Shown here piece after piece: positions 1 through 51,988 of a DNA stretch of 51,988 nucleotides. Within the stretch, counting starts at the first letter, position 1, and each line of letters begins with the position of its first letter. The stretch lies in assembly GCA_002009975.1 (NCBI GenBank), contig MTLP01000028.1, positions 56,546-108,533 of the forward strand. Reading direction: 5' to 3'. The stretch comes from Thermococcus sp. JdFR-02. Lineage in GTDB: Archaea > Methanobacteriota_B > Thermococci > Thermococcales > Thermococcaceae. A program made the translations under genes and the position numbers. Below the pieces are notes generated by a model. It was not told the origin of the DNA. It saw nothing but the letters and a program-made list of their open reading frames with translations, and did no database searches.

Positions 1-196
1 CTAGGGAATTCATGATTCCGACATCTTGAGCACTTCCTCCCAGCTGGAGCAGATAGAGAGGCATTAAAATTGAAGTTCCCCCTGTTGATACTTTAAATGG
101 AATAAAGGAATAAAACCACTTGGGTACCTTTGTGGTGCCGTAATGTAGCCCTGACATCTTTTTAGCCATCATACTTGCGTGTACTCTCTTATTCAT
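1..196 (-). CDS. MFS transporter, N-terminal part (runs off the window)
   Basis: Only the first 65 or so codons lie in the window, read on the minus strand from ATG at 196-194, with GGTGGG four bases upstream. The translated start has a short basic cytoplasmic segment (MNKRVHASMMAKKMSG), then a hydrophobic stretch with a Gly/Thr-rich turn and LMPLYLLQLGGS followed by AQDVGIMNSL. This is the usual pattern of the first helix and first loop of major facilitator superfamily permeases. The substrate cannot be told from this fragment. The call rests on pattern only. Confidence 0.7.
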   Translation of the reverse strand, partial: MNKRVHASMMAKKMSGLHYGTTKVPKWFYSFIPFKVSTGGTSILMPLYLLQLGGSAQDVGIMNSL

Positions 197-437
197 TTTC
201 CCACCAACTTTCAATTGAGGAATATTCCAATATCGTGCTTTTTATGCGGCTCATTGTAGCGGAGGGTAGAGTAGAGAAGAGTATTTAAATCTTTCTATTC
301 TAAAATTATGCCTTTTATCTCCAAATTAGCACGAATGCGACTAAATAAATCTTTGATGGAGAAATAGATGAAAATCCTTCTTCTAGTCGTTTTAAGAGGC
401 TTATAAAAGGGAGTTCAGTATCTAATTTGGGGGGACA
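197..437. promoter_or_regulatory. Intergenic region with likely MFS promoter(s), minus strand
   Basis: The 241 bases between the MFS start and the stop of the acetyltransferase hold no convincing ORF. Two TATA-like elements read on the minus strand: one around 282-290 (TTTAAATAC) and one around 401-410 (TTTTATAAG). The nearer one would give a leader of about 60 bases. An inverted repeat, CGACTA (338-343) with TAGTCG (384-389), lies between them. No RNA gene is recognised. Confidence 0.4.
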
Positions 438-1355
438 TTACTGCACTCTTTTTGATAGTATTATGCTCTTTTCTATGATCTTCGGCTTAAATTCCCTTAT
501 TTTGTTGTAGTCTTCCACAGACACAAGTGTCCTTAAAGTCTTAAATCCTAAATATTTAGCTCTATTTATGGCAAAACTTAGAGCTTCTTTTGGATTTTTG
601 CCCCAAAGATAAAGATAGACAATTTTTGGGTTAGAGAAACTCTCTTTAAGGGTATAATAGTATTTATGCTCCATTATCCCAGTCTCATAATAAATCTTAT
701 CGTTAATCCCAAAGATTTTGTCTTTTATAACAAACCAGTGGCAATAAGAGCTTTGAAACTTTCCGAAGATCATCTCTTTAGTTTTTATCTTCTCCCATGG
801 AAATTCCTCCATTTTTATGTTGACTTCTCTTTTGGGCGTCTCTGGGAGGTCTATATCTACTGAAAGTCCACTGTAAACCGTCTCATTGAACCCAAGCTTT
901 GAGTAAAATCCTACAGCGTTGGGATCTGGAGTTACGGTTATTAACTCGCACTCTTTGTCTTTAGCTAACTCGAAGAGATATTCCAGAATTGCTCTCCCAA
1001 TACCCCTTCTCCTAAATTTTTTATGAACTTCTAAGACATCTAATTGGGCTATTCTTTTCATTTCTCCTTTTATTGGTTCCTCACTAATTAAAACTTCTGC
1101 ATGTCCGACTACTTTTCCATTTATCTCAGCCACTATAGGGCACTGATTTTCCAAGAGTAGTGTGTTTAAGTGAATGGCACAGCTTTCAACGCTCATCCAA
1201 GGACCACCATGCAAATATCTGTCTCTAATCGTCAGGTTTTCATAAGCATCTTCTATCTTTGAGTCTCCGATATGTCTGTACCACTTTTCAATATCGGAGC
1301 AGTGCACTCTAGTAATTCCCTTTGCATCTTCTAACCTTGCCATTCTAATTTTCAT
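438..1355 (-). CDS. GNAT family N-acetyltransferase, two-part protein
   Basis: This 305-residue protein has a GNAT fold in its first half. The acetyl-CoA pyrophosphate loop is clear (RRRGIGRAILEYLF, residues about 115-127), followed by the closing motif PNAVGFYSKLGF at 145-156. The family transfers an acetyl group to an amine; the substrate is not visible here. Residues after about 180 form a second alpha/beta part of unknown role, so the protein is about twice the usual GNAT length. The ATG at 1355 has GGTGA just upstream. It lies 25 bases beyond the TPR gene stop on the same strand and may be co-transcribed with it. Confidence 0.85.
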   Translation of the reverse strand: MKIRMARLEDAKGITRVHCSDIEKWYRHIGDSKIEDAYENLTIRDRYLHGGPWMSVESCAIHLNTLLLENQCPIVAEINGKVVGHAEVLISEEPIKGEMKRIAQLDVLEVHKKFRRRGIGRAILEYLFELAKDKECELITVTPDPNAVGFYSKLGFNETVYSGLSVDIDLPETPKREVNIKMEEFPWEKIKTKEMIFGKFQSSYCHWFVIKDKIFGINDKIYYETGIMEHKYYYTLKESFSNPKIVYLYLWGKNPKEALSFAINRAKYLGFKTLRTLVSVEDYNKIREFKPKIIEKSIILSKRVQ

Positions 1356-1380
1356 AATAATTCACCAAAAAGAAATGAAA

Positions 1381-2346
1381 TTAAAACTCAGCCTCTGCTA
1401 AAAGTTCGAGTAAATTAAGCAATCTCCTATTTTCTACACTAGATATGGCTTCTCTAACCTCATCCTCTTTGATTTTACCATCCTTAAAGAGTGCAACAGC
1501 TTTAACACCTTCAAAGAACTGCTTCATTTCAGGGTCCTCTGAAACCCTTATGAACATATCCATGCTATTGTATATTGTTTCAAATTCATCTTCAATCATC
1601 AGTTGCCATATAACATCTATCAGCGCTTCAAAAACGATATCTAAATATTCTCCCCTCTTTCCTTCAATCATTGCATATAAACATTCTTGCAAAGCTGCTT
1701 CATAGTTATCCTTATCTTCAAAAATTTCCTCAATAACTAGGTGAGCTTGAGATTTTATCGTTGGTTTGTCAATAAGTTTTGGTAATAGTTCAGCTATTTC
1801 TGCTTTTGCTTCGCTTATTTCACCCTTCTCAAACTTCAAATAAGCAATGTATACAAGCGTATGGAGGTAATCTTCCTCCCTTTCAAGCTCTTCAAATATT
1901 TCAGCAGCCTTTCCCATAAGGTCTATTGCCTTGTCATATTCTGTAAATTCCTCATGGATTAAACCCATGTTGTAGTATATCTTTGCTATGTTCTCTTTGT
2001 TGCCCTTTTCGGTTTCCTCTTCAAGAATTTGAAGGTATAAATCAAGGGCTTTTTCAAGCTCTCCAATTAGAGCATATAAATCTGCAAGATGGAACTTTGC
2101 ATCAAATGTGTCTTCTTTCTTAACAAAGGCTTCAAATTCTCCTATTCTATCTTCCTCCAAAAATTCCAGATAGAAGTAGACAACCAGTTTGTAAAGCTCA
2201 AAATGTTTGCATTCAACGGCTAATTTTTCTGCCTTTTTCAAGATTTCACTAAGTTGTTCTCCCTCAAGTTCATCTGCTTTGTAATACAAAAGCTCAACCA
2301 ACTTATCGCAGTCTTTCGTTTCTATTGCCTTTAAAATCTCTTCCAT
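1381..2346 (-). CDS. TPR repeat protein
   Basis: An acidic, all-helical protein of about 321 residues with tetratricopeptide-like helix pairs. The clearest repeats are LADLYALIGELEKALDLY, YYNMGLIHEEFTEYDKAIDL and the next pair (residues about 70-190). TPR proteins act as binding scaffolds; there is no catalytic motif. A TTG four codons upstream (2358) is in frame, but the ATG at 2346 has GGGG just before it and is preferred. The gene is divergent from RNase Z. Confidence 0.8.
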   Translation of the reverse strand: MEEILKAIETKDCDKLVELLYYKADELEGEQLSEILKKAEKLAVECKHFELYKLVVYFYLEFLEEDRIGEFEAFVKKEDTFDAKFHLADLYALIGELEKALDLYLQILEEETEKGNKENIAKIYYNMGLIHEEFTEYDKAIDLMGKAAEIFEELEREEDYLHTLVYIAYLKFEKGEISEAKAEIAELLPKLIDKPTIKSQAHLVIEEIFEDKDNYEAALQECLYAMIEGKRGEYLDIVFEALIDVIWQLMIEDEFETIYNSMDMFIRVSEDPEMKQFFEGVKAVALFKDGKIKEDEVREAISSVENRRLLNLLELLAEAEF

Positions 2347-2436
2347 ATTTATCCCCAAATTATCATTTGGAAGTTGAGATATTTAACTTTTGGGAGAGCG
2401 ATAGCCTTTTTATCTTAACCTTCCTAATCCTTAATC

Positions 2437-3333
2437 ATGCTAGAAATAGTTTTCCTTGGTACTGGTGGGATAATGCCAACTGAAGAGAGAAACGTTATTA
2501 GCATAGCTTTGAGATATGAGGGAGAGATTATTTTGTTTGATGTTGGTGAAGGGACTTTAAGGCAGATGAAAATTGCTAAAATAAGCCCAATGAAAATTGA
2601 AAAGATTTTTATCACGCATTTTCACGGTGATCATTACCTTGGCTTAATGAGTTTAATCCAGACGATGACTCTCTGGAATAGGGAAAAGCCTTTGCACATT
2701 TACGGACCAAAGTACACATACACTTTTATCCAAAATTATTTACAAAGCGGCTTTTTTAGACCTTCATTCCAAATTTATGTGCACGAACTTGGTGAAAAAA
2801 GGATGGATTTTGATAAATACGAAATTTGGAGCTTTAAAGTTGAGCATGGGGTTCCAGCCTTAGGTTATGTGTTTAAGGAAAAAGATAAAAGAGGAGCCTT
2901 TGATTTGGGGAAAATAGCAGAACTTGGCTTAAAACCAGGTCCTTGGATGAAAGAACTCGAAATTAAAGGAAAAATAACCATAAATGGAAAAGCTGTTTAT
3001 TTAGAAGATGTTACAAAGGGAAAGCAGAAGGGAGTTAAAGTTGTTTATAGCGGAGATACTGAACCGTGCGAAAGGATAAAGTTATTTTCAGAGAAGGCGG
3101 ACATTTTGATACATGAAGCAACTTATCTAAGTGGAGAGGATAAAAATGAAAGCTATCACTCCACTGTGAGTGAAGCTTGTGAAGTTGCAAAAAGTTCAAA
3201 GGTTAAGCTCTTGGCTTTGGTTCATAGGGCACCAAGGTATAAATATAAGGAGTATTTAGAAAAAGCAAGAGAGCTTTGCAGTGTTCCTTTCATAGTTCCA
3301 AAGGACTTTGATAGGCTAACTTTTAATCGGTGA
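2437..3333 (+). CDS. rnz: Ribonuclease Z (tRNA 3'-processing endonuclease)
   Basis: RNase Z cuts the 3' trailer from tRNA precursors before CCA is added or exposed. The 298-residue protein is a metallo-beta-lactamase with the zinc motif HFHGDH at residues 61-66, and the later ligands in VYSGDTEP and DILIHEATY, followed by the HST signature. The N-terminal LGTGGIMPTEERN strand is typical of this family. Length fits the short (RNase ZS) form. ATG 2437 lies about 25-30 bases after a TATA-like TTTTTATC at 2408-2415, so the mRNA may be nearly leaderless. The next gene starts six bases after its stop. Confidence 0.93.
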   Translation: MLEIVFLGTGGIMPTEERNVISIALRYEGEIILFDVGEGTLRQMKIAKISPMKIEKIFITHFHGDHYLGLMSLIQTMTLWNREKPLHIYGPKYTYTFIQNYLQSGFFRPSFQIYVHELGEKRMDFDKYEIWSFKVEHGVPALGYVFKEKDKRGAFDLGKIAELGLKPGPWMKELEIKGKITINGKAVYLEDVTKGKQKGVKVVYSGDTEPCERIKLFSEKADILIHEATYLSGEDKNESYHSTVSEACEVAKSSKVKLLALVHRAPRYKYKEYLEKARELCSVPFIVPKDFDRLTFNR

Positions 3334-3338
3334 GAAGT

Positions 3339-4013
3339 ATGAGCTACTTACGCTACGTTAAAGTTGTTGGAACAATGCACGTTTCACCTCAAAGTAGAGA
3401 GAATGTGATGAAGGCTATTTTAAACGAAAAGCCCAATGCTATAGCTGTTGAACTTGATAATAGGAGATTTATTTCTCTTCAAATGCCAAAAAAAGAGCTT
3501 AAACTCGGGGATGCATTAAAATTTGGGAGGAGAGGAATAGTCCAATACATTTTGACAAAAGTTGAGGAAAAGCTGGGAGAAGAATTTGGAATGATGCCAG
3601 GGGGAGAAATGAAGGCAGCTATAGAGCTTGCCCAAACCTTTAGAATCCCTCTCTTTCTCATTGATGAGGACATAAACTTAATTACTATGAAAATCTTGAA
3701 AGCGCCATTTAGAGAGAAATTTTTCCTGTTTTTGGAGAGTTTAACTGTGTTTTTGCCTATTTTGCCCTCAAGGGAAGTTAGGGAGAGTGATATCCTAAGA
3801 GAATTTAAGGACATGATGATTCAGTTTAAGCGCCGCTATCCTTACCTTTTCCATATTTTAGTTGAGGAGAGAAATGAGATAATGGCAAAAAACCTTAAAG
3901 CTATTGTTGATGAATTAAAGCGTAGAGGTGTTAAAAAACCGAGAGTATTAGCAGTGGTTGGTTTGGGGCATGTTAAAGGAATTGAGAGGGTTTTGAACTC
4001 TTACGGTGATTAG
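3339..4013 (+). CDS. TraB/PrgY-family protein
   Basis: This protein of about 224 residues has the two features of the TraB/Tiki-like family: an N-terminal GTMHVSPQS strand with a conserved His, and a C-terminal VVGLGHVKGIE motif. Family members are thought to be metal-dependent hydrolases or pheromone-shutdown proteins; the archaeal role is unknown. A GTG at 3330 is in frame and overlaps the rnz stop, but the ATG at 3339 has a perfect GGTGA five bases before it and is chosen. It is probably in one operon with rnz, the KH-like gene and the M50 protease. Confidence 0.82.
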   Translation: MSYLRYVKVVGTMHVSPQSRENVMKAILNEKPNAIAVELDNRRFISLQMPKKELKLGDALKFGRRGIVQYILTKVEEKLGEEFGMMPGGEMKAAIELAQTFRIPLFLIDEDINLITMKILKAPFREKFFLFLESLTVFLPILPSREVRESDILREFKDMMIQFKRRYPYLFHILVEERNEIMAKNLKAIVDELKRRGVKKPRVLAVVGLGHVKGIERVLNSYGD

Positions 4014-4015
4014 CT

Positions 4016-4195
4016 ATGATTCAAAGATTAAGGCAAATGTTAAAAGTTGAGATACTTGAGGTGGAATATGAGGGGGATAAGATTATCGTTTACGTTCCGA
4101 GAGATCAGGTGCGGATTGCAGTTGGAAGTGGAGGTTCGGCAGTAAAAGCTGCAGAACTTGTTTTGGGTAAGAAAATAGAAATTAGGGGGAGATAA
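4016..4195 (+). CDS. Small KH-domain-like protein (59 aa)
   Basis: A short ORF fills the gap between the TraB and M50 genes: ATG at 4016 (two bases after the preceding stop) to TAA at 4193-4195. The middle reads VEYEGDKIIVYVPRDQVRIA then VGSGGSAVKAAELVLGKKIE. This is the strand - basic loop - GxGG - helix arrangement of the type II KH domain seen in NusA. It probably binds single-stranded RNA. Very tight spacing on both sides supports co-transcription. Function beyond RNA binding is unknown. Confidence 0.8.
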   Translation: MIQRLRQMLKVEILEVEYEGDKIIVYVPRDQVRIAVGSGGSAVKAAELVLGKKIEIRGR

Positions 4196-4196
4196 A

Positions 4197-4775
4197 ATGA
4201 GATTAAATAAGCAAGAGCTTGAAGATTTAGCAATTTCATATTTTGTTTTACTACTCCTGTTTTCAAACTTTAATATTAAAGTTGTTCCATACGTTGCCTT
4301 AGCAGTTCTAACTGCCTTTGTTTTTCATGAATTAGCCCATAGGCAAGTGGCTAAGAAATACGGCTATGTTGCATTTTACAAACGTTGGGACACTGGAATA
4401 ATGATTGCCTTGCTCCTTGGTATATTAGGAAAAGCAGTTTTTGGTAAAGCAATTGTTTTTGCAGCCCTCGGAGCAGTCTATATTTATGCTCCCTACCAAT
4501 ATTGGGAGGATAAAGAAGCTGAAGGAAGAATAAGTTTTTCAGGACCTTTAACAAACATTGTAATTGGAATAGTTGCTGTGCTAATTCTAAAAACTATGAG
4601 CTTGCCTTTGGTGGCTACGTTTGCTCTATATTACACAGCGGCAGTTAACTTCTGGTTAGCGTTTTTCAACCTATTGCCAATCCCACCCTTGGATGGATAT
4701 AAAGTGCTTAGGTGGAACACCGCATATTGGGCACTTGGGGTTGGATTTTCATATCTAATGTATTCTCTCCTTTAA
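4197..4775 (+). CDS. Membrane M50-family (site-2 type) zinc protease
   Basis: A 192-residue, strongly hydrophobic protein with about five membrane segments. The zinc motif HELAH lies at residues 44-48 inside a membrane helix, and the third-ligand motif LLPIPPLDGYKV is near residues 158-170. Both match intramembrane metalloproteases of the M50 group. The ATG follows the KH-like gene stop by one base. Likely substrates are membrane-anchored regulators, but nothing in the neighbourhood shows which. Confidence 0.85.
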   Translation: MRLNKQELEDLAISYFVLLLLFSNFNIKVVPYVALAVLTAFVFHELAHRQVAKKYGYVAFYKRWDTGIMIALLLGILGKAVFGKAIVFAALGAVYIYAPYQYWEDKEAEGRISFSGPLTNIVIGIVAVLILKTMSLPLVATFALYYTAAVNFWLAFFNLLPIPPLDGYKVLRWNTAYWALGVGFSYLMYSLL

Positions 4776-4782
4776 TTTGTTT

Positions 4783-4799
4783 TTTCACTCTTAGTGATA
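4783..4799 (+). promoter_or_regulatory. Near-consensus Thermococcales glycolytic motif (TrmBL1/Tgr site)
   Basis: The bases read TTTCAC-N5-GTGATA. The published motif bound by TrmBL1/Tgr is TATCAC-N5-GTGATA, so 11 of 12 fixed positions match and the N5 spacing is exact. A TATA-like TTTTAA lies at 4813-4818, downstream of it. In this family a site upstream of the TATA box usually means activation and one downstream means repression. Confidence 0.6.
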
Positions 4800-4855
4800 C
4801 AATATAGAAAGAGTTTTAACCACTAAAATGATATCCTATGTTGGAGGGAGTTAAT

Positions 4856-5425
4856 GTGGAGTACAAGGAACCTTTTGGAGTTAAACTCGACTTTGATAGT
4901 GGCATCATTGAGAAAGCTAAGAAAATCGTTAGAAGACTAAGCGATATGAAAGGCTATTATGTCAACGAGGAAGCATACGAAGAGCTTTTAAAGGAGAATC
5001 CAGTGATTTACGAAGTTTATGCAATTGAGCAGGAGGAAAAGGAAGGCGACTTAAACTTTGCGACAACTGTGTTACATCCGGGTAAAGTTGGCAATGAGTT
5101 CTTTATGACCAAAGGTCATTATCACGCGAAATTGGACAGGGCAGAAATTTATGTAGGGCTTAAAGGGAAGGGTGGAATGCTTTTACAGACACCAGAAGGG
5201 GAAGCAAGATGGATTGAAATGGAAGAAGGAACAATCGTTTATGTTCCACCATACTGGGCACATAGGACAATAAATATTGGGAAGGAACCATTTATATTCC
5301 TAGCTATTTATCCAGCAGATGCTGGTCACGACTATGGAACAATAGCAGAGAAAGGCTTTTCAAAGATTGTGGTGGAAGAAGAAAATAGAATCGTCGTGAA
5401 AGACAATCCAAAATGGAAGGATTGA
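4856..5425 (+). CDS. pgiA: Phosphoglucose isomerase, cupin type
   Basis: The enzyme interconverts glucose-6-phosphate and fructose-6-phosphate in the modified Embden-Meyerhof pathway of Thermococcales. An upstream ATG at 4838 is in frame, but the GTG at 4856 follows a strong GGAGGGAG (4843-4850) by five bases. With that start the protein is 189 residues, the same as the Pyrococcus furiosus enzyme. The cupin metal ligands then fall at His88, His90, Glu97 and His136 (GHYHAKLDRAEIY and YWAHRTIN), the same numbers as in that enzyme. The gene follows a candidate glycolytic-regulator site and precedes ADP-glucokinase. Confidence 0.95.
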   Translation: MEYKEPFGVKLDFDSGIIEKAKKIVRRLSDMKGYYVNEEAYEELLKENPVIYEVYAIEQEEKEGDLNFATTVLHPGKVGNEFFMTKGHYHAKLDRAEIYVGLKGKGGMLLQTPEGEARWIEMEEGTIVYVPPYWAHRTINIGKEPFIFLAIYPADAGHDYGTIAEKGFSKIVVEEENRIVVKDNPKWKD

Positions 5426-5475
5426 ATTTTCTTTGATTTTATTTAATAATCTTCGTTTAATTTAAATCTTTCTAG

Positions 5476-6888
<1,413 letters not shown>

Positions 6889-6909
6889 CTCTTTTTTAAT
6901 TTATTTTTA
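6889..6909 (+). terminator. T-rich tract after ADP-glucokinase
   Basis: Runs of T (CTTTTTT, then TTTATTTTT) directly follow the glucokinase stop. Oligo-T tracts without a hairpin are the usual archaeal termination signal. It separates this gene from the mannosylglycerate operon, which has its own TATA element. Confidence 0.5.
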
Positions 6910-6918
6910 ATATGGATA

Positions 6919-7022
6919 AATTTTATATACGTCAATTGCCTAAAATACTATTGGTCAATTTTATGCCCCCTTGGTGGCTTAGCTGAGTTGAATAAAATTC
7001 TAATTCATTTGGAGGTGATGTT
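6919..7022 (+). promoter_or_regulatory. Promoter and leader of the mannosylglycerate operon
   Basis: A TATA element TTTATATA (6922-6929) would start transcription near 6950, leaving a leader of about 70 bases before mpgS, with a strong GGAGGTGAT just before its ATG. The element GTCAATT occurs twice, at 6931-6937 and 6955-6961. The leader contains a seven-codon ORF (ATG 6963 to TGA 6986; MPPWWLS). Confidence 0.55.
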
Positions 7023-8207
7023 ATGCTTTTAGAGGCTCCTGTTTATAAAGAACTCTTTGGAGCGGTTGAAATATATGAGGTTCAAAAGGTGATAAAGCTT
7101 GATACAGAAACTGAAGATATTCACAGTTTCACAGTTAAGAATTTGCCCAGGGGTGATATATATAAAACCCTTGGAGAGATGGCGATTGTTGTTCCAATGA
7201 AAAATGAGAAGCTACAGCTTGTTGATGGTGTTTTAAAAGCAATCCCTCATAAATGTCCAATCATAATTGTTTCAAGCAGCAAAAGAGAGGGTCCAAACTT
7301 GTTTAAACAAGAAGTCGACTTAGTGAAGCACTTTTACAACTTAACGCACTCAAAGATAATTATGATTCATCAAAAGGATATTGGATTAGCAAAAGCCTTC
7401 AAAGAAGTAGGTTACACGGATATTTTAGATAGTAGTGGTAACATTAGAAGTGGAAAAGGGGAAGGTATGTTAATTGGTATTCTCTTAGCTAAAGCTATAG
7501 GTGCAAAGTATGTTGGATTTGTTGATGCCGACAACTACATTCCGGGAGCTGTCAATGAGTACGTTAAAGACTATGCTGCTGGCTTTTTAATGAGTGAAAG
7601 CGATTATGCAATGGTACGCCTAAGCTGGCGTCACAAACCAAAAGTAGGTAAGAGAGGATTGTATTTCAGAAAATGGGGAAGAGTTAGTGAAATAACCAAC
7701 CGCTACATGAACATGCTTCTTGGGGAGGGTACAAACTTTGAAACGAACATAATTGTAACAGGGAATGCTGGGGAGCATGCAATGACAACAAAATTAGCTG
7801 AAATACTACCTTTCTCCACTGGTTACTCTATTGAGCCTTTTGAACTTGTTTATTTATTTGAGAGATTTGGACGCTGGGAGAACGTTGAGGAGTATCAAGA
7901 TATTTATGACCAAGGAATTGAAGTCTTCCAGATTGAAACCTTGAATCCGCACTTGCATGAAGAAAAGGGTCAGGAACATGTTAAAGACATGATACTAATG
8001 TCATTGGCGACGATTTATCACTCAAAGCTGGCATCTGAACGCTTAAGGCAAAGAATCCTTGATGATCTTAAAATGCATGGAATCTTGGGAGATGATGAAG
8101 AGCCAAAGAAGCCCATTGTAATGAGAGCAATTAAGGATATAGACGTTGAGAAATGGATAAAAGTTCTTGAGAACAACTCTGAGTCGTTGTTAAAGTTTGA
8201 GCTATAA
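7023..8207 (+). CDS. mpgS: Mannosyl-3-phosphoglycerate synthase
   Basis: It joins mannose from GDP-mannose to 3-phosphoglycerate, giving mannosyl-3-phosphoglycerate, the precursor of the compatible solute mannosylglycerate. The protein is 394 residues, the length of the P. horikoshii enzyme (family GT55), and shares its characteristic segments: [32 protein letters not shown] and the nucleotide-sugar motif [11 protein letters not shown] near residue 170. ATG 7023 follows GGAGGTGAT. It is the first gene of a four-gene operon. Confidence 0.97.
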
Positions 8208-8216
8208 GGTGTTAGC

Positions 8217-8951
8217 ATGAAAGTGATTTTCCTTGATTTGGACAAGACTTTGATTGGTGAAGATTATTCACCAGAACCAGCAAAGCCGATAATTGAAAAG
8301 CTAAAAAAGCTTGAGTTTAAAATAATTTTTAACTCATCAAAGACAAGGGCTGAGCAGGAATACTACAGAGAAGCATTAAATATTAAGGAGCCATTCATAG
8401 TTGAGAACGGAAGTGCAGTTTACATACCAAAGGATTATTTTCCATTTAACTTTAAATTTACGAGAGAGGATGCAGATTACTACATTATAGAGCTTGGTGA
8501 AAGGTATCCGGTTATTAAGGAAACTTTAGACAAGATCAGTGAAGATTTTGGGCTTAAATATTATGGGAATTCAAGCATTGAGGAAGTCATGAAATTTACA
8601 AATCTTCCAAGAAAACTTGCCAGACTTGCCATGATAAGAGAATACTCAGAAACCATATTTAAATGGGAAAAAGAAGGATTTGAGAGAGCTTTAGAGAGAA
8701 ATGGTTTAAAAGTTGTAAAAGGAAGCAGGTTTTACAATGTAACGGGAAAAACAGATAAAGGAAAAGCTACTAAGATTGTCCTAAGCTTGTACTCCAAAAT
8801 TGGAGAAGTTGAGAGCTATGCTGTTGGGGATGGTTTAAATGATGTTCCAATGCTCGATGCTGTTGACTTCGCTTTCATTGTTGGAGATCTAAAACATCCG
8901 AATGCTAAAAATATAAGATCGATAAAAGAAATCTTGGAGGTGATGGAATGA
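8217..8951 (+). CDS. mpgP: Mannosyl-3-phosphoglycerate phosphatase
   Basis: This HAD-superfamily phosphatase removes the phosphate from mannosyl-3-phosphoglycerate to give mannosylglycerate. The 244-residue protein has the nucleophile motif DLDKTL at residues 6-11, the second motif FNSSKTRAE near 39-47, and the metal motif GDGLNDVPML in the last quarter, with a Cof/MPGP-type cap between. It starts nine bases after mpgS and its end overlaps the next gene by four bases, so translation is probably coupled. Confidence 0.95.
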   Translation: MKVIFLDLDKTLIGEDYSPEPAKPIIEKLKKLEFKIIFNSSKTRAEQEYYREALNIKEPFIVENGSAVYIPKDYFPFNFKFTREDADYYIIELGERYPVIKETLDKISEDFGLKYYGNSSIEEVMKFTNLPRKLARLAMIREYSETIFKWEKEGFERALERNGLKVVKGSRFYNVTGKTDKGKATKIVLSLYSKIGEVESYAVGDGLNDVPMLDAVDFAFIVGDLKHPNAKNIRSIKEILEVME

Positions 8952-10315
8952 AAACGCTTATTTTAGCTGGAGGAAAGGGAACTCGATTGTGGCCATTAAG
9001 TAGGGAATTAATGCCAAAACAATTTACAAAAATTTTCGACAGTTATTCCCTCTTTCAAAAGACTGTTGAAAGGGCTTTGCTTTTTTCAAAGCCAAAGGAA
9101 ATTTATGTTGTGACTAATAAGGAGTATAAGTTTAGAGTTTTAGATGACCTTAGGGAAATAGGCATAGAGCTTTCTGAGGAAAACATTCTTTTAGAGCCTG
9201 TTGGTAAAAACACTCTTCCCGCTATTTATTGGGGAATAAAGACTATTCAAGAGGATTATGGAAAATCAAAAGTCGCTGTTTTACCTTCAGATCATTTAAT
9301 AGATGCTAATGAAAATTATATCGAAGCATTTAGCAATGGAGAAAAACTTGCTGGGGAACATCTCGTAACATTTGGAATCAAGCCAACGAAACCTCACACA
9401 GGGTATGGTTATATAAAACCAGGGAAAGCATTAGAGGGTGGATTTAAAGTTGATGAATTTAAAGAGAAGCCAGATTTTGAAACGGCTAAGAAATATGTTG
9501 AAAAAGGCTACTTTTGGAACAGTGGAATGTTCTTATTTGATAGCGAGCTTTTCATAGAAGAAGTGAAAAAATTAGCACCAGAGGTCTACAAGGCATTTGA
9601 AGAGTCAAACACCATTGAAGAAGCATATGAGAAAATTCATGATGTTTCTGTTGATTATGGAATAATGGAAAAGACAAATAAGGCTGCTGTTGTGCCTTTA
9701 GATACTTACTGGAATGACTTGGGAAGTTTTGATGCAATTTATGAAGTTTTCAAGAAAGATGAAAATGGAAATGCAGTTAAGGGGGAACACATAGGAATTG
9801 AGTCCCAAGACAATTTGATAATGACCGAGAGACTGACTGCGACTGTTGGAGTTAAGGATTTGATAATAATTGATACGGGAGATGCTTTATTGGTTGCTCA
9901 AAGGGGAGAGGCACAGAAAGTTAAGAAAGTTTATAATATCCTTAAAGAGAGAAACGACCAAAGAGCAATTGTTCACAGAACAGCTTATAGACCTTGGGGA
10001 AGTTACACTGTTTTAGAAGATGGAGAAGGATATAAAATAAAGCGTATAACAGTTCTGCCAAAGCGCAGATTAAGCTTGCAAAGGCACTACCACAGAAGTG
10101 AACATTGGGTCGTTGTAAGCGGGACTGCTAGAGTTATAGTTGGTGACAAGGAAATCCTCTTGAGACCTGGGGAAAGCACATTTATTCCTGCTGGAGTGAA
10201 GCATAGATTAGAGAATCCTGGGTTGATACCTTTGGAGGTTATAGAAGTTCAAATTGGACAATACTTGGGTGAAGATGACATAGAAAGATTTCAAGATGAC
10301 TTTGGAAGAGACTGA
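8948..10315 (+). CDS. manC: Mannose-1-phosphate guanylyltransferase / mannose-6-phosphate isomerase
   Basis: A bifunctional enzyme of 455 residues that supplies GDP-mannose to mpgS. The N-terminal nucleotidyltransferase domain opens with LILAGGKGTRLWPLSR and PKQF, and has the FKEKPD motif. The C-terminal part (after about 340) is a type II mannose-6-phosphate isomerase cupin with LQRHYHRSEHWVVVSGTA and a second cupin motif PGESTFIPAGVKH. ATG 8948 overlaps the mpgP stop. With phosphoglucose isomerase and phosphomannomutase nearby it links fructose-6-phosphate to GDP-mannose. Confidence 0.96.
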   Translation: MKTLILAGGKGTRLWPLSRELMPKQFTKIFDSYSLFQKTVERALLFSKPKEIYVVTNKEYKFRVLDDLREIGIELSEENILLEPVGKNTLPAIYWGIKTIQEDYGKSKVAVLPSDHLIDANENYIEAFSNGEKLAGEHLVTFGIKPTKPHTGYGYIKPGKALEGGFKVDEFKEKPDFETAKKYVEKGYFWNSGMFLFDSELFIEEVKKLAPEVYKAFEESNTIEEAYEKIHDVSVDYGIMEKTNKAAVVPLDTYWNDLGSFDAIYEVFKKDENGNAVKGEHIGIESQDNLIMTERLTATVGVKDLIIIDTGDALLVAQRGEAQKVKKVYNILKERNDQRAIVHRTAYRPWGSYTVLEDGEGYKIKRITVLPKRRLSLQRHYHRSEHWVVVSGTARVIVGDKEILLRPGESTFIPAGVKHRLENPGLIPLEVIEVQIGQYLGEDDIERFQDDFGRD

Positions 10316-10338
10316 GCTTTAAATGTGAGGTGATTAAA

Positions 10339-11712
10339 ATGGGAAAGCTCTTTGGAACGTTTGGCGTTAGAGGAATTGCAAACGAAAAAATTACTCCAGA
10401 ATTTGCATTAAAAATAGGAATGGCATTTGGGACTTTACTAAAGAAAGAGCAACCAAACAAAGAGCTTTGGGTTGTCGTTGGGAGAGATACGAGAGTTAGC
10501 GGTGAAATGCTCAAAAACGCCTTAGTTTCTGGACTTTTAAGCGTTGGAGTTAACGTTATAGATGTTGGAGTTGCTCCAACACCAGCGATTCAATTTGCGT
10601 GTAGATACTTTAACGTAGATGGAGGAGCTGTAATTACAGCATCCCATAATCCTCCAGAATACAATGGGATTAAGCTTTTAGAATCAAATGGATTGGGCTT
10701 AAAAAAGGAGAGGGAAGCAATAGTTGAGGAAATTTACTTTAAGGAAGATTTTGATAGAGCAACCTGGGACAAGATTGGTCAGTTAGTTGAGCGCGACATA
10801 ATAAGACCTTATATTGATGAAATAAAGTCAAGGGTAGATATTGAAGCAATTAAAAAGAGAAAGCCTTTCATTGTAGTTGATACTTCAAATGGAGCTGGTT
10901 CATTAACTTTACCTTATCTTTTGAGAGAGCTTGGATGTAAGGTTGTAAGCGTAAATGCTCATCCAGATGGTCACTTCCCTGCAAGAAATCCAGAGCCAAA
11001 TGAGGAAAATCTCAGAGGATTTATGAAAATGGTGAAAGCGTTAGGGGCAGATTTTGGTGTTGCTCAAGATGGAGATGCTGATCGTTCAGTGTTTATTGAT
11101 GAGAACGGGAACTTTGTTCAAGGAGACAAAACTTTTGCTTTGGTTGTTAAAGCAATGCTTCAGGAACATGATGGTGGTTTGGTCGTTACAACAATAGCGA
11201 CTTCTCACATGATTGACGAGATAGCCAGACAATATGGCGGAAAAGTTATGAAAACAAAGGTTGGTGACCTAATAGTCTCAAGGGCTTTACTTGAGCACAA
11301 TGGTTTAGTTGGTGGGGAAGAAAACGGTGGAGTTATCTTCCCAGACTTCGTTTTGGGAAGGGATGGTGCAATGACCGTGGCAAAGATTGTTGAAATATTT
11401 GCAAAGAGCAACAAAAGGTTCAGCGAACTTATTGATGAACTTCCTAAGTTCTATCAAGTGAAAACAAAGAGGCACATTGAAGGTGATAGAAAAGCAATAG
11501 TTGCGAAAGTAGCAGAGATTGCTAAGGAGAGAGGATTAAACATTAACACAACAGATGGAACAAAAATACTCTTTGATGATGGTTGGGTTCTCGTCAGGGC
11601 GAGCGGAACGGAGCCAATAATAAGGATTTTTGCAGAAGCAAGGAGCGAAGAGAAATCCAAAGAGTACTTAGACTTGGGATTAGAACTTTTGGATGAGGCT
11701 TTGAAGAGCTAA
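10339..11712 (+). CDS. manB: Phosphomannomutase / phosphoglucomutase
   Basis: It interconverts mannose-6-phosphate and mannose-1-phosphate, the substrate of manC. The 457-residue alpha-D-phosphohexomutase has the phosphoserine loop TASHNPPEYNG, the metal motif DGDADRS, the sugar-binding GGEENGG and the phosphate-binding RASGTEPIIRI near the end. A GTG at 10330 is in frame, but ATG 10339 is placed correctly behind GAGGTGAT. It closes the mannosylglycerate operon. Members of this family often use glucose or glucosamine phosphates too. Confidence 0.95.
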   Translation: MGKLFGTFGVRGIANEKITPEFALKIGMAFGTLLKKEQPNKELWVVVGRDTRVSGEMLKNALVSGLLSVGVNVIDVGVAPTPAIQFACRYFNVDGGAVITASHNPPEYNGIKLLESNGLGLKKEREAIVEEIYFKEDFDRATWDKIGQLVERDIIRPYIDEIKSRVDIEAIKKRKPFIVVDTSNGAGSLTLPYLLRELGCKVVSVNAHPDGHFPARNPEPNEENLRGFMKMVKALGADFGVAQDGDADRSVFIDENGNFVQGDKTFALVVKAMLQEHDGGLVVTTIATSHMIDEIARQYGGKVMKTKVGDLIVSRALLEHNGLVGGEENGGVIFPDFVLGRDGAMTVAKIVEIFAKSNKRFSELIDELPKFYQVKTKRHIEGDRKAIVAKVAEIAKERGLNINTTDGTKILFDDGWVLVRASGTEPIIRIFAEARSEEKSKEYLDLGLELLDEALKS

Positions 11713-11756
11713 TTTTAATTTTTGTCCTTTTAATTCTTAACCAAAAACTTTTAGAG

Positions 11757-11801
11757 TATATATTCGAATCTTTTTTCATATATTGTGGAGGAGGGAATTC
11801 A
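11757..11801 (+). promoter_or_regulatory. Promoter of the split permease pair
   Basis: A TATA element (TATATATTC, 11758-11766) stands about 40 bases before ATG 11802. A GGAGGAGGG ribosome binding site precedes the start. The region upstream, 11713-11756, is T-rich and probably ends the mannosylglycerate operon transcript. Confidence 0.5.
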
Positions 11802-12284
11802 ATGAATGTGACTACTGTATTTATAAATGCTTTAGCTGCTGTATGCCTGGTTTTTGCTTTAATAAAGGACACGACAAAGACAAAACAAGCACTAAAGATA
11901 GCAATAATATCATTCTTCAGAATCTTCCCCACTGTTCTTGCCATAATAATCATTATAGGCTTGCTTTCTGGTTTTGTGCCGGAAAGTCAAATTTCTAAGA
12001 TTGTCGGTGAAAATGCAGGGTTTAGAGGAGTGCTTACTGTTGCATTTTTGGGAGCAATACTCCATATCCCTTCGTTGATATCCTTCCCGTTGGCGGCATC
12101 TCTCCTTGAAAAAGGGGCTTCGATTACCTCAGTTGCTGTCTTTATAACTACACTGACAATGATTGGGATGGTCACTTTACCTCTTGAAATAAGGATATTG
12201 GGGAAAAAGCTGGCGTTGCTTAGAAATGGGTTGAGCTTTATCATTGCAATTATCATTGGGCTTATCATAGGGGTGATATTATGA
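11802..12284 (+). CDS. YraQ-like permease, half-size subunit 1
   Basis: A 160-residue membrane protein with about four or five hydrophobic segments. The central stretch, FLGAILHIPSLISFPLAASL then LEKGASITSVAVFITT, matches one half of the YraQ/DUF318 permease family (PF03773), proteins of unknown substrate often near metal or arsenic genes. Family members are usually about 300 residues; here the protein stops at half that length and the next ORF gives the other half. Its stop overlaps the start of the second half by four bases. Confidence 0.7.
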   Translation: MNVTTVFINALAAVCLVFALIKDTTKTKQALKIAIISFFRIFPTVLAIIIIIGLLSGFVPESQISKIVGENAGFRGVLTVAFLGAILHIPSLISFPLAASLLEKGASITSVAVFITTLTMIGMVTLPLEIRILGKKLALLRNGLSFIIAIIIGLIIGVIL

Positions 12285-12835
12285 AAAAGATGTCAAAAGA
12301 AAAACAGAAAAAGGGACTCGTAAAAGATATGCTCTTTTTAGGGATTATATTAGCGATTGCAATAATTTTGTTATTGATATTCCCTGAAAAGAAAGAACTT
12401 GTAATTTCATCTTCAAAAGGGTTCTTTATGGAAATGATTCTGATACTGCCCGCCGTGATGATACTGATGGGACTTTTTGCGGTGTTTGTTCCAAATGATG
12501 TTATTGTGAAGTATTTGGGAAGAAGTTCTGGAATAAAGGGCATATTCCTTGCTATACTCATGGGAGCATTTCCTACAGGCCCCCTTTATGTTGCTTTTCC
12601 CATAGCCGCGGCTTTACTTAAAAAAGGTGCTCGCATTTCTAATATCATTGCCTTTCTTTCAGCATGGGCATGTATCAAGATTCCTCAAGAGCTAGTGGAG
12701 CTTCAATTCCTTGGACTGAAGTTCATGATAACGAGACTCCTTTTAACTATACTCTTTGTAATTGTCATGGGAATAGTGATAGAACAAATAGTTTTATTGA
12801 GCGAAAAGACAACTAAACATGAACAAACCTCATGA
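12281..12835 (+). CDS. YraQ-like permease, half-size subunit 2
   Basis: A 184-residue membrane protein paralogous to the preceding one. The matching central stretch reads LMGAFPTGPLYVAFPIAAAL then LKKGARISNIIAFLSAWAC, followed by IPQELVELQFLG, parallel to LPLEIRILG in subunit 1. A short basic cytoplasmic N-terminus comes before the first helix. Overlapping start and stop codons suggest equal production and a heterodimer. The substrate is unknown. Confidence 0.7.
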   Translation: MKKMSKEKQKKGLVKDMLFLGIILAIAIILLLIFPEKKELVISSSKGFFMEMILILPAVMILMGLFAVFVPNDVIVKYLGRSSGIKGIFLAILMGAFPTGPLYVAFPIAAALLKKGARISNIIAFLSAWACIKIPQELVELQFLGLKFMITRLLLTILFVIVMGIVIEQIVLLSEKTTKHEQTS

Positions 12836-12851
12836 AGATGCTGCTACTTCC

Positions 12852-12894
12852 TCTTTATAAAGAAAGTTTGCCTGTGGGGGAGAGAAACTCCCCC
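12852..12894. terminator. Hairpin between convergent genes
   Basis: Between the permease pair (plus) and the nickel operon end (minus) lie a perfect 12-base palindrome TCTTTATAAAGA (12852-12863) and a GC stem of seven pairs, GGGGGAG (12876-12882) with CTCCCCC (12888-12894), loop AGAAA. Such a G/C hairpin stands out in this AT-rich DNA and could end transcription or stabilise 3' ends from both sides. Confidence 0.5.
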
Positions 12895-12903
12895 GTTCAT
12901 ATC

Positions 12904-13374
12904 TCAACCGAAGAAGGCTCCCATCATATCCATTTGCTCTTCGCTAAATGCTTTGACCTTAAATTCGGGCATTTTGTCTAGGAGTTCCCCATATTTTGTT
13001 GCTTCAATCTTCTCAACCTCTTCTCCCTTAACGTGAAACGCTTTTGTTATTCCCTCACTTTTGTAGGCGATTAAGAATTCCTCGCTTTCAATGTCTCCAG
13101 CTTTAACAAAAATAACGTTCCCACCTGTATACGGTTTTTTACACTTAAATGGGAAGCTTGCTGAATTTAGCATGGCATCTCCAAGAGCCATGTTTGCTTT
13201 TTTACCATTGATCTCTGTCCAGAACTTTAACCCTTCAAAGTCACCTTCAACTACGATCAAGAACTTTTCACCATCAAGTTCTGCAATTGGAGCTCCTTTT
13301 TTCTCTAAAAGTTCAAATAGCTGTTCAATTGTTTCAGCATTTCTTAGGCTTGCAACAAATCCCTCAACTTTCAT
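12904..13374 (-). CDS. Uncharacterised protein in the nickel/cobalt transport operon
   Basis: A 156-residue soluble protein that I do not recognise. It is predicted alpha/beta, with an N-terminal helix (AETIEQLFELLEKKG), a beta-rich centre containing DAMLNSASFPFKCKKPYTGG (one Cys) and an acidic C-terminus ending EEQMDMMGAFFG. The shape faintly recalls SCP2-like lipid-binding folds, but this is weak. ATG 13374 has GGAGGATTTG upstream. It lies 27 bases after the ATPase gene on the same strand and looks like the fifth gene of the metal transport operon. Confidence 0.75.
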   Translation of the reverse strand: MKVEGFVASLRNAETIEQLFELLEKKGAPIAELDGEKFLIVVEGDFEGLKFWTEINGKKANMALGDAMLNSASFPFKCKKPYTGGNVIFVKAGDIESEEFLIAYKSEGITKAFHVKGEEVEKIEATKYGELLDKMPEFKVKAFSEEQMDMMGAFFG

Positions 13375-13401
13375 ATCAAATCCTCCTAATGTTACTAAGC
13401 T

Positions 13402-14202
13402 TCACTTTGAATTCTGACTTAAAAAGTTGCCGATGCTTTTCTTTGCTTCTTCCAAATCCTTTGGCACTTCTAAACCCAAACTTAAGAAAAGCTCAATTAG
13501 AGGAGGAACGTCTAAGTTATGCTTCCTTAAAAGCTTTACATCACTTAGAACTTGTTTTGGAGTTCCAACTTTAACAATCTTCCCCTCGTCTATTAGGGCT
13601 ATTCTATCACAGAGCGTTAGATATTCAACCTCATGGGAAGCTAAAATTATAGTTTTCTCTCCTTTTAATTTTTCAATGATGTTCCTTATCATTTGCTTAC
13701 CTTTGAAGTCAAGGTTTGCAAAAGGTTCATCAAAAACTAAAATCCCTGGCTTCATAGCCAAAACAGTTGCTATTGCAATCCTCTTCTTTTCGCCAAAGCT
13801 TAAATGTTTTATTTCTCTGTGGATATAACTCTCCATTCCAATGAGTTTTAAAGCTTCAAGAACTCTCTCTTTGAGATCTTCTCCTCTTAATCCGAGATTG
13901 TAAGGACCAAATGCAACATCCTCAAAGACTGTTGGAGAAAAAAGCTGATCATTTGGATCTTGAAAAACAATTCCAACTTTTCTTCTAACTTCTTTTGAAT
14001 TTTTGCTTGCATCTAGCCCATCTACAATAACTGTCCCTCTCTTTGGCTTTAAGAGTCCATTTAAATGTAAAAGGAGAGTTGATTTTCCTGCTCCATTTGG
14101 TCCTAAAAGACCAAAAACTTCTCCCTTTCTAATTTTTAAATTGATACCTTTTAGAATCTCGCTCTCTCCATACGAAAAATGCAAATCCTTGATTTCAATC
14201 AT
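13402..14202 (-). CDS. cbiO: Nickel/cobalt ECF transporter ATPase subunit
   Basis: The energising subunit of the M-N-Q-O energy-coupling-factor transporter. The 266-residue protein has Walker A GPNGAGKST (residues about 35-43), the Q-loop in VFQDPNDQLFSPTV (a segment typical of ECF ATPases), the ABC signature LSFGEKKR, Walker B ILVFDEP and the H-loop ASHEVEY. Its start overlaps the stop of the Q subunit gene by four bases. Substrate could be nickel or cobalt; nickel is favoured by the candidate operator. Confidence 0.93.
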   Translation of the reverse strand: MIEIKDLHFSYGESEILKGINLKIRKGEVFGLLGPNGAGKSTLLLHLNGLLKPKRGTVIVDGLDASKNSKEVRRKVGIVFQDPNDQLFSPTVFEDVAFGPYNLGLRGEDLKERVLEALKLIGMESYIHREIKHLSFGEKKRIAIATVLAMKPGILVFDEPFANLDFKGKQMIRNIIEKLKGEKTIILASHEVEYLTLCDRIALIDEGKIVKVGTPKQVLSDVKLLRKHNLDVPPLIELFLSLGLEVPKDLEEAKKSIGNFLSQNSK

Positions 14203-14855
14203 AGCAATACACCCAAGAGAACAATCATTGTTAGAGCGATTGGGATTATATCTTTCTTTGTTTCAAACTTGGGAAATTCTCCAAAACCCCTTGAAAGCAT
14301 GGACATATAAATTTTTTCGTTTCTCAAATAGGCTCTTGCAAATATTTCTCCAATTAAAGCACCGAGTTTCTTATAATATTCAAGCTTTCCAATTCCAAAT
14401 GCCCTTGAGTCTAAGGCGCGCTTCATTCTGAGTGCTTCATCTTTAAACAAATCTAGATAACGATAAGTGAAAGCCAATGTTAGAACTAAAATTCTCGGAA
14501 ATTTTAGGGTTTCCATCTCGGCTAAAATTTTTGAAAAACCTAAGGAATTTGAAACCAATACAACAACTGAAGAAGAAAGGAAAGCTCTTCCAAGTAAGAG
14601 AAAGAATGAGTAAATTCCCTCTTTTGTGATTGCACCTATTGGAGTTACCAGAATAACCTCCCCCGGATTAAAAAGTGCCAATATAAACAGAAATCCTTCA
14701 AAGCCTAAGAGAAATCCTAAATGCTTAAAGATACTTTTCTTTGGCTTAAGCATGAGAATTAAGCAACCTAAAACTACTCCAAAATAAGCCAACTCTATCA
14801 AGCTCTTTCTTGTGACAACAAGAAGGGCATAAATTAAAAGAAATGGGAGATACAA
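14199..14855 (-). CDS. cbiQ: Nickel/cobalt ECF transporter transmembrane subunit Q
   Basis: A 218-residue membrane protein of the CbiQ/EcfT family, with four or five membrane segments and the cytoplasmic coupling motifs: ALDSRAFG (the A-R-G motif 1) near residue 147 and MLSRGFGEF (motif 2) near 184. These bind the ATPase. The start is a TTG at 14855, placed six bases after GGGGGC. No ATG close by fits. Confidence 0.9.
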   Translation of the reverse strand: MYLPFLLIYALLVVTRKSLIELAYFGVVLGCLILMLKPKKSIFKHLGFLLGFEGFLFILALFNPGEVILVTPIGAITKEGIYSFFLLLGRAFLSSSVVVLVSNSLGFSKILAEMETLKFPRILVLTLAFTYRYLDLFKDEALRMKRALDSRAFGIGKLEYYKKLGALIGEIFARAYLRNEKIYMSMLSRGFGEFPKFETKKDIIPIALTMIVLLGVLL

Positions 14856-14857
14856 AG

Positions 14858-15106
14858 CTAAGCCCCCTTTGTTAACTTAGCTAATCCATAACTAACTCCA
14901 AAGACTAAGATAATGCCTATTACTCCCATAACCAAACTTTGTCCCCAAGTTTCACCATAGTCAAGAGGAGCTTCATAAATAGGGTTTTCCTCTAAGCCTA
15001 CTTTCTCCATGGTTGCCTCTAATCCATCAGGATTTTCAGAGGCAAAAGGTAGAGCAATTGCTAAGAGCACTATGATTACAATCAAACCTTTAATTATGGT
15101 TCTCAT
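14858..15106 (-). CDS. cbiN: Nickel/cobalt transporter small subunit N (PDGLE protein)
   Basis: An 82-residue protein with a membrane helix at each end and a short outer loop starting SENPDGLEATMEKVGLEE. The PDGLE motif marks the N component of CbiMNQO/NikMNQO systems. It assists metal loading into the M subunit. Its ATG overlaps the M subunit stop, and the Q subunit begins three bases after its own stop codon region. Confidence 0.88.
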   Translation of the reverse strand: MRTIIKGLIVIIVLLAIALPFASENPDGLEATMEKVGLEENPIYEAPLDYGETWGQSLVMGVIGIILVFGVSYGLAKLTKGA

Positions 15107-15717
15107 GCAGGAACACCCCCTATTTCTGGGAGTTTTGTCTTAACAGCTTTGATTATGAAGAGTGTTAGTATTGCTTCTCCAATTCCAATTATAACGTGAT
15201 ATCCAATCATTAATGTCAAGACCTTCATAAATGGCAGACTTTTGCTTAAACCAATTTCAATTGCAGTTAGCGTTGCTCCCACAACAACTGAAAGCCAAGA
15301 GGCGAATCCTATTGCTATCACCTCGTTCATGTCTTTCAGTTTTGAATAGGTAGCATAACCGAGGGATGCTCCTACGATACCCATGTTCAAGATATTTGCA
15401 CCCATTGCAGTTATTCCACCATCTCCAAAGAGTAAAGTTTGGATTATCAAAACTGCCGTCATTACAAGAATCGCGGCATATGGACCTAAGAGAATTGCCA
15501 CCAACGTTGCTCCCAATAAATGACCGCTAACTCCCCCAATTATTGGAAAGTTTACCATCTGTGCTGCGAATACTCCCGCTGCAAAAAGACCTAAGAGAGG
15601 TATTTTGTCTTCCGGGAAATTTTTAAGCTTTCTTAATGAATAAACAATTCCCATTATAGTAATTGCATACGTTATGATGATCATGGGCATGCTTAACAAT
15701 CCATCTGGAATGTGCAA
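15103..15717 (-). CDS. cbiM: Nickel/cobalt ECF transporter substrate-binding subunit M
   Basis: The membrane subunit that binds the metal. A GTG at 15726 is in frame, but GGAGGTG (around 15724-15730) is spaced six bases from a TTG at 15717. Starting at the TTG gives MHIPDGLLS, with His at position 2. The N-terminal Met-His amino-group site is the essential metal ligand in NikM/CbiM structures, which supports this start. The rest (204 residues) has about seven hydrophobic segments, with His-rich FPIIGGVSGHLLGA as in the family. First gene of the operon. Confidence 0.93.
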   Translation of the reverse strand: MHIPDGLLSMPMIIITYAITIMGIVYSLRKLKNFPEDKIPLLGLFAAGVFAAQMVNFPIIGGVSGHLLGATLVAILLGPYAAILVMTAVLIIQTLLFGDGGITAMGANILNMGIVGASLGYATYSKLKDMNEVIAIGFASWLSVVVGATLTAIEIGLSKSLPFMKVLTLMIGYHVIIGIGEAILTLFIIKAVKTKLPEIGGVPA

Positions 15718-15743
15718 ATTTTTCACCTCCTTTTATCAAATGA

Positions 15744-15779
15744 TGTTATCAAAGGCATGATTAGTAACACTAAATAAAA
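15744..15779 (-). promoter_or_regulatory. Nickel operon promoter with possible NikR operator
   Basis: A TATA element on the minus strand (complement of TAAATAAAA, 15771-15779) is followed at once by the inverted repeat TGTTA (15744-15748) N16 TAACA (15765-15769). NikR operators are dyads with half-sites separated by 16 bases. The repeat covers the predicted transcription start near 15750, which would suit repression. Only five bases per arm are symmetrical, so chance is possible. Confidence 0.45.
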
Positions 15780-15876
15780 GTCTTTCTAAAACTGTCTTTT
15801 GGAAACCAAAGGTTTAAAGAGGTCTTAGTTTTTTCTCAACAATAAAGAAAGAGATAAAAACTTAAATGTCATTATT

Positions 15877-16512
15877 TTGTTGGTGGTTGAAATTAATCGC
15901 TGGAAGCAGATTTTAAATTTATGCCGCTTCATAGTGTTTTTAGGTATAATAAGTGGGTTTATGTATATGAGAATTGATCACATTTATAGGAGTATTACAG
16001 CTTTCATCGGGCTTTTAATTCCAGAATTCTTCCAAAGAAAAGTTAATCCGCCAGAAAAACTAAGACCTTTCTTAAAACCTCTTTATAATGACAGCACAAT
16101 GGCAATTTTGGGGATTTTTATAGCAATCCATGTCTCTCTTGTGAACGTTCCCTTTACAACTATTGATCTTTTTCATAGAGAATGGACCGATGCAGACATG
16201 ATAAGCCACTTTTTGGGAGGTTTAACTGTTTGGCTAATTTTAGCAGAAATCTTAAACGAGTTTTCGAAGGTTTATGGCTTTACTCAAAGGCAAGTTATAA
16301 TTTATGCATTTGCTCTCCTGTTTGTCCTTAGTATAGGATGGGAGATTGCAGAAAAGTTAAGTGAAAGCGGAATATCTTTTATAAAGGAAAGCATTGGAAA
16401 TAAGTTCAGAGACTTAATTATGAACACATTGGGGGCTTTATTAGGTTGTTTTTTAGTTATTAGAAGAGGACTTCCTTTTGAGTTAACAACGAAAATCTCT
16501 TATAATCATTGA
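15877..16512 (+). CDS. Membrane protein, YjdF/DUF2238-like
   Basis: A protein of about 211 residues with six or so hydrophobic segments. The motifs DMISHFLGGLTVWLI, IGWEIAEKL and RDLIMNTLGALLG resemble the HFLGG, WE.(W)E and DxxxNxxGAxxG motifs of the YjdF/DUF2238 (VanZ-like) membrane family, whose role is unknown. The start is uncertain: TTG at 15877 or 15880, or GTG at 15883; none has a clear ribosome binding site, so the mRNA may be leaderless. The CLC gene follows 16 bases later. Confidence 0.65.
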   Translation: MLVVEINRWKQILNLCRFIVFLGIISGFMYMRIDHIYRSITAFIGLLIPEFFQRKVNPPEKLRPFLKPLYNDSTMAILGIFIAIHVSLVNVPFTTIDLFHREWTDADMISHFLGGLTVWLILAEILNEFSKVYGFTQRQVIIYAFALLFVLSIGWEIAEKLSESGISFIKESIGNKFRDLIMNTLGALLGCFLVIRRGLPFELTTKISYNH

Positions 16513-16528
16513 CCTTAGTTGAGGTGTC

Positions 16529-18250
16529 ATGAAAAAGGAGAGCGAGAGATATATCCGGAGATGGATCATAGTTTTGAGCTTTTCCATCATTGCTGGCATA
16601 GTTGGAGGTTTAGGAGCTTTAGCATTTAGAGGAACAATTATTTTAGCTCAAAGGTTTTTCTTTGGTTTCCTTCTTCCAAAGGTGTCTTTAAATGTTAACG
16701 GCTTAAACTTGGGTTATATTCTCTTGCCAGCTTTGGGTGGTCTTTTAGTTGCTCCTTTAATAAAAAAGGCACCGGAGATTAAGGGAAATGGTGTCCCAGA
16801 GATCATTGAAGCTGTTATATTTAAAGGTGGTATGATTAAAAGGGAATTGACTTTCTTGAAGATAGTTGCAACATCAATAACAATTGGCTCTGGGGGAAGT
16901 GCTGGTAGGGAAGGTCCCATAGGATTTATAGGTGCTTCTTTAGCCTCAACCTTAGCTCAAGCCTTTAAGCTTTCAAAGGAAATGAGGAAGCTTTTAACCA
17001 CCTGTGGACTAGCAGCGGGAATAGCGGGTATTTTTAACACACCCTTGGCTGGGGCTATGTTTGCTTTAGAAGTAATTTACAATGGGGCATTTTCAATAAA
17101 CATAGTCCCAATACTTCTCTCAGCAATTGTTGGAAATTCCGTAACCCTTTTTGTTTTGGGAGATGCCTTTGAGCTTTCTATCCCCCCAAACTTATCAATA
17201 AATCACAGAGAACTCGTGCTCTTTTTCTTAATGGGATTGTTTTTTGGAGTGTTAGCGGCTTTCCTTGTAAAATCTTTTTACATGTTAATAGATAAGTTTG
17301 AAAACTTAAACCTTCCATTTCTATTAAAACCTGCTTTGGGTGGTTTATTTGTTGGATTTATTGGGATGTTTTTCCCCCATTATGGAATTTTTGGGATTGG
17401 GTATGAGGGTATGAGGTTAGCCATTAATGGACTCTTGCCTTTAAAGCTCCTAATCCTCCTCGGCATAGCAAAGATTTTAGCAACATCCTTAACCCTATCA
17501 TCTGGTCATAGTGGTGGAATATTTGCTCCAAGTTTATATATTGGAACAATGATAGGAGCAGCTTTTGGAGTTTTCTTTAAAATTCTCTTCCCAGAATTTG
17601 TGAGCAGTGAAGCTGTTTATGCATTATCTGGAATGGCTGCTTTGTTTAGTGGTGTTACTCAAGCGCCTATAACTCAAATATTAATGATAGCTGAACTAAC
17701 TAGGAGCTACGCTATTTTACCAGCTGTCATGAGTTCATCGGTAATAAGCTTCTTAGTAGCAAGGTATTTTCTTAAAGGTTCTTCAGTTTATACTTTAAAG
17801 CTTGAAAGGAAGGGACTTCGTGTAAAGGCTGGAAGACCAGCAATTCTTTCAACGATAACTGTTGAGGAAATCATGACAAAAAATCCAGTGTTTCTGAATA
17901 TCTCAGACACAATCTCTGATGTTGAACACCTAATAGCCAAAACTGGGCATGATTATTATCCTGTAGTAGATGAAGAGCTTAGAGTCGTGGGGATAATTGG
18001 AATAAGAGATTTAATAAAGTGCTCTCCAGACGCTAAGCTTTTACCAATACGTGAGTTTTTAGATAACAATACTTTTGTCACAATTTATCCAAGCGAAACA
18101 GCACAAGACGCTTTGGATAAAATGATAAAATGCAATTTGAATCTTATTCCAGTGATTAATAAAGAAGACAAGAGGCTTATTGGAGTTGTAACGAAGAGTG
18201 ATATTTACAAAGCATATTATCTAAGTGTCGAAAGGGAGTATATTGAATAA
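16529..18250 (+). CDS. CLC family anion channel/transporter with C-terminal CBS pair
   Basis: A 573-residue protein: an 18-helix CLC core (to about residue 425) then two CBS domains (VEEIMTKNPVFLN and the TFVTIYPSETAQDALDKMI region). The filter motifs are present: KGNGVPE at 85-91, GREGP at 126-130 with gating Glu128, and GHSGGIFAPSLYIG; the anion-coordinating Tyr is likely in SSVYTLKL. Two changes stand out. The usual Ser of GSGIP is Asn87. After FNTPLAGAMFALE the residue matching the proton glutamate of CLC-ec1 is Val182, as in channel-type CLCs. ATG 16529 follows GAGGTG. Confidence 0.92.
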   Translation: MKKESERYIRRWIIVLSFSIIAGIVGGLGALAFRGTIILAQRFFFGFLLPKVSLNVNGLNLGYILLPALGGLLVAPLIKKAPEIKGNGVPEIIEAVIFKGGMIKRELTFLKIVATSITIGSGGSAGREGPIGFIGASLASTLAQAFKLSKEMRKLLTTCGLAAGIAGIFNTPLAGAMFALEVIYNGAFSINIVPILLSAIVGNSVTLFVLGDAFELSIPPNLSINHRELVLFFLMGLFFGVLAAFLVKSFYMLIDKFENLNLPFLLKPALGGLFVGFIGMFFPHYGIFGIGYEGMRLAINGLLPLKLLILLGIAKILATSLTLSSGHSGGIFAPSLYIGTMIGAAFGVFFKILFPEFVSSEAVYALSGMAALFSGVTQAPITQILMIAELTRSYAILPAVMSSSVISFLVARYFLKGSSVYTLKLERKGLRVKAGRPAILSTITVEEIMTKNPVFLNISDTISDVEHLIAKTGHDYYPVVDEELRVVGIIGIRDLIKCSPDAKLLPIREFLDNNTFVTIYPSETAQDALDKMIKCNLNLIPVINKEDKRLIGVVTKSDIYKAYYLSVEREYIE

Positions 18251-18258
18251 AAGAAAAT

Positions 18259-19122
18259 TTATCCTAGCTTTGCTTTCATTCCAATGAGATAGAAAAGCAA
18301 TTTTGCTCCAGTTAAAGCGGTTATATCACCAAGTTCTGTTCCAGCAACTTCCATTATGTCAATTCCAGCAATTTTCTTATTTTTGATAAGCCATTCTAAA
18401 GCTTCAATTACTTCCCAAAAGCTTAAACCTCCAGCTTCTGGTGTTCCAGTACTTGGAACCATTGAAAGGTCGAAGACATCTATATCAATTGACAAGTAGA
18501 TAGGCTCTGGGAGGTCTTTAACTATTTCAATAAACTTGCCAACATTGTAATCTCTTGCATGAATCCAGTGAATCTTTTTCTCTTTGGCGTATTCAACTTC
18601 TTCTTTTATACCGCTCCTAATTCCAAATTCTGCTATTTCAATTCCAAGCTCTGAAACTCTCCTCGCTATACAAGCATGATCCCATTTTTCCTCTTGATAT
18701 GTATCCCTTAAATCTAAATGGGCATCAAAAACGACGTAGCTCTTTGGATTTAGAGCTTTAACTGGTGGATAAGTCATTAAGTGCTCCCCACCCAAGATTA
18801 TAGGTAAAGCGTTTGGATTGGCTTCTTTTAACTCTTCAACCGTTGCAATTCCCCTCTTTATAGTTTCTAGCGGATTTCCTGCAACGATATCTAAGTCTCC
18901 AATGTCTGCTATTTTTAAATCAGCTAAATCAACATCATAGTCTAAAATATAGCTCTCCAAATTTATCGTTGCTTGCCTTATTAGCGTTGGTCCAAATCTT
19001 GCTCCAGGTTTATATGAAGTAGTTGAATCAAAAGGAATACCTAAAATGACGAAGTCAGCTTTTTCAACATCTACTAATGGCAATGCAGTTTTTATGGTTT
19101 CGTATGTGTAGAAGAATTCCAT
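18259..19122 (-). CDS. speB: Agmatinase-family ureohydrolase
   Basis: A 287-residue member of the arginase/agmatinase family with the di-manganese motifs GGEHLMTYP, DAHLDLRD and SIDIDVFDLS. These enzymes remove urea from agmatine in polyamine synthesis. In Thermococcus kodakarensis the homologue acts on N1-aminopropylagmatine, and that may apply here. A GTG three codons upstream (19131) is in frame, but ATG 19122 is preferred because GGTGG lies before it. Convergent with the CLC gene, eight bases between the stops. Confidence 0.9.
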   Translation of the reverse strand: MEFFYTYETIKTALPLVDVEKADFVILGIPFDSTTSYKPGARFGPTLIRQATINLESYILDYDVDLADLKIADIGDLDIVAGNPLETIKRGIATVEELKEANPNALPIILGGEHLMTYPPVKALNPKSYVVFDAHLDLRDTYQEEKWDHACIARRVSELGIEIAEFGIRSGIKEEVEYAKEKKIHWIHARDYNVGKFIEIVKDLPEPIYLSIDIDVFDLSMVPSTGTPEAGGLSFWEVIEALEWLIKNKKIAGIDIMEVAGTELGDITALTGAKLLFYLIGMKAKLG

Positions 19123-19220
19123 TCTCACCACCTAAAGAGGATTTGGTATTTAAGTTATAAGATTTACGAGATTGTTGTTTTTCAAATGTCCATATATGAA
19201 CAACTGTGAACTTTCCCATA

Positions 19221-19260
19221 ACATTTATATATTTCTTCTACACTTTGTAGGTATAGTGTA
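19221..19260 (+). promoter_or_regulatory. Promoter and palindromic operator of the sugar uptake operon
   Basis: A TATA element TTTATATA (19224-19231) would start transcription near 19255. Over that point lies the dyad TACACT (19239-19244) N10 AGTGTA (19255-19260), perfect over six bases per arm. A second looser dyad, GTTGTT (19174-19179) with AACAAC (19199-19204), is upstream. The operon encodes a TrmB paralogue, the obvious candidate to bind here; TrmB of the trehalose/maltose operon also binds over its core promoter. Confidence 0.55.
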
Positions 19261-19284
19261 CTAAAAATACAATAGGTGTTGGAC

Positions 19285-20643
19285 ATGAAGAAAAAAGCCG
19301 CGTTTGGAATTTTGTTGTTAGGTGTTTTTGTTTTTGGAGTAATGGCAAGTGGTTGTTTGCAAAAGCAGGGAACTACAACTACCCCTACTGAGAGCAAAGC
19401 AGAGGAAACAAAAGAAGAAATTAAGATTGTTGAACTTGAATTTTGGCATGGAATTGAAGCTCCAGAAAACCAAAAGGTGTTAGAAGAGCTTGTTAAGAGG
19501 TTTGAGGAAACTCATCCAAATATTAAGATAAAGATTGTTAACTATGGCGCTCAAGATAAGGCAGTGCCAAAGATAATGTCTGCTGTTCAAGCTGGGACTC
19601 CACCTGACTTAGTTTGGCTTAACCCAGCACAAACAGGCTTCTTCGCTGAAGCTGGAGTTTTGGCACCAGTTGAAGATTTTATAAAAAATGATCCATCATT
19701 TAACAAGGATGACGTATACGAAGGTCTTTGGGAACTTGGAACCTATAAAGGTAAAATTTACACTGCACCTTTTGACACTAACAACTTAGCTATTTATTAT
19801 AACAAAGAGCTATTCAAGGAAGCGGGGCTCGATCCAGAGGCTTATATGGGCAAAGCATTAACATGGGAAGAATTTAGGGAATTAGCAAAGAAGCTTACAA
19901 AGGATAAAGATGGGGATGGAAAGATTGATCAATATGGCTTTATGGTCCCATTTGGAAGGTTAGAATGGACAGTTTGGACATGGGAGGTCTTCTTATGGTC
20001 AGCTGGTGGTGAGTTATTGACAGAAGATCAAAGCAAACCAATATTTGCAAGTGAAGCTGGGATAAAAGCTCTTCAATATTGGGTTGATTTAGTTTATAAG
20101 GACAAAGTTGCGAAGTTAAGTGAAGCAAACGCAGGCTATAAGTTAGATGACTTCTTTGCTGGAAGAGTAGCTATGATGATTAATGGTCCATGGAATTTCC
20201 CAGTTCTTAAGAGTGAAGGATGGCTGGAGAAGACAGGGGTAATGTTAATGCCTTATGACAAGAGAATTGCCACAAACATTGGTGGAGAAAACTTGTTCAT
20301 TTTCAAGACAACTCCTGAAAGAGAAAAAGCTGCTTGGGAGTTTGCTAAGTTTGTTATGAGTCCAGAGTTCCAAGTTCCATGGGCATTAAAAACTGGTTAC
20401 TTGCCAGTCTGTAAGAGTGCTTTAGAGAATCCAGAATACAAAAAGTTCCTAGAGGAGAACGTGTTCATTAAAATATATGTCGAGAATCTTCAATATGGTA
20501 AAGCAAGACCTCCAGTTCCCCAATACCCCGAGATGTCAGCGGCAATTGGACAAGCTATTGAAGCCGCACTGTTGCAAAAGAAAGACCCAGAAACTGCTTT
20601 AAAAGAAGCTCAAACAAAAATTGAAGAATTGTTTAAGTCTTGA
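19285..20643 (+). CDS. Sugar ABC transporter substrate-binding lipoprotein (MalE-like)
   Basis: A 452-residue extracellular binding protein. The N-terminus is a lipoprotein signal peptide ending in a lipobox (FGVMASGC, Cys near residue 24), then a Thr/Glu-rich linker and a family 1 solute-binding domain (LEFWHGIEAPENQKVLEELV, residues after about 50; GTPPDLVWL; PFDTNNLAIYYNKELF). An acidic DKDGDGKID loop may bind calcium. The sugar is not known. A GTG at 19276 is in frame, but ATG 19285 has AGGTG upstream. First gene of a six-gene operon. Confidence 0.92.
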   Translation: MKKKAAFGILLLGVFVFGVMASGCLQKQGTTTTPTESKAEETKEEIKIVELEFWHGIEAPENQKVLEELVKRFEETHPNIKIKIVNYGAQDKAVPKIMSAVQAGTPPDLVWLNPAQTGFFAEAGVLAPVEDFIKNDPSFNKDDVYEGLWELGTYKGKIYTAPFDTNNLAIYYNKELFKEAGLDPEAYMGKALTWEEFRELAKKLTKDKDGDGKIDQYGFMVPFGRLEWTVWTWEVFLWSAGGELLTEDQSKPIFASEAGIKALQYWVDLVYKDKVAKLSEANAGYKLDDFFAGRVAMMINGPWNFPVLKSEGWLEKTGVMLMPYDKRIATNIGGENLFIFKTTPEREKAAWEFAKFVMSPEFQVPWALKTGYLPVCKSALENPEYKKFLEENVFIKIYVENLQYGKARPPVPQYPEMSAAIGQAIEAALLQKKDPETALKEAQTKIEELFKS

Positions 20644-20645
20644 CA

Positions 20646-20662
20646 TTTTTATTTTTATTTTT
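20646..20662 (+). terminator. Intra-operon T tract between binding protein and permeases
   Basis: Three runs of five T separated by single A residues lie directly after the binding-protein stop, before the GGAGGTGA of the first permease. Such tracts cause partial termination in archaea and would give more binding protein than permease. Confidence 0.45.
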
Positions 20663-20674
20663 GGAGGTGAGGAA

Positions 20675-21559
20675 ATGAGAGCATTTCCTAATAGAGAGCT
20701 GAGACATAACCTTGAAGCTTACACTTTTCTTGCACCTGCTTTAACTATCATGATCATCTTCTTAGCTTACCCAGTTCTGAACCTATTTTACATAAGCTTT
20801 TTTGATTGGAGAGGATTAGGAGCTAGGCATTTCGTCTTCCTTGATAATTATAAGATGCTTTTACGAAATGAGGAGTTTAGATTAGTTTTTAAAAACACCC
20901 TTATCTATATTCTTGGAGTAGTTCCAACCACGATGGTTTTCTCACTTTTTGCAGCTGTTTTGTTAAATTCAAAAATTAAGCTTAGGGGATTTTATAGGAC
21001 TTCAATTTTTTCTCCTACTGCAATATCATTTGTAGCAACTGGTATCATCTGGGTTTGGATGTTTAACTTAGATTATGGGCTTGTTAATAGAGTTTTGAAT
21101 GCTTTAGGTTTTTCAGTAATAGACTGGCTTAGAAGCACACCTTGGGCAATGGTTGCTGTTATAATAGCCACTGTTTGGGCAAGAGTTGGCTACTTTATGG
21201 TAATATACTTAGCAGGACTTCAAACCATTCCAGAGGATTATTACGAAGCATCGGATATTGATGGAGCTAATTCACTTCAAAAATTCCTTCATGTAACACT
21301 ACCATTGCTAAAGCCAACCCACGTTTTAGTTCTTGTCATGCTCACAATTTTTTCATTTAGAGACTTTGATCAGATTTACACAATGACAGGGGGCGGACCT
21401 TTGATGTCAACAACAACCTTAGCTTATTATATTTATGTGCTGAGCTTTGAGCGGTTTAGATTCTCCCAAGGAGCTACAGTAGCCGTTATTTTACTCTTCC
21501 TTGTAATATTAGTACAGTATTTACAGAGGAAAGTGTTTGGAGAGGAGGCAATTTACTGA
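20675..21559 (+). CDS. Sugar ABC transporter permease (MalF-like)
   Basis: A 294-residue membrane protein with six predicted helices and the ATPase-coupling EAA loop EDYYEASDIDGANSLQKFLH followed by VTLPLLKP. This is the MalF/UgpA type. Reading can extend upstream to 20621, but the ATG at 20675 stands behind a perfect GGAGGTGA and gives the expected short basic N-terminus. It pairs with the next gene. Confidence 0.93.
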   Translation: MRAFPNRELRHNLEAYTFLAPALTIMIIFLAYPVLNLFYISFFDWRGLGARHFVFLDNYKMLLRNEEFRLVFKNTLIYILGVVPTTMVFSLFAAVLLNSKIKLRGFYRTSIFSPTAISFVATGIIWVWMFNLDYGLVNRVLNALGFSVIDWLRSTPWAMVAVIIATVWARVGYFMVIYLAGLQTIPEDYYEASDIDGANSLQKFLHVTLPLLKPTHVLVLVMLTIFSFRDFDQIYTMTGGGPLMSTTTLAYYIYVLSFERFRFSQGATVAVILLFLVILVQYLQRKVFGEEAIY

Positions 21560-21568
21560 GGTGATAAA

Positions 21569-22399
21569 ATGAAGGTTAAGACAAGGAAATTTACCTTAAA
21601 AAGCTTAGCAATTCATGTATCAACTTGGGTTTTTATAATCATCATTATAGTACCTATCCTTTGGACTTTCTTTACATCACTTAAAACTCCCGTAGAAATA
21701 GCCAAGGGAACGATTTTACCTGAAGCTTGGAAATGGGAAAACTATAGATTAGCTTGGGAACAGGCAGAGTTTCCAAGAAAATTTTTAAACAGTTTTATAG
21801 TGGCTATAACAGTTACCTTGGGTCAAATAGTTACTTCTGCAATGGCTGGTTATGCATTGGCAAGAATGGAATTTAAAGGGAGAGAGTTAATATTCAGCAT
21901 AGCTATTGCGTCAATGCTGATCTCTGAGCAAATAATAATTGTTCCCCTTTATGTTTTATTAGCAAAGCTTGGATGGATAGACAGCTACAAAGGATTAATG
22001 ATTCCTTGGTTTTTCAATGGCTTTGGTGTTTTCTTATTTAGGCAGTTCTTTCTCACGATTCCAAAAGATATAGAAGAAGCAGCAATAGTTGATGGGGCAT
22101 CACGCTTTAGAATACTTTGGCAAGTTATGTTACCTCTAGCAACTCCAGCAGTTTTGACGCTTTTCATGTTCACATTTATAGCAGAATGGAATTCCCTTTT
22201 CAAGTGGCTTATCTTGATAAAATCTCCTGAAATGAGGAACGTGCAGCTTGGCTTAACTCTCTTTCAAGAGCAATTCATTGCTCAATACAATCTCTTAACA
22301 GCTGCAACAATAATTGTTTCTCTACCATCAGTCATACTCTTTCTAATCGGTCAAAGATACTACATCAAGGGTATTGCAATGAGCGGAGTAAAGGGGTGA
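21569..22399 (+). CDS. Sugar ABC transporter permease (MalG-like)
   Basis: A 276-residue membrane protein with six helices and the EAA loop IPKDIEEAAIVDGASRFRI followed by MLPLATPA. This is the MalG/UgpE type, the partner of the preceding permease. ATG 21569 follows GAGGTGAT, nine bases after the previous stop. No ABC ATPase is encoded in this operon, so a MalK-type subunit must come from elsewhere in the genome. Confidence 0.93.
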   Translation: MKVKTRKFTLKSLAIHVSTWVFIIIIIVPILWTFFTSLKTPVEIAKGTILPEAWKWENYRLAWEQAEFPRKFLNSFIVAITVTLGQIVTSAMAGYALARMEFKGRELIFSIAIASMLISEQIIIVPLYVLLAKLGWIDSYKGLMIPWFFNGFGVFLFRQFFLTIPKDIEEAAIVDGASRFRILWQVMLPLATPAVLTLFMFTFIAEWNSLFKWLILIKSPEMRNVQLGLTLFQEQFIAQYNLLTAATIIVSLPSVILFLIGQRYYIKGIAMSGVKG

Positions 22400-22403
22400 T
22401 AAC

Positions 22404-23606
22404 ATGAGAATAGCCATGATAACTCCACATGGAGACCCATTAGGGAAGCTGGGGGAACCAGATACTGGAGGACAATGTGTTTATGTTAAGGAGTTGAGCA
22501 AGCATTTAGGGAAGCTTGGAGCTGAAGTAGATATTTTCACAAGACAAAGAGGTGGAAGAAGGGAAATAGAACAAATAAGCGAAAATGTTAGAGTTATTAG
22601 GATTGAGTGCGGACCGGAGGGATTTATTCCAAAGGAAAAGTTGATGCCATATTTACCAGAGTTTACTGAAAAAGTCGCTGACTATGTCGAAAAAAGACAG
22701 TATGACATAATTCACACCCACTACTGGGACGGTGGCTTTGTTGGGCTGAAGCTTAAAGAGCGCTTTAGGGTTAAACTGGTACACACTTCCCATTCTCTCG
22801 GAGTTTTAAAAGCTAAAGCTCTGGGAAACTTTGAGCCTTATAAAGAGAGGATTGCTCTTGAAAAAGAAATTTATGGGAAGAGTGATGCGATAATTGCAAC
22901 AACGAAGATTGAAAAGAATGACATAGCAACGCTTTATGGAATAGATGAAAGTAAAATTTATGTAATCCCCATAGGAGTTGATACAACTTTTTATAAGCCA
23001 ATGGGAACCAAAGGCAAACTCAAAAAAGATCTTAACCTGCCACAAATTCCATTGGTCTTTGCATTAGCAAGACTTGATCCAAGAAAGGGTCTTGACCTTC
23101 TTATAAAAAGCGTTCCTTATATTAAGAAACACTACAATGGAGACTTTTTAGTATTGATCAGCACTGGCACGGGAGCTAAGGAAGAGGAGAAGGAGATGAA
23201 CAAGCTTTTAACACTAATAAGAGAGCTAGATGTGGAGAAAGAGATTAAGATAATACCAGCAATTAAGCCAATAGACCTTGTGCCGAAATACTACTCAGCG
23301 GCAGATGTATTTGTTCTTCCATCCCCCTATGAACCCTTTGGAATAGTTATGCTTGAAGCAATGGCGTGCAAAGCTCCAATGGTTGCAACGAAGTTTGGAG
23401 GACCAGCAGAAGTGATCCAAGATGGCTATGATGGCTTTTTAGTTGATCCAAAGGATTCTGGGGAAATGGGCAAAAAGATTGCAGAGCTTTTAAGAGATGA
23501 TAAGAAAAGAGAGCTTTTTGCAGAAAGAGCATATAAAAAGGTCATGGAAAAATACTCATGGAGCAGTGTTGCAAAAGAAGTGTTAAGTCTGTTCAGGGGT
23601 CTTTAG
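22404..23606 (+). CDS. GT4 glycosyltransferase, sucrose-synthase/sucrose-phosphate-synthase type
   Basis: A 400-residue retaining GT-B glycosyltransferase. The N-terminal loop EPDTGGQCVYVKEL (residues about 18-31) and HTHYWDGGFVG, HTSHSLG match sucrose synthase, sucrose-phosphate synthase and mannosylfructose-phosphate synthase. The C-terminal domain has ARLDPRKGLDLL and the nucleotide-sugar motif EPFGIVMLEAMA (E-x7-E). It is not TreT, which lacks the DTGGQ opening. Placed between permeases and a sugar kinase, it may split an imported disaccharide with NDP, or make one; the sequence does not settle which. Confidence 0.85.
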   Translation: MRIAMITPHGDPLGKLGEPDTGGQCVYVKELSKHLGKLGAEVDIFTRQRGGRREIEQISENVRVIRIECGPEGFIPKEKLMPYLPEFTEKVADYVEKRQYDIIHTHYWDGGFVGLKLKERFRVKLVHTSHSLGVLKAKALGNFEPYKERIALEKEIYGKSDAIIATTKIEKNDIATLYGIDESKIYVIPIGVDTTFYKPMGTKGKLKKDLNLPQIPLVFALARLDPRKGLDLLIKSVPYIKKHYNGDFLVLISTGTGAKEEEKEMNKLLTLIRELDVEKEIKIIPAIKPIDLVPKYYSAADVFVLPSPYEPFGIVMLEAMACKAPMVATKFGGPAEVIQDGYDGFLVDPKDSGEMGKKIAELLRDDKKRELFAERAYKKVMEKYSWSSVAKEVLSLFRGL

Positions 23607-23617
23607 GGGGGATTTTA

Positions 23618-24478
23618 TTGATAGATGTACTTTCAATAGGTGAAGTGCTTGTAGACTTAAAAATCATTGACGGAAAGATAAGCGTGCATAGTGGAGGGTC
23701 TTGTCTCAACGTTGCTTTCTATTCAGCACAGCTTGGAGCAAGATCATCTTTTATTGGGACGGTGGGCGATGACTTTCTTGGGAGGTACATAACAAAAGAG
23801 CTTGAAAGCTTGGATTTTAAAATCCCCCTTTCAGTTATTAACCAAAACACCACATTAGTTCTCATAAAGTCTGAAAAAGAAAAGCTTGAACCCTTAATTT
23901 ACAGGGGAGCCGATAGGTTCATAACAGAGGAGCAAATAGTTGAAAGCTGGAAAGATGCAAGAATCGTTCATACTTCAGCTTTTGCCCTTTCACTCAATCC
24001 AAGCAAGGAAGCAATTTTAAATGCATTAAAGCAGGCAAAGGAGAATGGTTCTCTAATTTCAGTTGATCCTAATTATAGAAAGGATATCTGGAAAAGATGG
24101 GGAGCTGACGAGAGGGCACTTTTAGAGGCTATTTCAATAGCCGATATTGTTAAGCCTTCAATAGAAGACGCAAAAGAGCTCTTAGGAATAAGGGATCCAA
24201 TGAAAGCTTTAAAGATTTTTAAGGGGCTTGGTGCTAAAAACGTTATATTAAGCATGGGTGCGAAAGGGGTTATTGCATTAACTGAAGACGACAGGCTTAT
24301 TAATATATCGAGCAAAAGGGTTAATGTCGTGGATCCAACTGGTGCTGGAGATTCACTCCTGGGTACAATATTAGCAAAGTTTTCAAGGGGTTATGATATA
24401 GAAGAAGCAATAGAAGTTGGCACAGAAGTTGCGGCTAAAGTTGTCAGCACAGAAGGTACGCTAGTTAAGGTGGTATAG
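23618..24478 (+). CDS. PfkB-family sugar kinase
   Basis: A ribokinase-fold kinase of about 286 residues. GEVLVDL and the glycine-rich SGGSCLNVAFYSAQLGA lie near the start, and the C-terminal signature VDPTGAGDSLLGTIL holds the catalytic Asp. Reading frame is open back to 23558, inside the glycosyltransferase, but a TTG at 23618 is five bases after GGGGGGAT and leaves the usual family N-terminus (LIDVLSIGEVLVDL), so it is chosen. Related to fructokinases and ribokinases; the substrate is likely a monosaccharide released by the preceding enzyme. Confidence 0.87.
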   Translation: MIDVLSIGEVLVDLKIIDGKISVHSGGSCLNVAFYSAQLGARSSFIGTVGDDFLGRYITKELESLDFKIPLSVINQNTTLVLIKSEKEKLEPLIYRGADRFITEEQIVESWKDARIVHTSAFALSLNPSKEAILNALKQAKENGSLISVDPNYRKDIWKRWGADERALLEAISIADIVKPSIEDAKELLGIRDPMKALKIFKGLGAKNVILSMGAKGVIALTEDDRLINISSKRVNVVDPTGAGDSLLGTILAKFSRGYDIEEAIEVGTEVAAKVVSTEGTLVKVV

Positions 24479-25480
24479 ATGGAAAGGTTGCTTGAGAAAT
24501 TCAAAGAATTCGGCTTTACCAAATATGAAGCCTTGGCTTATCTTACTCTTTTAGCCTATGGATCTCTAACTGCAAGAGGAATTTCAAAGAGAGCTCAAAT
24601 ACCATACAATAGAACTTACGATGTTCTAGCTTCCTTAATTGAAAAAGGCTTTGTTCAAGAGCTTGAGGGCAAATCAAGGACATTTATAGCTGTTGAGCCA
24701 GATGTTGCTTTTCATAGGTATTCCAAGGCATTAGAGCAGCTTAAAGAGGAAGTTAAAAGAGCAGCTGAAAACTTAAGAGTTGAGGAAAGGGAATATGCTA
24801 TTTGGAGGTTTTCTTCTCCAGAAGAAGTTCTTATAAGCCTGAAGAACATGATGAAGAATACTACCTTTGAGTTTACACTTTTAGCTCCAAACAATTTCTT
24901 GTTTCAAATAACGGACGAATTAAAGGAGCTTTTGAAAAGAGGGGTAACGCTTTCTGTTTACACTGATGAAGATGTGGAGCTTGGATTAGGTGGAAACATT
25001 TTTGTTAGGATTACAGATAAAACGGGGCATATAATAGCTTTAAGTGATATAAAAGAGGTTTTGGTTTCTCCAAGCTTGGCTTTTGAGGTTGGAAGTGAAC
25101 TACCTTCTGGTTTTAAGTCTAACTTTCCGGAGATACTTTTCTCCTATTACATTTATATTAGGGATGTCTTTAACTCTTCAAAGCTCTTAGATTTCAATGT
25201 AGAAAGCTTCAATGAAAAAGAACTCCGCTTTGTAGTGTGCTATCATATAACCCAGATTCTTGAGAAGTTCTTCAACAAAGGATTTGATGTTAAAGCTGAA
25301 ATCCATACAACAACGGGGAATATTTTGGAGGGGAATGTGGTGGGGTTCATTGACAACAAAGTGGTAAACAACTTCTCTTTGGATATAAATGGAACAAAAG
25401 TCACTGTTGGGGGTCCATTTTCGATTATTGAAGAGTATGAAGAAGAAGGGACTATCCTTTACCCACAAAAGAGAACATAA
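24479..25480 (+). CDS. TrmB-family sugar-responsive transcription regulator
   Basis: A 333-residue protein with an N-terminal winged helix (FGFTKYEALAYLTLLAYG, then IPYNRTYDVLASLIEKGFV, residues about 12-62), a coiled helix (70-100) and the TrmB sugar-binding C-terminal domain, ending FSIIEEYEEEGTI. Length and layout match TrmB (about 338 residues), the repressor of the trehalose/maltose operon in T. litoralis and P. furiosus. The ATG follows the kinase stop directly. It probably regulates this operon through the dyad before the first gene. Confidence 0.92.
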   Translation: MERLLEKFKEFGFTKYEALAYLTLLAYGSLTARGISKRAQIPYNRTYDVLASLIEKGFVQELEGKSRTFIAVEPDVAFHRYSKALEQLKEEVKRAAENLRVEEREYAIWRFSSPEEVLISLKNMMKNTTFEFTLLAPNNFLFQITDELKELLKRGVTLSVYTDEDVELGLGGNIFVRITDKTGHIIALSDIKEVLVSPSLAFEVGSELPSGFKSNFPEILFSYYIYIRDVFNSSKLLDFNVESFNEKELRFVVCYHITQILEKFFNKGFDVKAEIHTTTGNILEGNVVGFIDNKVVNNFSLDINGTKVTVGGPFSIIEEYEEEGTILYPQKRT

Positions 25481-25489
25481 GGAAGAAAG

Positions 25490-25900
25490 CTACTCTCCCT
25501 TTGTCTTCATGATTTTAATTCTTCCAAGGGTTTCCCAGTATTCTACGTTTATCCCCTCTGTTATCTTATCCTTGATTTCATCGGCAACTCCGCTTTCTAT
25601 TGGAACATCAAATATCTCATAGGTTTCCATATCCATTAGTTGCACTGTATCTGGTGTAATTGCAATAATTTGTCCAGTTCTTTTGTCGATGATTGGAACA
25701 TCAACTTCAGCGCTTGTTGGCTTAACTATGCTCCTTGTCTTTTTGTCAAATATTCCAACGGCATCAATTCTTGCCTTTGCTGAACCGTGCTTACCTGGGG
25801 AAGAAATGGAGATGTTGACTATTCTGCATGGCTCACCATCAATAATAATGTACCTACCAACTTTAAGCTTTCCAACTACAGCTCTTGTTTTGTCTCCCAT
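25490..25900 (-). CDS. eif5a: Translation initiation factor aIF5A
   Basis: The 136-residue archaeal homologue of eIF5A, which helps ribosomes through difficult peptide bonds. The loop [14 protein letters not shown] holds the lysine that is changed to (deoxy)hypusine (first K, in GKHG). An SH3-like domain and an OB domain follow, ending [14 protein letters not shown] two codons upstream (25906) is in frame, but ATG 25900 follows GGAGGTTTGA. The leader contains an imperfect hairpin at 25916-25932. Confidence 0.96.
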
Positions 25901-25979
25901 ATTCAAACCTCCATAAGCGCTCTAAGAGTGCTTCGATATAGTTCTTTAAAAAATTTTTGAAGGAGTGTTTGGGTATTTT

Positions 25980-26639
<660 letters not shown>

Positions 26640-26651
26640 TCATGCTCACCT

Positions 26652-27728
26652 CTATAGCTCTCTTTCAAACCTTTCAATCACAATTTCTCTCTCTTTAAGC
26701 CCTGAAATGATTTCATTGTAAGTGTCGTCTCTCATACCAAATATTTCTGGAGGAATAACACCAAAGGCACATCGCTGTTCCGCTATTAAACGAGCTATAA
26801 TTGCCGCTGTAAACCCCGTAACTCTTGCCATAGAGGTAAATCCTCCCTTAGCTTCATCATAGAGGAAATACTTGATTTCTTTCTCTTTTTCTCCAGTTAT
26901 GCCTTTTCCATAAACCTCCATTATTGAGAAGTCTTCACTTTCATACTGCATTAGAGGGGAAATAACCTTTAAGGTGAAATCTACATTCTCTGGCTTAAAG
27001 AATCCGAGCTCCCTTAAAACCTTCATCTTTTCTAAATGTCCCTTCCATCTTAAAGTCTTTTCTTCAAGGGTTTTTGCTCTAATAGTTTCAAGTAAAGTTC
27101 TCAATCCATCGCTAACGAACTCCTCGAACTTAAAATCTTTTATTTCAACACTCTCTATTTTTTCCAGAGGATCAACTTTTACAACCTGTCCCCTTTTAAT
27201 TATCCTTGCCTCTCTCGTATACTCTTCAATTAAATCGTAAGGAGACCATGTGATCTTGTAATAAAGTGGTGGTTTTGGATCCTTAGGCAAGCCACCTACT
27301 CTAATAATTCCTTCCTCTAACTCATCAAGCTCTTGGTATATTCTTCCCAAAAAAATGTTGCTCAATCCTGGGGCAAAGCCAGCATCAACCACTATCGTTA
27401 TTTGAGCTTTTTCTGCCTCTTCTCTAAGCTCCATTGGATCTTCGGGCATAAAGGAGATATCCACCAAATCCCTCTTAGCTTCTATAGCAGCTTTTAAAGT
27501 TTTGAATCCAAATCTTCCTGGCAAAGCTCCAATAATTAGATCAAACTTTTTCATTGAATTTACTAATTCATCAAATTTGCCTGCATTAACTTTTATTGGA
27601 TTTGCAAACTCTTTAACTGCTTCGAGCCTTTCTTTGCTTATATCTCCAACCCATACTTCAAACTCCTTACTTAAGTCATAAGCTATTGCCTTCCCAACGT
27701 TTCCAGCGCCTAAGACGAGAACTTTCAT
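26652..27728 (-). CDS. Saccharopine/lysine dehydrogenase-like oxidoreductase
   Basis: A 358-residue protein with an NAD(P)-binding Rossmann start (VLVLGAGNVGKAIAYDL) and the saccharopine dehydrogenase layout: DLIIGALPGRFG, VDISFMPEDP, VVDAGFAPGLSN, then a catalytic-domain half with GGLPKDPKPPLYYKITWSP. Known relatives are lysine 6-dehydrogenase and carboxynorspermidine-type enzymes; the substrate here is not settled. Frame is open to 27755, but the ATG at 27728 follows GGAGGGTGA. It lies 12 bases from nep1 on the same strand. Confidence 0.87.
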   Translation of the reverse strand: MKVLVLGAGNVGKAIAYDLSKEFEVWVGDISKERLEAVKEFANPIKVNAGKFDELVNSMKKFDLIIGALPGRFGFKTLKAAIEAKRDLVDISFMPEDPMELREEAEKAQITIVVDAGFAPGLSNIFLGRIYQELDELEEGIIRVGGLPKDPKPPLYYKITWSPYDLIEEYTREARIIKRGQVVKVDPLEKIESVEIKDFKFEEFVSDGLRTLLETIRAKTLEEKTLRWKGHLEKMKVLRELGFFKPENVDFTLKVISPLMQYESEDFSIMEVYGKGITGEKEKEIKYFLYDEAKGGFTSMARVTGFTAAIIARLIAEQRCAFGVIPPEIFGMRDDTYNEIISGLKEREIVIERFEREL

Positions 27729-27788
27729 TTTTTCACCCTCCTGCATTTTGACCAAAGATATATATAAGGTTCATCTAAAATTAAAATC

Positions 27789-28379
27789 ATGCGTCTAAAG
27801 CTACCGAACCCATTGAGAAGAAGAAAGCTTCCCAAAGAGCTTCTAGAGAGTGGAGAAGTGAAATTAATGCATTTAAGTGACACTCCCGATAACATTTACT
27901 CATTCATCTTCAATCTACTTGAAAAAGTTGAACCGGAATATATAATCCACACAGGGGACTTAGTTGATAACATTAAGCTTGAAAGAAAACCAGAATTAAG
28001 GCAAAGGTATGAGAATTCTTTAAAAGCATTCCTTGAAATATTAGAGAACTCTGATGCTAAGGTTTATATTGTCCCTGGGAATGAGGATGATGTTGAAGTT
28101 TTAAGGAAATTAGCAAAAAGAACGAGAATTTTAAAGCCGGGAAGCATTTTAGAGATTGAAGGTCTTAAGTTAGCGGTTTCTCACACTCCAATTGAGCTTT
28201 TGGATATAAACAATGTTGACTTAAAGCTCTATGGACATAACTTCAAGATAATCCCAAAGGGTCTCAATGGTCTGCTTAATGTTAACTTTATACTATTTCC
28301 GAGCAAGAGAATTGTTAAGGTTAAATATCCAGATGGTACTAATTTTGAAAGAGGATATAAGCTTATGAGGGGGTTGTGA
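27789..28379 (+). CDS. Metallophosphoesterase-like protein with altered active site
   Basis: A 196-residue protein with the calcineurin-like fold order: LMHLSDTPDN, HTGDLVDN, VPGNEDDVE, VSHTP and LYGHNF. In active enzymes these read DxH, GDxxD, GN(H/D), H and GHxH. Here the first His is Pro, and the last motif has lost its second His. It may be a weak or non-catalytic member. A TATA element (27759-27767) about 25 bases upstream of ATG 27789 suggests a leaderless mRNA. Followed by an overlapping gene. Confidence 0.8.
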   Translation: MRLKLPNPLRRRKLPKELLESGEVKLMHLSDTPDNIYSFIFNLLEKVEPEYIIHTGDLVDNIKLERKPELRQRYENSLKAFLEILENSDAKVYIVPGNEDDVEVLRKLAKRTRILKPGSILEIEGLKLAVSHTPIELLDINNVDLKLYGHNFKIIPKGLNGLLNVNFILFPSKRIVKVKYPDGTNFERGYKLMRGL

Positions 28380-29371
28380 TGAAGTTATTGAGATTTGGTG
28401 CTTCCTTAGTTTTTGCAAGGGCTTCTGACGTTGAAAAGGCAGAAAAATTCCTGACAAATCTTTTTGGTGTTTCAAAGATATCTGTTGACGATGCTCTAAA
28501 AAATAGTGGTGAGTTTGAAACCATAATATTCGTGACCCCGCTGGAAGAATGGAAAACGATACTAAACTTGAGGAGAGGAGCATTTTTAGTTAGAATGCGC
28601 TGTGATAGTGTTTTAAAGGAGTTGCTGAATTCTAAAGCCCCGATAGATAGGATAAACCTTGGACCTCATATGATTTTGCTTAGAATCCCTCAAGGTGTTG
28701 AAAAAGTCACAGAGATTATTTCTGAGAGATACAATGGGAAGGTGGTAAGCCTTGCAAGAGGCATTAATGAAGGGGAGGAGAGAGATACTCTCTTAATAAT
28801 TACGGACAAAAAATTGACCTTGCCAGTAGGTGTGAGGGACTTAAAATCCATAGTGCTTGTACATGAGGATTTTGTTGACTTCTACAGAACATTGAGCGTA
28901 GATTTGCCTATTTTATTATACAAAGCCCTTCCAGAAGGTTGGAAAGAAATCGTCATTAGAATTTATGACACTGAAAAAAGGTATGAGGAGAACATTGAGA
29001 GACTTTTACTCGTGCTGGAAGATTTAGATTTGGGCTTTGTTATAAGTGAAGGCTGGGATTGGGATTACCCAAGACCCTTCATGAGGATCAGAGTTTACAA
29101 AGTAAAACTTATTACGTGGGAAGATCCTCTGAGAATTAAGTTCCTTCTCAAAGGGCTTGAGTACAAGGGATATAACAGATTTGCCGATATTGATGTTTTT
29201 GTTGAAGGTGAAAAGATACCATGGATCAAAGTTTCCAAAAAATTTAACTCAAAATTTGAGCTTGCAAAAGCCGCAAGAGAGGAGCTTGAAAAACTTTTAA
29301 GCGAGGGTGCGAAGAGAAAGCTTCATAAAATTGAAGCTAAGCTTTTGGGAGAAGAGAAAGATCTTCGATAG
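28379..29371 (+). CDS. Conserved-looking protein of unknown function
   Basis: I do not recognise this 330-residue protein. It starts LLRFGASLVFARASDVEKAE (a strand-helix unit like a small RNA- or ligand-binding alpha/beta domain), has a second alpha/beta part near 110-190 (LLIITDKKLTLPVGV), a WDWDYPRPFMRIRVYKV strand pair, and a basic C-terminus (EGAKRKLHKIEAKLL). Its ATG overlaps the stop of the phosphoesterase-like gene (TGATG), so the two are translationally coupled. Its 3' end overlaps the coding end of the opposite-strand DUF257 gene by 35 bases. Confidence 0.75.
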   Translation: MKLLRFGASLVFARASDVEKAEKFLTNLFGVSKISVDDALKNSGEFETIIFVTPLEEWKTILNLRRGAFLVRMRCDSVLKELLNSKAPIDRINLGPHMILLRIPQGVEKVTEIISERYNGKVVSLARGINEGEERDTLLIITDKKLTLPVGVRDLKSIVLVHEDFVDFYRTLSVDLPILLYKALPEGWKEIVIRIYDTEKRYEENIERLLLVLEDLDLGFVISEGWDWDYPRPFMRIRVYKVKLITWEDPLRIKFLLKGLEYKGYNRFADIDVFVEGEKIPWIKVSKKFNSKFELAKAAREELEKLLSEGAKRKLHKIEAKLLGEEKDLR

Positions 29372-30014
29372 GAATTATGAATTCTCTCTCATGATCTTCA
29401 ATTTTTGGCGACTTTTTAACTTTAATCATTAGCCTGTTGTCACAGAGTCTAATCGCCAAAACTCTTGTTGATGCCTCTTCCCATTCAGATAGTATCTCTT
29501 TTGGCAAGATATCCACATTTGCAAAATAAACACCAACTCTTGCTTTGTTTCCCAGGAAATTCTTTGCTATTCTTCCTATGTAGAGCTCAAAGACATTAAT
29601 ATCGTAACCGTGGAGTTTTGATAACTTATCTCCTCCGAGAATTAAAACGACTATTTTTGGAATTTTTGAATACATCTCGTTCACAGCTTGAATGAACTTA
29701 TTTATATAAACCACAGGATCAGTGGATATATCAACCTTTTTTATTATCTTCCCAACTTCTATAGAACCACCACCTTTAATTACAGGCAGTTCTTCTAGTT
29801 TCTCTGTATCTGCACCTATTATCTTAAGGTTCTCAATAATAACATGAAAGCTATCTAAGATATCGATTATAAGTAAGGGAAGCTTTTTGTATCTAACGAA
29901 TTCCGCAATACCCTCAAAAATAAGATGTATTGGATCTGTTGAGCTGTATTCGACCAAAACACTCTCTCCAAATTCTATGTTATCGATGTATTCAATTAGC
30001 TCCTTCTTGCTCAC
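29337..30014 (-). CDS. DUF257 protein, copy 2
   Basis: A 225-residue member of the Pyrococcus/Thermococcus DUF257 family. GESVLVEYSSTDPIHLIFEG near residue 16 sits where KaiC/RecA-like proteins have strand 1 and the P-loop, but the GKT/S is absent. LPLLIIDILDSFHVIIENL and IPKIVVLILGGDKL follow as further core strands, the latter like a Walker B strand. The start is GTG 30014 behind GAGGTGAT; it overlaps the stop of its paralogue. Function unknown; a non-hydrolysing sensor or partner protein is one guess. Confidence 0.82.
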   Translation of the reverse strand: MSKKELIEYIDNIEFGESVLVEYSSTDPIHLIFEGIAEFVRYKKLPLLIIDILDSFHVIIENLKIIGADTEKLEELPVIKGGGSIEVGKIIKKVDISTDPVVYINKFIQAVNEMYSKIPKIVVLILGGDKLSKLHGYDINVFELYIGRIAKNFLGNKARVGVYFANVDILPKEILSEWEEASTRVLAIRLCDNRLMIKVKKSPKIEDHEREFIIPIEDLSLLPKA

Positions 30015-30658
30015 AGTATCACCTCTATCTTTTTTCCAATTTCAAAAATTATAGGGGATTTTTTAATAGTTAGAGCTTTTCCGTATTCTCTGATTTCTAG
30101 GACTCTCGTAGATAATTCTTCCCATTCTTTTATTGTATCTTTTCTTAGAATTTCGCAATTACTAAAAACTATAGATATCTTTCTTTTCCTTCCAATGTTT
30201 TTACGTGAAAGATTTTCAAAATAGCTCTCTAATGCAATTGGGTCGCTTTCATAGATTCTCAAAAGTTTATCAATCCCAATAACAAATATGAATGCAAAAT
30301 CGCTTTTAACCTTTTTAAAGAATGAAGAAACTAATTGCTTGTATTCTTCTATGTACACAGGTATGTCTTCATGAACTCTGAGCTTTCCCAAAATTCTTCC
30401 AACCTCTATACCACCGCTCCCCTTTATTACATCTAAGTTATCAATTAAACTGACATCAAAACCCGCGATCTCTAAATGTTCCCTCAGCACATGCAAAGCA
30501 TCAAATATATCGATAATTAAAATGGGTAACTCTTGCTCACTTATCCATTTTATAGAGGAATAAAACATCAACTCAGGATGATCAAGAGATGTATATTCTA
30601 TTAATACACTTTCACCAGGCTTTAACCTTTCCAAAAACTCAAAGAGGTTAAATGGCAT
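30011..30658 (-). CDS. DUF257 protein, copy 1
   Basis: A 215-residue paralogue of the next gene, aligned along its whole length: GESVLIEYTSLDHPELMFYS, LPILIIDIFDALHVLREHLE, VIKGSGGIEVGRILGKL, SDFAFIFVIGIDKLLRIYES and EWEELSTRVLEIREYG. Frame is open to 30700, but the ATG at 30658 lies behind CAGGTGAG and gives a better match to its sister. The pair arose by tandem duplication and is probably translated together. Confidence 0.82.
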   Translation of the reverse strand: MPFNLFEFLERLKPGESVLIEYTSLDHPELMFYSSIKWISEQELPILIIDIFDALHVLREHLEIAGFDVSLIDNLDVIKGSGGIEVGRILGKLRVHEDIPVYIEEYKQLVSSFFKKVKSDFAFIFVIGIDKLLRIYESDPIALESYFENLSRKNIGRKRKISIVFSNCEILRKDTIKEWEELSTRVLEIREYGKALTIKKSPIIFEIGKKIEVIL

Positions 30659-30703
30659 TTTGCTCACCTGAATATACTTTAAGTTTATTATGCTTTTCAA
30701 AAC

Positions 30704-30713
30704 TTATATATTT
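30704..30713 (-). promoter_or_regulatory. TATA element of the DUF257 pair
   Basis: Read on the minus strand this is AATATATAAG, about 46 bases before ATG 30658. That predicts a transcription start near 30682 and a short leader holding the GGTGAG ribosome binding site. Confidence 0.5.
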
Positions 30714-30794
30714 TTTGTAAAGAGTAAAAGATTCTTACAATATATGTAAAATATGACAAAAATTATGAAAAGAATCTTTGAATAGTGTATCCAT

Positions 30795-31727
30795 TTACTC
30801 TAATTTTTTAAGTTTTGTAACAAAAAAGCCGCTCGTTCTATGAGTGTCGGGATAAAAACGTCTACTCTTTGCGATATCCTCACTGAGCTCAATTCCAAAG
30901 GGGTTTGTTAAAGCAGGCTCTCCATATTTTAAAGGCAAAATCTCAACTTTAAAGTTATCTAAGACCCATTGGATGACGAATTCATTCTCTTCTGGCTCAA
31001 GAGAACAAGTAGAGTAAACCAAAATCCCTCCCTTTTTTAAATTCTCTAAAGCGACTTTGATCATCTTTATCTGCAAATTTTGACAAAATTTAACATCATC
31101 TAAGCTTCTGTTTGCCTTTCTCTCTGGATTTTTGTGAATAGTCCCACTACCTGTACATGGGGCATCGAGGAGAATTTTATCAAACTCTATATTGAGTTCA
31201 CTGATATAAAGAGAAGATTTATGAAAGATTACTGTATTTGTAACTCCCAAGCGAGATAAATTGAGACGCATTTCTTTTAATCTCTCTTCTCCCACATCAA
31301 AAGCATAAATAATCCCCTCATTTTTCATTAGCTGAGCTAGGTGGGAGGTTTTTCCTCCAGGAGCAGCAGCCATATCGACAACAACTTCACTAGGCTTGGG
31401 ATCTAGGGCAATAGGTGGATACATAGACGATGCTTCTTGTATATATAAAAGACCACCTAGATATTCAGGCGTTGAGCTTATTGAGAAAGGCTCTCTTGTT
31501 AAGCAAAAGCCCTCTTTAGCCCAAGGCACACGAACGAATTGAAAACCTTTCTTGTTTAGCATTTTTACAAGCTTTGGAACATCAATCCTTAGAGTGTTTA
31601 CCCTAAAACATCTTGGTAAAGGCTTTTCCATAGCTTCAGCTATCTTTAAAGCTCTCTCACCCCAAAGCTCATAATAACGTTCAGCAAATTCCTTTGAATA
31701 CCCTAAGCTAAACAGTTTTTCAATCAT
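30795..31727 (-). CDS. NOL1/NOP2/Sun-family RNA 5-methylcytosine methyltransferase
   Basis: A 310-residue SAM-dependent enzyme that methylates cytosine-5 in tRNA or rRNA. It has the SAM motif VVDMAAAPGGKTSHLAQLM (about 108-126), the motif IV DAPCTGSGTIHKNPE and the catalytic-Cys motif YSTCSLEPEENE. Archaeal relatives (PAB1947 type) modify tRNA. The ATG lacks a ribosome binding site, but a TATA-like CTATAAAC lies about 27 bases upstream, so the mRNA is probably leaderless. Confidence 0.92.
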   Translation of the reverse strand: MIEKLFSLGYSKEFAERYYELWGERALKIAEAMEKPLPRCFRVNTLRIDVPKLVKMLNKKGFQFVRVPWAKEGFCLTREPFSISSTPEYLGGLLYIQEASSMYPPIALDPKPSEVVVDMAAAPGGKTSHLAQLMKNEGIIYAFDVGEERLKEMRLNLSRLGVTNTVIFHKSSLYISELNIEFDKILLDAPCTGSGTIHKNPERKANRSLDDVKFCQNLQIKMIKVALENLKKGGILVYSTCSLEPEENEFVIQWVLDNFKVEILPLKYGEPALTNPFGIELSEDIAKSRRFYPDTHRTSGFFVTKLKKLE

Positions 31728-31762
31728 ATATTGGGAGTTTGAGGCGGAGTTTATAGGTTTTT

Positions 31763-32605
31763 CTACTTTTCTGTGGATGATAGAGCTTCTTCAAGGGTTG
31801 GGAATTCCCTCCTAAGTAGGGAATACTCTTCTTTTTTGAATATACTCTTGGTTATAGGGACTAAAACTATTGTATTATTAAGAACACTGTAATCTTTGAG
31901 CAGAGTTAAAAACTTGAAAATACTATCAAATCCATTTTCTAAAATTAAATACTCAAGACCATCGAGAATTATGACCTTTGGCGTGTTGTCTCGTTTCATA
32001 AAATCTACCAAACTTTGCATCAGATACTCTAATCTACGTGGATGAATATGATTCTCTCCCTCCACTTTAGTTAGCCATAAAATTGGAACTCTTCTAAGGT
32101 TAATCTGTTTCCTAATTATCTCAGGTGGTTTTCTTGTAATTATAACTCCAGCTCTTCCCTTTAAGAGCTCAAAAACTGCAGAATCTGGAGTTCTAGGACA
32201 TTCACAAAGATAAACCCCAACAGGAATTTCTCTCTTTGCTTCACCACTGATTTCAATAACACTTGGAATCAAAGTGTATCTTTTTGTAAGGGTCTGAATA
32301 AGAGATACCCATGCATAGATGAATATTAAAGTAAACAAAAATACAACGGTGTTGGCGAGAAAGTTTAAAAGCTTTGCAATATCTTTGCTTATACCTATTA
32401 CACCAGCGCGATCTAAATTCAAGGGTAGGAAGAGAAATTTTGTGATGGCATATAATATAAAACCGAGTGTTATATAATCATAGAATCTGCCAAGATATGG
32501 GAACTTTTCATGGAATATTCTTCTAGCTCTTAGTGTAAATGCTGCAAGAATAACACGCATAATAGCGTTAACAACAGATATTATTGCGCCTGGCCAATCT
32601 GTCAT
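31763..32605 (-). CDS. Membrane-anchored DUF835 protein
   Basis: A 280-residue protein. Residues 1-115 carry three hydrophobic segments (around 10-28, 45-64 and 82-105). The remainder is a DUF835 domain: VGVYLCECPRTPDSAVF, GVIITRKPPEII, VPILWLTKVEGENHIHP, TPKVIILDGLEYLILENGF and TIVLVPITKSIF. DUF835 resembles a KaiC/RecA core without a P-loop, and is found in archaeal signalling proteins. Its role is unknown. The start ATG has only a weak GATGGG upstream. Confidence 0.8.
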   Translation of the reverse strand: MTDWPGAIISVVNAIMRVILAAFTLRARRIFHEKFPYLGRFYDYITLGFILYAITKFLFLPLNLDRAGVIGISKDIAKLLNFLANTVVFLFTLIFIYAWVSLIQTLTKRYTLIPSVIEISGEAKREIPVGVYLCECPRTPDSAVFELLKGRAGVIITRKPPEIIRKQINLRRVPILWLTKVEGENHIHPRRLEYLMQSLVDFMKRDNTPKVIILDGLEYLILENGFDSIFKFLTLLKDYSVLNNTIVLVPITKSIFKKEEYSLLRREFPTLEEALSSTEK

Positions 32606-32678
32606 AGCCCATCAATTAGTTTATAACTTGCTTATATTTTAATTTTTTGGCAATAAATTAAAAGAAAAATACGCAAAA

Positions 32679-33626
32679 TCAGAGCTTAATTCCACCCATG
32701 ATTAAAGCTAAGGCGGCTTTTTGTGCGTGTAGTCTGTTTTCTGCTTGATCCCAAACAACGCTATTTGGTGAGTCTATAACTTCATCAACTACCTCTTCTC
32801 CTCTGTGTGCTGGGAGGCAGTGCATGAATATGTAATCTTTCTTTGCATGCTTTACAAGCTCTGGATTAACCTGGAATGGCTTGAAGATTTTCTTTCTCAT
32901 TTCTGCTTCAGCCTCTTGTCCCATTGAAGCCCAAACATCCGTATAAATTACATCAGCGTCTTTAACGGCTTTTACTGGGTCATGTAATAGCTCAAAGCTT
33001 CCTCCACTTTCATTGGCATTTTTCTCCGCCCACTTAATGACTTTTTCATCTGGTTCATAACCCTCTGGAGTTGCGACAACTACCTGCATTCCCAATTTAG
33101 TCCCTGCAATCATCAATGAGTGGGCAACGTTGTTTCCATCACCAACATAAACAAGCTTAATTCCCTCAAGCCTGCCCTTCTTTTCTTTGATTGTCATTAC
33201 ATCAGCTAAAGCTTGGCATGGATGCGAAAAATCGCTTAGTCCATTAATTACGGGAACACTTGCGTATTTGGCTAAGTCTTCAACATCTTTGTGGGCATAA
33301 ACCCTAGCCATAATTCCATCAACGTATCTGCTCAAAACCCTTGCAGTGTCAGCTATTGTTTCTCCTCTCCTTAATTGCAAGTCTTGAGCACTTAAATACA
33401 ATGCATAACCGCCCAATTGGTACATTCCAACTTCGAAGCTAATCCTTGTTCTCGTTGAGGGCTTTTGGAAAATCATAGCTAAGGTTTTACCTTCCAAAAC
33501 TCTATGGGGTTTTCCTATTTTGTTCCAGATTTTCATCATTTCAGCTGTTCTAAGAATTGTCTCTATTTCCTCTCTTGTAAAGTCTTGTAAGCAGAGAATA
33601 TCTCTTCCAGCTAAGCTTACTACCAT
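32679..33626 (-). CDS. argF: Ornithine carbamoyltransferase
   Basis: It makes citrulline from ornithine and carbamoyl phosphate in arginine synthesis. The 315-residue protein has the carbamoyl-phosphate loop KPSTRTR, the [11 protein letters not shown] motif and the ornithine loop [11 protein letters not shown], and from memory matches P. furiosus OTCase along its length. That enzyme begins MVVSLAGRD, as here from ATG 33626; an extra four codons upstream are in frame but have no ribosome binding site, whereas GGTGG precedes 33626. No other arginine gene is in the window. Confidence 0.96.
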
Positions 33627-33819
33627 TGATACCACCATTAAAGAGTTGATTGAGCTTTTTAATAACTATTTCGTCGCTAAAAAATATCATTTAACGAAAT
33701 TTTTCAAAAATTCATGGATAATTAGTTGATAAATGTAAAAGTTCGGTTCTCTTTTGCTTGCTTAACTTTTTTGATAAAGCTAATAAGCTTTTGAGGTAGT
33801 TAACCTTTTGGGGATTTTC
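33627..33819. promoter_or_regulatory. Divergent region between argF and thyX
   Basis: The 193-base gap contains an inverted repeat ATTTCGT (33668-33674) with ACGAAAT (33694-33700), about 45-75 bases before argF. A TATA-like TTATTAAAA lies nearer to argF on the minus strand. The thyX start is preceded by GGGGAT. No RNA gene is seen. Confidence 0.4.
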
Positions 33820-34557
33820 ATGGATAGAATAAAAGTTAAGCTCATAAACTATACTCCAAGACCCTTGGAAACGATAACATGGGCTGCTTTGATAAGCTAC
33901 TGGGATAAATGGGAGAGCGAAGCCTTTGAAAGGACAACAAAAGCAGATGTTGAGAAGCATTTACCGAAAATTCTAAGCTTTGGACACGAAAGCATTTTGG
34001 AGCATGCAACGTTTACTTTTGCGATTGAAGGCATTTCTAGGGTGTGTTCTCATCAATTAATTCGCCATAGATTGGCGAGCTACACACAGCAGAGTCAACG
34101 CTATATAAAGCTCAATCTTGAGGATGTCGAGGAGACCTTTGTTGTCCCAAAATCAATTAAGGAGAACCCTGAACTATTTAAAGAGTGGAAGAAGCTAATG
34201 CAAGAGTCTATAGAGCTTTACAGAAAGAGCATCGAGCAAGGGAAGCACCAAGAAGATGCTCGTTACATTCTCCCCCAAGCAGTTAGGACAAAAATCGTCG
34301 TTACAATGAACCTTAGGGAACTCAAGCATTTCTTTAAGCTTAGAACTTGTGAAAGGGCACAATGGGAAATTAGAGAAATTGCCTGGAAGATGCTTGAGGA
34401 AATAGTGAATGTTGAAGAGCTTAAGCCAATAGTAAAGTGGGCTAAACTTGGACCTTCCTGTATTCAATTGGGGTATTGCCCTGAAGGTAAATTAATGCCA
34501 GAAGGATGCTTTAAGAGAACTAGAGAGAAGTGGAGAAAGGTTGCAGGAGGAGATTAA
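33820..34557 (+). CDS. thyX: Flavin-dependent thymidylate synthase
   Basis: ThyX makes dTMP from dUMP using FAD and methylene-tetrahydrofolate (or the archaeal folate analogue). The 245-residue protein has the hallmark RHRLASYTQQSQR motif (RHRxxSxxxxSxR) and the nucleotide-binding segment SFGHESILEHATFTFAIEG. ATG 33820 is preceded by GGGGAT; a TTG four codons upstream is in frame but less likely. Its end overlaps the opposite-strand HIT gene by four bases. Confidence 0.95.
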   Translation: MDRIKVKLINYTPRPLETITWAALISYWDKWESEAFERTTKADVEKHLPKILSFGHESILEHATFTFAIEGISRVCSHQLIRHRLASYTQQSQRYIKLNLEDVEETFVVPKSIKENPELFKEWKKLMQESIELYRKSIEQGKHQEDARYILPQAVRTKIVVTMNLRELKHFFKLRTCERAQWEIREIAWKMLEEIVNVEELKPIVKWAKLGPSCIQLGYCPEGKLMPEGCFKRTREKWRKVAGGD

Positions 34558-35054
34558 TATCTTTCTTCTTTTAAAACCTCTTCTAAGGCTTTCTTTAGCT
34601 CGTCATAACTATCTTCGATTGCTTGTGGGATCACTTTTGTATCGGCTAACACTGGCATGAAGTTTGTATCACCGTTCCATCTTGGCACTATGTGCATGTG
34701 GATGTGATCCTCTATTCCAGCTCCAGCCACTCTTCCAATGTTGAAACCCATATTAAATCCTTCTGGCTTCATTGCCTTTTTTATAGTTTTTATCATCAAT
34801 TGAGCAAGTTTCATGATCTCTAAAAGCTCTTCATCACTCAAATCTTCGAGGTTTCCAACGTGTCTATAAGGGGCGATCATAACATGACCGGGGTTGTAGG
34901 GATAGTTGTTCATTATTATAAAGGCTTTCTCTCCTCTGTATAGGATAAGCCTTTCCTTATCTCTATTCTCCTTTGGAAAATCACAAAATATACAGCCGTC
35001 ATGCTTTGGAGAGCGGATGTATTCAATGCGCCAAGGTGCAAATATTAGCTTCAT
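34554..35054 (-). CDS. HIT-family nucleotide hydrolase/transferase
   Basis: A 166-residue histidine triad protein with [10 protein letters not shown] (an N-terminal zinc-like C.C variant), [13 protein letters not shown] and the active-site motif [14 protein letters not shown] (HxHxHxx). Relatives hydrolyse dinucleoside polyphosphates or aminoacyl-adenylates. The start overlaps the stop of the 2-phosphoglycerate kinase gene, so the two are probably co-translated. The exact substrate is unknown. Confidence 0.92.
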
Positions 35055-35950
35055 ATCCTCACCCCTATGTCTATTCCTTGTTCTTTCAGCTTCTCAGTTA
35101 GCCTTTTCATTAAGTCCTCCATTATTAAACTTACCGTTTTTTCAACTTCAATATTCTCTAAGATGGGTATATTGCACTCCTTAGCTTTTTCTATTAAAAA
35201 TTCCTGAATCTCTAAAATCTCATCTAGGTGCTTTATATAGTATTCCGCTGGTCTTAAACTTTGCAATGACCTTGCATAAAATCTAGAGATTAAATCCTCT
35301 TTGTTCTTCACTATTATTATGTACATAAAGCTTAAGTCTGTCATTTCAACGTATCCTGGAACGAGGTGAATACCTTCAACTATAGCGTTAAATCCTTCCT
35401 TCTGTGAACGTTCTATTATTGCGTTTATACCAACAGATACGTGGCTAACTTGTCTCTCAAAACCATAGATTGTTGGTGAGATACCTTTTAAAGGAGCTCT
35501 GAGAACCTTCCAAACCATGAAGGAGGATGTGTGAATTGAGGGAAGAAGGTCTTCTGTTACAAGCCTTCTCATTACCTCTCTAATAGTATCCGTACCAATA
35601 ACAGTTCTAATTCCTAATCTAAAGGCTAATTCTGTTGCTATTGTGCTTTTCCCAACTCCAGTTGCCCCACCAAGAAGAAGTATTATTGGCATTTTCAATT
35701 TCCTAAAGTTGCTCCAAAATAAATAGCGTTGAGCTTCTTTTTCTAATCCATGCTCTAAAAGTTTTTGATAAGCAGCTTCTCTAATTTCATCCTTTGTCAC
35801 GATTTTTTTCTTCTTTTTTGCAAATTCTTTAAGAACCTCAGTAGCTATAGAATAGGCTATACCAACATCAACACCAGCTGAGGTAATAGAACGAGTCAAA
35901 ATTCCTCTTGAAAAGGGCAATCTAATTTTCTCATCTTTAACAATGATCAT
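35051..35950 (-). CDS. pgk2: 2-phosphoglycerate kinase
   Basis: A 299-residue protein with an N-terminal ATP-cone-like domain (residues 1-90, starting [19 protein letters not shown]) and a kinase domain with P-loop [18 protein letters not shown] near 93-110. The layout matches the 2-phosphoglycerate kinase of Methanothermus, which makes 2,3-bisphosphoglycerate, a precursor of the solute cyclic 2,3-diphosphoglycerate. Whether this archaeon makes that solute is not shown; no cyclase gene is nearby. Confidence 0.88.
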
Positions 35951-36016
35951 GAAACCACCAAAAAGAACTATAAGTGAAGAGTATTAAAATTTATTGGTAA
36001 AAAGAGAGTAGAAAGC

Positions 36017-36559
36017 TCACAAGGATGAGAGAACCTTGGTTGTCACGTCATTACCTTCTTTGTCATAAATTCTGTAGTAGCTCTTGCATGGGAATTTCAT
36101 GCTTGCTCTTCTCATTGCCTCAAGAGCAAACTTGATGTGTTGTGGATTTACCCACACTGTTAAAATCTTTTGATCTCTCTTTAATCTTGCGGCTAATCCT
36201 ATTGGTTTGCCAAATGGTCTTCTCATACCGTTACCGTAACGGTCAGCCTTTCTTCCTGTAGCCATTGGGTTTTCTCTTAAAACTTGGAATGGATAGACTC
36301 TAATCTTGAAGTGATAGTTACTTCTACCAACGTTCTTTTGGAGATACCTGTTGACTTGAATTCTCACCGCTTCTAAAGCGTTTTGTCTAATTTGAACTGG
36401 TTCAGCAGTATGCAAACTTATCTCATACTCAAACTCAGCACTTAGGTTCCCCATGTCAAACATCGTAATTCTTGGGCCTGGGGCACCTCTAATATATTCT
36501 CTTCTTGTGTAAGCAGGCTTATCAACGTACTTGTCAATTTTTGCTGGTCTTAATCCCAT
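36017..36559 (-). CDS. rpl10e: Ribosomal protein L10e
   Basis: The 180-residue archaeal/eukaryotic L10e (family uL16), a large-subunit protein near the tRNA sites. It starts [20 protein letters not shown] and has the basic loop [20 protein letters not shown] and the uL16 core [21 protein letters not shown] strong GGAGGTGAG precedes the ATG. A minus-strand TATA element (complement of CTTATAAAAG, 36610-36619) would give a leader of about 25-30 bases. Confidence 0.97.
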
Positions 36560-36763
36560 CTAACTCACCTCCAGATGAGCATGATACCTATGTTTAAAAA
36601 CTTTACAGGGCTTATAAAAGTTTTGGGTTTTAAAGGCATTTAATTTCCAGACTTTCTAACGCTTGAGTGCTGAATTTATAAACTTTTCTTTACTTCTTAA
36701 AGCGTTGGCAACAGTATTCTTTTTATACGATATTGAGAGTATCTTTCTAACGAGGTGACATTT
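36560..36763. promoter_or_regulatory. Divergent promoters of rpl10e and the aminotransferase
   Basis: The minus-strand TATA element for rpl10e is at about 36610-36619 and the plus-strand one for the aminotransferase (TTTTTATAC) at about 36718-36726. Nothing like an RNA gene or repeat is visible in the 204 bases. Confidence 0.5.
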
Positions 36764-37915
36764 ATGCAGTATGAGGATGCAGTCAAGGAAGTTTACGAAA
36801 TTGTTAAGCCCAAGTACAAGCTCTTCACAGCTGGACCTGTTGCATGTTTTCCAGAAGTTTTGGAGATAATGAAAGTTCAGATGTTCAGTCATAGGGCAAA
36901 GGAGTATAAGATAATCCATAGAGACACATTGGATAGGCTAAGAAAGTTCCTTGAAGTTGAGGATGGGGAGATAATAATATTCCCAAGCTCTGGGACTGGA
37001 TTTATGGAAGCTGCTATTAGGAATGCAGTATCTCTAAATGGTAAAGTTTTGGTTACAATAATTGGTGCTTTTGGAAAAAGATTTGCTGATGTAGTTGAGT
37101 CCAATGGAAGAGAGGCAATAAAGTTGGAATTTGAACCTGGAAACCCAGTTGATCCAAATGCTTTAGATGAGGCTTTACAAAAAAATAAAGATGTTGAAGC
37201 AGTAACTATTACCTATAACGAAACATCAACAGGTGTTTTAAATCCCCTCCCAGAATTGGCTAAGGTAGTTAAAGAACACGATAAATTGCTTTTTGTTGAT
37301 GCTGTCAGTGCGATGGGTGGTGCGGATATTAAGTTTAGTAAGTGGGGAATTGACGTTGTCTTTGGAAGCTCTCAAAAAGCCTTTGGCGTTCCTCCTGGAT
37401 TAGCAGTTGCAGCTATAAGTGAAAGGGTTTTTGAAATTGCAGAGAAAATGCCAAACAGAGGCTGGTACTTTGATTTGCCTTTATATAGGAAGTTTAACAA
37501 AGAAAAGGATGGAACTCCTTCAACACCACCAATGCCACAATTATTTGGCTTAAACGTTGTTCTGAGAATCATAGAGAGGATGGGCGGAAAGGAAGAGTGG
37601 CTTAAGATGTATCAAAAGAGGGCTGAGATGATCAGGGAAGGTGTAAAAGAAATAGGTCTGAATCTTTTAGCTAAGCCCGGCTATGAAAGCCCAACAATCA
37701 CAGCGGTGCTAACTCCAGAGGGAATAAAAGGTGAGGAAATCTACAACGCAATGAGAGAAAGGGGATTTGAATTAGCAAAGGGTTATGGTAAAGGAATTAA
37801 GGAGAAGACATTTAGGATTGGGCACATGGGCTACATGACCTTTGAAGTTATTCAGGAGATGCTCGACAATCTAAAGGAAGTTATAGATGAGTTAAAGAGA
37901 AAGAAGGGACTTTAG
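36764..37915 (+). CDS. Class V aminotransferase (alanine-glyoxylate / serine-pyruvate type)
   Basis: A 383-residue PLP enzyme. The phosphate-binding part FPSSGTGFMEAAIRNAV, the Asp motif LLFVDAVSAMGG and the PLP-lysine segment FGSSQKAFGVPPG are all present, and the C-terminal domain ends with FRIGHMGYMTFEVIQEML. Family members transfer amino groups among alanine, serine, glyoxylate and pyruvate. A GTG at 36755 is in frame, but ATG 36764 follows GAGGTGA. Its end overlaps the opposite gene by four bases. Confidence 0.9.
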   Translation: MQYEDAVKEVYEIVKPKYKLFTAGPVACFPEVLEIMKVQMFSHRAKEYKIIHRDTLDRLRKFLEVEDGEIIIFPSSGTGFMEAAIRNAVSLNGKVLVTIIGAFGKRFADVVESNGREAIKLEFEPGNPVDPNALDEALQKNKDVEAVTITYNETSTGVLNPLPELAKVVKEHDKLLFVDAVSAMGGADIKFSKWGIDVVFGSSQKAFGVPPGLAVAAISERVFEIAEKMPNRGWYFDLPLYRKFNKEKDGTPSTPPMPQLFGLNVVLRIIERMGGKEEWLKMYQKRAEMIREGVKEIGLNLLAKPGYESPTITAVLTPEGIKGEEIYNAMRERGFELAKGYGKGIKEKTFRIGHMGYMTFEVIQEMLDNLKEVIDELKRKKGL

Positions 37916-38505
37916 GTAATTTTTTCCAATTTTATTTTTCCACTATCTTCAATAACTTTGTAAATTGCATTGACTTTTCTCGCATGGGTTCTGAAATCAA
38001 ATGCTAGCTCAACAACTATTTCAAATTCTTTCAAAGTTTCGTCATCAATCCTTAGCCAGTGCTTTATTTCATCAACTAAATCTTTGGAGAGAACTAATGA
38101 TGAGATTATGAACGGATAGTCTTCAATAAGCTCTTTTAATATCAGAGGGATGTCAACTGTATGGATGGTATCTATTATAACATAGTCGGGGTTTAGCTTT
38201 TTTATTTCCTCTATGACTTCCTTACTCCTCTCAACCAAGCTTTTTCCATCAAATTCTGTGCTTATTACTTTAATATTTTCCTTAAATGGCTTAAATTCAT
38301 TGTAAGCTGTTACAACACTAATCTTCCAATTGTCTGGTATCAAGTGTATAGCTGCCTCTATTAGTTTGGTTTTTCCTGCCCTGTTTCTTCCAACTACAAG
38401 GATATCGCTTTTCTTTAAAAGAGCAGTCTTTATAATTTCAAGCTGCTCGAGGTTAATTGTCCCATATCTAAGTAAATCCTCTGGAGTAAAAATATACACG
38501 CCCAT
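37912..38505 (-). CDS. Small P-loop ATPase related to secretion/type IV pilus ATPases
   Basis: A 197-residue protein with P-loop LVVGRNRAGKTKLIEAAIHL (residues about 36-55) and a Walker B-like YVIIDTIHTVD near 111. The order resembles the C-terminal ATPase core of GspE/FlaI/CpaF proteins but lacks their N-terminal domain and zinc or His boxes, so it is not a complete secretion ATPase. No pilin or membrane partner is adjacent. Function unknown. The ATG follows GGGGATAT. Confidence 0.7.
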   Translation of the reverse strand: MGVYIFTPEDLLRYGTINLEQLEIIKTALLKKSDILVVGRNRAGKTKLIEAAIHLIPDNWKISVVTAYNEFKPFKENIKVISTEFDGKSLVERSKEVIEEIKKLNPDYVIIDTIHTVDIPLILKELIEDYPFIISSLVLSKDLVDEIKHWLRIDDETLKEFEIVVELAFDFRTHARKVNAIYKVIEDSGKIKLEKIT

Positions 38506-38574
38506 TGTATATCCCCATAAGGATATTCCGCCGCTTTTGTTATAATATTATCGTAATCAGCCTTTAAAAGATGT

Positions 38575-38620
38575 CAATTATTCTACAATTATTCGACATA
38601 TATTCAAAAATCATAAATAC
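38575..38620 (+). promoter_or_regulatory. Tandem repeat and TATA element upstream of asparagine synthetase
   Basis: Two adjacent 11-base units, CAATTATTCTA (38575-38585) and CAATTATTCGA (38586-38596), differ at one base. TATA-like ATATATTC (about 38597-38604) and CATAAATAC (38612-38620) follow. The repeats sit at the position of an archaeal upstream activator site. Confidence 0.4.
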
Positions 38621-38705
38621 TCACTGTAGATTTTGGTCTTAATTCCGAATTTTTCTGCATAAGTGACATAAACCCCAAGTGCATGTCAAAGATTAGGTGA
38701 TAAAT

Positions 38706-39617
38706 ATGAACGCAGTTCAACTTGTTAGTAGGGATATTGCTCCAGCAATTAGTGTACAAACGAAGGTAGTTGACTATATGACAGACTTTTTCGTGAAGAA
38801 GGGCTTCAAATGGCTTTTGCCAGTGATGTTAAGCTCAATAACTGATCCGCTTTGGCCAGATCCAGCAGCAGCAAAGATGAAAGCACCAGAAATTGAAGCC
38901 TATGGAAGTAAGCTTAAGCTAATGCATAGCATGATTTTGCATAAGCAATTAGCCATTGCAATGGGCTTGGAAAAGATATTTGTCCTCTCACCAAACATAA
39001 GACTTGAGGAGAGAGACAGAGATGATGGGAGACATGCATATGAGTTCACACAATTAGATTTTGAGATTGCTTATGCAACGATGGATGATGTGATGGGCTT
39101 AATTGAAGAATTAATCGTTGGACTTTTCGATTATGCAAGAGGGCTAGAAGAACTTAGTGAGCTTGGCAGGGAGATACCTAAGGTTAAGGCTCCGTTTAAA
39201 AGGTTTACTCTTGGAGAAATTGAGGAAGAGTTTGGTGACGAGGAAAAGGCAAGCAAAGAGATAGGTGAACCATTTTGGATTACAGATATTTCAAGAGAGT
39301 TCTATGATAGGGAAGACCCAGAAAAGCCAGGGCACTTTAGAAACTACGACTTGATTTTGCCTGAAGGTTATGGAGAAGTTTCAAGCGGTGGAGAAAGAGA
39401 ATGGCAATATGATGTTATCCTTAGAAAGCTCAAGAGCGCTGGTTTAAGCTTGGAAGCCTTTAAGCCCTACTTGGAAATTGCAAAGGCTGGAAAACTTAAG
39501 CCCTCAGCCGGTGCAGGGATTGGTGTTGAGAGATTAGTTAGATATCTCGTTGGAGCCAAGCACATAGCTGAAGTTCAGCCCTTCCCAAGAATTCCTGGAA
39601 TTCCCGCAATTATTTAA
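38706..39617 (+). CDS. Archaeal asparagine synthetase (AsnRS-like)
   Basis: A 303-residue paralogue of the aspartyl/asparaginyl-tRNA synthetase catalytic core without the anticodon-binding domain. In Pyrococcus such a protein makes asparagine from aspartate, ammonia and ATP. It has the class II motifs HSMILHKQLAIAMGLEKIF and SPNIRLEERDRDDGRHAYEF (motif 2), FTQLDFEI and the motif 3 SAGAGIGVERLVRYL. ATG 38706 follows AGGTGAT. Confidence 0.93.
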   Translation: MNAVQLVSRDIAPAISVQTKVVDYMTDFFVKKGFKWLLPVMLSSITDPLWPDPAAAKMKAPEIEAYGSKLKLMHSMILHKQLAIAMGLEKIFVLSPNIRLEERDRDDGRHAYEFTQLDFEIAYATMDDVMGLIEELIVGLFDYARGLEELSELGREIPKVKAPFKRFTLGEIEEEFGDEEKASKEIGEPFWITDISREFYDREDPEKPGHFRNYDLILPEGYGEVSSGGEREWQYDVILRKLKSAGLSLEAFKPYLEIAKAGKLKPSAGAGIGVERLVRYLVGAKHIAEVQPFPRIPGIPAII

Positions 39618-39658
39618 AGCTTTTAAACCTCTTTTTCTAATCTTTTTTTGGTGGGAAA

Positions 39659-40504
39659 ATGATAATCTTAGATAACCATATGCATGTTGATCCTTATCAC
39701 GGATACTTTTTGGAGGCTGTTAAAGACTTTTATAGGGCTGGAGGAACGCATTTAATTGTGGTATACAAAACTGCCCACGACTATGGCTTTGAAGGAGCAA
39801 AAGCTGAAGATTTCATGGGAGCAATGGACTTTCACATAACCTTAGTTAATAAGATAAATAAAGAAACAAAAGTTAGAGCCTTTGCAGTTGTTGGTGTTCA
39901 TCCAGCAGAGTTTGTATATTTAGCTGAAAAGAAAGGCTTAGAATACGCCAAAAATGAAGTTATGAAAGCTTTAGAATACTCCCAAAAGCTCTGTCTTGAG
40001 GGGAAAGCGATAGCTATTGGTGAGATTGGAAGACCTCACTTTGAAGTTAGCAAGGAAATTTGGGAAGCTAGCATTGAAATAATGAAATATGGCATGGAAT
40101 TAGCTAAGGAAATTGACTGTGCTGTTCAATTGCACACGGAGAGTTTCAATGAGGAAAAGTTTAGAGAACTTGGCAGGATTGTTAAAGATGTTGGAATAAA
40201 GCCTTATAAAGTTGTTAAGCACTATTCACCACCTCTAGTTAAAATTGCCGAGCAGGTGGGAGTTTTCCCTTCGATTTTAGCTAGCAAAAGGACTATTATG
40301 GAAGCGATAATGCAGGGAAATAGATTTTTAATGGAAACGGATTACATCGACGATAAAAAAAGACCGGGAGCAGTTTTAGGACCAAAAACAGTGCCAAAGA
40401 GAACTAAAGCATTTTTACAACAGGGAATTTTTAGTGAGGAAGATGTTTACAAGATTCATGTTGAGAATCCGAAAAAGGTTTATGGAATTGAGCTTGAAGA
40501 ATAA
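39659..40504 (+). CDS. TatD-related metal-dependent hydrolase
   Basis: A 281-residue amidohydrolase-fold protein. The metal motif HMHVD (residues 7-11), the AIGEIGRPHFE strand, the QLHTES His and the late METDYIDD Asp are all in place. The family has DNases and other hydrolases; the natural substrate is unknown. ATG 39659 follows GGTGGG. It starts 42 bases after the asparagine synthetase. Confidence 0.88.
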   Translation: MIILDNHMHVDPYHGYFLEAVKDFYRAGGTHLIVVYKTAHDYGFEGAKAEDFMGAMDFHITLVNKINKETKVRAFAVVGVHPAEFVYLAEKKGLEYAKNEVMKALEYSQKLCLEGKAIAIGEIGRPHFEVSKEIWEASIEIMKYGMELAKEIDCAVQLHTESFNEEKFRELGRIVKDVGIKPYKVVKHYSPPLVKIAEQVGVFPSILASKRTIMEAIMQGNRFLMETDYIDDKKRPGAVLGPKTVPKRTKAFLQQGIFSEEDVYKIHVENPKKVYGIELEE

Positions 40505-40518
40505 AAGAAAACAAAGGG

Positions 40519-40947
40519 TCACAAGTGTTGAATTGGTGTTTCTGCACCACAGGCTTCACATTTGAGGAAGTGGAACCTTCCTCTCTTAATGATTTTTGTA
40601 TCTGGTGCTCCACAAACTGGACAAATAACATATTCTTTGAGATATTTCTTCATTTTGTTTCCAATTAGATATGGAGTAAAGCGCCCTTGCAATATTACTC
40701 TCCTTCCCTCCAAGCTTCCAGCAGTTGCAACTTCTCTCAAGATAAACTTTAGTAGATGCTGAGGATCTCTATTTAGAGCATCTGCAATATCTTTGAAGTT
40801 TTCAATGATTGTTTTATTTCCTTCTATTGTAACAATAGCCGCTGGAACTTCAAATCTTGAATCATGGTGCTTAACATTCTCTGGGAGTTCATCATAAGCT
40901 TTTTCTAAGAGCTTTTCATAATCGTAATAGTCATATCCTCCTGTCAT
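40519..40947 (-). CDS. Translation initiation factor aIF2 subunit beta
   Basis: The 142-residue beta subunit of the initiation factor that brings Met-tRNA to the ribosome. It has an N-terminal helix that binds the gamma subunit ([18 protein letters not shown]), a central alpha/beta domain, and a C-terminal zinc ribbon CPVCGAPDT...CEACGAET. It lies 13 bases after the MCM stop on the same strand, the aIF2 beta - MCM - GINS order known in Thermococcales. Confidence 0.96.
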
Positions 40948-40960
40948 TTAATCACCTCCA

Positions 40961-43900
40961 CTATGCTACACGATAGAATCCATCTTTTGGCATATAAACC
41001 ATTCCATCAGTCATCAATCTTTCAATAATTTTTCTCGCCTCACTTCTATGAATGTTATACCTCTCAGCTTCTTTAAGAATTTCGTCTATAGGTGCTCCAT
41101 TTTCAGTGAAGTTTTCTAACTCTTTAATGATCTCCAATATCCTATCGATCTTATTTATCTGCCTTGAGGATTTGCCCACTTCAAGGATTGAAATGTCTAA
41201 GAATCCTTCTTCATCCATTGCGACTTGCTTTAACGTGTATTCAATTAGCCTTATTGCATCCTGAGCATCTTCCCTCGTTACAACCTCACTTAAACGCATC
41301 CTTGCTCTAGCTTCGCTTAGCCTTATTAATGCCTCTAATTGACGGGGTGTTATGGGTATTGGCTTTACTCCTTCTTCATTTCCACTTCTTATCTTTCTCC
41401 TCATCTTCACATAGTAATGCAGAATCTCATCCATTGCTTCTCTGCTCAATACTGGATGAATATTCTTCCTAGCGTAGGCAATGTATTTTTTGAGCAAGTC
41501 ATAGGGGATTTTAGGTGCTACTGCCTCTGCTTCTCCCCTTCTAACCTTTAGAATATGCCTGGCTATTTCAGAGTCTAACCTTTCATTTGGCTCGTCAATT
41601 AGGACAAATATTAAATCAAATCTGCTTAAAAGGGTTGGAGGTAAATCGAGTTGTTCTGGTAAAGGCTTGAGCTTATTGAATCTTCCATACTTTGGATTTG
41701 CAGCTGCAATAACGGTTGTTCTTGAATTTAGAGTTGCTGTAATACCTGCCTTGGAGATGCTAACACTTTGCTGCTCAAGTGCTTCATGTATGGCACTCCT
41801 ATCTTTATCGCTCATTTTGTCGAACTCATCAATACAATTATGGACTATTATACCCTCTGCAACAAAATTGTGAAATTCTGGAACGTACAAGTCATATACA
41901 TAACCATCGTAAGGAACTTCCTCTATACTGATAATTTCATCGAGGAAGTAATCTCTATTAGCTAGAGCTTTAAGCAGATTTAATGTATGAACGTCAAGAT
42001 GTATTGAAAGTTTCTCAAGTAGTTTCTTTATTTGAATTCTACTTGGGGGATATCTTTCATTTGCATAAGCGTATAGCGTACTCCATAATCCCTCCTTTTG
42101 AAGTATAGTTGAAGGCACACTCCTTATGATCCTTCTTGCTATTTTTGCAACAATTTTTGAAGGAACTTTGTCGCTGGAAGATGAAACTTTATGCTTCTTG
42201 ATTGGTAAGTCCTTAACTTTTACACTATATTGCTTAATGGCTTTTATTAGATTTTCAATGTCCTCTCTCCCTGTAATTCTTATTCTATTAACACTTTTAC
42301 TCCTAATTAGTTGTGAATAAATATCAAACCTTCTTAGTGCAAGCATGAATGCTTTGTCTTTTTCTTCATCATTAGAAAGCAGAAATTCAACATGGACAAC
42401 TTGATACTCTTTTTTACCATTATTCGAGGTTTTTATTGAAATACATCCGTCAGAGTCTAATGTTCCAGCTATGAAAGCTTTTAGTGCCTCATCATCAAGT
42501 TTAAAGAGATTTTCAAAGTTATTTTGAATTAGATATTTGTATAGGTATACTAGAAGTTGTGAGTCAATATGGAAAATAATATTCTCACTTTCGATATTTT
42601 GTTCATTAATCTTGTTCTTTGTCCTTCTTTTATATTCTTTAAGATCTCCTTCATAAAACGTGGAGAATACGCTTTTTATAGCTTCTATTTGCTTCTTGTG
42701 AGCGGTAGATTGAACAATGAATATGGTCGCCCTTCTTTTACTTTCTTGGATCCATCCATCTCCATAAACAAAGCCTAAAAAGTAAGCGAGTTCAGGTGTT
42801 ATCGTTGCAACTTTAAGTTTATCTCCCCTAAACTTCCTTCCAAAGGCTAAAGGTCTTTCTTTCCATTTTTCATAAATTCCTAAGTCCTTTAAAATCTGTT
42901 TAAAGGTTTTGACGCTCATTTGGCTTCTTCCTGAAAGAACATCCTTCGAAATATTGTATTTTCTATTAAACTCTGCTAAGTTTTTAAACTTCCTTAAAAT
43001 TTCAATCTTAAGTTCCTCTTTTTCTTCTTTTGTAAGCATGACCTTCCAATTATCTGGAATGATATCAAGGATGTATGTCTTTTCTTTAATGCTTGGTAGT
43101 TTAAGAGGAGCAACAATCTTATCTCCAGCTTTAAATTTCTGAGCTTCTTTCCATTCTAAAGTCTCACCATCAATTAACAGGTGGTCTGGTGTTAGGGTTA
43201 TTTCATTACCCGATTTAAACTTAATTTTCAAAAGTTCCCCTTTCCAATGTTTTCTTCTTAATATCGTTGCTTTGGTTTTTGTTGTTTTTATATCTCTTAG
43301 AGAGAGGGAAATAACATCTTCACTTATTTCTTGGATATCCACTATCTCATCTTTTGTTTTTGCTTTATAGGATTGTGAGAGATCAAACAGCTCTTTAATC
43401 CTTACATATTTGTTATTCACTAAAACTCTTGAATCTGGATGAAGACATGCGATTCCTCCATCTGCTAAAACCAAAACACCAGCTTCTAGGACCCAAGAGC
43501 CTGTTAGCTCATCGCGTACAGCTGCTGCAGTCAAACCGGCTGCTGAGCTAGACTTGCCACTTGTATAAATTGCTCTCGGAGCTAAGTTGGCGATATAACG
43601 TAAAAGCTGGCTATTATGAACAAAAATGTCATTGGCAATGAAGTTGTGATGTTCTGGAACTTGGAGATCATAAACCCACTTGTCTTTTGGTGTATAAACT
43701 TTAATTTCTTCAATTTCGTCCCATAAGATATCTGAATTAGCGAGGAGCTTTAAAAGTTCTATTTTTTTCTTAATATTTTCATTAGTTCCTCTGTTACTTG
43801 CAGCTTCTTCGAATGTTTCAGCTATTATCATGAGGTTCTTTCTACTTGGTCTTCTATCGTTTCTTTCATAGTGAAGGTAAGTTGAACGATTTATACCAAC

Positions 43901-46054
43901 TTCAAATTGAGAAAGCCCTAAAGATTTCCTTACCTCTTTTAGAATCTCTCCTAAATAGGGCAAAACATCAATGTTTGGATTATTTTTTAATCCGTTTTTG
44001 ATTATTTTTTCTAAGCGTTCTTGTTTTTCTTTTACAGTGAACCCAATTTCTTTATAAAACTTTAAAACGTTTCTTCCTGTTATTGTTAATCTGTAATATG
44101 TTTTTCTAATAGATTTTGGCGAATTTGAGGCTCTTGCTTTTGTCTCATGAAGTTGAGATATTATTCCAAATCTGAGCAATAAATGTCGAATGTTCTCAAG
44201 AAGCTCCTTTGAAGCAGATGTTACTACAATTTTAAATCTATCTTTTGAGAGACTTCCTTCAGCATCAAAATAGGCTGACAGAAATGATCTGAGTTCATCT
44301 TTACTGCATTTAAAGAGCAACTTTGGAACTTTCTTTTCACTCGATTTTCCAACAGCACCAAGTTTTTCTAAGAAGTTGTAGAGCTCAATACTGCTAACAT
44401 AACTCTCTCTAGCTTTTTTTCCTTTATGCGGTCCTCTGAGTGCGGGATTTAATCCCAAGTTCATTAGATATTCGTAAACTCCACCTAACAGACTTTCATC
44501 ATTATTTGTAAAGAATATTGTTGCACTTCCACTGTTACTCTTTTGAGCATACCCTTCTCCGATTAAGAGTCCAATAAATCTCCAGAATTCTGGGTTCGTT
44601 TTCTTTGGAACTCTCAAACGAACTGCATTATTTGATTTTGACTTTTCAAAATTAATATTTAATGGTTGTTGTTCCCCGAAATGATAAATCCTTCTTGGAA
44701 CTGCAATTAAATCACCAGCATTTAGATCCCTAGCACTTTTTGTCTTAAATTGTCCATTTTCAAATGTGAAGAAAGGATGTGTTGGCGTGACGTTTATTTC
44801 TCTTCCTGTCTTAGTCTTAATTTTGAGCATTCTCTCTGGTGCTTTTCTTTTCCATGCAATATTTGCTTTAGCTTTTATAACCTTTAGAGTTCTAGCGTCT
44901 AAAGCATAGATCTCTAAATCAATTGGTGCATAAACTCCATCATCCACTTTCCCAAGCGTCCCATCTCTTTCTGCCAGCTTGATCGCTTCTTCTACTATTT
45001 TGCCAATTTTCTCTAGACTTCCATTGGCTAATAGAACCTTTGTATTATAATCAACACACTTAGCTACGCCCGGATCTCCAACCAAAAGAACATGGCTCTC
45101 TCCTCTAAGTTTTGTTCCATCTGGGAGCTGCTTGGTAACTCCTCCAAATAATGCCAAAGCAATTCCTTTCTTCTCTTCCTTTAAGCCATAGATAGCCGGG
45201 GCAATGGAATCCACTATTGCGTCAATTATATCGGGTCTCTTTGCCAATTCCCTAATCTTTTGCTCGTCTTCTGGCGTTATCTCCAATTCCTCGATCTCTT
45301 TGCTCAATTGTTCAATATGATTGACTTCGAGTATTTTCTTAAAAATCGGTCTCTTCTCTCTAGCTTCAAGGATTACCCTTAAGATTCCCGTTATTACAAC
45401 TCTATCACCGGGCAAAGCAACATCCACCAAGTCATCTAGGAGAATTGCATCAATAAAACGTGGCATTTGACCTCCTTTTAAGCTTTCGGGTCTGTCTTGG
45501 AGTCTAAAAGTTTGGAGATTTATAAAGCTGCTCTTATTGACATCTAAATCGATGTTTCTGCTTCCACAATTTTCACATCTACTTGGCTTTGCTATTTGTT
45601 TGAAAGGTCTTTGAATTCTAATCATCTCATTACCACAATCTTTACACACAAAAACTGCTCTATTAACGTAAGGTTTGACCTCACTTACTCTCGTTATAAT
45701 TCCATCAACCTGGATTAGTTTGTTTATATGTTCACTGCCTATTTCTTTAACAAGGAGGGTTTTTGATAGGTTATAGAACCTTGGATGCAGAATAAATTCC
45801 TCATCGAAGTCTTCAATTAGAATGGTTCTTAAAGCGTCTTCAGCAGCTAAGATGGCTTCCTCTGGATTGTCAATTACTTCCTTTGCAAGTTCAGGATTAT
45901 AAGAATTCAAATGAGCCCAGTCAATTGAAATTGAGCGTTTGGGAACTGTAGTGAGCACATCTTTTATTCTATTTTTATACACCCTATTTCCTTTTGAGTC
46001 AGAGTAATTCCTAAAGAATTCTAAAAAGCCTTTAATCATCTCTTCCCTTTCCAT
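40961..46054 (-). CDS. mcm: Replicative helicase MCM with two inteins
   Basis: The precursor is 1697 residues; removing the two inteins leaves about 678 residues, the usual archaeal MCM length. The N-terminal part has a zinc motif CKDCGNEM...CENCGS. The AAA+ core is cut twice: between the Lys and Ser of the Walker A loop GDPGVAK/S, and between Ala and Cys of the Walker B strand DGGIA/CIDEFDKMS. After the second insertion come the sensor and arginine-finger region (LLSRFDLIFVLIDEPN) and a C-terminal winged helix. Coding exteins are 45059-46054, 43448-43612 and 40961-41836. ATG 46054 overlaps the GINS stop. Confidence 0.96.
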   Translation of the reverse strand: MEREEMIKGFLEFFRNYSDSKGNRVYKNRIKDVLTTVPKRSISIDWAHLNSYNPELAKEVIDNPEEAILAAEDALRTILIEDFDEEFILHPRFYNLSKTLLVKEIGSEHINKLIQVDGIITRVSEVKPYVNRAVFVCKDCGNEMIRIQRPFKQIAKPSRCENCGSRNIDLDVNKSSFINLQTFRLQDRPESLKGGQMPRFIDAILLDDLVDVALPGDRVVITGILRVILEAREKRPIFKKILEVNHIEQLSKEIEELEITPEDEQKIRELAKRPDIIDAIVDSIAPAIYGLKEEKKGIALALFGGVTKQLPDGTKLRGESHVLLVGDPGVAKCVDYNTKVLLANGSLEKIGKIVEEAIKLAERDGTLGKVDDGVYAPIDLEIYALDARTLKVIKAKANIAWKRKAPERMLKIKTKTGREINVTPTHPFFTFENGQFKTKSARDLNAGDLIAVPRRIYHFGEQQPLNINFEKSKSNNAVRLRVPKKTNPEFWRFIGLLIGEGYAQKSNSGSATIFFTNNDESLLGGVYEYLMNLGLNPALRGPHKGKKARESYVSSIELYNFLEKLGAVGKSSEKKVPKLLFKCSKDELRSFLSAYFDAEGSLSKDRFKIVVTSASKELLENIRHLLLRFGIISQLHETKARASNSPKSIRKTYYRLTITGRNVLKFYKEIGFTVKEKQERLEKIIKNGLKNNPNIDVLPYLGEILKEVRKSLGLSQFEVGINRSTYLHYERNDRRPSRKNLMIIAETFEEAASNRGTNENIKKKIELLKLLANSDILWDEIEEIKVYTPKDKWVYDLQVPEHHNFIANDIFVHNSQLLRYIANLAPRAIYTSGKSSSAAGLTAAAVRDELTGSWVLEAGVLVLADGGIACLHPDSRVLVNNKYVRIKELFDLSQSYKAKTKDEIVDIQEISEDVISLSLRDIKTTKTKATILRRKHWKGELLKIKFKSGNEITLTPDHLLIDGETLEWKEAQKFKAGDKIVAPLKLPSIKEKTYILDIIPDNWKVMLTKEEKEELKIEILRKFKNLAEFNRKYNISKDVLSGRSQMSVKTFKQILKDLGIYEKWKERPLAFGRKFRGDKLKVATITPELAYFLGFVYGDGWIQESKRRATIFIVQSTAHKKQIEAIKSVFSTFYEGDLKEYKRRTKNKINEQNIESENIIFHIDSQLLVYLYKYLIQNNFENLFKLDDEALKAFIAGTLDSDGCISIKTSNNGKKEYQVVHVEFLLSNDEEKDKAFMLALRRFDIYSQLIRSKSVNRIRITGREDIENLIKAIKQYSVKVKDLPIKKHKVSSSSDKVPSKIVAKIARRIIRSVPSTILQKEGLWSTLYAYANERYPPSRIQIKKLLEKLSIHLDVHTLNLLKALANRDYFLDEIISIEEVPYDGYVYDLYVPEFHNFVAEGIIVHNCIDEFDKMSDKDRSAIHEALEQQSVSISKAGITATLNSRTTVIAAANPKYGRFNKLKPLPEQLDLPPTLLSRFDLIFVLIDEPNERLDSEIARHILKVRRGEAEAVAPKIPYDLLKKYIAYARKNIHPVLSREAMDEILHYYVKMRRKIRSGNEEGVKPIPITPRQLEALIRLSEARARMRLSEVVTREDAQDAIRLIEYTLKQVAMDEEGFLDISILEVGKSSRQINKIDRILEIIKELENFTENGAPIDEILKEAERYNIHRSEARKIIERLMTDGMVYMPKDGFYRVA
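41837..43447 (-). other. Intein 2 in MCM (Walker B site), with homing endonuclease
   Basis: A 537-residue protein intron from Cys (CLHPDSRVLV) to the terminal HN (GIIVHN), followed by extein Cys. Block G FVAEGIIVHN and block F YVYDLYVPEFHNF are clear. Two LAGLIDADG helices (LAYFLGFVYGDGWI around 42749-42795 and FIAGTLDSDGCIS around 42437-42478) mark a homing endonuclease. Extra helical segments flank them, including a motif like a DNA-binding helix pair (LAEFNRKYNISKDVLSG). Confidence 0.93.
43613..45058 (-). other. Intein 1 in MCM (Walker A site), with homing endonuclease and HTH
   Basis: A 482-residue protein intron from Cys (CVDYNTKVLL) to the terminal HN (DIFVHN), followed by extein Ser. 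Block B TPTHPFFTFENG and block F WVYDLQVPEHHNF are present. LAGLIDADG helices are FWRFIGLLIGEGYAQ (around 44549-44593) and FLSAYFDAEGSLS (around 44250-44292). Between the endonuclease and the C-terminal splicing blocks lies an XRE-like helix-turn-helix (LGLSQFEVGINRSTYLHYER, around 43850-43940). Confidence 0.93.
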
Positions 46055-46548
46055 CACTCCTCACCAAGCCAGGATATTCTAATTTTTGACATCTTTAAGT
46101 AGAGTTCTCTCTCCTTTGGGGCAAGTCTGCTAAGAATCTCTAAGCTATTTGGTCTGAGCATGACGGCTTTTAAAATTTTGTTAAAACGTATCCTTTTTAA
46201 ATCGTCATACTTGCTTTTTAAATTGCTTAGCTTTGCTAAATATGCCTTTAATGCTTCTGGAGATAGATATTGAGGATTTTCAAGGATCCTATTCAGGTAA
46301 TAAATGTAAAACTCAGCTCTATCGTAGAGAGTCTCATCGATATCAACTAGAGGTCTGTTATCTTTTTCGTCACCAATTGCTTTATCAAGTTCAATAATTA
46401 TTTTCTCAACCTCATCAATAATTTCAACTATTCCACTTTCAAAGAGTTCCTTGGCTTTCCAGTCTTCCATGAGAACCATATCTCCTGGTTTCCATTCTCC
46501 AAATGCCTTCAAAATCTTTACAGGTATTACAGCTCTCCCCATAAACAT
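46054..46548 (-). CDS. gins23: GINS complex subunit, Gins23 type
   Basis: GINS joins MCM and Cdc45/GAN at the replication fork. The protein is 164 residues. A small beta domain comes first (AVIPVKILKAFGEWKPGDMV then LFESGIVEII, residues 5-45), followed by a long helical domain (YIYYLNRILENPQYL to the end). This B-A order is that of Gins23; Gins51 has the reverse. The ATG at 46548 follows AAAGGTGAG; a GTG three codons upstream is in frame. The stop overlaps the MCM start. Naming depends on the domain order I read. Confidence 0.82.
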   Translation of the reverse strand: MFMGRAVIPVKILKAFGEWKPGDMVLMEDWKAKELFESGIVEIIDEVEKIIIELDKAIGDEKDNRPLVDIDETLYDRAEFYIYYLNRILENPQYLSPEALKAYLAKLSNLKSKYDDLKRIRFNKILKAVMLRPNSLEILSRLAPKERELYLKMSKIRISWLGEE

Positions 46549-46714
46549 GAATCTCACCTTTGTTGGAGTAATTTTTTAAGAGTTTATGGCTATTCGCCAC
46601 AACTCTATTACCTTGCATAAATGATTGATACTTTAAGATATTAAATGTTGTCCTCAAATACATTATAGTGCAAATGGTTTTAAACGCATGGTGTATAGTT
46701 TAAACGGTGGTAAT

Positions 46715-47227
46715 ATGAAAATTGGGGTTATGAGTGATACTCATGATAATTTGCCAGCAGCAGAAAAAGCAGTTGAACTGTTTAATAAGGAAGGCGTGGA
46801 ATTGGTGATACATTGCGGAGATTATGTAGCACCTTTTGTTAAAAAGGTGTTCTCAAAGTTAAAAGCTCCTCTTAAAGGGGTCTTTGGAAACAATGATGGA
46901 GAGAAAAAGGGTCTGAAGAATGTTTTAGGGATAGAAGATGAAATCCTTGAGTTGAATATTGGGGGAATAAAGATAGCGGTTCTTCATGGAACTGACGAGA
47001 GGATTGTTGAGGCTTTTGTAAGGAGTCAGCTTTATGACATTGTGATAAGAGGACATACCCATAAATACGAAATAAGAGAAGTTGGAAGGACTATATTACT
47101 AAACCCCGGTGAAGTTTGTGGATATGTTACAGGAGTTAAAAGTGTTGCCTTTATTGATATAACAAAAAGGGAGATCAAGATCGTTAATTTGGAAACAGGT
47201 GAACCTTTAGGCTTTATGAGCATATGA
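46715..47227 (+). CDS. YfcE/MJ0936-type phosphodiesterase
   Basis: A 170-residue calcineurin-like phosphodiesterase with a full set of metal motifs: GVMSDTHDN, HCGDYV, VFGNNDG, VLHGTD and RGHTHKYEI. The MJ0936 relative hydrolyses phosphodiesters with Ni or Mn; the natural substrate is unknown. Frame is open to 46688, but ATG 46715 behind GGTGGT gives the usual family start. A TATA-like TTTTAAAC at 46678-46685 gives a short leader. Confidence 0.92.
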   Translation: MKIGVMSDTHDNLPAAEKAVELFNKEGVELVIHCGDYVAPFVKKVFSKLKAPLKGVFGNNDGEKKGLKNVLGIEDEILELNIGGIKIAVLHGTDERIVEAFVRSQLYDIVIRGHTHKYEIREVGRTILLNPGEVCGYVTGVKSVAFIDITKREIKIVNLETGEPLGFMSI

Positions 47228-47272
47228 CCCTTAATTTTAAGTATTTTAAGAGAAAAACCTAATAAAATTCAA

Positions 47273-49548
<2,276 letters not shown>

Positions 49549-49556
49549 CTAAACTA

Positions 49557-49646
49557 TGTTCTTTTGTGTTCTTTTGAGCATTTTATATCTATAAAAATGC
49601 TTTTAAACTTTACAAACTACAAATTTTCAGCGTCGAGGTGATTTTT
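49557..49646 (+). promoter_or_regulatory. Promoter region of the decarboxylase operon
   Basis: After rtcA come two perfect tandem copies of TGTTCTTTTG (49557-49576), then TATA-like TTTTATATC (49581-49589) and TTTTAAAC (49601-49608). The GAGGTGAT ribosome binding site precedes ATG 49647. The T-rich repeat may terminate the rtcA transcript. Confidence 0.45.
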
Positions 49647-51215
49647 ATGAGCATGGAAGAAAAGGTTAAAGAGCTTATAGAAAAAAGGGAGAAAATCATT
49701 AAAATGGGTGGAGAAGCAAAAGTCAAGAAGCAACATGAAAAAGGAAAGCTTACAGCTAGGGAAAGGATAGAAAAGCTCTTAGATCCGGGTAGTTTTGTTG
49801 AACTTGGCATGTTTGTTAAGCACAGAAATACTGAGTTTGGTCTCGATAAAATGGAACTTCCAGCAGATGGTGTTGTGACAGGCTATGGAACTATCGATGG
49901 AAGATTGGTATTTGTATTTGCTCAAGATTTCACAGTTATGGGTGGTTCTTTGGGAGAGATGCATGCAGCTAAGATAAAGAGGGTTATGGAACTTGCTATG
50001 GAAGTAGGTGCACCAATAATTGGCTTAAATGATTCGGGTGGAGCAAGGATTCAAGAGGGTGTTGATTCGCTAAAGGGTTATGGTGAGATCTTTAGAATGA
50101 ACACTTTAGCAAGTGGAGTTGTCCCACAAATAACTGTTATTATGGGTCCATGTGCTGGTGGAGCAGTTTACAGCCCAGCAATTGGTGATTTTATAGTTAT
50201 GGTAAATAATCCAGCAACGTTCATGTTCATTACAGGTCCACAAGTTGTTAAAGCGGTAACTGGTGTGGAGGTTTCTTCAGAACAATTGGGTGGAGCATTG
50301 GCACATGCTCAAAAGAGCGGACAAGCACATTTAGTAGCCAATAGTGATGAAGAAGCTCTAATGTTAGTTAGGCGTTTGATTAGTTATTTGCCCTCAAACA
50401 ACATGGAGAAGCCTCCAAGGATGCAATCAACTGATCCACCATTTAGGAAAACAGAGAAACTCTATGAGATTGTTCCAGATGATCCTAACAAAGGTTACGA
50501 TGTTAGGCAGGTTATTTATGAAATCGTTGATAGAGATGTCAATGGAAACCCAGATTTCCTTGAGGTATTGCCCTACTTTGCTCCAAACGCTGTTGTAGGT
50601 TTTGGACGCTTTAACGGTCAAACAGTTGGAATTGTAGCAAACAATCCAATTCACTTAGCTGGAGTCTTGGATATTGACTCAAGTGATAAGATTGCTCGCT
50701 TTGTGAGAACTTGTGATGCCTTCAACATTCCAATAGTGACCTTAGTAGATGTTCCAGGTTATTTGCCCGGTGTAAACCAAGAGCATGGAGGAATAATTAG
50801 ACACGGTGCAAAAGTTTTGTACGCTTATGCAGAGGCAACTGTTCCAATGGTTACCATAATTTTAAGGAAAGCCTATGGTGGAGCTTATTTGGCTATGGGC
50901 TCAAAGCATTTGGGTGCTGATATAGTTTATGCATGGCCAACCGCGGAGATAGCGGTTATGGGACCAGAAGGCGCTGCGAACATTATATTTAGGAAAGAAA
51001 TTGCAAAAGCTGAAAATCCAGAGGAGTTTAGGCAACAAAAGATTAGAGAGTACAGGGAAAGGTTCGCAAACCCATATATTGCTGCTTCAAGGGGATATAT
51101 CGACGATGTAATTGATCCAGCAGAAACAAGAGCAAGGATAATTCTGGCTTTAGAAGCTTTGGAGAGTAAGAGGGCAAAACTACCACCAAAGAAACACGGG
51201 AATATTCCATTATGA
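49647..51215 (+). CDS. mmdA: Methylmalonyl-CoA decarboxylase alpha subunit (carboxyltransferase)
   Basis: A 522-residue acyl-CoA carboxyltransferase with two crotonase-like halves. It has KLTARERIEKLLDPGSF, DFTVMGGSLGEMHA, GLNDSGGARIQEGVDSL (the acyl-CoA oxyanion site) and in the second half VDVPGYLPGVNQEHGGIIRH and RKAYGGAYLAMGSKHLGAD. It moves carboxyl from methylmalonyl-CoA (or propionyl-CoA in reverse) to biotin. The next two genes encode a membrane gamma subunit and a biotin carrier, which favours a sodium-pumping decarboxylase over a soluble carboxylase. GTG 49638 is in frame; ATG 49647 fits GAGGTGAT. Confidence 0.93.
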   Translation: MSMEEKVKELIEKREKIIKMGGEAKVKKQHEKGKLTARERIEKLLDPGSFVELGMFVKHRNTEFGLDKMELPADGVVTGYGTIDGRLVFVFAQDFTVMGGSLGEMHAAKIKRVMELAMEVGAPIIGLNDSGGARIQEGVDSLKGYGEIFRMNTLASGVVPQITVIMGPCAGGAVYSPAIGDFIVMVNNPATFMFITGPQVVKAVTGVEVSSEQLGGALAHAQKSGQAHLVANSDEEALMLVRRLISYLPSNNMEKPPRMQSTDPPFRKTEKLYEIVPDDPNKGYDVRQVIYEIVDRDVNGNPDFLEVLPYFAPNAVVGFGRFNGQTVGIVANNPIHLAGVLDIDSSDKIARFVRTCDAFNIPIVTLVDVPGYLPGVNQEHGGIIRHGAKVLYAYAEATVPMVTIILRKAYGGAYLAMGSKHLGADIVYAWPTAEIAVMGPEGAANIIFRKEIAKAENPEEFRQQKIREYRERFANPYIAASRGYIDDVIDPAETRARIILALEALESKRAKLPPKKHGNIPL

Positions 51216-51225
51216 GGTGTGAGAG

Positions 51226-51618
51226 ATGATAACTTGGGAGGCATTCCTTCAAGGTCTCTATATTACAATTTTGGGAGTTTCAGTGGTTTTTGGAGTTCTT
51301 ATCATTTTAGCTTTAGCTATGGAAGGAATAGGATATATCGAAAGGGTATTGACACTTCCAAAGAAGCCTAAGAAAGAGGAAAAAGTTAAGGTTAAGGAAG
51401 AGAAAGCTGAAGTACCAAAGGTAGAAGAGAAGCCTAAGATTGAACCAAAGAAGCTCGCGATAATTACAGCTGCCATTTTAAGCTATATAGCTGAGAAGAA
51501 TGCCCAACTAAGACCTTTACCTTTTAAGAGAAAGCCTTCTCAAAGTTGGTATATTTATGGTTTACAAACTCAAATGGATGAAGTTGAAAATTTCAATTAT
51601 GAATTAGGGAAGTGGTAA
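51226..51618 (+). CDS. Decarboxylase sodium-pump small membrane subunit (OadG-like)
   Basis: A 130-residue protein with one membrane helix near the N-terminus (residues about 9-32, GLYITILGVSVVFGVLIILA), a charged Lys/Glu/Pro linker (45-80), and an OadG-like tail IITAAILSYIAEKNAQL. This subunit joins the carboxyltransferase to the sodium-pumping membrane subunit, which should follow beyond the window. ATG 51226 has GAGGTGTG upstream. Confidence 0.87.
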   Translation: MITWEAFLQGLYITILGVSVVFGVLIILALAMEGIGYIERVLTLPKKPKKEEKVKVKEEKAEVPKVEEKPKIEPKKLAIITAAILSYIAEKNAQLRPLPFKRKPSQSWYIYGLQTQMDEVENFNYELGKW

Positions 51619-51620
51619 GA

Positions 51621-51988
51621 ATGAAAGGAAAGGTTAAAGTCATTGTTGATGGGGTTACCTATGAAGTTGAGGTTGAAGAAATAGGTGTAGGAAAGTTTAG
51701 GGTTGCGTTTGAAGGCGAAAGCTATGAAGTTGAAGCCAGAGATTTGGGGATCCCATTAAGTGCAATACAAACACCTCAAACTGCTCCACAAGTTGCTCCA
51801 GTTGCTCCTATTCCTACTCCACAAATCCCTCCTGCTCCTTCCGTGCCTGAAACCCCAAAGGTCGCAGTAGGCGAGGGTGTTGTCTCTGCTCCTATGCCTG
51901 GTAAGGTTTTGAGGGTTTTGGTTAGGGAGGGTGATAGGGTTAGTGTGGGTCAGGGTTTGTTGATTCTTGAGGCTATGAAGATGGAGAA
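51621..51988 (+). CDS. mmdC: Biotin carboxyl carrier protein (partial at window end)
   Basis: 122 codons are visible. A small N-terminal domain (KVKVIVDGVTYEVEVEEIGV, to about residue 45) and a Pro/Ala/Gln-rich flexible linker (50-80) lead to a biotinyl domain with the biotin-lysine motif LEAMKME (Lys120). ATG 51621 is two bases after the OadG-like gene's stop. The last 120 bases are G/T-rich and poor in A, with AGG, GGT and TTG codons, unlike the neighbours. Confidence 0.92.
   Translation, partial: MKGKVKVIVDGVTYEVEVEEIGVGKFRVAFEGESYEVEARDLGIPLSAIQTPQTAPQVAPVAPIPTPQIPPAPSVPETPKVAVGEGVVSAPMPGKVLRVLVREGDRVSVGQGLLILEAMKME

Follow-up and report, generated by a model that had tools for sequence, protein, structure and literature searches.

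A six-gene operon of Thermococcus sp. JdFR-02 points to an undescribed, energy-saving split of an imported sucrose-like disaccharide. It lies on the plus strand at positions 19285–25480 of the window, the whole 51,988-nucleotide stretch of contig MTLP01000028.1 that was analysed, and its co-directional open reading frames (ORFs) encode a sugar-binding protein (SBP), MalF-like and MalG-like permeases, a GT4 glycosyltransferase, a PfkB kinase and a TrmB paralogue. In the reading favoured here, which is held tentatively, a glucosyl-disaccharide would be imported, phosphorylated by the kinase and then split in an NDP-dependent manner by the GT4, a sucrose-phosphate synthase (SPS)-type enzyme running in reverse. 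Visible in the sequence are the operon, its operator, the linkage of GT4 with PfkB, the acceptor-site residues of the former and the residue conservation of the TrmB paralogue. If the reading holds, hyperthermophiles would use SPS chemistry, known from biosynthesis, for catabolism, and a simple question, namely which sugar these archaea import, becomes testable.

The operon is real. Its intergenic gaps amount to 0–34 bases, and it goes beyond chance because four more genomes show the same order of genes, with the SBP, both permeases and the GT4 78–88% identical. All six ORFs occupy the place and belong to the families given in the original prediction. The lipoprotein SBP (SBP_bac_1/8; 19285–20643) is followed on the plus strand by the MalF-like permease (BPD_transp_1; 20675–21559, with a probable start near 20675 and the listed ORF opening at 20621), the MalG-like permease (BPD_transp_1; 21569–22399), the GT4 (22404–23606), the PfkB kinase (23618–24478) and the TrmB paralogue (24479–25480). 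The start of pfkB is probably the TTG at 23618, with GGGGGG upstream, and not 23558. The promoter contains a TATA box (TTTATATA, 19224–19231, plus strand), for which type A relatives have aligned counterparts in their upstream regions, and just 3' of it a TrmB-type operator (TACTAAAAATA, 19259–19269, plus strand) one base off the consensus of the TrmB site (PMC4158304). The exact TACTN3AGTA stands upstream of the same operon in five relatives (G075, G073, G027, G020 and G001). Support for the operator comes from these exact sites and not from a relaxed-operator palindrome search of the window alone, which performed no better than chance. The window also holds a mannosylglycerate operon, at a distance of about 8 kb.

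SBP orthologues occur in only 5 of 94 genomes, and among the GT4–PfkB operons two unrelated importer sets alternate, one of which adjoins a kojibiose phosphorylase (type B); the sugar-uptake operon is mobile. The malK gene, located directly 3' of trmB in the operons of relatives, was not found adjoining the operon. Its predicted absence holds at this site, but a genome-wide lack was rejected, since the nearest malK (77–81% identical) belongs to the maltodextrin operon on another contig.

The GT4 (Glycos_transf_1/Glyco_transf_4) consists of 400 aa and comprises the GT-B core only. It carries the anticipated DTGGQ (residues 20–24) and EPFGIVMLE (310–318) motifs, both invariant in nine archaeal orthologues. 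In TeSPS, Arg105 and Arg178 coordinate the phosphate of S6P, and Gln51 binds the fructosyl hydroxyls (PMC7264703). Comparison with SPS showed agreement at all five residues of the SPS-type acceptor site: K77 and R149 align with Arg105 and Arg178, Q24 aligns with Gln51, and H130 and E310 correspond to the catalytic His158 and Glu331 of TeSPS. K77 and R149 are conserved as K and R across all aligned GT4 orthologues from archaea and bacteria. Both columns also hold a basic residue (K or R) in the reference sequences of SPS and MshA, whereas the R149 column is Gln in both sucrose synthase (SuSy) sequences (3s27 and 4rbn). Likewise, the HSLG motif of the GT4 stands against HALE (HALEKTKY) in SuSy. 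Q24 and D109 match the ketose enzymes HoSPS and SuSy, while MshA has Met at the Q24 position (GGM versus GGQ). The nearest structures are SPS and MshA; Foldseek ranked TeSPS, MshA, HoSPS and GlgM above SuSy for a model that is moderate in the acceptor loop, with residues 19–22 below 50 pLDDT.

The GT4 scored under the cut-offs of three curated models. The top-scoring NCBIfam model was MshA (TIGR03449, 257 bits, under the 462.5-bit cut-off), the SPS model TIGR02472 gave 197.7 bits (cut-off 576), and the SuSy model TIGR02470 gave 109 bits, far under its 810-bit cut-off. In a quick tree SPS itself was split; the GT4 formed its own clade with Bipolaricaulota/Marinimicrobia proteins, separate but near HoSPS/SuSy, and MshA fell in another part. 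The GT4 belongs to the SPS/SuSy/MshA superclade and not among lipid transferases. The TreT N-terminal domain PF21269 was missing from its Pfam matches, although the same library detects PF21269 in bacterial TreT; TreT identity was rejected on this ground, as the original prediction had held. Its label "sucrose-synthase-like" fared worse. The GT4 shares with SuSy the DTGGQ and EAFG/EPFG motifs and, in principle, reversible NDP chemistry, but differs from it in R149 and HSLG, and the SuSy N-terminal (SSN) domains were not found in it. Residues, domains and HMM score all spoke against SuSy, and this identity was rejected; by its sequence the GT4 does not belong to the sucrose synthases. It resembles SPS (Thermosynechococcus Tll1590 and Halothermothrix orenii SPS) in fold, catalytic His/Glu, fructose-contacting Gln and both phosphate-coordinating basic residues, and departs from SPS in its 32–34% identity, separate clade, score under the SPS cut-off, lack of an SPP partner and position beside an importer and a kinase.

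The added kinase is confirmed as a PfkB superfamily member by PF00294 (167 bits) and the catalytic GAGD motif in DPTGAGDS. Its top matches are fructokinases, with DPNYRKDIW, and the nearest solved structure is H. orenii fructokinase; the fructokinase model PRK09434 gave 135 bits (cut-off 450), the top model was IolC-type (140 bits, under the curated cut-off), and the structure model was poor (pLDDT 61). On an Acidithiobacillus plasmid, PfkB is grouped with an SPS/HAD fusion.

Of 94 Thermococcaceae genomes, the same nine encode orthologues of both GT4 and PfkB and the other 85 encode neither; the pair is inseparable, and no report of it was found in open-licence papers. A scan of genome contigs gave four loci only. 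In bacteria, the GT4 orthologues pair instead with a uridine-kinase-like P-loop kinase unrelated to PfkB. The uridine kinase of T. thermophilus is the top PDB match of this bacterial kinase and also served as the modelling template for AgaSK, a characterised sucrose kinase that places phosphate on C6 of the fructose moiety (PMC7688924); by way of this common template, the two kinases may share a fold class. Around the GT4 of type B archaea lie a kojibiose phosphorylase (GH65 motif EEAP, not DQGQ) and a beta-PGM-type HAD, and bacterial neighbourhoods hold a DQGQ-motif GH65 (T6P phosphorylase-type), a beta-PGM-type HAD, TreT, a GalT-like gene and an OtsB domain; by predicted gene content these neighbourhoods are catabolic. 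Co-occurrence of the GalT-like family (PF01087) was considered as a sign of NDP-glucose phosphorolysis and set aside (7/9 versus 31/85, p ~0.02, phylogenetically confounded).

The regulator contains PF01978 (HTH) and PF11495 (sugar-binding) and scores 246 bits against NF040851, under the 600-bit equivalog cut-off, so this TrmB-family protein is a paralogue. N297, G312 and E318 are invariant in six orthologues; in TrmB these glucosyl-site residues bind the glucosyl moiety of both maltose and sucrose, and Ser229 contacts the reducing glucose of maltose (PMC4158304). The Ser229 equivalent is missing and replaced by I225. The expected resemblance to the trehalose/maltose (TM) operon of T. litoralis and P. 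furiosus, which contains TreT and TrmB, is borne out by the order of importer, GT4 and TrmB, by the TACTN3AGTA-type operator, by a TrmB paralogue with glucosyl-binding residues and by a MalK related to maltodextrin MalK. The operon differs from it in having an SPS-type GT4 instead of TreT, an added PfkB and a regulator without the Ser229 equivalent.

We infer the substrate, order of steps, direction and nucleotide of the route as follows. The sugar would be a disaccharide that is non-reducing and ends in a glucosyl unit, with a fructofuranoside such as sucrose as the likeliest candidate. The SBP and both permeases would import it, served by an ATPase that in this genome would come from the maltodextrin system. 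PfkB would act on the disaccharide while it is still intact and phosphorylate its furanosyl part at the primary hydroxyl, to give an ester like sucrose-6F-phosphate, and the GT4 in reverse would transfer the glucosyl group onto NDP, yielding NDP-glucose and a hexose-6-phosphate (F6P). F6P would feed into glycolysis, the NDP-dependent cleavage would repay the ATP cost, and the TrmB paralogue would repress from the operator over the transcription start until a glucosyl-containing inducer binds. Considering that the acceptor site is of the SPS type and not of the SuSy type, the kinase is more likely to act on the disaccharide ahead of the GT4 than after it. This order, possible but short of probable, is supported by K77/R149, Q24, the Foldseek ranks, the GT4–PfkB co-occurrence, the bacterial P-loop kinase and the catabolic neighbours, and further by the TrmB glucosyl residues without Ser229 and by the finding of no match to the SPP-family phosphatase (PF05116, S6PP) in the whole genome. 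Against it, the residues that bind phosphate could be an unused inheritance, we know of no PfkB kinase that acts on an intact disaccharide, the top matches of this one are fructokinases, the GT4 model is only moderate in the acceptor loop, and in cells SPS normally works in the direction of synthesis.

In the opposite order, the GT4 would split free disaccharide with NDP in the manner of SuSy, and PfkB would serve as a conventional fructokinase on the ketose set free. This order draws on the DTGGQ and EPFG motifs, the fructokinase match, the TreT precedent in the same architecture and the proximity of SuSy to the GT4 clade; the SPS-type phosphate-binding pair with HSLG (Gln at R149 in SuSy only), the missing SuSy domains and the low SuSy score make it unlikely. 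In part the original interpretation is supported, by the TM-like importer design, the conserved operator, the glucosyl residues of the TrmB paralogue, the superclade and the catabolic neighbours; its placing of the GT4 before the kinase has become less likely. Solute synthesis, the other direction originally considered, is rather improbable: PfkB would phosphorylate an imported ketose, and the GT4 with NDP-glucose (or NDP-mannose) would form a phosphorylated disaccharide, whose phosphate would be removed afterwards to leave a compatible solute. The SPS-like site, the nearby mannosylglycerate operon and the Acidithiobacillus grouping fit such a route, which loses ground because no phosphatase gene was found in any of the nine operons and no SPP-family match in the genome; the importer with TrmB-type induction and the catabolic partners in relatives also oppose it.

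The acceptor may also differ from a fructose type, as the bacterial DQGQ-motif GH65 and OtsB allow glucose-6-phosphate. The kinase would then make trehalose-6-phosphate, to be split by a GT4-type T6P synthase in reverse; a GT4-family T6P synthase exists (Saci_1249; PMC7688234), and the bacterial clusters also hold TreT. Grouping of the GT4 with HoSPS/SuSy in the quick tree, its Q24/D109 and the EEAP motif of type B archaea leave this still less probable than synthesis. An MshA-like GT4 with inositol phosphate or another phospho-polyol as acceptor, and PfkB as an inositol-type kinase, is very improbable. Thermococcales make inositol phosphates, and MshA and IolC-type models score best, but both scores stay under the curated cut-offs, the GT4 clade has GGQ where MshA has GGM, MshA lies elsewhere in the tree and the TrmB paralogue keeps its glucosyl site.

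The kinase-then-GT4 route has a precedent in Ruminococcus gnavus, where ABC import, a sucrose kinase and an S6FP-splitting enzyme form a known logic (PMC6521584). The likeness extends to uptake, to the ATP-dependent phosphorylation by AgaSK of C6 in the fructose part of sucrose and to non-hydrolytic S6FP splitting by RgSPP (PMC7688924, PMC6521584); here an NDP-using GT4 would stand in for the phosphorylase, and the archaea have PfkB as their kinase. Somewhat more doubtful than the route within the operon is its extension to a previously undescribed one common to Thermococcales and Bipolaricaulota/Marinimicrobia, in which a kinase devoted to this step (PfkB in the archaea, a P-loop enzyme in the bacteria) acts ahead of the reversed SPS-type GT4 and one ATP activates both halves as NDP-glucose and hexose-6-phosphate. 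If true, an energy-saving sugar pathway would be added, two unrelated kinases would have been recruited for one step, and thermostable enzymes to make or split NDP-glucose would be at hand. Like the kojibiose cluster of Pyrococcus sp. ST04 (Jung et al. 2014, cited in PMC8537180), type B relatives have a beta-PGM-type gene and the motif of kojibiose phosphorylase, which in them stand next to importer, GT4 and PfkB; the window operon differs in its importer and in lacking a phosphorylase. The proposed route would account for the so far unassigned GT4–kinase pair within such archaeal kojibiose-type clusters.

Six co-directional genes (SBP, MalF-like, MalG-like, GT4, PfkB, and TrmB paralogue) with gaps of 0–34 bases occupy positions 19285 to 25480 of the window in this 2.36 Mb Thermococcaceae draft genome, in agreement with the sugar operon of the original prediction. 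Orthologues of the GT4 (79–87% identical) were found in only nine of 94 Thermococcaceae genomes, scattered across four of six genera, and nowhere else among the 115 genomes searched in the phylum. The PfkB orthologue occurred in exactly the same nine genomes (Fisher p ~1e-12, phylogeny not corrected for). The GT4-PfkB loci adopt three layouts. Type A (the window and the genomes G075, G073, G027, and G020) follows the order SBP-F-G-GT4-PfkB-TrmB, with MalK after TrmB in all except the window. Type B (G002, G076, and G080, as well as the fragments L028 and L029) has another importer, which comes with a MalK of its own, and then GT4-PfkB, accompanied by a divergent TrmB-family gene, a beta-PGM-type HAD protein, and a GH65, and type C (G001) consists of GT4-PfkB-TrmB without an importer. 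Since the three layouts differ in the importer, GT4-PfkB is the constant element and the importer is exchangeable.

The operons of the window, G076, and G080 share one chromosomal place, between agmatinase and eIF5A (window 18259–25906; L019, L020, L049, and L050), suggesting that type A and type B importer modules were exchanged in place. A mosaic history was also seen at 22404–24478, where the GT4 of the window clusters with those of type B (87% identical to that of G002), unlike the SBP, PfkB, and TrmB of the window, which match type A. The absence of malK in the original prediction holds for the operon but not for the genome. The closest homologue, 77–81% identical to type A MalKs, sits in the maltodextrin operon on contig C10, which explains the missing gene and mirrors the reported mdxK-malK relation (PMC4158304). 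In addition, the type B cluster of L028 is of Thermococcales type although its contig belongs to an Actinomycetota MAG, which probably reflects a binning error.

A TATA box (19224–19231) lies upstream of the operon, with a TrmB-type site, TACTAAAAATA (19259–19269), just downstream of it. This site differs by one base from the TrmB site TACTN3AGTA (PMC4158304). In five relatives, the only exact copies of TACTN3AGTA in each 15-kb locus stand before this operon, and the three type B loci have none. The distance to the first start codon was ~40 bases or less in four of the five, and in G001 the site lies ~280 bases upstream of GT4. Six residues of Pyrococcus furiosus TrmB (Asn305, Gly320, Met321, Val324, Ile325, and Glu326) bind the glucosyl unit of either maltose or sucrose, and Ser229 touches the reducing-end glucose of maltose (PMC4158304). 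At the six positions the paralogue carries N297, G312, P313, I316, I317, and E318, and I225 stands in place of Ser229; all but I317 are invariant in six orthologues. This residue pattern favours an inducer whose glucosyl unit is linked to a partner that is not a maltose-type glucose.

The closest solved relatives of the GT4 are Thermosynechococcus elongatus sucrose-phosphate synthase (TeSPS), MshA, and H. orenii SPS (HoSPS), and a fold search with a model of moderate confidence (pLDDT 81) ranked TeSPS, MshA, HoSPS, and GlgM above sucrose synthase (SuSy). Work on TeSPS assigned phosphate coordination in sucrose-6-phosphate to Arg105 and Arg178 and fructosyl contacts to Gln51 and Ala48, with His158 and Glu331 being essential (PMC7264703). 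Based on alignment, the respective counterparts in the GT4 are K77 and R149, Q24 and T21, and H130 and E310, with K77 and R149 constant in 9/9 archaeal and 9/9 bacterial orthologues aligned. In contrast, both SuSys aligned have Gln in the R149 column and HALE in place of HSLG, whereas MshA has GGM in place of GGQ. Since K77/R149 match the phosphate-binding pair of SPS and SuSy has Gln, the acceptor for which the GT4 is built appears to be phosphorylated and is probably a ketose phosphate. The original prediction of import, cleavage with NDP, and phosphorylation by PfkB was right in outline but mistook the enzyme type as SuSy-like.

In a quick maximum-likelihood tree (SH-aLRT support only, some long branches), the GT4 and its bacterial orthologues formed one clade (support 90) in the same region as HoSPS, SuSy, and the SPS/HAD fusions and separate from both TreT and MshA/TeSPS. 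As the GT4 scored under every curated cut-off tested, it was not filed as SPS, SuSy, TreT, or MshA. An Acidithiobacillus plasmid (L052) carries consecutive genes for an MFS transporter, a PfkB kinase, a GH100 invertase-like protein, and an SPS/HAD fusion.

The PfkB, with intact GAGD and DPNYRKDIW motifs, scored under all curated family cut-offs and matched H. orenii fructokinase best (139 bits). In Bipolaricaulota/Marinimicrobia, most readable loci have an unrelated P-loop kinase after the orthologous GT4, usually followed by an ABC sugar importer. This kinase is weakly uridine-kinase-like, with T. thermophilus uridine kinase as its best PDB match. Both kinase classes are known to phosphorylate primary hydroxyls of furanosides, e.g., nucleosides. 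AgaSK from R. gnavus has a sucrose kinase domain that adds phosphate to C6 of the fructosyl unit in sucrose, and T. thermophilus uridine kinase served as the template for modelling this domain as well (PMC7688924). This parallel, along with the shared chemistry, makes a kinase acting on an intact fructofuranoside plausible. Considering also that the GT4 acceptor site asks for a phosphorylated sugar, the preferred order is that the disaccharide would be imported, phosphorylated by the kinase, and then split by the GT4. Which substrate and nucleotide are used, in which direction the pathway runs, and how its steps are ordered are all inferred. Archaea and bacteria both retain the GT4-kinase unit, for which no assignment was found in the literature searched.

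Breakdown is the direction favoured by induction, the importer, and the catabolic partners. A free disaccharide could also be made, but this would need a phosphatase, and no phosphatase gene was present in the nine operons. The S6PP family (PF05116) had no match in the genome either, compared with matches in 12 of 14 control genomes. A HAD phosphatase of another kind could stand in, such as the mannosyl-3-phosphoglycerate phosphatase at 8217–8951. Glucose-6-phosphate is likewise a possible GT4 acceptor, in line with the trehalose-phosphate-type neighbours in two bacterial clusters (L042 and L027). The GH65 of these clusters reads DQGQWE, which resembles the DQGQDE motif of trehalose-6-phosphate phosphorylase. 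Next to it is a beta-PGM-type HAD, which in L042 is joined to a trehalose-phosphatase domain as a fusion; TreT is also present in L042, and a GalT-like gene in L027.

The six specificity positions of the type B GH65 read EEAPYR, and EEAPxx is the kojibiose phosphorylase signature (PMC8537180); a reference listed in that paper reports a kojibiose catabolic pathway from Pyrococcus sp. ST04. Two type B loci (L020 and L048) contain GH130 genes of the beta-mannoside-phosphorylase type. Across these neighbourhoods, disaccharide import with non-hydrolytic cleavage is the recurring theme. More speculatively, a kojibiose-type phosphorylase could trim glucosylsucrose, which cyanobacteria produce as an alpha-1,2-glucosylated form of sucrose (PMC9909042), to sucrose. 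The stretches L020 6857–7894 and L048 3606–6444, next to type B clusters, hold these GH130s, which are beta-1,2-mannobiose phosphorylase-like (with an N-terminal membrane anchor in L020), and a glycogen-debranching-like protein.

The region 4838–11712, lying upstream of the sugar operon at a distance of about 8 kb, encodes, as named from sequence, a cupin-type glucose-6-phosphate isomerase, an ADP-dependent glucokinase, and what appears to be an operon for mannosylglycerate biosynthesis (MPGS, MPGP, manC, and manB). At 40961–46057, the MCM helicase gene is interrupted by two putative inteins, as read from the ORF.
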